A stretch of DNA of 64,000 nt, from NCBI RefSeq assembly GCF_964355755.1, contig NC_092672.1, positions 22,068,501-22,132,500 on the forward strand. Direction: 5' to 3'. The position numbers and the translations under genes are program-made. Source of the DNA: Antedon mediterranea (taxonomy: Eukaryota > Echinodermata > Crinoidea > Comatulida > Antedonidae). Under the pieces are notes generated by a model. It had not been told where the DNA came from, did no database searches, and saw nothing but the letters and a program-made list of their open reading frames with translations. This document shows, piece by piece, positions 1-64,000 of this stretch. Each line of letters starts with the position of its first letter. Within the stretch, counting starts at the first letter, position 1.

Positions 1-237
1 GCAGCTTAAATTTTAACGATTCTCCTTCAAAGTCAATTTTATCAAGTAGATACTGTTCATGTTTTGGTTCATTTTTTATATACATATAATGTTCAATTGA
101 CGTTTTACATTTACCGTCTCAACCCAATACGAGAGAGCTAGATTTTCATAATTATTTTTGTATTGGAAGCCCAGTTGGCATCAAAGTTATCATTACCATT
201 TCGAATATCAGAAAAAATATCATGTGTACCACAATTA

Positions 238-2496
238 TCAATGATATTTCGAACACAATGGAATTTTAAATGATAGATCATTAAAGTTCTCTGTCAATTT
301 AACTAGTGTTTTCAGTAATATCCTATGCCAACGTTCATCTTTCATCCTTAAAATTCTTTCCATATAATTAATTCTATTTACATTTTGAATATATGAGATT
401 TTTGACCACCCAAGTTCCCCATAAAGAGTAGCACAAGGGGTATTCCTAGAGGCCTTAAGGATAAACCTTGCCATTTGTAATTGTAGTCTTTCAATTCTTT
501 CACAATCACTTTTGCTACCAACCCAAATAGTACTATCATAATTTATTGATGGAAGTGCAATTGTTCGCCAGAGGATATCACCATAATATACTCTATTAAA
601 ATTGTTTAAATTACCAATTATGGCTTTTATATAGCCTATGAGTCGGTTACATTTTTGTATAATAATATTCTACATGGCTATGGTCATTTGCACCTCTTGA
701 TATCATTACACCTAGATATTTATACGTTTCACACTCAGTTATCGACTGGTCTCCTAATTTCCATAACTTTTGTTTATCTATTTTCTTACCTACAACAAGT
801 ACATTTGATTTAGTTGGGTTAAATAGCATTTTCCAATCAATGGCAAATTTTGCAGTTAGTTGTAACATGTGAGTCATTTATTGCTCATTTTCAGCTAATA
901 GCACAATATCATCTGCCCAGAAAAGGGCTCCTTGCCATACGTTATTAATATGAACTCCTATATCATTTAATTTTAGAATTTTTGTGAGCTCATTGATAAA
1001 TATACAAAACAGAATAGGAGATAGCACACATCCCTGTCTAACTCTTTGTTCAATTGAAAATTCATTAGTTACAGTATCCCCAAATTTTACTTTCCCTTTG
1101 ATATTTGCACACATGTTATCAATAATTCTCCACAAACGCCCTCTTATTCCTATATTCCATATGGCTTTCAGGAGCCCATCTCCAAACGGAATCAAATGCC
1201 TTTCGGAAGTCCAGGAAAGCTAGATAGGTGTTTTTTCCTTCTTTTTTTCTTAAAGCAGTTATACTTTTAATTACAAATGGTCCTCACACCTATGATCTTT
1301 CCTGAAACCACCCTGGACTTCCGTCAATTCATTATCACTTTCCAAATAGTTTGATACATTCATAGCAATTACTCTATTAAATAATTTTGATACACAAGAT
1401 GTAAGAGAGATTCCACGATAATTGTTCAAATCTCTCTTATCACCATGTTTAAAGATTGGAATAATTAAACTTAAATTCCAGTCTTCTGGTGGGTGTTCAA
1501 AAAGGATGATTCTATTAAATAAATCTAACAGAGATTTTACCATAATATGACCACCATTTTTTTAAAGTTCATTAGTAATGTTATCTTTCCCTGGAGATTT
1601 AAAATTTTTTTGCAAATACTTAATACATATTTTATACTTTCAATATCAATAGAAATATCACATAGAGGATCTGTAGCCTCATCCTCATCTCTGAACAAGA
1701 CTTGTTTCTAATGTTTTGTATACAGTTCTCAGTCATGTATACATTATTATTGAATGTATTATTTTTAGAATTACTTAGCGATTCCCAATAGTTTCTTAAT
1801 GTTTTGGCTTTTTCTTCAACGCTAGTAACAACTTGTTCCGACCCTGGAACAAAATCAGTATTTTGTTTGTTAAACTTTGACCCCCTAATTGTTTGCCAGA
1901 ATTCCTTACAATTTTTACCTCCTTTGTTTGCAATAACAATTGATTTATCTACCCTCATTTCTAATATCTTTTGTTTTATCAAATTCTTAGCAAACAACCG
2001 CTTTTATTGGTAATTCTGCCAAAGGAAGTCACATGTTGCAGCATCTTTGTCTTTTCTTTTAACATAATTTCTATGAATTTGTGTTGCTTTCTTTCTATTG
2101 CATTTGCAACTTCCTTATCAAACCCGTTGGTTTAGATTTTCCTCCAACACATTTTTTACCAATGCCTTTTTCTGCACATTTAATTACAATAGACTTCCAG
2201 GAATTCCATAAGTCATTAACATTATCAAACCTATTTGCATCCCATTCTTTAAAACCCCTTTCTAAATAGGTAGTATAGTCACTAAAATCTTCACCAAACT
2301 TAATGTTCCATATATATTTCTTACTACACCTATTATCTTTGTTTTTCGAGTTACTTATATTTAATTTAAGTAGTAACATATAATATTTTGTTGTTTTGTT
2401 ATACAATACATTTTCATTGTAGATTCTGTCAGATTTACAATTGTTTTTTGTATTAATATAAGGATGACATATAACACAGGATGACAGTTTTAACAC
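238..2496 (-). pseudogene. Decayed LINE ORF2 (reverse transcriptase remnant)
   Basis: Successive minus-strand open segments (2496-2095, 1997-1632, 1543-1271, 1195-878, 877-647, 474-238) read in order as the linker after the endonuclease, RT palm and thumb of a non-LTR retrotransposon, but in shifting frames. RT signatures seen are PIFKHGDKRDLNNYRGISLT, RQGCVLSPILFCIFINEL and the catalytic ADD in FWADDIVLLAE. The endonuclease is missing on the 5' side, and the 3' end runs toward or past the window start. Frameshifts and stops make it inactive. It is a different family from the intact LINE at 55.8-60.7 kb. Confidence 0.85.
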
Positions 2497-2963
2497 TTAC
2501 TCCAAATTAAACGAGCATTTTAAATAAAGTATTTCTAAAAATCATCATCGTGTCTCAAGTTCAGCAAATTCTAAATGGAATTTAAACAAAAATCATGAAA
2601 AATGTGTTGGCTAGGTGTGGTAGTTCGAGATCAGTCGGACACAATCATATGAAGGCAGCATTGATTTCCATCCGTATTTCATTTATTCATATTCACATTC
2701 ATATTCACTGGCATTTATCACATAAACTACCATCAGCCATCTCTTGGAAGAAACCCCTATAAATACAACAGACAAACATACATAATAATAATCGACATAT
2801 GAACAATTGCTAACCATTGTTATACTCATTATGTTATCTTTAGTACAGATACACATCACATCAGTATTACATTATTGTCTATTATATATAACAAGTGATA
2901 ACCACATCTATACCTGGATTAAACGATGTGAATTTTGGAGGTGCATACCCATCTTTAGTCAGC

Positions 2964-4025
2964 CTACACAGGCCCGTAGCCAGGGGGGTTTTTATGGTTC
3001 GGGCGAACCCCCCTTTACAGCGAACCCCCCTTAACCGACTGCGAACCCCCATCCCCGACATGCCCAATACCTCACCCTCATCTCCAAAACTCCTCCAAAT
3101 ACGTGCCCCACAGTACAAAAAATTGTTTGTAAATTGAAAAATTCGTAAACTTGTTCGTGAACCTTCTTCTCTGTATGAGCGTCAACTAGCGATACGTGTC
3201 TGTAAATTTCTAAAAGCTGCAAATGAATTGCCGATTTTAACCTGAAAAATAAATGTTTGGTCCCTGCATGTAACATGATATTGACGCGTCTCATAGCGAA
3301 CTGGGGCACGAACGATTCGTACAAAGGACACCGCCAGACAACTGCGTACCTATAATTGTTTAGATCACTGGCAGTCAGGCAGCATGCATAAAGTATATAG
3401 CCTTCCGACGTACATCAGTATTTATGTGTGACTATGAAGTATAATGTATCATAGAGGATTATAGTGAATATTAAAATTTTACACTATAATATCTATGGTA
3501 TCAAGTACTGTAGTTCACATTATGGCATCCGATTATTTTTTTCTAGACCACCAGCCGATACGTACTAAAATGTATCAATATCACCTATTTAAATATTTAT
3601 ATTCCTCAACAAATTGCTGTAAATAAATATTATAGATAGAGCTAGCAAATAGCATTTGCCTTCAACCAGTGTTCTTTTTTCGGGGCTGCTCCTAGATGTA
3701 CGTTCGCATTGAACTTGAACGCAAAACAAAATACGGAGTAAATGATCAAACAATCGGCGGTTCCGCACAGAGCACGCGCATCTAACATACGGCAACAAAT
3801 AGTTATCGTCCTTTAAATTATCGACGTGTTTGAAAAGGAGGAAAAAAGTACGATCTTTTTGCTCATTGGTAGCATGCTGCACGAGAGTGTCTTTTCCGGC
3901 CATCTAGGGGTGTCATTTAACAAAATTCGCTTCGCATCAGGCCCCACCCCCAGGGGGGGGGGGTTGACCCAAATATTTAGTGTCCGAACCCCCCCTTGAC
4001 CGATCCTGGCTACGGCCCTGCTACA
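2964..4025. mobile_element. Non-autonomous TIR DNA transposon, 1052 bp, 5-bp TSD
   Basis: Inverted ends CAGGCCCGTAGCCAGG (2969-2984) and CCTGGCTACGGCCCTG (4005-4020) differ at one base and are followed inward by G-rich or C-rich runs. The element is flanked by a perfect 5-bp duplication, CTACA (2964-2968 and 4021-4025). It has no transposase. The termini resemble those of the element at 42918-44014, which also has a 5-bp duplication. The superfamily is not certain; a hAT-like or Transib-like origin is possible. Confidence 0.85.
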
Positions 4026-4498
4026 TTCCATTCAGCCCAATCTATTAATAAACATGTAAAACCAGGTTCTTAACATCATACTATTCACAACTACATATGA
4101 CCACAACATTGGTCGCCATATTGGAATCCGAACTTGCACACTTATCGGCGAGTCATTTTACCATCAATTATAACTACATATATGAGCATAACACATTTAA
4201 TACAATACTACTATTCATTATCATGACTAAATACAACAATTGATTACCTTAATGTATGATATAGTATTACAACGTACCTGGAAACAAATAACTGATAATT
4301 TAATTAGTATAGCAACTGCCTCTACTCAGCCACAATGGATATGCCCAATCACCCACGTGCGGGGAAATGGAAATATCTGTTTTTAAACAAAACTGTGTGA
4401 GCTATTATTTTAGGCCTAAATTTTTATGTTATCTGAGATTAACAAAAACATACAAGTTTTAACTAACACTGACACACAAGCTAATTTTCCCACAAAAA

Positions 4499-4612
4499 AA
4501 TATAAACGTCGTAGTGGTGTATCGTTACATGTACTTTACTATTTCAGTCGACTATGACAACAGTGACAGTTTTAACAAAGTATTAAATCGCAAATGTTCT
4601 ACTCTATTTAGT
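4499..4612 (+). repeat. Dispersed repeat, copy 1 (inverted partner at 17494-17602)
   Basis: About 105 bp starting near ATAAACGTCGTAGTGGTGTA recurs in reverse complement at 17494-17602 with a handful of differences. No terminal repeats or coding potential were seen. Confidence 0.75.
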
Positions 4613-4771
4613 GAGACAAATTTCATGACACAAAATACATAATAAAACAGTGTATCCTTGTGTTAAAAGAATGGTTTATTTAATAAAAACTAACTTTAAA
4701 ATCTGTATTGCATAAATTGTACGTGATACTGTTTTTGTTATTATAAATACTGTAATGTTTATTTTGCATAG

Positions 4772-4816
4772 ATACACAGACTGCTACTCCTCTGTCTACA
4801 AGCTCATTAGAGACAG
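4772..4816 (+). CDS. 45-nt exon A of DED-like gene
   Basis: The exon lies between acceptor TTTTGCATAG and donor GTTAGT. Read in phase 1 it gives TQTATPLSTSSLETG-like residues, a Ser/Thr-rich linker. It matches exon B in length, phase and sequence, including the upstream TTTATTTTGCATAG, so the two are a tandem exon duplication. No coding exon was recognised further upstream. Confidence 0.45.
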
Positions 4817-4975
4817 GTTAGTGGTTATCATTAGATCATTATGTATCATATGGACAGTTTGTCTGAAAATACATGAATATACATAATAGCATAACATCTT
4901 GGTGTCATTAGTAGAATAGTTGATTTAATACTGGTATTCTTGATTATGACTAATGTATATGTTTATTTTGCATAG

Positions 4976-5020
4976 ATGCACCTATTGCTGCTCCTTTGGC
5001 TGCAAGCTCATTAGGGACAG
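4976..5020 (+). CDS. 45-nt exon B of DED-like gene
   Basis: Acceptor TTTTGCATAG, then GAT-GCA-CCT in phase 1, giving APIAAPLAASSLGTG-like residues, ending at ...GGGACAG with donors GTATAG or GTGAGT. It is a paralogue of exon A. Its last bases and donor are the founder of the 34-bp array that follows directly. Confidence 0.45.
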
Positions 5021-5492
5021 GTATAGGTGAGTAACATTAGATCATTAGGGACAGGTATAGGTGAGTAACATTAGATCATTAGGGACAGGTATAGGTGAGT
5101 AACATTAGATCATTAGGGACAGGTATAGGTGAGTAACATTAGATCATTAGGGACAGGTATAGGTGAGTAACATTAGATCATTAGGGACATGTATAGGTGA
5201 GTAACATTAGATCATTAGGGACAGGTATAGGTGAGTAACATTAGATCATTAGGGACAGGTATAGGTGACTAACATTAGATCATTAGGGACAGGTATAGGT
5301 GAGTAACATTAGATCATTAGGGACAGGTATAGGTGAGTAACATTAGATCACTAGGGACAGGTATAGGTGAGTAACATTAGATCATTAGGGACAGGTATAG
5401 GTGAGTAACATTAGATCATTAGGGACAGGTATAGGTGAGTAACATTAGATCATTAGGGACAGGTATAGGTGAGTAACATTAGATCATTAGGG
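5006..5492 (+). repeat. 34-bp minisatellite copying a splice donor, about 14 units
   Basis: The unit contains AGGGACAGGTATAGGTGAGT. Copies are almost identical. Each repeats the exon B 3' end and its 5' splice site. Confidence 0.95.
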
Positions 5493-6841
5493 CAGTGCTA
5501 CAACCACTTATGTAGTACCAGCTATAATAAAACTACTGCTAAGAGAGAAACATTAAAGATATCATATCATTTATTTCATTTGAACAAATACAAACATGAA
5601 AACAGAACAAATGTAAATCAATGAGGCAGGATTACCTAAAATAACAGTCGAGAAGCCAAATAAGACATTCAAACATATTTAAAACATAATTAAAAACACA
5701 TTTTTTGTAAGAAAGTTAAAATTGCTGTATATGAATGACAAGATAGTTTAAATTGTATGAAGTTAAATATATTACAGCAAAATCCACCACAGGTTAGCTA
5801 ATTCTTTAAAATAATCAAAGCCGAACAAATCAGAATGGAATCATGCTAATGTTTGTTCTAACTTTCAGAAACATCAAATTATCAACATTATTTTCTTTGA
5901 TATTATTAATTTGAATACTATAATAACAATTTTCAAATAGTAGACAAAACTTTTCTACGTAGGAAAAGTGGTCGAAATAATAACTAAAACATCCTTGAAA
6001 ACAGATTGTGTGTATACTTCTAAAGACTGATCATTTGAAATATATTAAGTCAAACTAAATAATTTATGAATATGATGAAAACACTTTTATTTAATATTAA
6101 TTTAATTCCCTCGTCCAACCATCTTTCAATTTCTGTTCAATTATTTACAACTCACTCTCTGCTTCTCAAGCCTCCAGAATAGATCGGACCCATAACAAGT
6201 TCTTGCACTTTGTCGGCCCATCAGCCAACCTGCCTCCTATTGTTTCCCCGACATCTAGGAGAGCAAGACAGGATTTGCACTTCCTGTATTTCTTACTTCT
6301 AGTTTGATTGTAATCTTGTTTCGTTGTTTTATTTTAATGTTCCTGTTTGTAATCTTCGTGGTAAACCCTTTCTTCTTGTTAAATTTTCTTGTGTCAATGT
6401 TTGTAAAAATGGTATTTTCTGTAGACTCTCGTCATTGTACAATTCATGTCTTTTAAAAAATAATTCTTTAGATATTTTTAACTGTAATTTTTCTCAATTT
6501 AAATGTATTATTAATGAAATTATTTAAATTTTCTTTTTTACATTTTTGTATATATTTATATTGGCTCATATTTCATAGTTTAGTTATTTTATTTTTTTAC
6601 ACTGTTGGTTTGAAATAAAGAATAAAGAAATTCAAAAGTTGAGGCCTTAAAATTATACAAAAAAATATGGAAACCGTCATCATTAATTACTGGTTTTGCT
6701 TTAAATTATTTTCCATATCAAGCCCAACTGTGTTAACATAGAGCCTGATTTATTCCTTTTCTCAATGCAACTAAACAAAAGGAAACTGGCCTATGATTAA
6801 TATGGTGAATTGTATTCATTAAAAATAATTCTTTATTACAG
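5493..6841 (+). other. Intron with retroelement-tail-like sequence
   Basis: AT-rich intron before the DED-like exon. The stretch 6150-6630 looks like a transcript tail: a C-rich start, T-rich run and AATAAAG at 6614-6620, similar to LINE 3' ends. The open frame at 6324-6527 has no recognisable domain and I do not call it. Confidence 0.35.
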
Positions 6842-7360
6842 AAACAAGTCCAAATTCACTTGAAGACAAGTTAAACAAGTTGAATTATGATCTCAGTGAA
6901 GTCTTTATGAAGAATACGAGAAAATTCTTATTTTTGAGATGTTGTCTCTTTGATGAAGTAGATTTACAAGTCCTTGGAAATAAAGATTACAAAGCAAATG
7001 ATTATTTTAATGAACTCACTGATAAAGGAAAGATCAAACCAACCGACATCAACCTTCTGCTTGAAGTGGCAACACTATCAGAAATTAAACATGCTAAAGA
7101 TCTCGTAACACAGTATATGAATGACAACAATGTACAAATTAGTAATCAACAGAAGTTGTCCCCATATAGAAAAAGATTGTGTAAGGCATTGGAACAGTTT
7201 AACCCAAGTGAGTTGAATAGAGTTACAGCTTGTTATCAATTGGAACAACCAACCATTTGGGATGTAACATTTTATTTAGAGAGCAAATCCAAATTGGTAG
7301 ATGAATCAGAAAGAGAGAAGTTTGCTGAGCTGCTTGGACCAATCCCAAAAAAAATAATGT
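6842..7360 (+). CDS. Death-fold (tandem DED-like) domain exon
   Basis: Acceptor TTATTACAG is followed in phase 1 by ETSPNSLEDKLNKLNYDLSE and a helical region of about 170 residues. The first domain (RKFLFLRCC...DYFNELTDKGKIKPTDINLLLEV...AKDLV) has the spacing of a death-effector domain: an FL motif, a short linker, then 'L..L' helices and a hydrophobic 'LLLE' helix 5. A second, weaker domain of similar size (SPYRKRLCKALEQFNPSELN...TFYLESKSKLVDESEREKFAEL) follows. Donor GTAAGT at 7361 leaves phase 1. If unspliced, the frame ends at TGA 7372-7374. A possible terminal exon (8329-8378, YLLNRTKGMEMG...) keeps frame but is weak. Inference: an adaptor or caspase-recruitment-type protein. Fold assignment is by eye only. 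Confidence 0.5.
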
Positions 7361-7374
7361 GTAAGTCAATTTGA

Positions 7375-10300
7375 GAGATATCTTACCTTAAATCCACAAA
7401 TTGTAGGTCACGTAAATATTCTCCCACAATAACTGGCATCAACCCAGAATTTTTAGAAAAGGGTAAAAATATATTGAGAATACATTGAAAATACATCAAA
7501 CTTTATGTGACAAAACAATGTGATGTGCAATTTTATGGACATGATGATGTCATATCACTTCCATATTTGGGAACATCACTACCATAGTTGGGCACATCAC
7601 TACCATATTTGGACACATCACACATTTTTGTCAAACTAATTTGATAGTGTAGACAGAGCTTACAACTGCCATTTGAGCAGGCAAATACTGTTTTATTACT
7701 ATTTGTGTTATTTATTCTTAATTATTTTATAGTAATGTTATTTATCATCATGTGTCAGGAAACTGTAAAAGGGGATTTTGTGCTAAAACATTAACATTCA
7801 GAATTAAATAGTCAAAGATTTAAATGTTTCATTGGTATAGCTTATTGACCTGACTAAACTTTTAAACTTATCTTGTAAAGATAAAGTAAAATTTGGTGTT
7901 TTATGTATTAATCACAGCCGATGATTTAGAAAGGTTTAATAAGCTCTCTAAGCAAACTTGCTAACAGTACATTTACTAAAGCCAAATTAGTAGAGTTAGA
8001 GTTACTGCATAAATACATATTTCATATTCTATTTTAATAAATGATATACAATCTTTTTTGTATTGTATTTTTGTTGTCTATTTTCTTTTAAATCTCAACG
8101 TGAGTCACAAGTAAACTTATTATATAATGTTAAGGTAAATTGGTTGGTTTCAACATAGGCAATTGACTATGGTACCAAAACAATAAATGATGTTTGTTAT
8201 TATTATGGTATCTCTGAATTTAGTAAATGACTTGGCTATTGACTTGCCTAATGCAAATGAGATCATTTGTAGAAATTAGACTTACAGAATTTGATTAATG
8301 GCCAATATCACCTTTTTATGATTGACAGACTTACTAAACAGGACGAAAGGTATGGAGATGGGATCATTCACTGTATAACAGCAATTATATAAATCTCTAC
8401 CATATTTTTGACCCTGGTGTGTAATTTTTCAATATCAAATTGACTAATGGTTGCCAAGGTATGGCACATATTTTTAGTATAGTATCATTATGTCTATAAT
8501 TATATTTTGTATTAGAAAACTGTTGTCTAATTTTTATTTTGTTTACTTGCACTTGCATGTTTGTGGAAATACAATTTTTTTTAAAGAATAAAAAACCGGA
8601 CATAGTTCATATTTTGACACACCACCTGATTATGCAAATTACATTCTCTTTTGGTTGGCATAGCTTAATAGTGTTTATCCTTAAAATTCAGGAAAGTGGC
8701 ATAGCCTATCGTGTGCGGCCCATCAATAAACATCAGTGTGCCAAATGTGAGCATGTACCGTTCAGTGGTTTTGGAGGAGATATGTAAAATACGCGAACAA
8801 TTTAGTAGCATTAATATATAGATTGCTTTATACATTGATACCAAAAATTATGAGCATGGAAAACTGCACTTACAGATATTTGTGTCCCTACCCCAAAATT
8901 GTCCAAAACTGTGGAACTGATTGGAATAATTAGAAATGCGTTACAATCCCACCTTTCATATTCCGTTATGGTAATTTCTTTATTCCTATATACCATTTAC
9001 TATTATTTACTAATTTGATTTTAGTTACTTTTTGTTTTTGTTCAGGCACTTTCAACACAAGCTTTTGCTTTTTAGAAATGGTGCCTCCTTCATGATATTG
9101 TTTTATTCATTTTAAAGATGAGAAAAAAATTGTATTGTTTTAACTATCTTTCTTCATGAATTTTGTATTATATTATTTATTTTGTATATTATGAAGGAAT
9201 TAAATGTTACTATGAAAAAAATATGTAATGTTAACATTGATTTTTGTGTTCACTGGATATAGATGACAAAATATGTACGTAGTGTAGACCTCTCATATCC
9301 CATGTACTGTATTTTGTTGCTTGTAACCCGTTTTTCCCTTCACTTCATCAATGCTCAAACTTGTGGCCATGTCAAGAACTTATAATCACAGGATGATTCC
9401 TGATTCTTGTTAATCTTCCTCTGGCCAACAGAATAGACCACTTTCATTAGTCTAGTGTGCAAGGCTATCAAACAACTTGATAGCATTGGTCTGTGTCCCT
9501 TCTTTAAAGTTGTCTTTTCAATAAATATATTGGGTTGGATGGAACAACTCAGTCACAATGTACTTCATCGAAGTGAAAATCTAAATTCTTGAACTATGAT
9601 CTAATCGGATGCTATAAAGGATATTACTTTTATAATTTACAGTCACTTTCTTTTTTATGCAAAAAAATAGAAAAGAATACTAAAATCAAACATTGAAAAG
9701 TCATTTTGTAGTTTTAATCAGGTTAGTTAAAAAATAATGATTTAGCTTATAAAAAATAAAACCCATTGAATTTCAAACAATGGGCTTCCAGTTTACTACT
9801 TTAAAAAAAAATTGTATTTGGTTAAATAATTTTTCGTTTCCACCAATTTTTTTGTCAAACTAGTGTAACATTCAAAAATAAAAAAAAATATGTGGGGATC
9901 ATTTAAGCATTTGACCTTTAACATTGTATCTACAGAAGAAAGCACAGATAAAATGTTATTTTAAAGCTTTAAGGCCACATTTATATTTGTACCTAATACA
10001 TTCTTATTCAAAATACTCAAGTTTAAGATATAAAATAATTGTATATAGTGTATTAATTGACCTAGACTCCAAAGGCAAAATTAAATTAGTTATTCTGAAT
10101 TTTAAGAATAATGTTTGTATGTGTTTCTTTCATTCTTTACAAAAACCTAGTGGTTAAAGAGAAAATTAGGGAAAAGTTTTCAAATGGCAGCCATTTTGAA
10201 TTTATGGAAAACAAGTAATTACTAATACACAACCCAGGGTCTAGATACTAATATCTATATAGGCCTATATTAACAGCAACAAAAAACATTTTGGACTGAA

Positions 10301-11221
10301 AAAGCTATACAACATATTTCTATATATTACAAATAACATGAGAAGATGCAAATTTCAACTATTATTTTGAAACACTACACAGAAATTACATGATGCCCCA
10401 CGATAATTTTAATGGAAATAGCAAGAGCAACATTTCAACCAACCATGCCTGCACCCTGGTTGCCTTTAAAGCGTTACCATCAGAGTTACAGCTCTTTGAA
10501 AAACATACACAAATTCCCATGTATGAAATTCCTGAAGAAAAACACCCATAAGAAAAATAATGGTATTTCCTAAATTCAATAATTGATTTACGTAAATTTT
10601 TGTTTTACATTAGAGCAAGATTAGTACAAAAAGATTTCACAAAAACAATTCACAAATTCTGTGCCATATCTAAATAAGGACAAAATTCACATGCCAAAAT
10701 CACACCTTTTACCATGGCAACCATTAATTTTTTTTCAAAAATATTTCAGTTTTGTTATATTTACCTAAAGTGTGAATAATTACCAAAGTATGAAGAAAAT
10801 TCATTTTTTGGCATTTGGCCACATTATGTTGATATTTGTAGTCAACCGCTCTTAAGACTTAGAAGATGTGCTTACATCCTCAAAAATGCACTCTCGTAGA
10901 CGTCATTTTAGATGACCAACAATTCTCCAATCAAATGACAAGAATTCGAGTAACTGACCTCAACTGACCGGCACACAAAAAATTTCTATTGTTTCGGGAC
11001 TGAAAGAAACCGAATGCAACTTTAAATCATGTCACACGTGCAGTAAGGGTGACCACGACCATATAAGCTTACCTTACAGACGGTCAGAATGCACATACAG
11101 TCTTATGACTTATTTCCAATGGAATGGTGTCGGGAACACACACAAAGTTTGAATCTGTAAATGATCCTAAATGCATGGGACATAAAAATCACAAACTTAA
11201 ATCATATTTCTGAGAATTATT
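7375..11221. other. Gene-free AT-rich intergenic stretch
   Basis: No convincing exon, RNA gene or TIR element was seen. A short threefold repeat around CATCACTACCATATTTGG lies at 7565-7625. Open frames at 8397-8603, 8539-8787 and 9924-10157 lack codon bias and domains. Confidence 0.5.
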
Positions 11222-11227
11222 TTTATT
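11222..11227 (-). terminator. Candidate poly(A) signal of the MYO19-like gene
   Basis: AATAAA on the minus strand, about 370 bp after the stop codon, in an AT-rich tail. Confidence 0.35.
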
Positions 11228-11595
11228 TACTAAAATTATATTGTTAGTTTTACATGATTTGTTTATAATAAAATTTAAAATTTGGATTTCATATTCATTT
11301 ACATGAAACTTACTCATGCGTGAAAACCAAATCAAAGCTGAAAGAGCTCCACAAAGACTCTGAATTCTTACAGTGCAATGGATGTTAAGTTTTGTAATTG
11401 TACAACAATTGTATTATTGTTTGTATTGTTATTGTGAATACAAATTGGTACGACAGCACACGCATGTAAAAATTGAATTGTGTCAATATTCATTTTTCTT
11501 TCAACATATACAGTAGACAATTTGCGGCATTTGACACAACCTTGATACTGGTGGTAGTTCCTGGATTAACATACTTAATCCTGACATGAACTGTA

Positions 11596-12225
11596 TTATA
11601 ACCTAACTGGACCATGATACAGCAAACCAAGTAACACAATACCAAAAGCTATATCAATGGCAGGAGTTGTTGTAACTTGCACAAACTTGTTATTGATGGT
11701 AGTAGTTCCTTGATTTACAGGCTCCCCTTCAACACGTCTACCATTCTGGTGCTCACTAACTATTGGTTTATGTGTAGCACATTGTTCATCTGAGCTCTTC
11801 TTTTGAGATATTTCATCTTTCTTTTGTTCAATGTTAACTATTGTATTTCCTTCACTTCTACCACTATTACAGTTCAGGTTACCATTTTCATGAAATTGTA
11901 TTCTAGAATTGTTATTTACATTTTCTGGTTCTTCAATTTCATTGATGCTTTTATCGGTAAACTTATCTCTCTTGTCTTGATCTTCAACTTCTTTACTGGT
12001 AAACTTATCTCTCTTGTCTTGATCTTCAACTTCTTTACTGGTAAACTTATCTCTCTTGTCTTGATCTTCAACTTCTTTGCTAACATTGCTTGAACTAATC
12101 ACTGACAGGTTACTGTCATGAGGTTCATTATCCAGTGATACTGCTGACAGTATACCTTCTGTTAATATGCTATTGTTTAGTTGCGATTGTTCATCATTGC
12201 ATTCTTGCACATCAGAATCAGCAAA
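11596..12225 (-). CDS. MYO19: MYO19-like exon 23 (tail and C-terminal hydrophobic segment)
   Basis: 209 codons plus TAA. Low-complexity, acidic, Asn/Ser-rich. The unit [14 protein letters not shown] occurs three times in frame (42-bp repeats, 11956-12081). The protein ends [20 protein letters not shown]: a hydrophobic stretch of about 14 residues followed by a short basic tip, the form of a tail anchor. This is unlike the vertebrate MYO19 tail. Anchoring to mitochondria is inferred. Confidence 0.8.
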   Translation of the reverse strand, partial: FADSDVQECNDEQSQLNNSILTEGILSAVSLDNEPHDSNLSVISSSNVSKEVEDQDKRDKFTSKEVEDQDKRDKFTSKEVEDQDKRDKFTDKSINEIEEPENVNNNSRIQFHENGNLNCNSGRSEGNTIVNIEQKKDEISQKKSSDEQCATHKPIVSEHQNGRRVEGEPVNQGTTTINNKFVQVTTTPAIDIAFGIVLLGLLYHGPVRL

Positions 12226-15200
12226 CTGGTAAAAATAAATGTTAAATTGTATTAAATTGTATCAAGAAAAAAAAATATTAGATTAAAAATCATAAACTGA
12301 ATGTTTATGATGTGAATACGGAGAATATTTCATGAAAATTAACTGATTGACCATTTAATGAGGCGGAACCAAGCACAGGCAATCTCTCAGTAAATGAAAT
12401 ATACTCTATTCAACATTATTAGTTTTATAGCACAGTACATATGATGATGTGTTAATTTAACATCATTAAAGTAAGTACATGTAAATGAGGATGTGTTAGT
12501 GATGAAGGAACATACTTCACATTGTAAAGTTTGTTGGTGCAGCGAAGATTGAAAATTGCGAGTTTTAAGTAAAAGCCTACCTCGTCTGAATTCAATTCAT
12601 TTAATTGTTCATCTAACTTGCGTTGGTGTAAACGAATTGAATATCCAATCATAGCATACTGTATGACACGTGCTGCCTCATGTCGTCTCTTTACATCTCC
12701 CCTCACCTTCCAGCCTCTAAAACCTACAACATATCAATTACTAATTAGTGACTCGGCATCATAGCATACTGTATGACACGTGCTGCCTCATGTTGTCTCT
12801 TTACATCTTCTCTCACCTTCCAGCCTCTAAAACCTACAACATATCAATTACTAATTAGTGACTCAGCATCATAGCATACTGTATGACACGTGCTGCCTCA
12901 TGTTGTCTCTTTACATCTTCTCTCACCTTCCAGCCTCTAAAACCTACAACATATCAATTACTAATTAGTGACTCGGCATCATAGCATACTGTATGACACG
13001 TGCTGCCTCATGTCGTCTCTTTACATCTCCCCTTACCTTCCAGCCTCTAAAACCTACAACATATCAATTACTAATTAGTGACTCGGCATCATAGCATACT
13101 GTATGACACGTGCTGCCTCATGTTGTCTCTTTACATCTTCTCTCACCTTCCAGCCTCTAAAACCTACAACATATCAATTACTAATTAGTGACTCAGCATC
13201 ATAGCATACTGTATGACACGTGCTGCCTCATGTCGTCTCTCTACATCTTCTCTCACCTTCCAGCCTCTAAAACCTACAACATATCAATTCTAATTAGTGA
13301 CTCAGCATCATAGCATACTATATGACACGTGCTGCCTCATGTCGTCTCTTTACATCTTCTCTCACCTTCCAGCCTCTAAAACCTACAACATATCAATTAT
13401 AATTAGTGACTCAGCCTCATAGCATACTATATGACACGTGCTGCCTCATGTCGTCTCTTTACATCTTCTCTCACCTTCCAGCCTCTAAAACCTACAACAT
13501 ATCAATTCTAATTAGTGACAATTAGTGGCTTGGTTTGGTAACAGCATGATGCCTGCAAGATATTTGTCAAAACACTATTACAATCAATACCTGCTTGAAT
13601 GATGACCACAGCTGCCTCTTGTTTACTTTTGGTTGCCAGGATCTTCCTCCACCACATCTGTATTACACCAGCACTTAAATTGAATTCCTTCAATCTTGCA
13701 ACTTCAAGTTTATCCAACTAAATGAAAAATAACGGAATATAATAAATATACAATGATGCAGATTCTTACTTACTTTTTACACTGACAAGCTAAAAACAAA
13801 AAGCTAAAAGTATTATAATTTTGTGCTACAACTTTTTAATAATGTTATAAGATAGCAATCTTACTGATTTTCAATGACTTATACACATTTAACTGGGTAA
13901 TAATTTTTAATAAAATGGTATTTTTTAAATTGTGTCAAATTAATTGTTCTTTTCTTTTTTATATTTATATACTTTTTTTAAAAAGAAAAATGCCTCAATT
14001 TTACATAAATATTTAGTCAATTATGGTGAATTTCCTATCTTATACTACAAAAATATTCCTGTAGCACTACTTTTAAAAATAAAGGTTTATTTTACGACAC
14101 TCATTCAGCTCTACTCCAAAGGTTTATATTATACAGATATTGCCTACTTAGAGGTGAAATCCCCGAGGGAATGATATTTTTCTAAGGAACTAAATATTAC
14201 ATCTGTTATATTAAAATATGTAGCAAAGTTTAAGTAGACTTGGCTGGGTCGGCTAGCCTAAGTAATAAGACTGCCTAGTTCACCTTACCTTGCCTAAGTA
14301 ATAAGACTGCCTAGTTCACATTACCTTGCCTAAGTAATAAGACTGCCTAGTTCACCTTACCTTGCCTAAGTAATAAGACTGCCTAGTTCACCTTACCTTA
14401 GTAATAAGACTGCCTAGTTCACCTTACCTTGCCTAAGTAATAAGACTGCCTAGTTCACCTTACTTTGCCTAAGTAATAAGACTGCCTAGTTCACCTTACC
14501 TTGCCTAAGTAATAAGACTGCCTAGTTCACCTTACCTTGCCTAAGTAATAAGACTGCCTAGTTCACCTTACCTTGGCGAAAAATGACCGTATAAAGTCAA
14601 ATAATTGCTAATGATTCCTTTGCCATAAAATATTCACTTAAACTAATTAAAATTTAATTTATTCTACTGCAAATATAAAATAATTAAATTATTATTAAAC
14701 TACTTTTAAGTACCTGTTCCTCTCTTAGGAATATCTTTGTTTTTCCAAACAAAAAGCTTTTCATTTTATTTTCTTTGTCTGCTTCAGCTAAAACCAGATT
14801 CGTAATAACAGCACATTTACTTTTTGTATCCAAATCTTTGATATCTTCTGAGTTTGACCTTATTAATAATTCATACCTCTTAAGGAAATCACTGTACAAC
14901 ATTCTATAAGAAAATTGTCATTATCGTTCAGAATCAAGTATAACAAACAACACACTGGCAAGTATGTTAGTAGGTGTTCAAAATGTACAGTATCCACAGG
15001 GATATATATAGTATATATTATAAACATCACAGGCACAGAATAAATTCTATATCGCCCGGTGATATACTAAAATTTAATTAATTAAACAATAAAGATGAGG
15101 AAATCTGTGAGAATGAGAAAAAGTTGCCCCCACTGAGATTCAAACCCAGAACCTTCTGCTTGATATGCAGATATCCTAACCATTAGACCACTGGGGCTTT

Positions 15201-18200
15201 TCATGGTATTGTTCAAACTAGATTGGATAGCAATAACACTCTCGGTGTGGTACGGCGGAACAGCACTAGTCCTTCAGTTGTATGCACACGCACTAGAGAT
15301 CAAATTGATAGACCCTCATCTTTCAGTATATATATATATATATATGTAAGTCCTAGAGCAAGCTATTTGATTAGTAATAGTAAAAAATACAATAAAATAC
15401 AAATTACGACGCACAACGATTTTGGTTTTTGCTTAATTATTCAATATCAGCGTATCAAAGGAAAACAAATAGCTGTAAGCTGACCTGGTAGAGAAGCCTT
15501 GTACTGATCTGAATTGTTTCAAGTAAACTTAACAAGGGTATCAACCAGTCATAGATGGGTGCATTATTAGTATAAAAAGAACACAAAACAATAGCTGTAA
15601 GCTGACCTGGTAGAGAAGCCTTGTACTGATCTGAATTGTTTCAAGTAAACTTAACAAGGGTATCAACCAGTCATAGATGGGTGCATTATTAGTATAAAAA
15701 GAACACAAAACAATAGCTGTAAGCTGACCTGGTAGGGAAGCCTGTTGCACTGATCTCAATTGTTTCAAGAACACCGCAAGCACGTAGTTGATTTATAACA
15801 TGAAGATTATCAAAGTTGTCTGGTTGACATTCAAGACTTGGTTTGATACAGCGGATGTAGTGAGGTGTTGTTTCATGTAAAGTAGCCATAAGACTGTCCA
15901 ATGAATTCTAAGATACAATTGTTAGATTGTTACCACAAAGATTACATGTAAAAACTAAATGGTATCAACCAAAATATGTAAGTAAGTAAATACAAAATGA
16001 ATTGAGGAAATATGTCTGATAATCAAAAAATAAAATATATATATATTATGTTACATTTTCAATAGAAGTAAAAAAAAAAAATTGTGAAATAATAATAATT
16101 TGAGTGATCTTGCAAATGTTTATTTGATTTATTTCAGCATCATAACAAACAATCTATATAATATACAGGAAACAAAATATGAAACATCAACAATATACAA
16201 AAACAGGGATGCCGAGGATAACCCATAAAAGTCCTTGTTTCCCTGTTTCTCCCCATTTCAAGAAAAAAAAAGGGTCAAGAAAGCAAAAAAAACAACAAAG
16301 TAAAAAACCTATCTAAATTCTAAAGCAAGAGCTCGGTCTTGAAGCTATTTTTTTAATTGATGTTCCATACTAAATTCATCAAGATTCTAAATTAAGTTTT
16401 GTATGAGTTTCAATTTTCAGGATTCTGTACCTTAAATTTTGATACCACTGTAGAAGTAGTCTTTTTGCCTTTTGTTTTACTTGGATTCTGAAAAAAAAAA
16501 TAAAATTAACCTATTTTAGGTTAAACAAAACTATTAACATAACTGACAAGATGCAAAGGCATTATAAATATCACACATTTATTCTTTGTTTAAAAGTTTC
16601 ATGATGTAACATTGATGAAGACAGAACTTAAAAAGCAATGGATTTGAACAATAGAGAAAATGGTGTTAGTATAGTTTTAGTATGGTGTTAGTATGGTGTT
16701 ACTACAGTGTTTGTTTGGTGTTACTAGTGTTAGTTTGATGTTAGTATGGTGTTATTACAGTGTTAGTTTGATGTTAGTATGGTGTTACTACGATGTTTAA
16801 AAACTAATGACAAGATCAATCACCTGTAAACTGGTAACATCAGCATCAACTAGTTGTTGCACAAACTTCTTGCTGCTCATTCTAAGCAAATGTACAAGTT
16901 CTGCTGGAATACCATCCTAAAAACATCAAATGATACACAATAGATCACCTTTTGAACTGCGATAACATTGTAGTTTGACACCGAGCCTTCAGCTATATAA
17001 TAATATTGTATAAAACAACTATAAACTATTTGACTGCTGACCATTGTTTTTATTATTAATGACAGGCTAACCTTTAATTTGTTCCTACTAAATGGCACGC
17101 TCGCTTCGCTCGCGTACCATCTAGGTCGTGCCCACAGATGGTTCTCGAATACACAGTATTTCCAGCGAGAAAAAAATGGAGATTTCAAATGTACGTACCG
17201 CAGGACTATAATACATTGTCGTTTACAGAAACGAATAAATATACACAATGATTTATGTAGTCAACCAAAATTAGCACCCTGTGAATTACTTCCGAGAGAG
17301 AAACAAATTTTTTTATTCGGACTCATTTAAACAAACCCAATTTGTGTTTTGTATGTAACATTAAGGGTTGAGGGATGGGGAAAGAAGATAGGTACAAAGA
17401 GGAAACATTTTAAAATATATTCTTATCCACTCAGTAACGAAATATTGTTTTTAATGTTTTATAGGCCTATAAATAATATACCACTAAATACAGTAAAACA
17501 TTTACGATTTAATACGGTACTTTGTTAAAACTCTCACTGTCATAGTCGATTGAAATAGTAAAGTACATGTAACGATACACCACTACGACGTTTATATATT
17601 TTTAAATTATTAATTAATACAAACGTTGAGAAGCAACTGTCAGTAATAACGTTTATTTATTTGTATATTATATGTTTATAATCTAACAGTAGGGCCTACC
17701 CACACTCACATTAATAAAGTTTATTTGTATATATTTTATATTACATCTAACAGTACCAACACTCACAGTAAGAAATTTGCGATTCAAATTGCGATCAAAA
17801 GTGGTTAATACCTTAACAGTATTGTACAGCATTGCAGTACTATTTATGTTTATTCTCCAAGGGGGCCCATAAATCTAAATCTATACCTCTATGGTTAAAC
17901 CAAATAATTTGGAATGTTTATTTGTATATTATATGTTTATAATCTAACAGTAGGGCCTACCCACACTCACAGTAATAAAGTTTATTTGTATATATTTTTA
18001 TATTACATCTAACAGTACCAACACTCACAGTAAGACATTTGCGATTCAAATTGCGATCAAAAGTGGTTAATACCTTAACAGTATTGTACAGCATTGCAAT
18101 ACTATTTATGTTTATTCTCCAAGGAGGCCCATAAATCTAAATCTATACCTGTATGGTTAAACCAAATAATTTGGAATGTTCCATTCATCACAAATCAATA

Positions 18201-21200
18201 CATTTGTAAAAACGTATATTAAATGTATCAAAATAGTATTTTTTAAAGAAAATCGGCCTGTCTTCAACATTATGATGCTGTACTCGAACTGTTCAACCGG
18301 TTTTCAGCTATTAAAAACAATTATCGTAGGAGGAGATAGAAAAATGCGAAGCCTCCTCGCATTTTTGTGGCGGGTATTTTTCAAGATGGACATCCATTAG
18401 ACAGTGTATACCACGATCGGAAAACACCCCTATTTGGGGCAAATCTTTGAACCTAAATTCGTTTTAATCGTCAATAACTAATTATCTAACTTAATTTAAT
18501 TAGTAAACAGGGTTACATCAGGCGGTTAAAATCAGTACCGAAAGTACGAACCAACTTTACATACCATCGAGTAAAAATTCTAAAAGTAAGGCGCGATTAA
18601 CCGAATTTTGCCCTTACGTAAATTTATATATAGATACACTATGTTGTATTCTAAAGTTGATAGTTAAATTGTCTAGTCCTTCCTCCTTGATCTCACTACA
18701 ATTGTTTTGAATAAATGAGCTAAAATAGTTTAGCAAAAGCAAAAGCTTTTCCCACTTAGGTCGTGTATCCTCTTCTTACACAACAAAAGGTGCTAGAGCA
18801 TTCCCTATAGCTACAAACAGCCATTGATACATTTTCCTGTGGCTTTTATTTTCAGTTATAAGATTATGAGAAATGAGTTTAAACGAAGCAGATGCAGTAT
18901 CCAATAATTGTAATGCTTTGAGAAACTATTTATGACCTTCTATCCCCTTTTTTTGTGAATATACTGTAAAACTGGCTTTCAGTTTTAAGTAGATTACCTT
19001 ATTCTTTTCAATTAGACCATCCACTTGGTACGTAACTTTCTCTGCATAATGATGCACAACAAAAGCTGGTGATGTCACTGACATGTGTGCACGAGATAAG
19101 TTTGCACTGCTGATAGTGTCATGAAGAAACTCACCAAATGAACTTGGATCTGAATGTCTGTTTAACTTGCATTGCTATAAACAAGATAAACTTGCAATTA
19201 GTTCATAGAAAGTAAATGACATAATAACATGATTGTGATCTTAGATGGACAGTCTCCACTAAGCACAACAACTTGTAGTTTGCAACTGGTTGTGGTGCTA
19301 CTGTACTTTTGCACCTAACTTGAAATCACTGGGCATAGGTCACTCACCATCACTGATGTGCAGCAGGTGAATATTTTTAAATTGGGGTTAAGCTTGAGGT
19401 GCAAAAGTACATCACCAGGTTTTCTAGTGTAAACTAGGCTCAAAAGTTCATTGTTTATCTTCTTACAAACAACAGTTTATTTTTATGGAAAGACAAACTA
19501 TGGTTTGTAAGACAAACTATGGTTTGTAAGACAAACTATGCCTGTATGGTAAAAACCACTGTTTCTCAAAATGTCAAATTCAAAATACGAAGGAGTTATT
19601 ATTTTACGACTCACTGTACTACGATTGAGAAAGGCAAATTCTCAATACATCTTTTTTTACAGCAGTTTATCTTTCAATAAAAAGACAAACTACAGAATAC
19701 AGGTCTTTTCCAACCATAATTGCCGAAAAACTATGACAAATTATTTGTTGTATTTTGCTGTAGAATAGCAACACTTACTTGATTCATAAGTGCAAATATA
19801 CTGATGTTGCCTTCAATAACATCAAGACATGTTTTATTGTCAGTAAAGTCTTCAAATTTCCATGGAATTCCCTCAGATTGACAGTCATCCTAAAATAATA
19901 TAAACATGGCTGTTTAATCAGCAGTATAATTATGTTTATAAAGGTTCATCATTATCACTGTTAGAGAAAAAAAGTGAATGATAATTCTCATAAACTTTAA
20001 TTATTGTTGTTATCTTAATTATTTTATATTATATTATAATTATACTAGTATTTTGATATTTTTTTTACAAGATTCATTTGATATAAACTAAAAGAAGTGC
20101 CATATTATTTTTCTTCATTTTTTTTTTAAATAAAAGAACTGTTGTTATTATCACTCTTATATGGTGCTAATAAAACACTGTTGCACCAACTGTATATTAG
20201 CATACTCTATATATAGAAAATAAGTGTGTTGGAATACCTGTTCTGCTTTGAGGAAGTTGTTCACAAAATGTTGCTGAAGCTTCTCATTTGCATAATTTAT
20301 GCATAATTGCTCCAAACTGTTAAATGAAAAACTTTCAAATCCGTAGACATCCAGTAGACCAATGTAAGACTGCCAACTCCTGGCCATGGTACAGCCATTG
20401 ATGAATCCAACGAGCCAATCAAAAACTCTGAAACGTTAAACAATAATTTAGTCACAGTCTTCAAAGCTAGTTTTTTTTTGGTAAAACCAAAGTGGGGTTG
20501 AAAAAGTTTGCATGTAAACATTTTCTCCTGTTACATACTAACTACATGACAAAGAAAGAAATTAGGCAGAAAGAAGTCAGGCCATGACAGCAAGAGAGAT
20601 TAGGCAGAAAGAAAGAAGTCAGGCCATGACAGAAAGAGAGATTAGGCAGAAAGAAGTCAGGCCATGACATAAAGAGAGATTAGGCAGAAAGAAAGAAGTC
20701 AGGCCATGACAGAAAGAGAGATTAGGCAGAAAGAAAGAAGTCAGGCCATGACAGAAAGAGAGATTAGGCTGAAAGAAGGAAGTCAGGCCATGACAGAAAG
20801 AGAGATTAGGCAGAAAGAAAGAAGTCAGGTCATGACAGAAAGAGAGATTAGACAGAAAGAAAGAAGTCAGGCCATGACAGAAAGAGAGATTAGGCAGAAA
20901 GAAGGAAGTCAGGCCATGACAGACAGAGAGATTAGGCAGAAAGAAAGAAGTCAGGCCATGACAGCAAGAGAGATTAGGCAGAAGGAAAGAAGTCAGGCCA
21001 TGACAGAAAGAGAGATTAGGCAGAGAGAAGGAAGTCAGGCCATGACAGCAAGAGAGATTAGGCAGAAAGAAAGAAGTCAGGCCATGACAGCAAGAGAGAT
21101 TAGGCAGAAAGAAGTCAGGCCATGACAGCAAGAGAGATTAGGCAGAAAGAAGTCAGGCCATGACAGCAAGAGAGATTAGGCAGAAAGAAGTCAGGCCATG

Positions 21201-24200
21201 ACAGCAAGAGAGATTAGGCAGAAAGAAGTCAGGCCATGACAGCAAGAGAGGTTAGGCAGAATAAAAATTAAATTAAATTGACTAAGTATTAGAGTTTGCA
21301 TGTATGTATGTTTATTTTATTTTTGTGAATGTTTAAAGGTGTATGTACGATTTGCTGTGGGCAATCCGCCTCAGTGCAGCCCAGCATGCATGGGGAAGCA
21401 AATAAAAGTTATTGGATATGTACAACATCTTCTGTGGGTTTGTTTTGAATGTATAACAGGTCAGTAAATAGGCAAATACTGCACAACAAGAATCATTTTC
21501 AAAAGAGTAAATAGGTTTCTTTCATTACAAACAAATATAGCTTTAATGTTTGTAAAATACCTGGCATAGAGTAACTTTGCAAGACAATCTCTCCTTGTAT
21601 GACATTCATCTTTTAAGCAAGGTTTCATAAAGACACTCTTTCTACGCTTGTGAGATGCAGTGATTTGTCGGAATGCAAGACATCTAGTTAAGGCATCAAC
21701 ATCAAGACCAAGTAACTGTGCAGCAGCATTAACATATGTGGTGTCAACTCCTGATGAAGCAACACCAATAGTACAACAATATGATATATTGAATAATTAG
21801 TAAATTAGAAAATCTCTCTTTGGCTGAAATATTTTATCAACATTTTTTGAAGATGGAGAAGAATATTAATAAGATTATTTAAGATTTTAAAATGACATAA
21901 TTATTAACGATATTTTTTGTATATATTTTTTGGGCAACCTATCGTAATATTAAGCTATTCCTTAGGTCTGTTTTTAGTTATTTTTCATATATTATATTAT
22001 GGTAGAAATAAAAACAAATTAAAAAATACTAAAACGATATATAAACTGTTGATAGAATATTTTGAATTATAAAAAAATGCCAATTTACTTTAGATTTAAA
22101 ATTCTAATAAAATTTAAAAAAACAGTATTATAAATATAAGCTATTAAAACTTTAAGGTCGGAACTACTTTAAGCTGAACTATAAATACTGTATGCAATCT
22201 TAAAGGTTGCAACTACTTTAAGCTGAACTATAAATACTGTATGCAATCTTAAAGGTTGCAACTACTTTAAGGTAAACTATAAATACTGTATGCAATCTTA
22301 AAGGTCGCAACTACTTTAAGCTAAACTATAAATACTGTATGCAATCTTAAAGGTCGCAACTACTTTAAGCTAAACTATAAATACTGTATGCAATCTTTTT
22401 ATTGGTATAATACAGAAAATAATTAAACAGCATAACCTTTATATCATTTACCTTGTTTTTCAGAATCAATTTCACATGGTCCAGTGACATCATCATCACT
22501 AATAAACTCTACATTTCCAAGATGAAGTATACCACTTAGAACCTACAAATAAACACATTTCAAATACAATTCAATAATTCAAAAATAGAATTATAACATT
22601 ACTATTAGATTTATGTATAAAAAACACCACAGTCTATTAAAACACATATTTATATACTGTACTACTAGGTAAAAGTTCACTGATGTTTACTGTCCACATG
22701 TGCTGGATTAGTTAAACCAAGGCATCTAAACACATTGCTTTGGTTCAGTTAGTTCACTGATGTTTACTGTCCACATGTGCTGGATTAGTTCAACCAAGGC
22801 ATCTAAACACATTGCTTTGGTTCAGTTTAGTTCACTGATGTTTACTGTCCACATGTGCTGGATTAGTTCAACCAAGGCATCTAAACACATTGCTTTGGTT
22901 CAGTTAGTTCACTGATGTTTACTGTCCACATGTGCTGGATTAGTTGAACCAAGGCATCTAAACACATTGCTTTGGTTCAGTTAGTTCACTGATGTTTACT
23001 GTCCACATGTGCTGGATTAGTTCAACCAAGGCATCTAAACACATTGCTTTCGTTCAGTTAGTTCACTGATGTTTACTGTCCACATGTGCTGGATTAGTTC
23101 AACCAAGGCATCTAAACACATTGCTTTGGTTCAGTTAGTTCACTGATGTTTACTGTCCACATGTGCTGGATTAGTTCAACCAAGGCATCTAAACACATTG
23201 CTTTGGTTCAGTTAGTTCACTGATGTTTACTGTCCACATGTGCTGGATTAGTTCAACCAAGGCATCTAAACACATTGCTTTCGTTCAGTTAGTTCACTGA
23301 TGTTTACTGTCCACATGTGCTGGATTAGTTCAACCAAGGCATCTAAACACATTGCTTTGGTTCAGTTAGTTCACTGATGTTTACTGTCCACATGTGCTGG
23401 ATTAGTTCAACCAAGGCATCTAAACACATTGCTTTGGTTCAGTTAGTTCACTGATGTTTACTGTCCACATGTGCTGGATTAGTTCAACCAAGGCATCTAA
23501 ACACATTGCTTTGGTTCAGTTAGTTCACTGATGTTTACTGTCCACATGTGCTGGATTAGTTCAACCAAGGCATCTAAACACATTGCTTTTGTTCAGTTAC
23601 TAAGTTTAACCATGTTTTACCAGTGAATTCACTCTTTCCTGGTAAAACAATGTTTGTTAAGTAACCAGTTCTAATTAAGTAAAAGTTTCTTACTTTAAAT
23701 AATTCTTGTTGCTGTGACCTGCTAAAGTCCAACATTAGCCATCGCTTACTAACTAATTAAGTAAAAGTTTCTTACTTTAAATAATTCTTGTTGCTGTGAC
23801 CTGCTAAGTCCAACATTACACATTGCTTGCTTTGTAATTATAAAATCTTGTTTATCCTTTTGATTACATGCATCTTCTGAACGGTTTAGTTTCACATAGT
23901 TTAAGTTGTCTGAACTCAATACATTTGGTAGTAACCAGTTCCTCATTTCCCTTTCATTTCCGCCAAACAGCATCTATGATAATTTGAAAGAAGAAATGTT
24001 AATGATATTATTAAAAAGACTAATAATGAGAATATAAACTAATAATATATTTCATGCTTTGATAACATTAGTAGAGTGAGTGCTTTCTTGCCCTATATTA
24101 CAAAATATTACAAAGTGACAATTTTGTTTCAAGATGTTTAATATCAGTACCAGAAAGATCCTTTTCACATCTGCCTACATTGATCTCCAGACTTATTACA

Positions 24201-27200
24201 TGTTTTCATATTTACTCACGAACCTTGTGAAATCACGGGAGAAGTATTGTCATTGTACAGTTGGGGGTGCTATCATTAGCGCAACCTCAAGTTTGTGAAA
24301 AAAAAACGTCACGCTCCGATACTTTCAAACAGGTGTGCGGTCAGTTAAATACCAGGACAAAGCACAAATGCGCAGAACAAACAAAAAAACAAGCCCCTGT
24401 GAATATCAGTAGAATTTTAACAACCTGATTACAACCAAAGGGTATATGTTTGCTATTAGCCTACTCACTTTAGAAACATGGCAACAGAAATAAATTGCAG
24501 GGTTTTCTCTAACCTGCAGAAAATATGCAAATGTATCACAGTTCCAACAGTTAAGTTAAACAGTTGGTTATCCGGTTTAAAGGTACACAAAAATGAAACA
24601 TAACTAATACTAACTTGGTAAAAGATGTGAAAATTCCTGGCACCATCACATTGATAAACAACTCTAGTTTTCTCAAGAAGATATGTCTGAATAGAAGCAC
24701 CAACAACATGATTTCCACTGAAAACAAAATTGGAAAGTTAAAATAAGAATTCCTCTTGTGTGTAATTTCATTCTTCCCTGCTATGACACACAAAATGGCA
24801 TATGTAGAAACACTTGAACATTGACAAATAAACATAATGTATGAAACTTACTGACTGAATTGTAGCTGAATGTACTTTCCAAAGCGGCTACTATTGTGAT
24901 TCCTGGTTGTGCTAGCATTGCCTAAAAAAATGAAATAATAGTTGTCTAACAGAGATGGAGTTGTAGGGAGGTGTAGGGTACTGGGTGGCAAAAGATTAAT
25001 ATTACTGTATATATATATATACTGGTACAGGCCATCAAATATTGCCATCAATTGCAATTAATTCTACTAGTCTTAATGATACCAAATCTGCCAAAAATTA
25101 AATTTGAGCATAAAATCTCACGAAATTCATATTTAGAACATACTGTAAGTTGGCCACTGCTGATCAACAGTTTTAGCCTATATATTATATTAGGAGTTTA
25201 AAGGATTTTGGCACCATGACTGAAGGTTAAAGATTATGCTAGAATTACAAAATGTAAAATCAGTACACAAACTGCTTTAAATTAGCATTTTAAATTTCAT
25301 TTTACATAAAGCGTTAATCAATTTTAGGTTAGGTGTAGCTTTATTTATTTATTTTTAAATCAGTATGATACTTATTGACTTTTATATTTCAGTTTTCTCA
25401 GGGAAGAGTTAAATTACAATTTAATTTAACTCTTCCCTGGTTTTCTTGTAATTGTAATGGTACACTATCATTATGCTCATTTTTATTTGGTTCTCATCTC
25501 TTTATCGACTGTTCTTATTCTATTTTTTTCTTTATCTGTTGATGATAATGATGATGAATATAGAAAATTTGATATATTGATATGATTTAAAAATGCTGAT
25601 TTTGTATATTTAACAAAAATAAAGGTGCTTCTTCTAGCGATGTTTCTTAGGACCATAACAGTACATAGATGTTTTTACATTTGAGAATGACATGTGTATC
25701 TTACTGTACTTTATTAAAGATAAACATAATAATTACCAAATGCTTCAAGAATAGGATTTGAGTCTAATATTCTACGTTCAATGCAATCTGCTGGTGATGG
25801 TGTAAAACCACTATGAACAAAAAGACAACAAGTTATCACAAATAAGTAACAAAACAGAGACAAATCTATAATTATGATGAAATAAAAACTGTAATTTTAC
25901 ATACATGAGAGTGTTTAATGATATTAAATTAAATGTGTTTATTTTTATTACCCAGGGTTACATACTGCCACCATTGTCAGATATTTTAGTAAACATCTTG
26001 CATTCCATGTCTGTAATAAAACAATAATAAATAACAGAGAATAACAAACGTTTTTGTATTTTCACAAAAAATATTGACAAACTGCCTTTGTGAAAATGGG
26101 TTGCCAACATTCCCTCTTTGCACGTCTGGCAAGCATTTATGTGACATTCAATAAATGCTGATTTTGTAACAGTGTCCTTTGAAACAGTAAAAACAAATTA
26201 TAGCACTCTCTATTACTTGTCCATGCTTTTAGCCTCTCTATTTTTATTCAAGTTTGGGCCTCTCTATTATTTTAAAATAAACAAGAAATGGTTTTAAAGG
26301 TAAAAAATTGACTCTGATTACATTGGTGAAAACAAACGTAAAACAGAAATTGTTGAATTACCTTTCCAGAACCACTTTCACCGCTGACAATTATTGACTG
26401 ATTAATCTTGTCTAGTCTTCTAGTAAGATTACACAAAGCTGTTTCTGCAATTCCAAATACATGTGGTGGGTGTGCCTGAAAAAAAAAAAATAAAGATGTA
26501 TATTCCCCAAAAAACATGAAAATGAGGATTAATAAAATCAAGCCATTTTGCTGTTTTAAAAAAGTTATTCATTTTAAAGAAATAAAAACAAACAAATATA
26601 GTGTTTTTACTTTAAAAAAAGACAAAATTAATGGTTAAACTTAACCAAATGTTAAAAAATTACAGTTTTTCAGGTAAATAATGTTTTTTTTTCCAATTTT
26701 TGGTCAAAGTGAATAACTACAGTATTATGTGACATAAAATAGCATATTCAGCAAAACAATTATCTTTTCAGAGGAGCTCTGCATATATCTCTAAGTTCTC
26801 ACTTCTAAGTGCAACTGAGGACATATTAATATTTTTGCCCAATATTGAAGATAAAGTGAAGTCAAGATTTTAATAGTGATGTCACCAACATATCAATTTT
26901 CCTAAAAATCAATAGTATACTAGCAAATTATTGTTTACCTTTTGATCACTATGGTAACGATGAATCATATGAACATCAAAATGTCCAGTTTCTTTGAAAG
27001 GATTTAAAGTAACAAGGGTGTTGCCAGTCTGAGTGTGGTATCTACCAGCTAAGTAGCGCTCACGTAAACAGTTCAGCACTATGAACAGAAAACATTAGAA
27101 GTAACAAGTGTGTTGCCAGTCTGAGTGTGGTATCTACCAGCTAAGTACCGCTCATGTAAACAGTTCAGCACTATGAACAGAAAACATTTTGTTAAGTAAC

Positions 27201-30200
27201 AAGTGTGTTGCCAGTCTGAGTGTGGTATCTACCAGCTAAGTACCGCTCATGTAAACAGTTCAGCACTATGAACAGAAAACATTTTGTTAAGTAACAAGTG
27301 TGTTGCCAGTCTAAGTGTGGTATCTACCAGCTAAGTACCGCTCATGTAAACAGTTCAGCACTATGAACAGAAAACATTTTGTTAAGTAACAAGTGTGTTG
27401 CCAGTCTGAGTGTGGTATCTACCAGCTAAGTACCGCTCACATAAACAGTTCAGCACTATGAACAGAAAACATTAGAAGTAACAAGTGTGTTGCCAGTCTA
27501 AGTGTGGTATCTACCAGCTAAGTACTGCTCAAGTGTGTTGCCCATATTTTGTCAAATTTTCTTCAAATTATTTGCTGTTCTACTCTAAAAATGTATTACT
27601 GAACTATAAATTTTATTTTAAAGTGAGTATTTAATTTGGAAAAATTTGAAGGAAAATGTTGGATTCATCCAAATTGTGGTCTTTGATCTCTAATTAGTTA
27701 GAGGGAGGCAACAGCTAATGGTAAAAAATAGGTGATCATCTGGCTTTAAATTAGATTGAGCTTTTAATTAAAGGGGTCTTTAATAGAAGGAAGACCTGTA
27801 TAGTAGTAACAACCATTGAAACATGTGTCTACTATTAATTCGCTTACCAGCAGGTTCTGAGAGAGGATTAATCAAGACAAGATCATCTGTATTGATCCAA
27901 TCTGTTTGAGTACACAGCACTGGATAGCCAGCATGACCACGTATCACAACCTCCTAGACAATGAAGTTACAAGCAATATTTAAAATACATTATATAGAAT
28001 ACTTAGTAGCAAGGTTGGGTTGTTGACATAGATGGTATGCTTCCCTCCCCTCCTTACCTCACAATTATATTTTGTGTCTATAATCTTGCCATCACTAAAA
28101 CATGAATCAACACACGCTGGAACCCAAACCTCTTACCTGGCCATTAGATTTAGTGACTATAATCTTGCCATCACTAAAACATGAATCAACACATGCTGGA
28201 ACCCAAAACTCTTACCTGGCCATTAGATTTAGTGACTATAATCTTGCCATCACTAAAACATGAATTGACAAATGCTGGAACCCAAACCTCTTACCTGGCC
28301 ATTCGATTTAGTGACTATAATTTTGCCATCACTAAAACATGAATTAACACACGCTGGAACCCAAACCTCTTACCTGGCCATTAGATTTAGTGACTATAAT
28401 CTTGCCATCACTAAACATGAATTAACACACGCTGGAACCCAAACCTCTTACCTGGCCATTAGATTTAGTCACTATAATCTTTCCATCACTAAAACATGAA
28501 TCAACACATGCTGGAACCCAAACCTCTTACCTGGCCATTAGATTTAGTGACTATAATCTTGCCATCACTAAAACATGAATTAACACATGCTGGAACCCAA
28601 ACCTCTTACCTGGCCATTCGATTTAGTGACTATAATCTTGCCATCACTAAAACATGAATTAACACACGCTGGAACCCAAACCTCTTACCTGGCCATTAGA
28701 TTTAGTGACTATAATCTTGCCATCACTAAACATGAATTAACACACGCTGGAACCCAAACCTCTTACCTGGCCATTAGATTTAGTCACTATAATCTTGCCA
28801 TCACTAAAACATGAATCAACACACACTGGAACCCAAACCTCTTACCTGGCCATTAGATTTAGTGACTGTAATCTTGCCATCACTAAAACATGAATTAACA
28901 CATGCTGGAACCCAAACCTCTTACCTGGTCATTAGATTTAGTGATTATAATCTTGCCATCACTAAAACATGAATCAACACACGCTGGAACCCAAACCTCT
29001 TACCTGGCCATTAGATTTAGTGACTATAAACTTGCCATCACTAAAACATGAATTAACACACGCTGGAACCCAAACCTCTTACCTGGCCATTAGATTTAGT
29101 GACTATAATCTTGCCATCACTAAAACATGAACTAACAGTTAACACACGCTGGAACCCAAACCTCTTACCTGGCCATTATATTTAGTGACTATAATTAGGT
29201 ATCCCAATGAAAAAATTCAGATTAATTTTTTTACATTTTCTTTCAGTTAACCATAAAGAACTTAATGTAATTAGCATTTTGCGATTTAAATGATTGAAAT
29301 CCGATTACCCGTTCTAAAGTTATGGTTATTTAAAGTGGTAAAAAAATATACGATTTTTTGCCTAAAAATGGTGTTTTTTGCAGTTGAAATTGGAAGCATT
29401 TTTAAAAGGTTATAACTTTTACAATAATTAGTTAAAAGTTTTGAATTTTGTTAAACCTATAGATATCACAGAGTTGTACAACTCTATTTTTTTTGGAGCC
29501 TCAACGAAACCTATTTTTTAAATTATTGGTCCGCAAAGTGGTAGGAAAGCATTTAACGCCCATTTTTGCTGGAATTCCCTAAAAAATGAAAAAACTGCTA
29601 TTTTTCAATGATCTGTAACTTTTGAACTACTGTACTAATTCATTTAATTTTTTTTGTACTTGTTAGAATGTAGTGTATATTTCATTAATAAATATATTTT
29701 AGATGTGTATATGAAAAAAAAAAATTTTTTTAATGGTGAAATTTAAAATTATAAAAAGAAAAAATGAAAAAGTATGTTAAAAACGGTGTGTACTGTTTCT
29801 TTTCTTTTACACTAATTTTCGGTAAGTATAATTATTAGAATATTTTAATATACTTTATATTTATAATTTCAATCATAAATACTATTATATATAACTTTTG
29901 AATACGTAAAACAAGATTTTAGGCCCATATGATTATGACACCAAATCTAAGCCGGGCTGCTAAGTAAGATATGCTCTTTTAAGGCAAACGCACAATATGG
30001 GTCAAAATAAACTCATTTTATGTTAATTAAAACAATTAATTGTTTACCTGAATAGTATATATAACATTATAAAAATTGTTTTCTTTTCGTATTATTACGT
30101 TATTAAATTGAAATACGGAGCTAAAGTTTAGGCCAAGTCACGGCTTACTCGCGATCAGTAGTCGCTCCGTTAAAGTATTTCGGTCGCAGTTAATGACTTT

Positions 30201-33200
30201 CGGCCGCCGTATACAGAGTCAAATGTAACGTTGGTAAATTAGCTTAATAAATTTCCTCGGTACATTTTAACCTAACGCATTTGCATTGTATACTTGCATA
30301 ATAAATCTTCCGCACATTACATCAATTTTAAGTTGTTAAATTAATGTGTAAAACCAGATATTCTACGACGGAAAAGGACATGTCAATCTCCGACATCGCT
30401 GCTGTCACACATCTCGCGTCGAGCCGGTCGAACTCGAGCGAGGAAAACTAAACAACGTGTTCAAAATATGGAACGTACCATTCGCTGATAGGGTGCATTA
30501 ATGTATTTAACGGAAAACGCCACAACAAACACGCGCGTATTTTAGAGTACAATATTTTACTCACTACAATATTCACCGGATTATAATGGTTGGATCTTTA
30601 AAATTTTGAACGGGATTTACGCCTCATGCACCATTTTAAAATGTAGTTCGCTCAATTACCATGCACAATACGTTTGTAAACTATGTTTTATCGATTTCAA
30701 TGTAGATTTAGCTATAATTTAATACCAAAATCCATAATATTTTTCCATAAACGGTGAATCAAAATTGGATTTTTGTCACAAAAATTGACTTTTCGTTACG
30801 AAAAACCTATTTATAGAAGACGATTTTCGTATCAAATTAAAGCTTATTTAAAGCCTGATAACATACAACAAAAATTAATCCGCTAGCTCCAATGGTAATC
30901 GTGCGATCGTGTTTTGAAAACTGATGGGGATTTTCCGATGAGGTTTTCAACGCGCGGAAATCGGCTCGACGGGATTTTAGAACCGTTTTAAAATCGCATT
31001 TTCTCGGCAACTAATTCATTAATTTTAATTATAAACACACTTATACATAGATTAAAACAAGTACTTTCAAACAATATAAATTTTGTAAGTATTAATTAAG
31101 ACTGAATACGATTTATTTAACATCAAAGTCATACTACTTTTTCGAATTTCGTCAATATTTCAAAAGTGATACCCCTCTGTGCGCTTTCATTGGGATACCT
31201 ACTATAATCTTGCCATCACTAAAACATGAATTAACACACGCTGGAACCCAAACCTCTTTTTCCTCATGTATCCACACCATTAACCCCTGAAAGTACAGTA
31301 AACAGTTCATTATTCAATTCAATCAACTTTTATTATCCACAATCTGATTCTTTTGGTTGTGGCAGACTCACAAATGTAAACAAACATTTAAAACAAACAT
31401 TTAAAATACACATCTATACAAATTATTGCTAAAGAGTAATTTTTGTAAAGTCTAACAGCTTTCATAATAAATTATTCATTTGGAGCTTTGAGGACTAAAA
31501 TATGTATTGAAAAGAGGATGTGTTTCATTTTGAAGGATCTAATAGTAATTATTCTGTATATAATTCTTTATGTTAAAACCATTCATGAATACGTACATGT
31601 GTGACGTTTCAACTTGTTTTTAACAAGTCAGGCAATGACTATTTGTAATTTGTAATAGTCTGTGATTTTCCGAAGTTCTTTGCCTTTTTAGGGGGCGCTA
31701 ATCTACAACTAGCAAAGCTACAGTACTCCTAGCAACTACTAACATCTAGTCAGTTGCCAGATGAAGACTTATTAAAAACAAGTTGAAACGTTGCACATGT
31801 ACGTATTATTTTTAAACAATCTACTGACTTAAAGAAGGGCTAGACGGATGGAATTAGTAAATTAACCAGCCATGTGTGGGCAACCATTTCATTCCATGTT
31901 TTAATACCCTAATGACTAACTGTGCCAAGTGTCAGAATTTTCACTTCAGGTCTACTAAAGTAGGCCTACTATGCATGACAGAGAGAATATCAACAGCATT
32001 TTCCTTTACCTTTTTGAAACGACATGCTGGTTTCTTTTTAACTTGTGGTGGAATGCATCTAGGCCTATTTTTGGTAATAATCTGAAAAAAATAGCGAAAT
32101 GCTAAATTTTTACAAACAAATTTTTATGAACATATAACCAGTTGTGACCTAGCCTAGCTAGGAATTTAAATGGTCATTTGGCCCTATACTACTATTATAG
32201 CCTAGACAGGCCTGCCTACAGTACTAAGTACTAGGAACAGGCTTTTGCAGAAAAGTGTAGTCGGTCTGATTTGATTTGAATTGATTAGAAAATCATCATA
32301 AAAAATACATACAAAAGAAAGTGATAACATAAATTACTGACATTACAAATAATACAATTATAAAAGATTTTGCAGGATAGCCCAAAAAGCTTAGGCCTAA
32401 ATAAACATTCATCCCTTATATATAGTACCAAACAAATATTGACCAGAACCAGCAATCAACAACGCTCCATACCGAACACCCGATTTTATTGGAACCAAAA
32501 TAAAACATCGATTTGACCATATATCAAACATAAAACTACCACATTGGGCCCTGCGCTAATACGATCGGGCCCAGCAAATGAGACGATAGAGACCAAACTG
32601 GTTCCTAACACATGAGACGATCGGGCCAACGCATGAGACGATCGGGACCACATTTTCTGGGCCCAAGACGATCGGGCAGCAAATAAAAAAATTTTACTGT
32701 GATAACCGGCCTAGACTTCGGTTAGGCCTAATATAGTAATAATACGATTTCGATCCAAGTCGGCCCTAAACCGTCTCGGCCAAAGTCAAGTCGGCCCCAA
32801 GTAAACCCCAAGTCAAGTCGGCCCCACGTCAAGTCGGCCTCAAGTCAACTCGGCCTCACGTCAACTCAGCCAAAAAATAATCGGTCAACTCGGCCCCATT
32901 AAAGTATGGAACGCAAAAAGTGCAAATGAAGAGGATTGATAAAATAATATTTCTTCACAATTTTTTAACTATGAATAATTCTGACTTTTAATGAATATTA
33001 ATATTTAGACAATAATATATTTAGCAACAAAAACAGGAATGATTTCACCAACTTTCCTTTATTTACGTTTAATAAAATTTCAAATTGCACAATTGAAAAC
33101 AATTCGTAGCTGCGCCTCCCTGTGCATTTGGCAGCTTTTTCGATATCTACAACTGCTATGTGTTTTCGCTGACCGGGGGATTCCCCTTTTTTTAAAACGC

Positions 33201-33849
33201 AAAGTATGGACAAAAACGATGTACGATCATTTTTTCTATGGCCAAATGTGATGGAACCTAGGCCTCCGTCTTCGATTTACTAAATGCAATAGGCCTACCT
33301 GCACATGTTTTTGTAACACGCGGGTACTTCTATTCATATCGGCAATGAGTTCATTTTTTTATATGATATTATTATATTATATTTTTCATTTCTTCATTTT
33401 TTAGAGTGGATAGGCCTAGGCCTAGTAATAATCATAATAACATTAAGTACTTTTTGCGTTCCATACTTTATTGTGGCCGAGTTGACCGATTAGTTTTTGG
33501 CCGAGTTGACGTGAGGCCAAGTTGACTTGAGGCCGAGTTGAGTTGAAGCCGACTTGACGTGGGGCTGACTTGACCTGCACCCAATAATACCCTACCCAGG
33601 CCTACCTACCTAGCCTAGGCCTAGTAGGCTACTAGCTAGGCTATGATTGATAGCCTAGAGGAGGAGTATAGGCTAGCCTGGCTGGCCCTAGCCTAGGCCT
33701 AGATTTATTGCACCTGACCTGCATTATCCTACATAATTGCCTGTACCTAGCCTAGCTAGGCGCCGCCTAGTAATTGCATTAATTTAGTAACTTACTTTTT
33801 TGCCTACTGGAATGTAATTATTGCTGTTTTCCATCAAAATAGTTGTCAT
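11596..33849 (-). CDS. MYO19: Unconventional myosin XIX-like motor, 23 exons, about 1087 aa
   Basis: Actin-based ATPase motor; vertebrate MYO19 moves and tethers mitochondria. All reconstructed junctions are GT/AG and keep phase. Landmarks by residue: P-loop GESGSGKT 191-198, switch [10 protein letters not shown] 249-257, switch II DVYGFE 485-490 in the MYO19-like context [15 protein letters not shown]1 region [18 protein letters not shown] about 711-728, converter [14 protein letters not shown], three IQ motifs about 800-870, tail 879-1087. The tail is acidic and polar with a 14-residue triple repeat, ending in hydrophobic [15 protein letters not shown] see nothing like the vertebrate mitochondrial-anchor (MyMOMA) domain, so family identity rests on the motor. 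Exon 3 is interrupted by a transposon. The start codon is 293 bp from the OGFOD2 start. Confidence 0.85.
12581..12714 (-). CDS. MYO19: MYO19-like exon 22 (IQ2, IQ3)
   Basis: The acceptor is the AG in TTTTAGAG, not the earlier TTTTAG, which would give an immediate stop. Reads [20 protein letters not shown] then [12 protein letters not shown]. The exon's 5' half and acceptor are the founder of a roughly 109-bp array (12715-13505). Confidence 0.85.
12715..13505 (-). repeat. About 109-bp minisatellite founded on exon 22, about 7 units beyond the exon
   Basis: Every unit repeats the acceptor and the [12 protein letters not shown]-coding part of exon 22, plus intron. Some units carry base changes. 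Confidence 0.95.
13591..13717 (-). CDS. MYO19: MYO19-like exon 21 (IQ1, start of IQ2)
   Basis: [12 protein letters not shown] ... [20 protein letters not shown] then AVVIIQA. One IQ motif is complete and the second starts; these bind light chains or calmodulin. Ends phase 1. Confidence 0.9.
14250..14577. repeat. 36-bp minisatellite, about 9 units
   Basis: Unit contains GTAATAAGACTGCCTAGTTC; intronic. Confidence 0.95.
14714..14903 (-). CDS. MYO19: MYO19-like exon 20 (converter)
   Basis: [16 protein letters not shown] ... [13 protein letters not shown], the 'F..RY..L' and 'G.TK.F.R' converter motifs. Phase 0. Confidence 0.9.
15125..15197 (-). tRNA. tRNA-like sequence (possible SINE head)
   Basis: 73 nt with A-box-like TGGTCTAATGGTTAGGATA and B-box-like GGGTTTGAATC. 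It folds as a cloverleaf: anticodon stem TCTGC/GCAGA with loop ATATCAA (apparent anticodon AUC), T stem CTGGG/CTCAG with one G-U, acceptor with an A-G mismatch and a terminal G-U. AUC is not a normal animal anticodon and the body resembles Glu/Asp tRNAs, so a pseudogene or SINE promoter is more likely than a working tRNA. Confidence 0.5.
15479..15729 (-). repeat. About 121-bp tandem repeat founded on the exon 19 donor
   Basis: Two full units share CTGACCTGGTAG and the end of exon 19; the coding match decays with distance. Confidence 0.85.
15729..15907 (-). CDS. MYO19: MYO19-like exon 19 (SH1/SH2)
   Basis: [18 protein letters not shown] ... [20 protein letters not shown], strut and SH helices. 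Ends phase 2, donor GTCAGC. Its last bases and donor recur in two further decayed units at 15479-15723. Confidence 0.95.
16431..16487 (-). CDS. MYO19: MYO19-like exon 18 (loop 2)
   Basis: [19 protein letters not shown], a Lys-rich loop 2 followed by the 'TV.SKFK' helix. Phase 0. Confidence 0.85.
16824..16916 (-). CDS. MYO19: MYO19-like exon 17
   Basis: [20 protein letters not shown], following the usual 'KD.IP.EL..LL' order; lower 50K domain. Phase 0. Confidence 0.85.
17494..17602 (-). repeat. Dispersed repeat, copy 2 (inverted partner at 4499-4612)
   Basis: Reverse complement of the first copy. Lies inside intron 16 of the myosin gene. Confidence 0.75.
17655..18176. repeat. 261-bp tandem duplication
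   Basis: Two near-identical copies; GGGCCTACCCACACTCACA occurs at about 17693 and 17954. Intronic. Confidence 0.9.
18998..19174 (-). CDS. MYO19: MYO19-like exon 16
   Basis: 59 codons from [20 protein letters not shown] to [20 protein letters not shown], the 'F.V.HYAG.V.Y...G..EKN' region. Phase 0. Confidence 0.95.
19490..19545. repeat. Short tandem repeat, about 3 copies of ACAAACTATGGTTTGTAAG
   Basis: 19-bp units, each partly palindromic; intronic. Confidence 0.7.
19779..19889 (-). CDS. MYO19: MYO19-like exon 15
   Basis: [20 protein letters not shown] then [17 protein letters not shown], the relay loop 'I.W....DN..CLDLIE' region. Phase 0. Confidence 0.95.
20238..20427 (-). CDS. MYO19: MYO19-like exon 14 (switch II, relay)
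   Basis: [10 protein letters not shown] ... [20 protein letters not shown] then [15 protein letters not shown]. Switch II DVYGFE and the relay helix start. '[12 protein letters not shown]' is the strongest MYO19 signature here. Phase 0. Confidence 0.95.
20555..21260. repeat. 37-41-bp purine-rich minisatellite, about 18 units
   Basis: Unit contains GTCAGGCCATGACAGAAAGA. Open frames on both strands through it arise from the repeat and are not genes. Confidence 0.95.
21561..21750 (-). CDS. MYO19: MYO19-like exon 13
   Basis: [20 protein letters not shown] ... [15 protein letters not shown], covering the 'RD.LAK.LY..LF' helix of myosins. Ends phase 2. Confidence 0.95.
22150..22396. repeat. About 48-bp minisatellite, 5 units
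   Basis: Unit contains AACTATAAATACTGTATGCA; intronic. Confidence 0.9.
22452..22542 (-). CDS. MYO19: MYO19-like exon 12
   Basis: [18 protein letters not shown] then [12 protein letters not shown], the conserved 'ILHLGN..F' helix. Ends phase 1. Confidence 0.95.
22672..23600. repeat. About 79-bp minisatellite, 12 units
   Basis: Unit contains GTTCACTGATGTTTACTGTC, very homogeneous; in myosin intron 11. Confidence 0.95.
23686..23830 (-). repeat. About 73-bp duplication of the exon 11 3' end and donor
   Basis: The real exon end and its GTAAG donor are repeated downstream with a one-base insertion in the coding part. Confidence 0.85.
23776..23973 (-). CDS. MYO19: MYO19-like exon 11
   Basis: 66 codons from [20 protein letters not shown] to [10 protein letters not shown], upper 50K region. 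Donor GTAAG. The exon's 3' end and donor are duplicated just downstream (23686-23830). Confidence 0.85.
24615..24717 (-). CDS. MYO19: MYO19-like exon 10
   Basis: [17 protein letters not shown] then [10 protein letters not shown], the conserved 'LEK.R...[11 protein letters not shown]' region. Phase 0. Confidence 0.95.
24852..24921 (-). CDS. MYO19: MYO19-like exon 9 (switch I)
   Basis: [20 protein letters not shown], switch I with NSSRFGK intact. Ends phase 2, donor GTAAGT. Confidence 0.95.
25399..25439. repeat. Perfect 18-bp palindrome, 5-bp loop
   Basis: CAGGGAAGAGTTAAATTA is mirrored by its exact complement. It is related in sequence to palindromes at 49281 and 52163. Confidence 0.85.
25737..25810 (-). 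CDS. MYO19: MYO19-like exon 8
   Basis: [24 protein letters not shown]; the 'I..SNP.LEAFGNA' loop of myosins continues into exon 9. Ends phase 1. Confidence 0.9.
25952..26010 (-). CDS. MYO19: MYO19-like exon 7
   Basis: [19 protein letters not shown], helix after the P-loop. Ends phase 2, donor GTAATA. Confidence 0.85.
26362..26475 (-). CDS. MYO19: MYO19-like exon 6 (P-loop)
   Basis: [14 protein letters not shown]...[15 protein letters not shown]. The ATP-binding P-loop ends at the exon edge, and the Thr is supplied by exon 7. Ser replaces the usual Ala in GESGAGKT. Confidence 0.95.
26490..26765 (+). repeat. Dispersed AT-rich repeat, copy 1 (partner at 62363-62660)
   Basis: Shares ordered blocks with the second copy: GATGTAT..TCCCC, AATGGTTAAA.TTAACCAAA, TTTTTCAGGTAAATA and TATGTGACAT.AAAAT.GCATATTC. 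MITE-like. Confidence 0.65.
26939..27078 (-). CDS. MYO19: MYO19-like exon 5
   Basis: Reads [20 protein letters not shown] then TLVTLNPFK..., matching the myosin 'R...Y.T..G..L...NPF' start of the motor. Its acceptor and 5' part are the founder of the array at 26999-27530. Confidence 0.9.
26999..27530 (-). repeat. About 94-bp minisatellite founded on the exon 5 acceptor, about 6 units
   Basis: Each unit repeats TTCATAG then the TGCTGAACTG start of exon 5 and about 80 bp of its coding sequence. Confidence 0.95.
27848..27953 (-). CDS. MYO19: MYO19-like exon 4
   Basis: [20 protein letters not shown] followed by [15 protein letters not shown], the pre-motor segment with the family's DDL..NP motif. 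Ends phase 1, donor GTAAGC. Confidence 0.8.
28076..29195 (-). repeat. 79-bp minisatellite founded on the exon 3 donor, about 14 units
   Basis: On the minus strand each unit carries part of exon 3 (..VTKSNGQ) followed by GTAAGAGG. The array continues across the transposon at 29196 to the founding exon copy at 31202-31255. Confidence 0.95.
29169..31286 (-). CDS. MYO19: MYO19-like exon 3, split by a transposon
   Basis: Coding parts are 31286-31202 and 29188-29169, 105 nt in all (35 codons, phase 0 to 0), once the 2-kb insert and its 7-bp duplication are removed. It reads [20 protein letters not shown] then [15 protein letters not shown], resembling the SH3-like subdomain that precedes myosin motors. 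Donor GTAAG at 29168-29164. Reading straight into the insert hits a stop after about 14 codons. The symmetric phases mean that skipping the exon would keep frame. Confidence 0.7.
29196..31201. mobile_element. 2006-bp non-autonomous TIR element inserted in MYO19-like exon 3
   Basis: Perfect 17-bp inverted ends TAGGTATCCCAATGAAA and its complement. CTATAAT is duplicated on both sides (29189-29195, 31202-31208), and the intact site is visible in neighbouring array units. AT-rich, with no transposase frame. A 7-bp duplication fits P-like or Dada-like groups, but the family is unassigned. Confidence 0.9.
31591..31805. mobile_element. 215-bp foldback MITE
   Basis: 32-bp inverted arms beginning ACGTACATGTG, with 2 mismatches and about 150 bp between them. 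In myosin intron 2. Confidence 0.8.
32010..32081 (-). CDS. MYO19: MYO19-like exon 2
   Basis: 24 codons, phase 0 to 0, a basic segment [20 protein letters not shown]. Acceptor TTTTTTCAG, donor GTAAAG. Confidence 0.6.
32560..32695. repeat. Subterminal-type repeat array with core GACGATCGGG
   Basis: Four or five imperfect units such as ATGAGACGATCGGGCCAACG. Resembles the end of an element like those at 32753 and 41544, but I found no inverted partner. Confidence 0.6.
32753..33583. mobile_element. Element B: TIR element with AAGTCGGCC subterminal arrays
   Basis: About 110-bp inverted arms (32811-32921 and 33448-33575) built of short repeats such as GTCAACTCGGCC, each ending in a fixed AAAGTATGGAACGCAAAAAGT. 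The core at 33168-33235 (GCTGACCGGGGGATTCCCC...) is shared with elements C and D. No transposase. Located in myosin intron 1. Confidence 0.8.
33796..33849 (-). CDS. MYO19: MYO19-like exon 1 (start)
   Basis: ATG at 33849 in good context (AAAATGA), reading [18 protein letters not shown], 18 codons, phase 0, donor GTAAGT. An in-frame ATG lies upstream at 34017, but its reading has no support and overlaps the promoter. Confidence 0.65.
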
Positions 33850-34142
33850 TTTGATAGGCGCGCCTCCTCTCTCACTTACCCAAAACCAACAGTTCCTTTT
33901 TTTTTTTTCAAAAACACCGCCGCGCGCGCCACCTATAATAAAGTATCTAATAAAAAAATAAAAAAACCGCTGTGTACCGCCCTCTCTGTTATGACTCGGT
34001 GACCTTAAAATAAACAACAGCTATTTAATTACACAATGTTTTTTGCTATGATTTTTGCGATCAATCAATCACACGCCACAAGCCAAGCTTTAGCTAGGCT
34101 ACAGAACAGTAAGCATACAGTTACGTAGGCCTAGAAAATAAA
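33850..34142. promoter_or_regulatory. Divergent (bidirectional) promoter between MYO19-like gene and OGFOD2
   Basis: 293 bp between two opposite start codons. It contains GC-rich patches (GGCGCGCC at 33857-33864, CGCCGCGCGCGCC at 33918-33930) in otherwise AT-rich DNA. No clear TATA box for either gene. The role is inferred from geometry. Confidence 0.6.
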
Positions 34143-34271
34143 ATGAGTCTTGATGATAGAAAGAGCTTCTATGTTTGTAGCTGTTACTACACCCATAACA
34201 TATTTTTACCTAAGTTTAAACTGCATGTGACGTATATAGATGATAAAATATTTGCTGATATTTGGAAACCG
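34143..34271 (+). CDS. OGFOD2: OGFOD2 exon 1
   Basis: MSLDDRKSFYVCSCYYTHNI followed by FLPKFKLHVTYIDD; the 'C.C.....N.......LHV.Y' start typical of the family. 43 codons, phase 0, donor GTAAAA. Confidence 0.85.
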
Positions 34272-37200
34272 GTAAAACCTGTTGCTGCCAAATCTTTGTA
34301 CTAGGCCTAGTAGTACTAGCAAAGAACTTATAAAGTTCTTTGGTACTAGGCCTAGCTAGGGTAGGCCTAGACAGCAGAACTTGGTCTGGTCCTAGTTAAT
34401 TAAGTAGAACTAGCCTAGCCTAGTAGGGTTTACGATGAAATCGGTCGCGTCTGAAATCGGTCGCGTTTGAAATCGGTCGCGATAAAATCAACTTCCGGTA
34501 TTTTGTATGGCGCGCCGCTAGAGCTATAATCCTTTTGATGATATCGGTCGCGTTTGAAATCGGTCGCGCTATTTTGTATGGATCGAGCGGGATGCATGCT
34601 AGAACGGGATATACATTTTTCGTTTATATATATTTAATTGATATTTTTTAGGAACTAGATTATTTATGTGGATATTTTTTACTTGGTTAATAAATATTTA
34701 TTATCAATCATTAAATTAATTTTTTTTTTGTATTTCACAGGTCTCGGAGAAGGACTGTATCTTTTCAAAATGACCATTTCTAAACACGTTTAAATATTAT
34801 ATTAGGCATAATGAAATGTTATATTTATTAGGCATATAATAATTTACCTCTATTAATATGTACTGTAATTAATATATTATATAGAGAATATACGTCTGTC
34901 GTGTCTTTTATTACGCAAACAATTACGTAAAAGAGAACAATTTATTTAAAAACAAGAATGTTTACAATATAGCCCGTAAAGCCAGCGTATCCATTTTTAT
35001 ACTTATGCATACTGTGACTGATTATATCATGTCGTTAACAACATACTATTCGATCACCTTATTTTTATTTCTATTTTCTAAGTGTATAATGATTATTGTT
35101 GAGGCAAATCACGTGTATGTTTTTATTTCTAATGTTTAAAATAGTTTTTAGTAAAATGATCATTATATGCGGATGGTTAACAGGCGAGTTACTGAAATAA
35201 ACCCCCGAATAAGCCATATTGGAGATGCGCCTTCTATGATCGTGCAGCTGTTTCCTCTAACAATACGTTATTTTGCTGACGGGGATTCCCCTTTTTAAAA
35301 AACACGCACTAGTAGTGTGTCAAATCATGGAGAAAACACGTACGATCGTTGTCCATGGCGAGGTAAAGATGACGTCTATTACTAATAACCATACATTTGA
35401 AAGGTCTATAGGCCTCCTGCACGTGTCATTACACGGACCAGGCTACTTTAGCGTTACGTTTGGCATCCACTGAATCAGTGGATGACCTATCCCCTCAACA
35501 TGTCAATTGTGGTATAAGTTGACAGGAATAATACTCTGTGGTGTAATAAAAATGCCAGCGTGTTTATTTAGGACTGCAAGTGTTAAGAATAACTTGCTGT
35601 CCATTTTCAACTTCCTCTTACCAATGACCAATAGCAAACAGGCACTGCTTGTCAATCAGGTCCTCACTGACTGGGTATTAACCAATCAATTTACTATTAG
35701 ATAGGTCACTGATTTTATAAAATAGTTTGCGGGAAATTTGATTTCTGACCTTGTACAGGAATAAATACTTTAGTGGTTGTTTATAATAATAATCTAAATA
35801 TTTCTCAATGCTGCTTTATGCAAAGCAATTTAACTAGAACTACAGACACATTAAATAAATACTTTTAAACATGAACAATAGTTTTGTTAGGGAATTGGGA
35901 TGGCCGTGTGATATTCAATTTATTAAATTTAATGGGAAAGTATATATCTTTCACATTTTTGGGAACAAAATGGATTGATAGTCAATCAATCATATTAGTG
36001 TTTCATGTTTTATTCACCTGTTGTTGGGTGGTGGACATCTTGTAGACAATGTACAGCAGCAACAAACATACATAATTGATACAAATAAACACAATTTAAA
36101 TTTGATAACTCTACGCGATTTTATACGAGATAAATGCGTAGACTCGGTCATCAATGACCGTCTACTTGATAATATAAACGACGAGCGTGGAAAAAAATGT
36201 AGCCTACAACAGAACTATTAGAAAGAATTAATCGCAAAAGGGTTTGGCCTAAGCCAGATATACCATGGAGTTCAAATATCCCCCGCCATCCCTCTTGATG
36301 GATTGAGGCGGCAGGCATCAAAGCGATTTTAAAATTGAATGGAAGCGCATCGAAAATAAATAAAAGATCTTTCTCGGAAGATTCATTGTGGAGGAAAATC
36401 TGACTTGCTGCATGCGTTTGCATGGTAGGTAGAAATCAACGTGCCGATAAAAATAAAATAATTAACAAATTCTTATCAGATAGATCTACGTAAACGTGTG
36501 AAGTAGGACTAAAGAGGTCTTATTTACAGTATATCAGTAGGCCTAATATATATTCGTATAAAATATCCTAATTTCCACAACTCAGGATTATGTCCATAAT
36601 GATATCAATAATAAGAATCTGTTATAGGCCTATGCGTAATTTTTTTTTTTATTAAGCCACTAATTTTTCATTATCATACATTAAATTCAATTATACCATA
36701 CACAATTCAGTGATTATTTTACAATTATTTTCTCATTTTCCCAATTGTCTTTTCTCTTACAGGTAATAACGTGGTGCGTGCTTCATGATTGATGGTAAAA
36801 TTAATTTATACCTGTAACAATAGATTATGGCAAGGCGTTTCGGACCGGACGGAGTAGGCCTACTCCTTTAAAGTTGTCATCGGAGGAGAAGATTAGGTGG
36901 AAGAAATGCTTTCCATGGACTGCACCAGAAGTAATTTCTGGTGTCGAAGCCCCATCAGAGCACAGCGCTATTTACGCGTTTGGATACATGTTCAGCCGCA
37001 TATTTACCAAAACGAACAACATAAGAATACGGGAAACTGGCGAGATATGCATGCGGCGGCCGTCACCTGCAGAGCTAGCTTGACCACCACCTTTTATGTA
37101 ATAACGTTAGATCATGAATAATTAAAAATTGAATGAACCCACATAAGAAAAAAAAAGTTAAATGAAACTTTGATGGGTTATACTGTAGATGCAAAAAAGG

Positions 37201-40200
37201 ATAATCTGTTGGAAATAAATTTTGTAAACATTTAAATAGCAAAAAAATCAATGTTAAAGGATGAGGAAAATATAATGTTAACAGTAAAAAGTTAGTAAGT
37301 AATTAGTATAACAGAGAATATGCATTGTTTAAATGAAAATATGTTTGCATAGATAAATCCAAAGAAAAATAAAATGGGACAAACCCATGGGATGGATTTA
37401 GTAAACATAAACGTATTATAATTGTATGAAATAAATATGCATGTAGATGAAAAAAAAACAACTATGTAAGAAAAAATTGTTTTGTACAAAAACATTGACT
37501 GGGTACAAAAACGGTGGCAGGGTATAAAAACAGTGGCAGGGTACAAAAACAGTGGCAGAGTACACAAACAGCGACAGGGTACAAAAACGGTGGCAGGGTA
37601 CAAAATCGATGGCAGCTGGGTACAAAAACAGTAGCAGGGTACAAAAACAGTAGCAGGGTACAAAAACAGTAGCAGGGTACAAAAACAGTGGCAGGGTACA
37701 AAAACAGTAGCAGGGTACAAAAACAGTGGCAGGGTACAAAAACGGTGACAGGGTACAAAATAGATGGCAGCTGGGTACAAAAACAGTAGAAGGGTACAAA
37801 AACAGTAGCAGGGTACAAAAACAGTGGCAGGGTACAAAAACGGTGACAGGGTACAAAATAGATGGCAGCTGGGTACAAAAACAGTAACAGGGTACAAAAA
37901 CAGTGGCAGCGTACAAAAACGGTGGCAGGGTACAAAAACGATGGCAGATGGGTACAAAAACAGTGGCAGGGTACAAAAATAGTGGAAGGGTACAAAAACG
38001 GTGGCAGGGTACAAAAACGGTGGCAGGGTACAAAAACGATGGCAGCTGGGTACAAAAAAAGTGGCAGGGTACAAAAACAGTGGCAGGGTACAAAAACGAT
38101 AGCAGCTCGGTACAAAAACAGTGGCAGGGTACAAAAACGGTGGCAGGATACAAAAACGGTGGCAGGGTACAAAAACAGTGGCAGGGTACAAAAACGGTGG
38201 CAGGGTACAAAAACGATGGCAGGGTACAAAAACGATGGCAGCTGGGTACAAAAACAGTGGCAGGGTACAAAAACGGTGGCAGGGTACAAAAACGGTGGCA
38301 GTGTACAAAAACAGCGTCACTAATTTTATACAATAGTTCGCGGGAAATCTGATTGCTGACCTTATACAGGAATAAATACTTAGTGGTTGTGATATTCCAT
38401 TTATTTAATTTAATGGGAAAGTATATCTTTCACAAAATGACTTAAAATATCTTTGTAGGTCAGGCAGTGTTAAAAAGGCTGGAAGGGCCTGGTGGAAGGG
38501 TACAAACAGTGGCAGGGTACAAAAACGATGGCAGCTGGGTACAAAAAAAGTGGCAGGGTACAAAAACAGTGGCAGGGTACAACATTGATGGCAGTTGGGT
38601 ACAAAAATGAGCAGGGTACAAAAACAGTGGAGGGTACAAAAACGGTGGCAGGGTATAAAAACGATAGCAGCTCGGTACAAAACAGTGGCAGGGTACAAAA
38701 ACGGTGGCAGGATACAAAAACGGTGGCAGGGTACAAAAACAGTGGCAGGGTACAAAAACGGTGGCAGGGTACAAAAACGATGGCAGGGTACAAAAACGAT
38801 GGCAGCTGGGTACAAAAACAGTCGCAGGGTACATAAACAGTGGCAAAGTACACAAACAGTGGCAGGGTACAAAAACGGTGGCAGGGTACAAAAAAAGTGG
38901 CAGGGTACAAAAACGGTGGCAGTACAAAATCGATGGCAGCTGGGTACAAAAACGGTGGCAGGGTACAAAAACGATGGCAGATGGGTACAAAAACAGTGGC
39001 AAGGTACAAAAACAGTGGCAAGGTACAAAAATAGTGGCAGGGTACAAAAACGGTGACATGGTACAAAAACGGTATCAGGGTACAAAAACAGAGACAGGGT
39101 ATGACAAGCAGTGGTCTATGGTACAAAAACTTGTGTTGTATACAAAGTGTCTGGGAAAAAAGACGATGACAGTGGTACAAAAACGGTGGCAGGGATACAA
39201 AAACGGTGGCAGGATACAAAAACGGTGGCAGGGTACAAAAACAGTCTCAGGGTACAAAAACGGTGGCAGGGTATAAAAACAGTGGCAGGGTACAAAAACA
39301 GTGGCAGGGTACAAACACGATGGCAGCTGGGTACAAAAACTGGGGCATGGTACAAAAACAGTAGCAGGGTACAAAAACGGTGGCAGGGTACAAAAACAGT
39401 ACAGTAGCAGGGAACAAAAACGGTGTCAGGGTACAAAACAGTGGTCTAGGATACAAAAACTTGTGTTGTATACAAAGTTTCTGGGAAAAAAATAAGATTG
39501 CAGGGATACAAAAACGGTGGCAGGGATCATCAAAACAGTGGCAGGGTACACAAAATTGTGTTGTACTAAAACAGTGGCAGGGTAAAAAACATACACACTT
39601 ATTTGTAGCATTTTACGAAAAAAAGTATCAGAGTATTCATCAACAGAGCTAAACAAATGAAGGAAAGGGTCAGAACATGTGACTCTGGCAGATAACAGAT
39701 AACAATTAACATTACTTTTCAAGAGTGATAAGAAAAAAGGAAACATATTATATTCAATTTGTTAACCTAAATATATCTTTCATTTTTAATTTAAGACAAT
39801 TATTTACATGATGATAAAACTTTTGAATGTGTATTAATTTAAATTGGTTATCATCACTTGGCGTTTATTTTTGTTTATATGTTTATTTTAGGGTTCTTTC
39901 ATAGGTCAATCATTTTTTCCATTAAAACAAAAAAATTGGCTATTTGTAGTTTATTGTATTAATCTTTATGGTTTATTTTACATCATTTATATCTCAATGT
40001 ATATTGAATTATTGTTCTTATCTTTGATTAAATATTAATATTATCTACTGTAGTAGGCCTATAAACATTTTTAAAAATGCTCAACAAAGTCTCAAACCAC
40101 ATAAAATCTAAAAGTTGAAACTGAATATTTAATGGCCCATGAGAATTCTAGGTAGCCTGCGCAAAGGTCATCGAGGCCAAACTTAAGAGAATGACTCAAG

Positions 40201-43200
40201 CTCTTCCATGCGAATCATCTTAGGTTAGACCAACCTCCAGTGGGCAGGACTTGTAGTTAGAACTTGTGGCTCAAATGACACTCCAGGGCAATAAAATCAC
40301 AATAACTTACAAAGCACTGACAGTAATTGCTTGTCAAAACCAAATTGCCTAACCGTAACGCTAACGTAGCCTGGTCCGCGTAATGGTTTTTGTGAAACGA
40401 TCCAATGAGCTATAGATGCTCGACGCGATTATGAGATCATGTTCATTCATTAAGTTTATTTAGCCTTTAAAATCGAAATACATTTAAAACATAGGTAACC
40501 AAATCAAGACACGTGAAAATGTAAGGAGGCAAGGATAAGCAAAAGCAATTAAATCGCTGTAGCTCACAGGCTTGCTTATCCATAATAATTCCGAATAAAG
40601 CACTTTTTCTATAATTTGACAGTATGATTTATACGTATATACGTCGGCGATACTATAGATTTTAATTTGAATATTTTTTATTTTTTTCTTCATTTATAAT
40701 AATCATTTAATGTAAATAATTAAGTAAGTGCAACTCAGTGTCTCGCATTCATACGCCGTTCGTAAATCTAAACGTTTAAATATCAGTGCAGATTACCTCT
40801 TTGAGAATTGTGTCCACCTTTATTATCCATACATTATTATTCTCACATCTATCATCGGCATATTATCTATATATTTTATTAATATCCTAAAACCATACGT
40901 AATTGTTTGCATAATAAAAGACACGACAAACGTATATTCTCTATATAATAAATATTAATTACAGTACATATAAATAGAGGTACATTATTATATGCATAAT
41001 ATAACATTATGCCTAATATAATATTTAAACGTGTTTAGAAATGGCCATTTTGAAAAGACACCGTCCTTCTCCGAGACCTGTGAAATACAAAAAAAAAAAT
41101 TAATTAATGATTAATAATAAATATTTATTAACCAAGTAACAAATATCCACATAAATAATCTAGTTCCTTAAAAATATCAATTAAATCTATATAAACGAAA
41201 AATGTATATCCCGCTCTAGCATGCATCCCGCTCGATCCATACAAAATAGCGCGACCGATTTCAAACGCGACCGATATAATCAAAAGTATAGCTCTAGCGG
41301 CGCGCCATACAAAATACCGGAAGTTGATTTTATCGCGACCGATTTCAAACGCGACCGATTTCAAGCGCGACCGATTTCATCTGACACCCCTAGTAGTGGC
41401 CTGTCTAAACTAACCCTAGCCTACCATAGACGTCATAGCTAGGCCTTTATTTTGGAAATTAGATTTTTGCCGCTGTAGCCATACTGAAAACTTTACATAT
41501 ATGAATTTATGATATAGGCCTTTAGTTAGTCTATTAGGGATCCAGTCAAGTCGCCCCATCGCAAAGTCGCCCCAAAACAAAGTCGCCCCGGCACAGTCGC
41601 CGGATTATCCCTGATTTATAGTTTCGAAAATGTTAATTTAATATGATTTTAAAATTAGTTACCAGAGCCACAATTACGAATCTTTCTTCAACCTACGCGT
41701 GGATACCAGCTCATTTTTTAGGATAATAATAGGCCTAAATGTATAAATGTGTAGTACTAGTAGGCCTTCGTATAGATTTACAGTAGTTAAAACAATTGAA
41801 TAACTGTGTTGTAAGACAATGAGTGTTATAGGCTACTTATTGATCATTTTACATTTATTGACAAGTTATGTACGTGTCTTAATTTTATAATGACTTTTCA
41901 AAATGAAGAAAAAAAAAAGGATTTCATCGCCGATATGATTGTTTTACATGCAGGTATTTTAGTAAAATTTAAAACGCTACATTTTGACCATGGAAAAACC
42001 ATCGTACAGTATCGTGTGCGTGTTTTTTAAAAAGGGGAATCCCCGACGGTCAGCAGAAAGACGTAGCAGCTGTGTGAGGAAACAGATACCAGAAGGCGCA
42101 GCTCCGATTGGTTTCAGAGAATGTTTCAGATGGCGAGTCGCCTTTTATTCAACAGCACAATGATCATTTTACTGAAGAAATTCTTTTCAACCCTTTTGGT
42201 TATAGAACATTCTAATTATCATGCCTAATAAATATCCTCATATCGGGTGTTTATTTAATTTTAAATTAAACAAGACAGTGAAGAGGCACGGAATAATACG
42301 TACACGGACGTACGACGAATAGGCCTACACACACGCACGTCATTATTTACGACATATAGTGGTGATATGATGCAATTTTATAATGGATATAATGATGGGA
42401 TTGCCTTTCCAGGCTTACAATCAATTGTTCATTGTAATACTATGTATATAATAGTAAACTGAATGTTTATAAATAAATTGTTTTACGTAATTTGTTGCAT
42501 ATAAAATAAAAGACACAGACGCAGCCGGGGACGCAGTCTACGTTTCCTATAAAATATTTCACATTTAAATAATTATGTACTGTTAAATGACATTATGCTG
42601 GATAATACTATAATCTTAAACTATGTTTACAAATTGTCATTTTTTAAGGCACGCATCTTTTTCATCATACTGACCTGTAAAATAAAAACAAAAATAAATT
42701 ATTAATATAGCCCTAATAGTAATAATAATAATAAATATTCATCGACCAAAGTAAAATAATCTAGATCGTATAACATCATTTTATCGCGACCAAAATTAAA
42801 CGCGACCGAAAATTTCAAACGCGACTGCTGATATCATCGTAAAACTCCGGCGGGGTTTCCCGTTGTAGTGCGACAACGGCGGTGTAATTACGGGGGTTTC
42901 CCTCTGGTAAGCTAGCACAGTGGCGGATCTAGGGGGGGGTGAATAGGGTGGCTAGCCACCCCCCTTAATTCTCAAAAAAAAAAAGAAAGATGCAACCTAA
43001 TCGCGATTGACCGTCACTAGACGTGGATTAATCTTTTAATTAAGAAGAAGAGTAGGCCTAGCTAGCTAGGCCCTACTAGAGCTAGGGTTAGCATTAATAG
43101 TTCTGTGTAAATAGGCCTACACAGTGAAAGAGCTAAGAGCTCAATTACTATTATGAATTCAAGAGTTTAAAAAGAAAACACGATTTACAATCTTCGGAAA

Positions 43201-46200
43201 ATACCCATTTTCAAAACACACGCACTCCTAAAACTACCAGCGTCACGTTGTCAAGCTCGCTCCTCGTGTGAATGCTGACGTCATCACTCTCCAAAATACA
43301 CCATTTTCCATTGCCTGGTCTGTGTGTGCACAAGCGTTAGCGTGGTATATTTACACCCCTGAGTGGAGTGTAATATCGGGAACTTTTTTCTCGCGCATGA
43401 AAGTTTTTTGTATAATATTATGGTATGCAGTATAAACGATAAAAATAAACGAGAAACATGGTGTTCTTTTATTATTTTATAGGCATAAAATAAACATGAA
43501 ATGTCTTGTATGTACACGGGACGGCCGAAAAAAGTATGTGGCGTATTTGGCGTTTTTTGATTTGTGTTATAGACACGGCGATTACTGCGATCATTGTATA
43601 CCAAATTACATTGAGTTATTCACCCGGCTGTAGGGTATATATATCTCTGAGGTTAACAGACCACCAAAACACGGTACACAACACATGCACTCTATCGAGG
43701 CATTTTCGGAGTACCGCAACCAAATGTTCATTTTGTTTGAAGGTTTTTCGATCAAAGTTTATTATTAGTTCGTCGAAAAAGATCCGTACAGTATTTAGGA
43801 AGGATGTATTTAAATTTACATTATGTAATATTTGTTATTAAGTGTGATGGAAACAGTTTCTCTAGCCTATTAAACAGTGTGTAAGCATCTATTTTTTCAA
43901 AAATTTTCGGAAACTCGGGAGGGGGACACCCCCTCCCAAACCCTCCCCCGCACCTCGTTTGCCACTTTCGTGGCCACCCCCCCCCCCCCTCGTCAGATCC
44001 TAGATCCGCCACTGTAGCACGCTAGTGCGACCGCGGAGTGATTGTCGGGGTTTCCTCTCTGATGATGGGGGGGGGGGGTGCGTGCCGATCGTGTGACCTG
44101 AGACTACATAGCGGGGCTTCCCCTTTTATGCCTACACGCTCCGTGTTTTGTGTATCATTTTTAACGTTTTGGGGCGACTTTGTGATGGGGCGACTTTGCG
44201 ATGGGGCGACTTTGCGATGGGGCGACTGTGTAAGGGGCGACTTTGCGATGGGGCGACTTGATTAGCTATATGTTACTATATATAGGAGTATTTTTATAAT
44301 TTACATGCACAGGTCAAAATTAACAAGTTATGCATTATGATGGTACGGTAGTACTGTAGTTTCCATCATAAGTGCTCCGTTTAAGCACTGAGTGAGTACA
44401 TATTATATGGTATGTAATTTAAATGTGAATGGGAAATAGAGAGAAACAAGCTTCAAATTGGAGCTACTGTATAGTACATATAATATTAATAATAAAATGT
44501 GAATTGTTTGTGTATTATTTTGTAGATTATTAAAAACAAAGGGTGTGACAATGAAGAAGGATTCACAGACGTTCTGAGAGTCGTAAGGAATTGATGTTTT
44601 AATTTATGTAATTATGTTAAGTTATCTGGCTGATAATGGTACAAGTAGCAAAATACAGTTCATGTGTGTGTTGTAGCAGAATACGGTACCTGTGTTCAGA
44701 ATATGGTACATGTGTAGCAGAATACGGTACCTATGTAGCAGAATAGTGTACATGTGTAGCAGAATACGGTACATGTGTGTAGCAGAATACGGCACATGTG
44801 TGTAGCAGAATACGGTACATGTGTAGCAGAATACGGTACATGTGTAGCATAATACGGTACCTGTGTAGCAGAATACGGTACCTGTGTATCAGAATACGGT
44901 ACCTGTGTATCAGAATACGGTACCTGTGTAGCAGAATACAGTACCTGTCTAGCAGAAAATTTTTCCCATAGTGGGACATTCAAATGCAAAACTATATTTT
45001 CTTTATTTTATTTCATACTATTAAACACATGTTATCTCACTAACAATTCATTTCAGGTTAAAACAGAAGTAGAACGTAGAAAATCACTTGGCCGAGATTA
45101 TTTAAAGAGAAAAGAGACAATTTTAAAACATTACACACCACTCCATCAAGAGATATACAAACTACAGGTATGGAATTAAGTAGTAAAAAAATTAAAAGAA
45201 TATTTTACCTGTTAACTACACCTTGCTGATGGAATACAACTATGAATGCATGTCTGATTTTGTAAAGAACAACTATTACAACAAATGTTTAGCTTGACTA
45301 TTTGCCTGACTACAACTGACAAGGACAACTTCCCCCTTTAGTTATATATTTAGTCAAGATATTTAACTAAAAAATTTGAAATAGTTGGAAAATTTTTCAT
45401 CTTTATGGTATTATTTTCTCATTGAAATTGTTGTAGATTTCATTTCTGAGCCTAACATTTCTGAAGTTGGTTGAACATAGCAAGCAGAAAAATGCATCAA
45501 TGCAAAGTTTGATAAAACTCATGAGTACTGAAAAAGGTTTGTTGATAGTTGACCTATTGTAATCAAATTCTATAAAAAAATAGTAAAGGATTCTAACTTA
45601 AATAACTGTACATTGTGAAGCTCATTCTGCCATGGAACAGTAATCGTAAAAGATAAAAATCAAAGCTATACACTAGTATAGCAGGCTTTCCTATATGATT
45701 AAAACTATTTGACGAAAAGGCATATTTCAAACACATTAAAGGAAAAGTTAAGCACACAAAAAATGGCAAAATTACATGTTTTTGCATTGTTATTTTGTGA
45801 ACAATGGATGTTCTATAACTCATTAAAATGGCATTCAAAAACTTGCATATTTACTGTAATTACGTTTTATGTTTCACATTTAACTGTTTTTTTTTTATGT
45901 AGGAGAGCGTATTTACTCTTTTCCAATATTTACTGAAGAGTTTTGTAATTCATTTAAAGAAGAAATAGAACATTTTGAAAACACAGATTTACCAAAAGGA
46001 AGACCAAATACAATGAACAATTATGGCGTAAGTGTGGCTACCGTAAATGCCCTGCTTTGCATAAACTAATCAAAAACCCCACCTCAAATATTAACTCCCC
46101 TACCCCATAGAACATCATTTGGTATAAATGCCCCTCATAAACATGACATGACTTCCATAATCTACAATTGACCAAGCATTGTGATTTTTACTGTATTTTA

Positions 46201-47375
46201 TGACTTCTTGATATCAATTTTGTTTTTAAAGAATTTATTTGATTTCTTTGTTATGTAGAAGGATTGAAAATAAATAAAAATAAAATAAAAGCCACTACTA
46301 TTAGTAAGGCATAGACCTGCTTAAAATTCTCAAAATGTATTATGTTGTAGGTATTAATGAATGAATTGGGATTTGATGACTACTTCATCACACCTTTACG
46401 TCAGAATTACATAACTCCACTCGCTAGGCTCTTGTATCCAGACTGTGGTGGAGACTTGTTAGACTCTCACAAAGCTTTTGTTGTAAAGTACAAGATTGGA
46501 GAAGATTTGGATCTTAACTATCATTATGATAATGCAGAGGTCACTCTTAATATATCACTTACAAGTGATTTCACTGAGGGCTCATTGTATTTTGGAGGCA
46601 TGCGTCATGTAAGTAAAAACAATGCCTGAATGTATCTGGTTATAAAAAACAAAGCAACGATTTGTATAATTTTGGCACTGAATACCATAATTAAATGGTT
46701 TACATTGTATTTTAGGTAATACTTTATGACCAATATGATTTTGTTATTATGACCCGAATACAATATTTTAAAGTAAAAATGTATCTATATTGGTGACAAT
46801 CATATTGTATATATTCTCCCAACCACCCTCAGATGCTTTGTTTTCAGTACCTGAACTTTTCTGTTCATACACATGATAAAGAATCAAGACAAGGTGTTCT
46901 TAATGTCATTTCCTGGTGGCAGTCTGAAGCCAATCTAACATTAGTCATATAAAATATTGTACACTAGGCTTCCATTTTGGCTTTTGTATACCTCTGTTGA
47001 ATCTACAAGTGACATGGTTGTCTTTTATATAGCAACATAGCAGGTTTGTTAATTTTGTGTTGTTTTTAACAGCAACGAGGAATAGAAGAACCACAGCGTA
47101 CTGAATATTGCCACAAGCCAACGTATGGTTTAATTCATCGAGGACAACACAAGCCAACGTATGGTTTAATTCATCGAGGACAACACATGCACGGTGCTCT
47201 TCCAATAGCAGATGGTGAACGGTACAATCTAATTATTTGGATGCGATCTTCCAAAATAAGGAATAAATTGTGTCCAATGTGTGATAATAAACCTCAACTT
47301 ATTAAGACTGTTGGATTCGGAGATGGATTCACTCAACCAGAAAATACAACTGTTGATGTTTGTTGTACTTTATAA
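34143..47375 (+). CDS. OGFOD2: OGFOD2, 2-oxoglutarate/Fe(II) oxygenase domain protein 2, 7 exons, 360 aa
   Basis: Exons: 34143-34271, 44526-44582, 45057-45167, 45437-45536, 45903-46027, 46351-46608, 47073-47375; all GT/AG and phase-consistent. The length is close to the usual 350. Conserved blocks include DLPKGRPNTMNNYG, LLYPDCGG...DSHKAFVVKY, HYDNAEVTLN (Fe ligands H232 and D234), SLYFGGM, HGALPIADGER (distal H300 and 2-oxoglutarate Arg R310), NLIIWMRSS..RN.LCPMC, and the C-terminal GFGDGF. The physiological substrate of this family is not established. A 12-residue in-frame duplication lies just before the distal His. Intron 1 is about 10 kb of mobile elements. Confidence 0.92.
36874..37083 (+). 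pseudogene. Protein-kinase C-lobe fragment
   Basis: Frame with PWTAPEVISG (APE of subdomain VIII), SEHSAIYAFGYMFSRIF (subdomain IX, lacking the usual Asp) and RPSPAELA (subdomain XI-like). The spacing between IX and XI is far shorter than in a working kinase. No N-lobe nearby. Probably a captured or decayed gene piece inside element C. Confidence 0.4.
37487..39590. repeat. 19-20-bp minisatellite (GGTACAAAAACGGTGGCAG), about 100 units
   Basis: Units vary as AACAGTGGCAG, AACGATGGCAGCT and so on. Interrupted at 38318-38497 by unique DNA resembling 35710-35960. It generates long open frames on both strands because the unit lacks stops; these are not genes. Confidence 0.95.
38318..38497 (+). repeat. 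Non-repeat island inside the minisatellite, copy of 35710-35960
   Basis: Shares CGGGAAAT.TGATT.CTGACCTT, CAGGAATAAATACTT and TTTAATGGGAAAGTATAT with the upstream stretch, shortened internally. Confidence 0.8.
41544..44260. mobile_element. Element D: TIR element with AAAGTCGCCCC subterminal arrays
   Basis: Ends 41544-41605 and 44170-44260 carry short inverted arrays of GCAAAGTCGCCCCATC-type units. The interior (42000-42120) matches elements B and C around GGGGAATCCCC and the CTGCGCCTTC stretch. A second C-like terminus sits at 42600-42840. Another TIR element is nested at 42918-44014. No transposase. Confidence 0.75.
42913..44019. mobile_element. Nested 1097-bp TIR element, 5-bp TSD
   Basis: Termini CAGTGGCGGATCTAGG (from 42918) and complementary CCTAGATCCGCCACTG (to 44014), with TAGCA duplicated on both sides (42913-42917, 44015-44019). 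Long G/C homopolymers lie inside both ends. Non-coding. Confidence 0.9.
44526..44582 (+). CDS. OGFOD2: OGFOD2 exon 2
   Basis: IIKNKGCDNEEGFTDVLRV, 19 codons, phase 0 to 0, donor GTAAGG. Confidence 0.85.
44655..44960. repeat. 20-21-bp minisatellite, about 15 units, OGFOD2 intron 2
   Basis: Unit GTAGCAGAATACGGTACCTGT with variants. Confidence 0.95.
45057..45167 (+). CDS. OGFOD2: OGFOD2 exon 3
   Basis: VKTEVERRKSLGRDYLKRKE then the 'LH.EIY.LQ' block. Phase 0 to 0. Confidence 0.9.
45437..45536 (+). CDS. OGFOD2: OGFOD2 exon 4
   Basis: SFLSLTFLKLVEHSKQKNAS, helical; ends phase 1, donor GTTTGT. Confidence 0.8.
45903..46027 (+). CDS. OGFOD2: OGFOD2 exon 5
   Basis: ERIYSFPIFTEEFCNSFKEE ... DLPKGRPNTMNNYG, the family's hallmark entry to the oxygenase fold. 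Ends phase 0. Confidence 0.95.
46351..46608 (+). CDS. OGFOD2: OGFOD2 exon 6 (Fe ligands H and D)
   Basis: 86 codons, VLMNELGFDDYF ... HYDNAEVTLNISL ... LYFGGMRH. Carries the HxD half of the metal site. Confidence 0.95.
47073..47375 (+). CDS. OGFOD2: OGFOD2 exon 7 (distal His, C-terminus)
   Basis: 100 codons and TAA. The 36-bp unit coding HKPTYGLIHRGQ is exactly doubled (47112-47183), then MHGALPIADGERYNLIIWMR. Ends in a Cys-rich CPMC...DVCCTL. Confidence 0.95.
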   Translation, partial: QRGIEEPQRTEYCHKPTYGLIHRGQHKPTYGLIHRGQHMHGALPIADGERYNLIIWMRSSKIRNKLCPMCDNKPQLIKTVGFGDGFTQPENTTVDVCCTL

Positions 47376-47693
47376 TGCATAGGTCAACAATTTTACAACT
47401 CAAATAATATATTTAAAAGATTCTTCCAATGTACATGTGTCTTTATGACCTCTCTGCGACCTAACTATGTGATATGTGACATGTAAAGATGTCAAGAATG
47501 GTTGAGCCCCATGTTAAGGCATAAAGATGTAGCAGAGACATGGGTTTGAAACGTTTTTTGTTTGAAAAAGTGTGTCGACTGTGAGGTTTAAGAGGAGATA
47601 GAATATGGGAAAACATAGTCTCCATTAAAGTATTATAGTACTGTATATACATTATTATATTATTATAAATATATATTATATAATACAAAGAAT

Positions 47694-47699
47694 AATAAA
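47694..47699 (+). terminator. OGFOD2: Candidate OGFOD2 poly(A) signal
   Basis: AATAAA, 319 bp after the stop codon, in AT-rich DNA. Confidence 0.45.
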
Positions 47700-48061
47700 C
47701 TTTTATAAAGCGCTATTTACTGATGTTTTACAGCACTAAAAGACCAACAAGAATTATTGAAAAGGTGAGATTTTAGAAGTTACTTGATTTACTTAAGAGA
47801 TTTACATTGACGGGTATGGAGTGGAAGCTGGTTCCAAACTAGTGACACTTGTGCAAAAAACTCCTTGAAAATAAGCTTAATTATTGTTTGATAATTGTAA
47901 AAAGTAATTAATATATTGTTGATGGAAAATGTTTTAATAAACAAACGAAAATAAAGAACTGATTGTAAAATAGTTGGAAAAATGTTTTAATAAAACGAAA
48001 GAAGAACTAATTGTAACATATTGTTGGAAATGTTTAATAAACAACAATAAAAGAAACTGCT

Positions 48062-48492
48062 TTAGTTGTTGGAAAATGATAGAAAGAACATAAACGGCCA
48101 TCTCTTGCAGAAGCCGATTTAGTTCATTGTTGAAAATGATAGAAAGAACATAAACGGCCATCTCTTGCATAGGCCTATATAGTTCATTGTTGAAAATGAT
48201 AGAAAGAACATAAACGGCCATCTCTTGAATAGGCCTATTTAGTTCATTGTTGAAAATGATAGAAAGAACATAAACGGCCATCTCTTGAATAGGCCTATTT
48301 AGTTCATTGTTGAAAATGATAGAAAGAACATAAACGGCCATCTCTTACAGAGGGCTATTTAGTTCATTGTTGAAAATGATAGAAAGAACATAAACGGCCA
48401 TCTCTTGCAGAGGCCTATTTAGTTCATTGTTGAAAATGATAGAAAGAACATAAACGGCCATCTCTTACAGAGGCCTATTTAGTTCATTGTTG
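48062..48492 (-). repeat. 60-bp minisatellite founded on the GST stop codon, 7 units
   Basis: Each unit contains the minus-strand CAACAATGAACTAAATAGG, i.e. the GST C-terminal Gln-Gln-stop context, followed by 3' flank (GAGATGGCCGTTTATGTTC). Confidence 0.9.
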
Positions 48493-48630
48493 GCAAACTG
48501 CTTTCAGTGGTTTATTCAATTCATCGTAATCTGGATTCAATTTGTCTTCTACACGTTTCATCCAGTCAGCAATTTCCGGCTGGTTCTTCAGTAAACCTTT
48601 ACCAGATGGACAGGCCAACGGTTGAACAAG
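48484..48630 (-). CDS. GSTT: GST theta exon 5
   Basis: LVQPLACPSGKGLLKNQPEI ... LNKPLKAVCQQ and TGA. The stop codon is the edge of the 60-bp array. Confidence 0.95.
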   Translation of the reverse strand, partial: LVQPLACPSGKGLLKNQPEIADWMKRVEDKLNPDYDELNKPLKAVCQQ

Positions 48631-51600
48631 CTGAAAGAATTTAAAAAATACTACTATTATAATGAAATATTTTAATTGGAACGAATGAAATTTGTTCTTA
48701 CTAATGCATGCACTAATCATGTAACATAAACTCCAAATATTTAGAATTTCGTTTTTTTTATCGATATATGTTTCGGGTTGATGAATAAACAACGATATGC
48801 ATCTTATAAAATCAAACAATGCTTCTCAGAAGGTTGTCCGTTAATCGTTGATGAATAAAGAGCAATAGGATTATTTGGACAATGGGAATGTATCGCATAA
48901 ATCAAACATTGCTCCTTTAAAAGTTTGTCTGTTGAACGTTGATGAATTAAGAGCGATAGCATGATTTGGACAACGGGAATGTCTTTATCGTATAAAATTA
49001 ACTATAGCTCCGTTGGAAGGTTGTCCGTTGATGGTTAATGAATAAAGAGCAATAGGATGATTTGGACAATGGGAATGTATCGTATAAAATTAACTATAGC
49101 TCAGTCGGAAGGTTGTCAGTTGATGGTTTATGAATAAAGAGCGATAGGATGATTTGGACAATGGGAATGTATCGTATAAAATCAACTATCTCCGTCGGAA
49201 GGTCGTCCGTTGATGGTTAATGAATAGCCTAATGAACGATACTTGATTGAGACAGTGGAATGTATGGTACATTATGTACAACCATGGAGTTGTAAAATAA
49301 GTTATTTTACAACTCCCTGGTACAACTATGGAGGAAAATGATTAAAATTTCGAATTACTTATTTTTGTATTGAGGTAACATGCACATTATCTGATTCTGC
49401 GCATGCCAAACCAAAATATTAACCACAACCTAAACTTCTTTTAAATCTAGTGATTACCTCACAAATAGCAAACAAGTCGGCAACAGATATCTCGTCTCCA
49501 CACAAGAACCTCTTTCCTTTGAGAAATAACCTATTTATCTTGCCGATGGACTCTTCAGCTTCTTTGACAAACTTGTCGACTGCCTCCTGATCTTTTAGTT
49601 TCCCGGTACGTTTTGGAACAAATATCTGTATACAAATATAACAGTGGTCTTATTTTGACTAGTTGTGTAGGTTTTAAGTTGCTCCCGTATATCTCATTAA
49701 TCTAGCCGTCGTTTTTGTAACTGGCGTTTTTATAGTTGCATGAGTTATGTATTTTTTAAACTTTACTTTTAAATTATGATATCGGATATCAAACTTTTCT
49801 AGAGACTTCTTCTTCTAAAAACTCAGATATCTTCTTTAGATCTACAAAAGTCGGATTTCTTTTTTGATAGATCTGAGAAACTCGGATATCTGGCTTTTCT
49901 GACTTAGGTTTCGCCTTATTCCAGCCCATTCTCCCTTTAATTACATCTTCCCGAATTTAGCCATATGACCGTAATGTTAGTTTTGCGCCTTCATACCACA
50001 CATTCTTAGCAGCATAACATTGAAATGAAACATTACATTGTTATTTACCTCATTCACCATCACGTTAATTCCCGCTTTCCTAATACCTGTATGCTGCCAG
50101 GCTAAGTATGCAGCAATCTGAGCCCGAGTCTCAATATTTTTAGGATACCAATGATCTGCTACGTTGTATTTTGCCGCCAGATATCTCACTATTGCAGTAC
50201 TACAAAGAAACAAACCAGAATTCAAAAGGGCCTTATTATTTATAGACTGTCGTTACCAAGTTTTAAATGTTTAGGCCTATAGATATAGGAAAGTGTTCGT
50301 TAGTGACCAATATGTTGTCAACTTGTAATTTCTGTGTTGTATCACCTGCAATTAGGGGATATTGGAGAAAATGATTAATGAAATTGAAAAAAAAAACTTC
50401 TTCACACTTGCATTCTTTACAATGTAGCCTACATGGTTGGACAAGGGGAGTAAGGCATACATTTCTCCAAGTGTGAAATCACCATATTTAATTGCTGGTA
50501 CTGACTGAGCTGGCTGGATTGCAGTGTATTCTGGCATTCTATGCTCACCTGTCAAACAACATTATACCTTATTATTTTCTACAGTATATACAAAATGTCT
50601 AATACAATTTTTGAAAATAATTAAACAGCTTTAAGACAGTGGACTACATTCAGTCAATAAAGGCTCATTATACTAGGACGATTACAAAGGTAAATATACA
50701 TTTTCCTATTTTTCTATTTTCGTCCAATTAAATGACGTCATGATTTGTAATAGCAATACTATCGTGACGATACCACAATTTTATTGTTCTTATTGATCAT
50801 GACGTCATTTTCATTTGATTTTTAAAAAAAAATCTTATTTTAGGCCAAAGACAGCAGCATAAGTGTTATAGTTTCGAAAATTTTCTAATTTTGTTTTTTA
50901 AATAAATATCTTTGTTTTATATATTATCGTCGTTCGTTATCATTCGTAGTATAACCGGACCTTATATTATCGTCGTTCGTTATCGTTCGTAGTATAACCG
51001 GACCTTATATTATCGTCGTTCATTATCGTTCGTAGTATAACCGGACCTTAAATCACGAAGAATTATATTTTGGACAACCTACTGTACTGTAGTAAATGTA
51101 TGAATAATTATACAATGAAATGAATGTTTAAAATTACAATATTCTTTTTGCTGATTCTTTCCGCAATTTTGATTATCCTTGAGATAACAAATATTTAGTG
51201 GCTCTGAAATGTTGACTATTATTAAAAACCACAGCAAAGGGACCTGTAACATCGGTAATTAGACCTATAATATTTGTAGACCTGATTATCAAACCAGGCA
51301 CACTATAGTGTTTTCATTGTAAACCTTGTTCCTATGAATGAATGAAAATCACTGACAAAAGCATGATTAAGCAAATTTGTCTGGGTATTTTTAGAAACTC
51401 CATATAAATATTTCATGTGCACATGTTTATTCACATAGAGGTGAGGAGATCTTGGTCTTGGTCTTGGACGCAAAGTGAAGGGGTTGTTATTTTTTCCCCT
51501 CTCCGTCATCACTCTGATTCAGGATTTTTAAGGTGGTCAACTCATTTTTTATTCCCTTTTTTTTGAGCTGAGAAATGCTACGATAACTTGGAATGTGATC

Positions 51601-52014
51601 TATTAGAGTGCTGTTTCTAAAAAATATGTTTCACTTGCCAAGGCAGCATACATGGGATGGGGGAGGGGGTAGTTGTGCTAGGGGATAGTTGTGCTAGGGG
51701 GTAATTGTCCGGGTGGTAGTTGTCCTTAGGGGGTAGTTTTCCTATAGGGTAGTTGTCCTATGGGTAATTGTCCGGTTGGTAGTTGTCCTATGGGGGTAAT
51801 TGTCCGGGTGGTAGTTGTTCGGGTGGTAATTGTCTAGGTAGTTGTCTGGATACCTTTAAAACAACAGCATATTTTAATAGTGACTAAAATAAAAAAGCAT
51901 ACCTTTTGCCAAGTCGATGACTTTTTCATGGTAGGGTATCTTGTTATATTTGCAAAACAATACTACGGCACGACTAGGTTGAGATAATGGATTATAGTAC
52001 ACTGTTAAAGCCAT
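48484..52014 (-). CDS. GSTT: Glutathione S-transferase, theta class, 5 exons, 221 aa
   Basis: Cytosolic glutathione conjugation. Exons: 52014-51903, 50548-50461, 50199-50049, 49625-49458, 48630-48484, all GT/AG and phase-consistent. The N-terminal thioredoxin-like domain has MALTVYYNPLSQPSRAV with the theta catalytic Ser at residue 11. The cis-Pro loop is QSVPAI (Pro55), then YGDFTLGE. The helical domain has ...KYNVADHWYPKN, YLAWQH (a theta signature) and FLCGDEISVADLFAICE (the N-capping 'SVAD' box). The usual ES-x-AI Ser at position 67 reads Ile by this splicing. Tail-to-tail with OGFOD2. Confidence 0.92.
48820..49215. repeat. About 80-120-bp imperfect tandem repeat, 4 units, GST intron 4
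   Basis: Units share GGTTGTCCGTTGATGGTTAA and GATGATTTGGACAATGGGAA. Confidence 0.8.
49281..49321. repeat. 20-bp palindrome, 1-bp centre, one mismatch
   Basis: ACCATGGAGTTGTAAAATAA, then G, then TTATTTTACAACTCCCTGGT. Confidence 0.85.
49458..49625 (-). CDS. GSTT: GST theta exon 4
   Basis: FVPKRTGKLKDQEAVDKFVK ... FLCGDEISVADLFAICE, with the GST helix-6 N-capping box. Phase 0. Confidence 0.95.
50049..50199 (-). CDS. GSTT: GST theta exon 3
   Basis: TAIVRYLAAKYNVADHWYPK ... AAYLAWQHTGIRKAG, linker and helix 4. Donor GTAAAT. Confidence 0.95.
50461..50548 (-). CDS. GSTT: GST theta exon 2 (cis-Pro loop)
   Basis: EHRMPEYTAIQPAQSVPAIK then YGDFTLGE. Ends phase 2 at donor GTATGC, which decides residue 67 (Ile). 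Confidence 0.85.
50935..51052. repeat. 43-bp tandem repeat, 3 units, GST intron 1
   Basis: Unit contains ATTATCGTCGTTCGTTATCG and AGTATAACCGGACCTTA. Confidence 0.85.
51657..51850. repeat. Degenerate G-rich repeat with core GTAGTTGTCC
   Basis: About 12 imperfect units of 12-20 bp (GGTAGTTGTCCTATGGG, GGTAATTGTCCGG). Resembles the subterminal arrays of elements B-E, but no inverted partner was seen. Confidence 0.75.
51903..52014 (-). CDS. GSTT: GST theta exon 1 (catalytic Ser)
   Basis: ATG at 52014 (AAGATGG). MALTVYYNPLSQPSRAVVLF then CKYNKIPYHEKVIDLAK, ending phase 1, donor GTATGC. Confidence 0.9.
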
Positions 52015-52162
52015 CTTTAGCTTTAGTAGAACAATTTAATTGTACAGTATTATCAGGGAGTAGCAACTATCTGGTATTATCAAGTGACTGGAGCGGCTGC
52101 AATGCTAATGTCAACAAAGTTCGTGCAAAGAGTCAATTGAATATCATTCATGAGCGTGATCT

Positions 52163-52198
52163 GATCAGGGAGTTGTTATTAGTAACAACTCCCTGATC
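52163..52198. repeat. Perfect 16-bp palindrome, 4-bp loop
   Basis: GATCAGGGAGTTGTTA, loop TTAG, exact complement. Lies about 150 bp upstream of the GST start codon. Confidence 0.85.
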
Positions 52199-53355
52199 TG
52201 ATTATTCAACCATATCAACGTCTTTTGTACATTTGACCTTGTCATCTCCTTCCGTTTTTCACAAATAAGAGAGCCTAAATAATGCTATAGAAGTTTGTTT
52301 GAATTAACAGTTACGGTTGTGTAATTGTAAAAAAAAATTGTCGTCATAATTATTTATATTTGTTTTATACATTATTACCGTATCGTTATAGTGGAGGTCA
52401 TGCATTGTTAAATGTGGGCTCTTATTAGGCTCTGTTTTCGCTGCAAAAAAAACAACAAAAAAACAAAAAACAAAAACTAATGGTTAAAAACGTGTGATTG
52501 TAAATAATTACCATCACATTTCTTTCCTGGCAACGTTGAGAGATTTTAAAAGACTTGCATCGGACTATAAAAATGCCCCATAATAACAATCACCCATTAA
52601 GGTAACAGTTTTAACCACTAACGTAACCAACTTCAATAACCACGTAACAAACTTAACCATTAACTTAACAAAGGGTAACTACTAACGTAACAACAGTAGA
52701 AAATTCGTGTAAGTTAAACATCTTATTTTTAACTTCAGTTTCCGTCCGTGTGTGTTTGTCTATTCTCTATAAAAAAAGTGTCCAGCCATTGAAGTTTAAA
52801 GTCACTGGACAGACAGACATGATACAAATGGAAATGGAACGGCTTCGTCACAATAAGGTTTCCATACGAAAATAATGGGTTTCTTACGGATATAACATTT
52901 ATTGCCCGCCGGACTAAGACAGATAATTCATAATAGGCTGAAGTTTTATGATTGAAATTTAATTTTCAGCTGTAAATCAACACACCATACGTCTAAAGAT
53001 CAACACATCGAAGGATCGATACACCAACGTTGTCAGTATGATATAAACAAGGCCATATACATGGCTGCAGTCGCGTGCTCAAGTTAGTGTTTACCGACCA
53101 ACCGACCGACCAACCGACCGACATAGTGAGCTGTAGAGTGGCTTTGCACGTGACTAAAAAAAAGAAATTTAGTTAAAATTAACACTATTATTTATCATCT
53201 GGTAGGATGATATTTGTTTCCAAAAAGATAGAATTGATGTAATGTGTATGGCCTTGCTGATGCAATTGATGGTTAACATTGTTTGTGTTTTTTTGAGTTT
53301 AGTAATTTCATTTGGAACTCAGACTGAAATCTATGCTGTTTGTCCTTGTTACCAG

Positions 53356-54075
53356 TGTTAGTGGATTCTTGCTGGTTGTTTGGACCGATGGATCTTTTCT
53401 GGTTTCAGCTTTACTATGGAATAGAGCAGAGCATGGTCTGTGTCACAGTTTGCGCTGTGGAAACAGCGAGTAAGGGATGCGTTGCTGAGGAAGGATCTCG
53501 CTAGGATATGGTCCAGTGATGCCAGTCCTTGGATCATGGATAGCACCATGAGACTCTCCTCTTGAAAGATATTCCATAAAAGGTGTTAGTGACGGTGAAG
53601 TGCAGTGAATTCAAGGAGTCTACGTCCATTACTGTTTAATTTTCAAACACCAAAACATCTTTTGTGAGGGGACCAAGGCAGAAAATCTGCCCCGACACGT
53701 ACATTGAAATCTCCAAAGATAAGTATTGTTCTCTTTTCAGGATCTTCAAGACAGCTTGATCTTATTGAGTATAGAACCCATCAATTACTTCCGTCGGAGC
53801 TTGCATAGTCGGAGCATAGATATTAATTAGGCTAACGACTCCAAGATTGGTGTGAAGCTTCATTGAGATCGTCCGTTCATTTCCATCAGTAGGTGGTTCT
53901 ATAAATGGCAGGATAGATCTACTCGTTTCTCTCCATTATTTTCACCTTTCCAGAAATGTTATAGTTCTTTTCTGCAAATGAACCTAAGCCAGGAATTCTT
54001 GTTTCCTGGAGTGCTGCTATGTCGATATTTAATCGCTGTAATTCTTGATCGATGATTTTCTCAGTTCAGCATTCG
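53356..54075 (-). pseudogene. LINE endonuclease-domain fragment
   Basis: Minus-strand translation gives RLNIDIAALQETRI (the APE endonuclease 'ALQET' motif) at about 54043-54002, and SDH-like ...NCDTDHALLYSIVKLK near 53430, in shifted frames. The family differs from the intact LINE. Confidence 0.75.
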
Positions 54076-54080
54076 GTGTT

Positions 54081-54241
54081 AGAAAACTCGGGATCCATAT
54101 TAACCAGAGGGTATATGTCTAATCGAAAGTGTACAAGGAAAATCATGCATATATCTTTATGAAACGAATTAATGGTAATGTTTAAATTAGAACAATCAAT
54201 AGTTATTATATTGTAACGATTTCTAACTATACCATAGGTAA
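54081..54241 (+). repeat. Repeat X, intact copy
   Basis: GGGATCCATATTAACCAGAG ... AACGATTTCTAACTATACCA. Its inverted copy is split by the LINE (halves at 60656-60795 and 55786-55816), so this copy shows the empty site. Confidence 0.8.
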
Positions 54242-54612
54242 ATTAAATTAAGTGTCATGGTTCGTACATTCCATGACGCTAGACAAAGTTTAATGTAATT
54301 TGTGTCTATGTATTCGTTGGTAAGCAATTGCGGTCTACTTGTCAAGTTTGCAGGCTCAATCTCTAACCACCCAATCAGAGAAAGCAGACGATGACGGATC
54401 AGAACCTAAATGGCCAAAAGCTGCTCAGCTTAAGGCAGGCGGTAACTAATAACTGGGATTAAATAACCCCCCTCCTCCACCCTACCGTCAGAAGTAGCCT
54501 AATCCGTAGCGTCCACATTTCACGCCAATACAATCTAGACTTATAACTCGTAACTATTACTTCTCGATTTGTTTTCATCCTCAGATGCCAGAGTTTTCTT
54601 CTCCGGTGTGTG

Positions 54613-54630
54613 TGTGTGTGTTTGCCTGTG
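54613..54630. repeat. (GT)n microsatellite
   Basis: About nine GT repeats, no gene context seen. Confidence 0.8.
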
Positions 54631-55894
54631 TGATGTTAAGGATCCATGGGTTACCCAAGCGTCACGAATCCTCTCTCTGCCTTCCCTGCGAATTCCAAAA
54701 AAGACCGATGCTATACATTTGGTACAGGGTTGGTTGCAGCATCGATTTGCTATCATTAGTTGACTTCAATAGAAGGATGATGCGATCCTGTTTCAGTTTT
54801 CTGTTGCGGTTAACTCCCTTAGCTTTTAGCTTTACCTAACCTAATCCACAAGGCAGTGGGTGCTAATGACCCATAGGTGTGCATTTTTACTCATATGTGG
54901 GCTTATTTTACCCATAGGAAGGCTTATTTGCCCATACAGTAGGTGGGACAGGAATTGATATAAGGCCAGGGCGTGTCTACACTCCGGTGGGCCAGATACC
55001 TTCTATCGGGTTCCTATTCTTCTGTAGCCCTCTCCACATCAGTTTCACTAGTCGCAATAGTAGCTGCTTACAGCGGGTTCCGTACCGACGAGAAGGTTGT
55101 GAAATAGGACTTGTAAAAAGAAAGGATATAAATTCCCAATAGACTGTAATATATCCGCCATATACCAGTACAGGAGAGTAACCGGATAAAAAATGGTTGT
55201 AGTAGAATAAATGTGAAATAATGAGAAAAATGAAAGAGACTGATGGGAACCACAGGCTAGGCCTCGTAACGCATCATTAGACTTCACCCACCTTCATCCA
55301 ACAAAAAAACATAACTGAACTTGAAAATTGTCAACTTTCTTAACAAAAAATATGACGAAACAGTTTTTAAAGTCCAAGATTTCTTAACCTTTTTTTTACG
55401 GTTACGTTGGTGGTTAATGGAGTTTGTTACGCACGTTGGTTGTTGATTTTTGTTACGTCAGAGGTTAATGTTACATTGGTAGTAGATTGTTACATTAGTG
55501 GGTGTTTGTATACATGCGTCCGCATGAACCGCATTAGTTTTACCCTCACCAAGTTCTTTTCTGTTTTGTGAAAATGATGAGAATGTAAATGATTACATAT
55601 TATGTCGCCATAGGTTATAATATATACATTGTTCATTTATTCATTCTGATTAAAATATCCATATAAAGATGCATACAGTACAGAAAACAAACAAAAAACA
55701 TCCATTCTGAAAGTATCATAATACTAATGCAGCAGTACTAGGCCTGGCCCACACTTTGAATGAAGAATAGATTAATTTTTTTTACCTATGGTATAGTTAG
55801 AAATCGTTTACAATATTCTTCTTTCCCTTTTCAGGGAATTTATTGGTTCAAAGTATATTGGCCTTTGGCCCTAATACAAACAAATAAAAATTAA

Positions 55895-58800
55895 CTATAA
55901 CTTAAGATAATGGTTTCTTCTTTCAAAAGCAAAGTAGACGTATTTTCCTAAATTATAAGTAAAATTTGTGTTGGAAAGTAATATTAATAACTTATTAATA
56001 GAAGGAAAAACACGAATAAATCTTGGAATAAAACTTTTTCTTAAATCATTGTAAAATGTGCATTGCAAAATAAAATGATATTCATCCTCAACAATGTTCT
56101 TTTTACATAATTTACACGTTCTCTTATATCTTTCTACACCCTCCCATCTGCCCTTTTCAATTTCTAGCTCTAATATCCCTAAACGTAACTTAGTTAATAA
56201 TCTTCTTTGTTTAAAATTAATGATGTTGGTCAAGTGATAACTTAAACATATTTCTTTTTTATAAAGAGAAAAGAGCCTTAACTTATTATGTAAACTATAT
56301 TTTTGAATGCATTTTTGTTTTTCAATATCACATAAGCGCAACTTAAATTCTCTCAAAAATAAACCTTTACTATTAACATATTGTTGTAACCATATATAAC
56401 CAAAACCAGTAGAAAAGAGTAAGTGTTTGACCTGTTGTGCCCAACAATTCTCATTACGGTTAACTTTTCTAAGTTGAAACTCATAACACTTAAAAATGAA
56501 TCTGTCATGATCTAAAGTAATAATATGTAACCAAAATCTTATAACTGTAACTAAACAATCCAAAGAAAGTGGTAATCTACCTAACTCAGAAGTAACAGCG
56601 GCATTTGGTGCATTTTTTCCAACTTGCAATAAATATCTACAAAATTTAGTATGTGTTTTTTCTATAATGTTTGTGCTATCTGACATTCCCCAGATTTCGC
56701 TTCCATACGTTAAAATAGGAAGTATTTTCACATCAAAAATATGGTTCCATGTATTAATTGGAAGAAAAGATAAGTTACGATAAATGAATGATTTTAAGCA
56801 GAATAAACTTTGATTTGCTTTTTGTTGATTATGTTGCATTGAGTTGTTCCATGCACCATTTGAACTAAAAATAACACCAAGATAATTATACGAATTAACA
56901 ATTTTTAATTGAATATTTTTATACTTCCATTTTTCAATGTTCCTTAAATTGCGGCCATTTTTAAAAACCATAATTTTGGATTTTGTAGTGTTTACAGTAA
57001 GTTTCCAAGTATCACAATAAAGTTCAAGTTTATTTATTAATTTTTGGAGACCTTTCACCGTATCACTAACAAGCACTAAGTCATCTGCATAAAGAAGATG
57101 ATTCATATGACAATCTCCAATTTGAATAAAATCGTTTACCTGATTAAGTATACCACTCAAATCATTAATGTAAATATTAAAGAGTAAAGACGACAACGGA
57201 GAACCTTGTTGTACTCCAATCGAACAATTAAAAGATGGACTAAGTTTGTTGCCAATTTTAACATGAGCAGATAAGTTTTGGTATAAGGAATTTATTATGT
57301 GTAACATTCTGCCTGAAACACCGATACATTTCAACTTATGTAGTAAAAGTGTATGATTTATAGAGTCAAAGGCACGTTTAAGATCAACAAAACAAACAAA
57401 AATCCTACCCCGCTTTTTATCTAAGTATTTAGAGATGAGGGTATCTAAAATGAATATATTATCTGTCGTTCTATATCCCTTACGAAAGCCTGCTTGTTCC
57501 TCATGAATTAACTTTTTACTATTTGTAAATTGTGTTAACCTAGAATTAAGAATATTTAAAAATATTTTTCCTAGGATTGGAATTAAAGAAATACCTCTAT
57601 AATTTTCAGGTTTGTTTTTATCTCCATTTTTAAAAATTGGAACGATTAAGCTTGTTGCCCATTGTTTGGGAAATTTTTCAACTAAAAATATGGCGTTAAA
57701 AAGAATTTTTAAAATATCAAAAATAATGTTGGGGGCGTTTAGCAAAAATTCAAAATTCATTCCATCAATGCCGGGAGCTTTTCCACTATTTTGAGAATTA
57801 AATGCTTTTTTTATTTCATCCACCGTTATGTCGTGGTCTAAATTATCATCGTCTTCATTCTGTTGGCATTCTGTGATTTTTGGCAACTCAGCGCTACCAA
57901 TAGACTCATCGTTTTTAAATAGGTTCTTAAAATGAATATAACATTGATTAATAGAAAGTTCGCAAGATAATTTCTGTTTTGTCTTCAACTTCATCCAAAA
58001 CGTTTTGCTATCCTTTGTATTGAGTGAATCGATAATTTGTTTGCGTATTCTTTTATGAAAGTTATTTTTTTTGCATTTTAATAGCGATTTATATTGCTTT
58101 TTTATCTGAATATAATTATTTAAAAAAGGTTGAGTGCGCATAATTCTAAATCTCTTTAATGATTGTTTAACCTGCATTTTAAGGTTCTTACAATCTTTAT
58201 CAAACCATTCGTTTCGTTTTGTAGAAGTTGAAGACTTACTTGTTTGTGTATACTTAATTCCTTTACATACGTATTCAAAAATTTTACATAAATGTGAAAC
58301 TGCCTCATCAATTTTATTTTGAGAGATAGCATTCATAAAATCATTATCAATAGTTTCAATGATATCATGTTCCCATCTGACTTTGGATGCATTAATGTAA
58401 CTGTTGGACCATTTGAACGTACTCTGGGTAAACGTGTCATCTTCATTGACAATCATTTTGGTGTGTTCTTTGTCTTTGAATTGAATACTAAAGGCAATTG
58501 GCATATGATCCGATTCAACACGGTCATCAATTCTTAAATAAGATATTAGTTTAAAGTTGTTTGAGTTAGTAAGAAGGTAATCACATACACTTTTACCTTG
58601 TGAACTGATAAATGTAAAACCACTGGATGATTCTTTATCAATTCTACCATTTGTGATTCGCATACCAGTTTCTTTGCAAAATTCTAATATATCTTTACCG
58701 TAGCAATTTAGTATACAATCAGAATTCGTTCTACTTTCAATCCGGATGTTGTCTTCCAGAAATAGATTATTGTTCCATGTGTCATTTTCGTCAGCAGATA

Positions 58801-59326
58801 TGTAATCGTCCTCCGAACCAGTTCTACCATTAAAGTCGCCAACTACATATACTATGTCTGATATTTGGGAGCTGTAATGCAAATATTCGTTAGATAAAAT
58901 GTCAAAAAAGTCAGTTGTCGCGTAACTGGATGTACTTGGTGGTCTATACAAAAAACCGATTACAACAGTGTCGGTTGGGGATAGAGTAATCCTTAACCAA
59001 ATAATGTTATTCGATGCACTTGGCAGTTCTTCAACGACGAGATTTAATTTATAATATACCATTACGCCTCCACTATTTCTTCCATGTCGACTTGTTTTAT
59101 CTGGTAATTTTGATATGCAAGTAAAACCTTCAACATTGTAATCGTTCCGATATTTATCCCATGTTTCACTAAAACAAATTATGTCAAATTTGTTAACATA
59201 CTCAATAAAGTCAGAATCAGCGAATTTGTTATTAATACCGTTAATATTCCAAGAAATACAATCAATGTGTTTAGTGACTTTCAAAGATGGTTCAGATTGT
59301 TCTTCATTAGGACCACGGCCAAAACC
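55895..59326 (-). CDS. LINE ORF2: APE endonuclease and reverse transcriptase
   Basis: About 1129 codons counted from a TTG at 59284; the frame is open back to the ORF1 UAG. Endonuclease: ISWNINGI, FSETW, GGVMVYY, VVGDFNGR, SDHMPIAFS. RT: LIVPIFKNGDKNKPENYRGI, GFRKGYRTTDN, QQGSPLSSLLFNIYINDL, catalytic HLLYADDLVLVSDT. C-terminus: CKLCKKNIVEDEYHFILQC, a Cys/His motif common in LINEs. No ATG occurs in frame before the one inside the endonuclease (GGVMVYY), so conventional initiation would truncate the enzyme. Confidence 0.93.
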   Translation of the reverse strand, partial: GFGRGPNEEQSEPSLKVTKHIDCISWNINGINNKFADSDFIEYVNKFDIICFSETWDKYRNDYNVEGFTCISKLPDKTSRHGRNSGGVMVYYKLNLVVEELPSASNNIIWLRITLSPTDTVVIGFLYRPPSTSSYATTDFFDILSNEYLHYSSQISDIVYVVGDFNGRTGSEDDYISADENDTWNNNLFLEDNIRIESRTNSDCILNCYGKDILEFCKETGMRITNGRIDKESSSGFTFISSQGKSVCDYLLTNSNNFKLISYLRIDDRVESDHMPIAFSIQFKDKEHTKMIVNEDDTFTQSTFKWSNSYINASKVRWEHDIIETIDNDFMNAISQNKIDEAVSHLCKIFEYVCKGIKYTQTSKSSTSTKRNEWFDKDCKNLKMQVKQSLKRFRIMRTQPFLNNYIQIKKQYKSLLKCKKNNFHKRIRKQIIDSLNTKDSKTFWMKLKTKQKLSCELSINQCYIHFKNLFKNDESIGSAELPKITECQQNEDDDNLDHDITVDEIKKAFNSQNSGKAPGIDGMNFEFLLNAPNIIFDILKILFNAIFLVEKFPKQWATSLIVPIFKNGDKNKPENYRGISLIPILGKIFLNILNSRLTQFTNSKKLIHEEQAGFRKGYRTTDNIFILDTLISKYLDKKRGRIFVCFVDLKRAFDSINHTLLLHKLKCIGVSGRMLHIINSLYQNLSAHVKIGNKLSPSFNCSIGVQQGSPLSSLLFNIYINDLSGILNQVNDFIQIGDCHMNHLLYADDLVLVSDTVKGLQKLINKLELYCDTWKLTVNTTKSKIMVFKNGRNLRNIEKWKYKNIQLKIVNSYNYLGVIFSSNGAWNNSMQHNQQKANQSLFCLKSFIYRNLSFLPINTWNHIFDVKILPILTYGSEIWGMSDSTNIIEKTHTKFCRYLLQVGKNAPNAAVTSELGRLPLSLDCLVTVIRFWLHIITLDHDRFIFKCYEFQLRKVNRNENCWAQQVKHLLFSTGFGYIWLQQYVNSKGLFLREFKLRLCDIEKQKCIQKYSLHNKLRLFSLYKKEICLSYHLTNIINFKQRRLLTKLRLGILELEIEKGRWEGVERYKRTCKLCKKNIVEDEYHFILQCTFYNDLRKSFIPRFIRVFPSINKLLILLSNTNFTYNLGKYVYFAFERRNHYLKL

Positions 59327-60169
59327 CTATTTTGTGAGGTTTATGATTTTGTTGTCTTCTACGTTGAATGTATATACTTCGTCGCCTATAAACAGCTTAT
59401 CATATCTGAGCCGAAAACGATCGTTGTTTTTGATTGCTTGTTGTATCCTTGGTTGTAGGCCTTTTCTAATTTTACGGACTCTGAAAGTATAATCTTCACC
59501 CATGTTAATTTTTGATTTATTTCCAGTCATTTTCCTTTTGAGTGCTCTATTTTTGGACATTATTTCATCTTTTTGTTTGTAGCTAGTAAGTTTTGCTATG
59601 ATTGGTCGTGGGTTACTTTTGCTGTGCAATCTATGCGCTCTCTCGAAAGCGACCTCTTCGATTTCTAAATTTGTTGTTATATAATCCTTTACCTTTCGTT
59701 CGCAGTCAAGCCACGTTTCATTTCTATCATCTTCAGGGATATCATAAATAATGATGTTATTACGACGACTTTCAGCTTCTAGTTTATCTAGTTGTGTAGT
59801 TATAACTTTGTTTGTGTTTTTTAGTCTTATATTTTCTTCTTCCAAATCAGTTATTTTTTTAGTTAGCCTGTCAAATCCTTTCGACATATCTCCTTTAATT
59901 GTAGCGAAATCAGAAGCTATCCTATCCATTTTATCGTTTAAAACTGTATTCATATCGTTAAGTTGTTTCAAAACATCTTTCAATGAAGGTTCCATTCCCA
60001 TTGATTCTTTAATTGTTGTTTGTCTGGTTTCTATAGGACCCGGATTTGTTTCTATATCGCCGGCTATAATAAGTAGCTTGAATGCAATTGGTACGAGAAC
60101 AATGGTATTTATAATTATACTGACAATCATTTTATAGTAGTCTTGGGTATTCCAATTGTTAATAGCCAT
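59327..60169 (-). CDS. LINE ORF1: RNA-binding protein with N-terminal 2A-like sequence
   Basis: 280 aa from ATG 60169. Residues 14-36 are hydrophobic, followed by a 2A-like GDIETNPGP ending at Pro45. A coiled coil (LTKKITDLEEENIRLKN...) spans about 90-135. A Transposase_22/RRM-like domain follows (RRNNIIIYDIPEDD..., AFERAHRL, RPIIAKLTSYKQKDEI). It would coat the RNA in a ribonucleoprotein. Ends at a single UAG, in the same frame as ORF2. Confidence 0.88.
   Translation of the reverse strand: MAINNWNTQDYYKMIVSIIINTIVLVPIAFKLLIIAGDIETNPGPIETRQTTIKESMGMEPSLKDVLKQLNDMNTVLNDKMDRIASDFATIKGDMSKGFDRLTKKITDLEEENIRLKNTNKVITTQLDKLEAESRRNNIIIYDIPEDDRNETWLDCERKVKDYITTNLEIEEVAFERAHRLHSKSNPRPIIAKLTSYKQKDEIMSKNRALKRKMTGNKSKINMGEDYTFRVRKIRKGLQPRIQQAIKNNDRFRLRYDKLFIGDEVYTFNVEDNKIINLTK
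60035..60058 (-). other. 2A-like ribosome-skipping motif (DIETNPGP)
   Basis: Matches D-x-E-x-N-P-G-P after a hydrophobic stretch. 2A-like motifs are known in APE-type LINEs and in sea urchin proteins. Skipping would release a 44-residue hydrophobic leader. Confidence 0.8.
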
Positions 60170-60224
60170 CTGCTATAGACCATTCACTATTTTATGAAAC
60201 ATTCCTCAGTAAAATGGGGGTTTT

Positions 60225-60655
60225 GTCCATAAATAAATACACACAAATTCAACTGTGTAAATCAATGGTGATTATTAATGGGTAATCCGTTCTAGATTAT
60301 ACTAAATAGACAGTGGTATGTTTAAGTTGTGCCGTTATGAGCTTACCCTCAGCGGGAAATATGAGTTGTTCAGCTTGGCGTGTTTTAATCGCTGGTTTAG
60401 CTTGGCTAGCGATAGCTTACTTTCCTCGGCAAAGTGTTGGTATATAGTCCATGTAAACGCACAAATAAATTCAACTGTGTAAAGTAATGATGATTATTGA
60501 TAGGTAATCCGTACGAAATTGATCCAAGAAAAAAAAAAGTCAGAGTCTAGGCTTAAGGTGTGCCGCTGTGATTTGATCTGCAGCGGGAAATATGAAGTAT
60601 GTTCAGCTTGGTGTGTTACAGTTAGTTGAAACGCCGGTTTGGCTAGTATGGCTAG
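60225..60655 (-). promoter_or_regulatory. LINE 5' UTR with two tandem monomers
   Basis: Blocks AAATTCAACTGTGTAAA, GGTAATCCGT and CAGCGGGAAATATGA each occur twice in the same order, offset by about 220 bp. Likely an internal promoter array. Confidence 0.7.
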
Positions 60656-60976
60656 TATAATAACTATTGATTGTTCTAATTAAAACATTACCATTAATTC
60701 GTTTCTTTAAAATATATGCATGATTTTCCTTGTATACTTAGGAACTTTCGATTAGACATATACCCTCTGGTTAATATAGATCCCGAGTTTCCGAATTCTA
60801 GAAAATGGAAACAATCTCAGAAAATCTGAGTATTCTTAATTAAATCTAGAAAAACACAGATGTTGGCCTATGATTTTTCTAGATGAATCTAGAAACTCAT
60901 ATATATCCGAGATCTGAGATATATATCCAAGATCTGAGTTTATAGACACCCTTCTTAGGTTATAAATAAAGATTAA

Positions 60977-61260
60977 CCCTTTGAAGACGCGAGGTTTCTA
61001 CCCCAAGTCACTGAGGCTAAAATAAGGTATTTTTAATAGGTTTAGGAAAAATGCAAAATACATTTTTAACTGTAACTTTCTGCAACTACTTTACTTTCTG
61101 CCTTCTGAAAAATGTCATTTTTTTACCTAGGTCAAAGTCAAATGCTCAAAAATTGCAATTTCAGTGACCCCCAAAAGTCAACCCGTACATATACGATCGA
61201 GCCTCGCGTCCTGGGAGAGTAAATTACCCCGTGTGGGAAACGGATCACGTCTTCAAAGGG
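60977..61260. mobile_element. piggyBac-type MITE, 284 bp, TTAA target site
   Basis: Perfect inverted ends CCCTTTGAAGACG and CGTCTTCAAAGGG, flanked by TTAA on both sides (60973-60976, 61261-61264). No coding sequence. Confidence 0.9.
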
Positions 61261-61623
61261 TTAAATAAGGATATAACCTCTAGTCAATGGAAAAAAATAA
61301 CATTAACGATTTAGTTCTTTGGAAGGAGACGCCTGTTTAGTTCATGTTTCATCATGAAATTAGAATTTAGCCTGTGGCTAACGAGACAGAATAGGCCTAT
61401 AGGCCTAATTCAAATAATTATTTTATATACAAATGAAGCAAAGTTAGTACCGTATACCAAAACATTTAATAATTCTAGAATATCAAATGGCCATCTTCAA
61501 AAAGTTCTACATTTGTCTGTGGCATACCATTCTGAAGATTATCAATTTCGTCTTCTCCAATGAAGTCCCCTATGTCTTCCTCTCTGCTGTAATAATCGCA
61601 TGTAGAGACTGGAATAAACTCCG

Positions 61624-62121
61624 TTAAACCAGCGTGTGCGTTGACTCTTTTACACGTAGAACCTCATCTAATTTCCAGTAAGGATCTGTAACGTTCTCTC
61701 GTTCACATTTTTCTGACTTCTGAGGTTTATCCGAGGAAACTGACTTCATTGGCGTGTAAGGATTTGAGTCCTGCTTATTTCTTGTGCTTTCCACGAGTAA
61801 TGGAGACAATTGCAGTGCATCATCATCACCTGTTTGTTGCAGGCGGAAGTATGCCGTGCTTTCCTCTTTAACTGCCATTTTGTCAATGGTAACTGGTGAT
61901 GAGTTTATAAAACCACTTTTCGTAACTGGTGAAACTTGGTCGATAGACGGTACAACCATGTAAATGTTTTTCCCTTCTATCTGAGAATCAGGACTAAACT
62001 CTTGAAATCCTTGATCAGAACTTGTTGAACTGCGGTACGATGTAGGTAAGTCCGACTTCTTCGTCTTCAAATCATCAAAAACTTCCTTTTCTACTGATCG
62101 TGGACGAACGGGGCTAATTTC
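61624..62121 (-). CDS. Receptor cytoplasmic exon
   Basis: EISPVRPRSVEKEVFDDLKT ... GKNIYMVVPSIDQVSP ... AYFRLQQTGDDDALQLSPLL ... DPYWKLDEVLRVKE, stop. Phase 0 acceptor TTATTTAG. Confidence 0.75.
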   Translation of the reverse strand, partial: EISPVRPRSVEKEVFDDLKTKKSDLPTSYRSSTSSDQGFQEFSPDSQIEGKNIYMVVPSIDQVSPVTKSGFINSSPVTIDKMAVKEESTAYFRLQQTGDDDALQLSPLLVESTRNKQDSNPYTPMKSVSSDKPQKSEKCERENVTDPYWKLDEVLRVKESTHTLV

Positions 62122-63676
62122 CTAAATAAAAGAGATATCTTTATTAAACATGTTATTTCACGTCTGTTAGGACAAATACAGTGAATGCGTGGTTCTAAAC
62201 AACATTTCATTACCACGCAAAGTGGATTGAATTTCGTGAAATACACACCTACATCATTTAGCTAGAGGACCCTAATATTATTTTTAATGAAAGGATCTAC
62301 ACGGGTTTTCCTTATTAAAGATGACAAATAAATAATAAATCATCTAGGCTGCCTAGCCCTTAAAGATGTATTGTCCCCCAAAAACCTGAAAAATGAAGAT
62401 TAATTAAATCAGAATTTGGATAGGTTATAATAAAGTTTATCACTTCCATAGAAAAACAACGAAAAAAAAATGTTTTTACTTACAAAATGACAAAATAAAT
62501 GGTTAAATTTAACCAAAACCCACTGGCTGGCAGCCAATATGACTAGTTTATTTTAAATTACTGATTTTTCAGGTAAATACATTTTTTTTCGGTCCAATTT
62601 TTAGTCAAAAAGATAACTATTATGTGACATTAAAATGGCATATTCAACAAAAAAAGGATGTATTGTCTTTAACTTGAAAGCAATAAAGACATGATATTTA
62701 CCACTTTGAAGAATTTTGGGTCAGGCCATTCAATGAAAATTCGCTTACGTATATACGCATTAAAAGCTCCAAAAAACAGCATAACAAATAAGATAATAAT
62801 TCCCACCACAAGAAACGGAATGATAAATTCATCTGAAAGTACAACATATCATGAATTGTTGCAAATTTTCTGAAAACATGAACATTGTAAAAGAAAAACA
62901 AGAGAAACAATCATTTTTTTCTCTATATGGATTATGAACAATATACGATCACATCTAAAACAATAGAGGCACTTCTTTAATTTGATCACACAAATGCACC
63001 CAAAATATTATTCAAGCAGGTAGTAAAATTACGCTATTTTCAGATTAACGTATGGCTATTGGTAAATTTGCCATGAGAAGATATTATATGCAATAGTGAA
63101 GCTATTTCTAAGCATTCAGTAGTAGAGAAACAACAACAAGTAGGCCTAACATTGTCGCAATTAAACTCGACATGTGTGCTATTCTAAAGTGTAATAATTG
63201 TTAATAGGCTTATTCACATACCAGGCTCATCTTGCACTGCAACTGTATTAAGAGTTACAGGTTGTCTCTCGGTCACCAAACCTAAAAAAAAATGAAATTG
63301 GTAAATATGAGGCTCTAATGTCTATCTCTAGTTATACATTATGTGATGAAGTAAAATAGATTATGTAAATTTGTTAACATTAAAGTAAAGTAAGTGTTGA
63401 GCACTTTTCACATACTAGGCTCATCTTGCACTGCAACTGTAGGCCTATTCAGAGTCACGGTTCTCTCGGTCACCAAACCTAAAAAAAAAATGAAATTGGT
63501 AAATATGAGGCTCTAATATCTATCTCTAGTTATACATTATGTCATGAAGTAAAATAGATTATGTAAATTTGTCAATATTAAAGTAAAGTAAGTGTTGAGC
63601 ACTTTTCACATACTAGGCTCATCTTGCACTGCAACTGTAGGCCTATTCAGAGTCACGGTTCTCTCGGTCACCAAAC
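61624..63676 (-). CDS. Single-pass receptor, class I cytokine receptor-like, 3' part
   Basis: Minus-strand exons: 63676-63614, 63478-63416, 63281-63222 (triplicated stalk exons), 62832-62702 (membrane exon), 62121-61624 (cytoplasmic exon, TAA end). All are phase-consistent. The membrane segment IIPFLVVGIIILFVMLFF is followed by NAYIRKRIFIEWPDPKFFKV; the basic stop-transfer and the W-P-D-P a few residues inside resemble a Box1 JAK-binding motif. The 165-residue Ser/Thr-rich cytoplasmic tail has tyrosines in YMVV, YFRL and YWKL contexts. The ligand-binding ectodomain would lie beyond 64000 and is not seen, so the family is inferred from Box1 and topology alone. Confidence 0.5.
62363..62660 (+). 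repeat. Dispersed AT-rich repeat, copy 2 (partner at 26490-26765)
   Basis: GATGTATTGTCCCCC start and a GGATGTATTGTC near the end, same block order as copy 1. Confidence 0.65.
62702..62832 (-). CDS. Receptor transmembrane and Box1-like exon
   Basis: 43 codons plus split codon, EFIIPFLVVGIIILFVMLFF then GAFNAYIRKRIFIEWPDPKF. Phase 1 in, 0 out. Confidence 0.8.
63222..63281 (-). CDS. Receptor stalk exon, copy 1
   Basis: 60 nt, phase 1 to 1, LVTERQPVTLNTVAVQDEP; joins the membrane exon as Asp. Confidence 0.7.
63416..63478 (-). CDS. Receptor stalk exon, copy 2
   Basis: 63 nt, phase 1 to 1, LVTERTVTLNRPTVAVQDEP; in-frame relative of copy 1. Confidence 0.6.
63614..63676 (-). CDS. Receptor stalk exon, copy 3
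   Basis: Identical in coding to copy 2; same splice sites. Confidence 0.6.
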
Positions 63677-64000
63677 CTAAAAAAAAATGAAATTGGTAAA
63701 TATGAGGCTCTAATATCTATCTCTAGTTATACATTATGTCATGAAGTAAAATAGAATATGTAAATTTGTCAATATTAAAGTAAAGTAAGTGTTGAGCACT
63801 TTTTCAGAATATTACCGTAGCTTTTGAGAAGAAGCCAAATGATTTCTTAACTTTACTCAATGATACAGAAAGTTGGTGCATACTTTTGGTTCTGATTTAA
63901 CCATTATAATGAAATTCTTATTTATTATTAGTTATATAAGTATTAATTGACGATGAAAACAAAGTTTACCCCGAATATGGGTGTTTTCCAAATACATGCA

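Follow-up and report, generated by a model that had tools for sequence, protein, structure and literature searches.

A probable recent insertion of a non-autonomous DNA transposon into a coding exon of one of about 20 locally amplified myosin loci

DNA transposons of the hAT superfamily duplicate 8 bp of target DNA, at targets that follow nTnnnnAn, and leave altered copies of the target site duplication (TSD) when they excise; in maize, Ds elements that lie in exons can be spliced out using a donor in the Ds end. Like P, MuDR, Kolobok and Dada, hAT is placed in the C/DxxH group of DDE transposases (PMC3706591, PMC9587614). Galileo, a member of the P superfamily, has a 7-bp TSD with the palindromic consensus GTANTAC (PMC4168063). 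Dada elements have TSDs of 6–7 bp and a DDE plus DxxH transposase; where their ends are clear they lie in small-RNA genes, and terminal inverted repeats (TIRs) are lacking in Dada-U6 and Dada-U1 (PMC3706591). Finally, introners with one splice site of their own and the other supplied by the TSD, sometimes adding codons, have been described, with family median lengths of 30–654 nt (PMC9860276).

The window analysed here is a stretch of 64,000 nucleotides of Antedon mediterranea DNA, in which a coding exon of a minus-strand myosin gene is split by a 2006-bp element whose 17-bp inverted ends and 7-bp TSD are both perfect. An earlier note on this DNA had proposed that an element of this length, with these ends and this duplication, splits exon 3, and coordinates and letters agree. 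The features are, in positions of the window:

11596..33849, minus strand: host myosin gene, spanning its coding exons from the last to the first; the limits are approximate and come from a model made by hand from open reading frames (ORFs), splice sites and Myosin_head
28053..29195, minus strand: 79-bp tandem array of 14.4 copies, whose units repeat the end of exon 3 and its splice donor; intronic past the first donor
29126..29145, minus strand: unit 2 of the array, lengthened by a 7-bp stretch (GTGTTAACTGTTAGTTCATG) that, among 18 loci, only the sister paralog shares
29169..29188, minus strand: exon 3, 3' part, 20 nt after the TSD; the donor GTAAGAG starts at 29168
29189..29195, no strand: TSD copy CTATAAT; in gene sense ATTATAG, a possible splice acceptor
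29196..29212, plus strand: left TIR, TAGGTATCCCAATGAAA, from TIR comparison and the genome-wide exact count
29196..31201, no strand: non-autonomous DNA transposon of 2006 bp, from its TIRs, its TSD and full-length copies elsewhere
31185..31201, minus strand: right TIR; in gene sense it starts TAG/GTATCC, a possible splice donor
31202..31208, no strand: second TSD copy CTATAAT, from sequence comparison
31202..31286, minus strand: exon 3, 5' part, 85 nt; the acceptor AG ends at 31287

The two TIRs are complementary over 17/17 bp (100%). There is no long ORF in the element, the longest stop-to-stop frame wholly inside it being 58 amino acids.

An exact search of the genome finds the 17-bp TIR 200 times and its reversed control 0 times. 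With 40 of the 403 first-look candidates scored, at least 37 full-length copies (this one included) were found, at 98–100% identity, and an exact 7-bp TSD flanks 36 of the 37 listed (the exception is L035). Perfect TIRs, a TSD of constant length and empty sites, which here are paralogs in one assembly rather than alleles, fit a cut-and-paste transposon of the TIR order. Across the 39 sites with an exact TSD, which include three longer copies with nested DNA, the duplicated words follow the motif nTnnnAn, with T at position 2 in 36/39 and A at position 6 in 38/39; the targets are dispersed and their contexts are varied AT-rich words. At one site (L027) the ORF across the junction adjoins a WD-repeat-like exon, by a Pfam match below the cut-off. 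The copy in the myosin gene differs from the 37-copy consensus at 6 of 2006 sites and has one private substitution, and the median copy differs at 0.35%. Because the copies diverge so little from their consensus, we infer that the family spread very recently. More diverged pieces of the element are also present at lone TIRs, where they are about 78–97% identical.

Set beside the known groups, the family is like Galileo in combining a 7-bp TSD with T at position 2 and A at position 6. It shares with Dada the range of TSD lengths, and its candidate transposase (below) may be of the DDE/DxxH type, but it differs from Dada by its 17-bp TIRs and dispersed targets. From hAT it differs in the length of the TSD, 7 bp here as against the 8 bp generally given for that superfamily.

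The candidate transposase comes from a longer relative. We fetched 12 TIR pairs wider than 2.1 kb as possible autonomous partners; in most of them the extra length reads as other DNA nested inside the element, and several have further ORFs (one of these, in L075, had no match in Pfam). The only pair that joins a long ORF with diverged element sequence is L077, 8.1 kb at C5:15267899–15276018, which has the same TIRs, an exact 7-bp TSD (GTTTAAC) and an open frame of 891 amino acids. It resembles the 2006-bp element only at the ends (positions 1–302 at 68% and 1381–2006 at 86%), and because the similarity is limited in this way L077 could be a collateral relative and not the source. Against Pfam the 891-aa protein gave nothing but a weak, coiled-coil-like match to Takusan (E 0.012); against NCBIfam it gave weak SMC similarity only (E 0.0012) and no transposase model; against solved structures there was nothing meaningful, with a best E of 0.85 for the alignment profile; and it had no relatives in viral_contigs. 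Six other proteins or pieces of proteins of the family, run against Pfam as seven queries from six loci, matched no transposase model either.

When the 891-aa protein is aligned with six genomic relatives or pieces, only four columns are invariant, but by eye one can follow DGT, TMxDR, CxxH and a late E in that order in most of the rows that cover these positions. On this pattern of residues the protein fits the C/DxxH group of DDE transposases, and its placement in any member superfamily is a candidate only. The order D, D, CxxH, E resembles hAT as it is commonly described, but the hAT dimerisation model has no match to the protein at E ≤ 1. The P superfamily differs in the same manner, no P-element Pfam model being matched by the protein at E ≤ 1. 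A hAT origin was also sought through PF05699 and set aside: the 59 genomic matches were compared with the TIR lists (100 of 200, 87, and 100 of 113), and, for the positions compared by eye, no match falls between the two TIRs of a pair. One of these matches, at C7:14241614, lies about 1 kb outside a TIR pair. All 14 of the lone TIRs that were fetched match the element at the TIR end, and no transposase was recognised there, with ORFs listed for 7/14 and two of them run against Pfam (the one in L047 had no match; the one in L043 is a dynein stalk exon).

With the element and one TSD copy taken out, exon 3 consists of 31286–31202 joined to 29188–29169, a total of 105 nt that is open and runs from phase 0 to phase 0, between the acceptor TTTCAG and the donor CAG/GTAAG. 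This reconstruction agrees with the previous claim of a 105-nt exon whose skipping keeps the frame. Joined, the exons of the gene match Myosin_head in Pfam with E 3.4e-51, myosin heads in general being matched; the label MYO19-like comes from the earlier note and is a candidate identity. Exon 3 matches the N-terminal SH3-like models of myosins only below the cut-off (SH3_19, E 5.6e-05; Myosin_N, E 0.0014). In the literature we found no paper on myosin XIX combined with gene duplication and genome assembly.

The gene is one of many. Searching with a 239-bp piece that surrounds the exon-3 start, and counting full-length matches, we find 18 exon-3 loci, all within C3 19.63–25.13 Mb, 94–100% identical and 17 of them on one strand. 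The peptide of the P-loop exon finds 20 loci in the same 5.5-Mb stretch of C3 (19 on one strand, two partial) and, among 25 candidates, none elsewhere at E ≤ 0.001. Two of the P-loop loci, C3:21670184 and C3:23206759, are without an exon-3 match, and the insertion site is unread in both. The disruption of a 'full-length myosin gene' proposed earlier therefore stands as regards a transposon in a coding exon and is weakened as regards the implied single gene, since there are 18–20 near-identical loci.

At all 17 of the other exon-3 loci the insertion site is empty; exon 3 is intact in 14 of the 17, frameshifted in two and without its acceptor AG in one. The closest locus (L057, L074) has 24 mismatches in 7740 bp aligned with positions 24211–33950 of the window (0.31%), a count possibly inflated by shifts in array register, and beyond these mismatches the alignment has small gaps and two stretches of about 80–90 bp found in the sister only. 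Because this closest copy has an empty site, the insertion is younger than the duplication that separated the two sisters. The paralogs were read over the exon-3 stretch, and the sister in exons 1, 2 and 4–9 as well, all 8 of which are identical to those of the copy in the window. A GAG at codon 8 of exon 3 sets this copy and its sister apart from the rest of the 18 loci. The small number of private changes in the element and the empty site of so close a paralog bear out the earlier description of the insertion as recent.

Our best explanation, which we regard as very probably correct, is a recent insertion of a non-autonomous cut-and-paste transposon with a 7-bp TSD into exon 3 of one of about 20 locally amplified myosin loci. 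The element, its TSD, the genome-wide family, the 17/17 empty sites and the youth of the event are the parts of it that the sequences show. The transposase that moved the element would have come from a longer relative, for instance the 8.1-kb one on C5. The normal mRNA would then no longer be the default product of this copy, and the insertion would be tolerated because near-identical paralogs remain. That the assembler misplaced the element into the exon is hardly credible: a tandem array inside a multi-copy gene is hard to assemble, but a perfect TSD of the length and motif typical of the family, clean junctions and an intact TIR pair all speak for a genuine insertion.

Three outcomes are conceivable for the mRNA: the element is retained and an early stop follows, exon 3 is skipped in frame, or the element is removed as an intron. 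Of these, skipping or an early stop is likely from the sequence. Read-through into the element would indeed soon meet a stop, as proposed before, with 15 codons between the junction codon and the stop where about 14 had been given. Skipping is helped by the length and phase of the exon (105 nt, phase 0–0) and by neighbouring exons that are intact together with their splice sites. That the shortened myosin would then be made and also work is nevertheless on the doubtful side, because the 35 lost residues are part of the SH3-like N-terminal subdomain (by Pfam matches below the cut-off), and the motor may be destabilised. Removal by the spliceosome would make the element a mobile intron, with a donor in its own TIR (TAG/GTATCC, from 31198) and an acceptor in the TSD (TTATAG/TC, to 29189). 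This putative intron is 2010 nt long, and the predicted join is in frame, holds no stop and adds one valine codon, turning IIVTK into IIVVTK. With scores of 4.0 (donor) and 1.49 (acceptor), both sites fall inside the leave-one-out range of the gene's own sites (2.85 to 9.92 for 17 donors and −4.87 to 13.75 for 16 acceptors, using small matrices built from hand-placed sites), and one native donor reads CAG/GTATTC. These are weak sites all the same: just 1/17 native donors and 2/16 native acceptors score lower, and in a ranking over the element plus flanks the donor comes 11th among 116 GT sites and the acceptor 13th among 77 AG sites, with stronger sites inside the element (donor 10.46, acceptor 12.78).

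Introners set a precedent for a splice site supplied by the TSD and for added codons (PMC9860276), and the element resembles them in having one splice site of its own and the other in the TSD, with a possible gain of a codon. It differs in being 2 kb long, with weak sites and one exonic copy seen, where introners are many copies that act as introns. The target preference often sets an AG beside the element, as 13 of the TSDs at the 38 other exact-TSD sites have AG as their last two letters and 19 have CT as their first two, and for the same reason the AG of the TSD acceptor would often be there by chance. None of these 38 sites shows a convincing second copy in a coding exon by eye, six junction ORFs having been run against Pfam, and nothing at these sites suggests that the family spreads as introns. 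With weak sites and no other exonic copy recognised, an introner reading is possible and not favoured, and we consider it improbable that this element is a mobile intron. The more complete proposal, a ready-made mobile intron of animals that brings its 5' site in the TIR, has its 3' site made by the nTnnnAn target, adds one codon and owes its movement to a DDE/CxxH transposase that belongs to no Pfam family, would be a long shot.

Because about 20 near-identical copies exist and those that could be read are empty at the site, these comparisons point to a recent and probably tolerated event rather than to the loss of an essential gene. A related proposal is that this copy was already a decaying paralog, free of constraint, and that the insertion is neutral whatever splicing does. 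We take this seriously while placing it somewhat short of an even chance. In its favour, this exon is damaged at three of the 17 other exon-3 loci, by a frameshift at two and by loss of the acceptor at one; and in the 16 loci of undamaged length, this copy included, amino-acid changes affect 7 codons and silent changes alone affect 3, over 85 non-silent and 20 silent sites. Against it, every exon seen in this copy is open, the other 8 that were compared are identical to those of the sister, and exon 3 has stayed intact at 14/17 other loci.

The locus is a natural experiment in which one genome holds a fresh transposon in one copy of a coding exon and 17 near-identical empty copies beside it. 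It also offers a testable case of whether TIR donors and TSD-made acceptors can start DNA transposons as introns in animals. Amplification of the gene and the empty site in its paralogs take some of the weight from the implied gene disruption; what makes the case interesting is how young the event is, together with the unclassified candidate transposase and the surroundings. Arguably, the growth of one myosin gene to about 20 loci, and the minisatellites built on its exon–intron boundaries, are more surprising than the insertion.

The minisatellite in the window, absent from the earlier note, is the 79-bp array of which exon 3 forms the first unit. In array and exon together, the exact donor motif is found 14 times and the target word CTATAAT 12 times. 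Among the array units the native acceptor is found in unit 1 only, and for this reason an insertion at the CTATAAT of another unit would be intronic. A bypass of the element by way of the downstream units was worked through on paper only and rejected: the native acceptor is missing there, and the alternatives shift the frame or are without a pyrimidine tract. The extra 7 bp of unit 2 turn what in several other copies reads GTGTTAG into GTGTTA-AC-TGTTAG, a form that is also like hAT as that superfamily is generally known. From its letters, this extra stretch looks like the excision footprint of a transposon with a 7-bp TSD, with slippage as the alternative.

The myosin gene whose exon 3 is split by the 2006-bp transposon is one of 18-20 near-identical loci spread over 5.5 Mb of a single chromosome (C3:19.63-25.13 Mb), a stretch that includes the window. 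Nearly all of these loci lie on the same strand, and the sequence at both ends of the gene is likewise found again within this stretch. We also observe a separate array of about 6 kb elsewhere in the amplified stretch (C3:23746032-23752126), whose repeat unit, about 64-66 bp long, is also present once within window 8800-11900.

In this one myosin gene, which is read from the minus strand, exon-intron boundaries are spanned by the units of three minisatellites.

Tandem repeats at exon-intron boundaries of the myosin gene (window positions; boundaries by eye)
28053-29195: minisatellite, 79 bp x 14.4, units include the exon 3 donor
27007-27531: minisatellite, 95 bp x 5.6, units include the exon 5 acceptor
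12648-13519: minisatellite, 110 bp x 8, over an apparent IQ-motif exon

The end of a further exon, together with its donor, is present as two tandem copies at about 23580-23760, also as judged by eye. The array at exon 3 has shrunk to one or two units in two of the paralogs (L066 and L070), and array length therefore differs among the gene copies. The second unit of the array (29126-29145) carries an extra 7-bp stretch, which resembles a footprint and is shared with only one of the 17 other exon-3 loci.

A longer relative of the transposon, of 8.1 kb (L077:60-8179, on C5), has terminal inverted repeats identical to those of the 2006-bp element. Its open reading frame (2040-4712 of the locus) encodes an 891-aa protein that has no Pfam family, and diverged relatives of this protein are found at other places in the genome. 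Another genomic copy of the element (L027) lies, by eye, some 14 nt upstream of an apparent WD-repeat exon, near its acceptor; the Pfam match of this exon is only below the cut-off.
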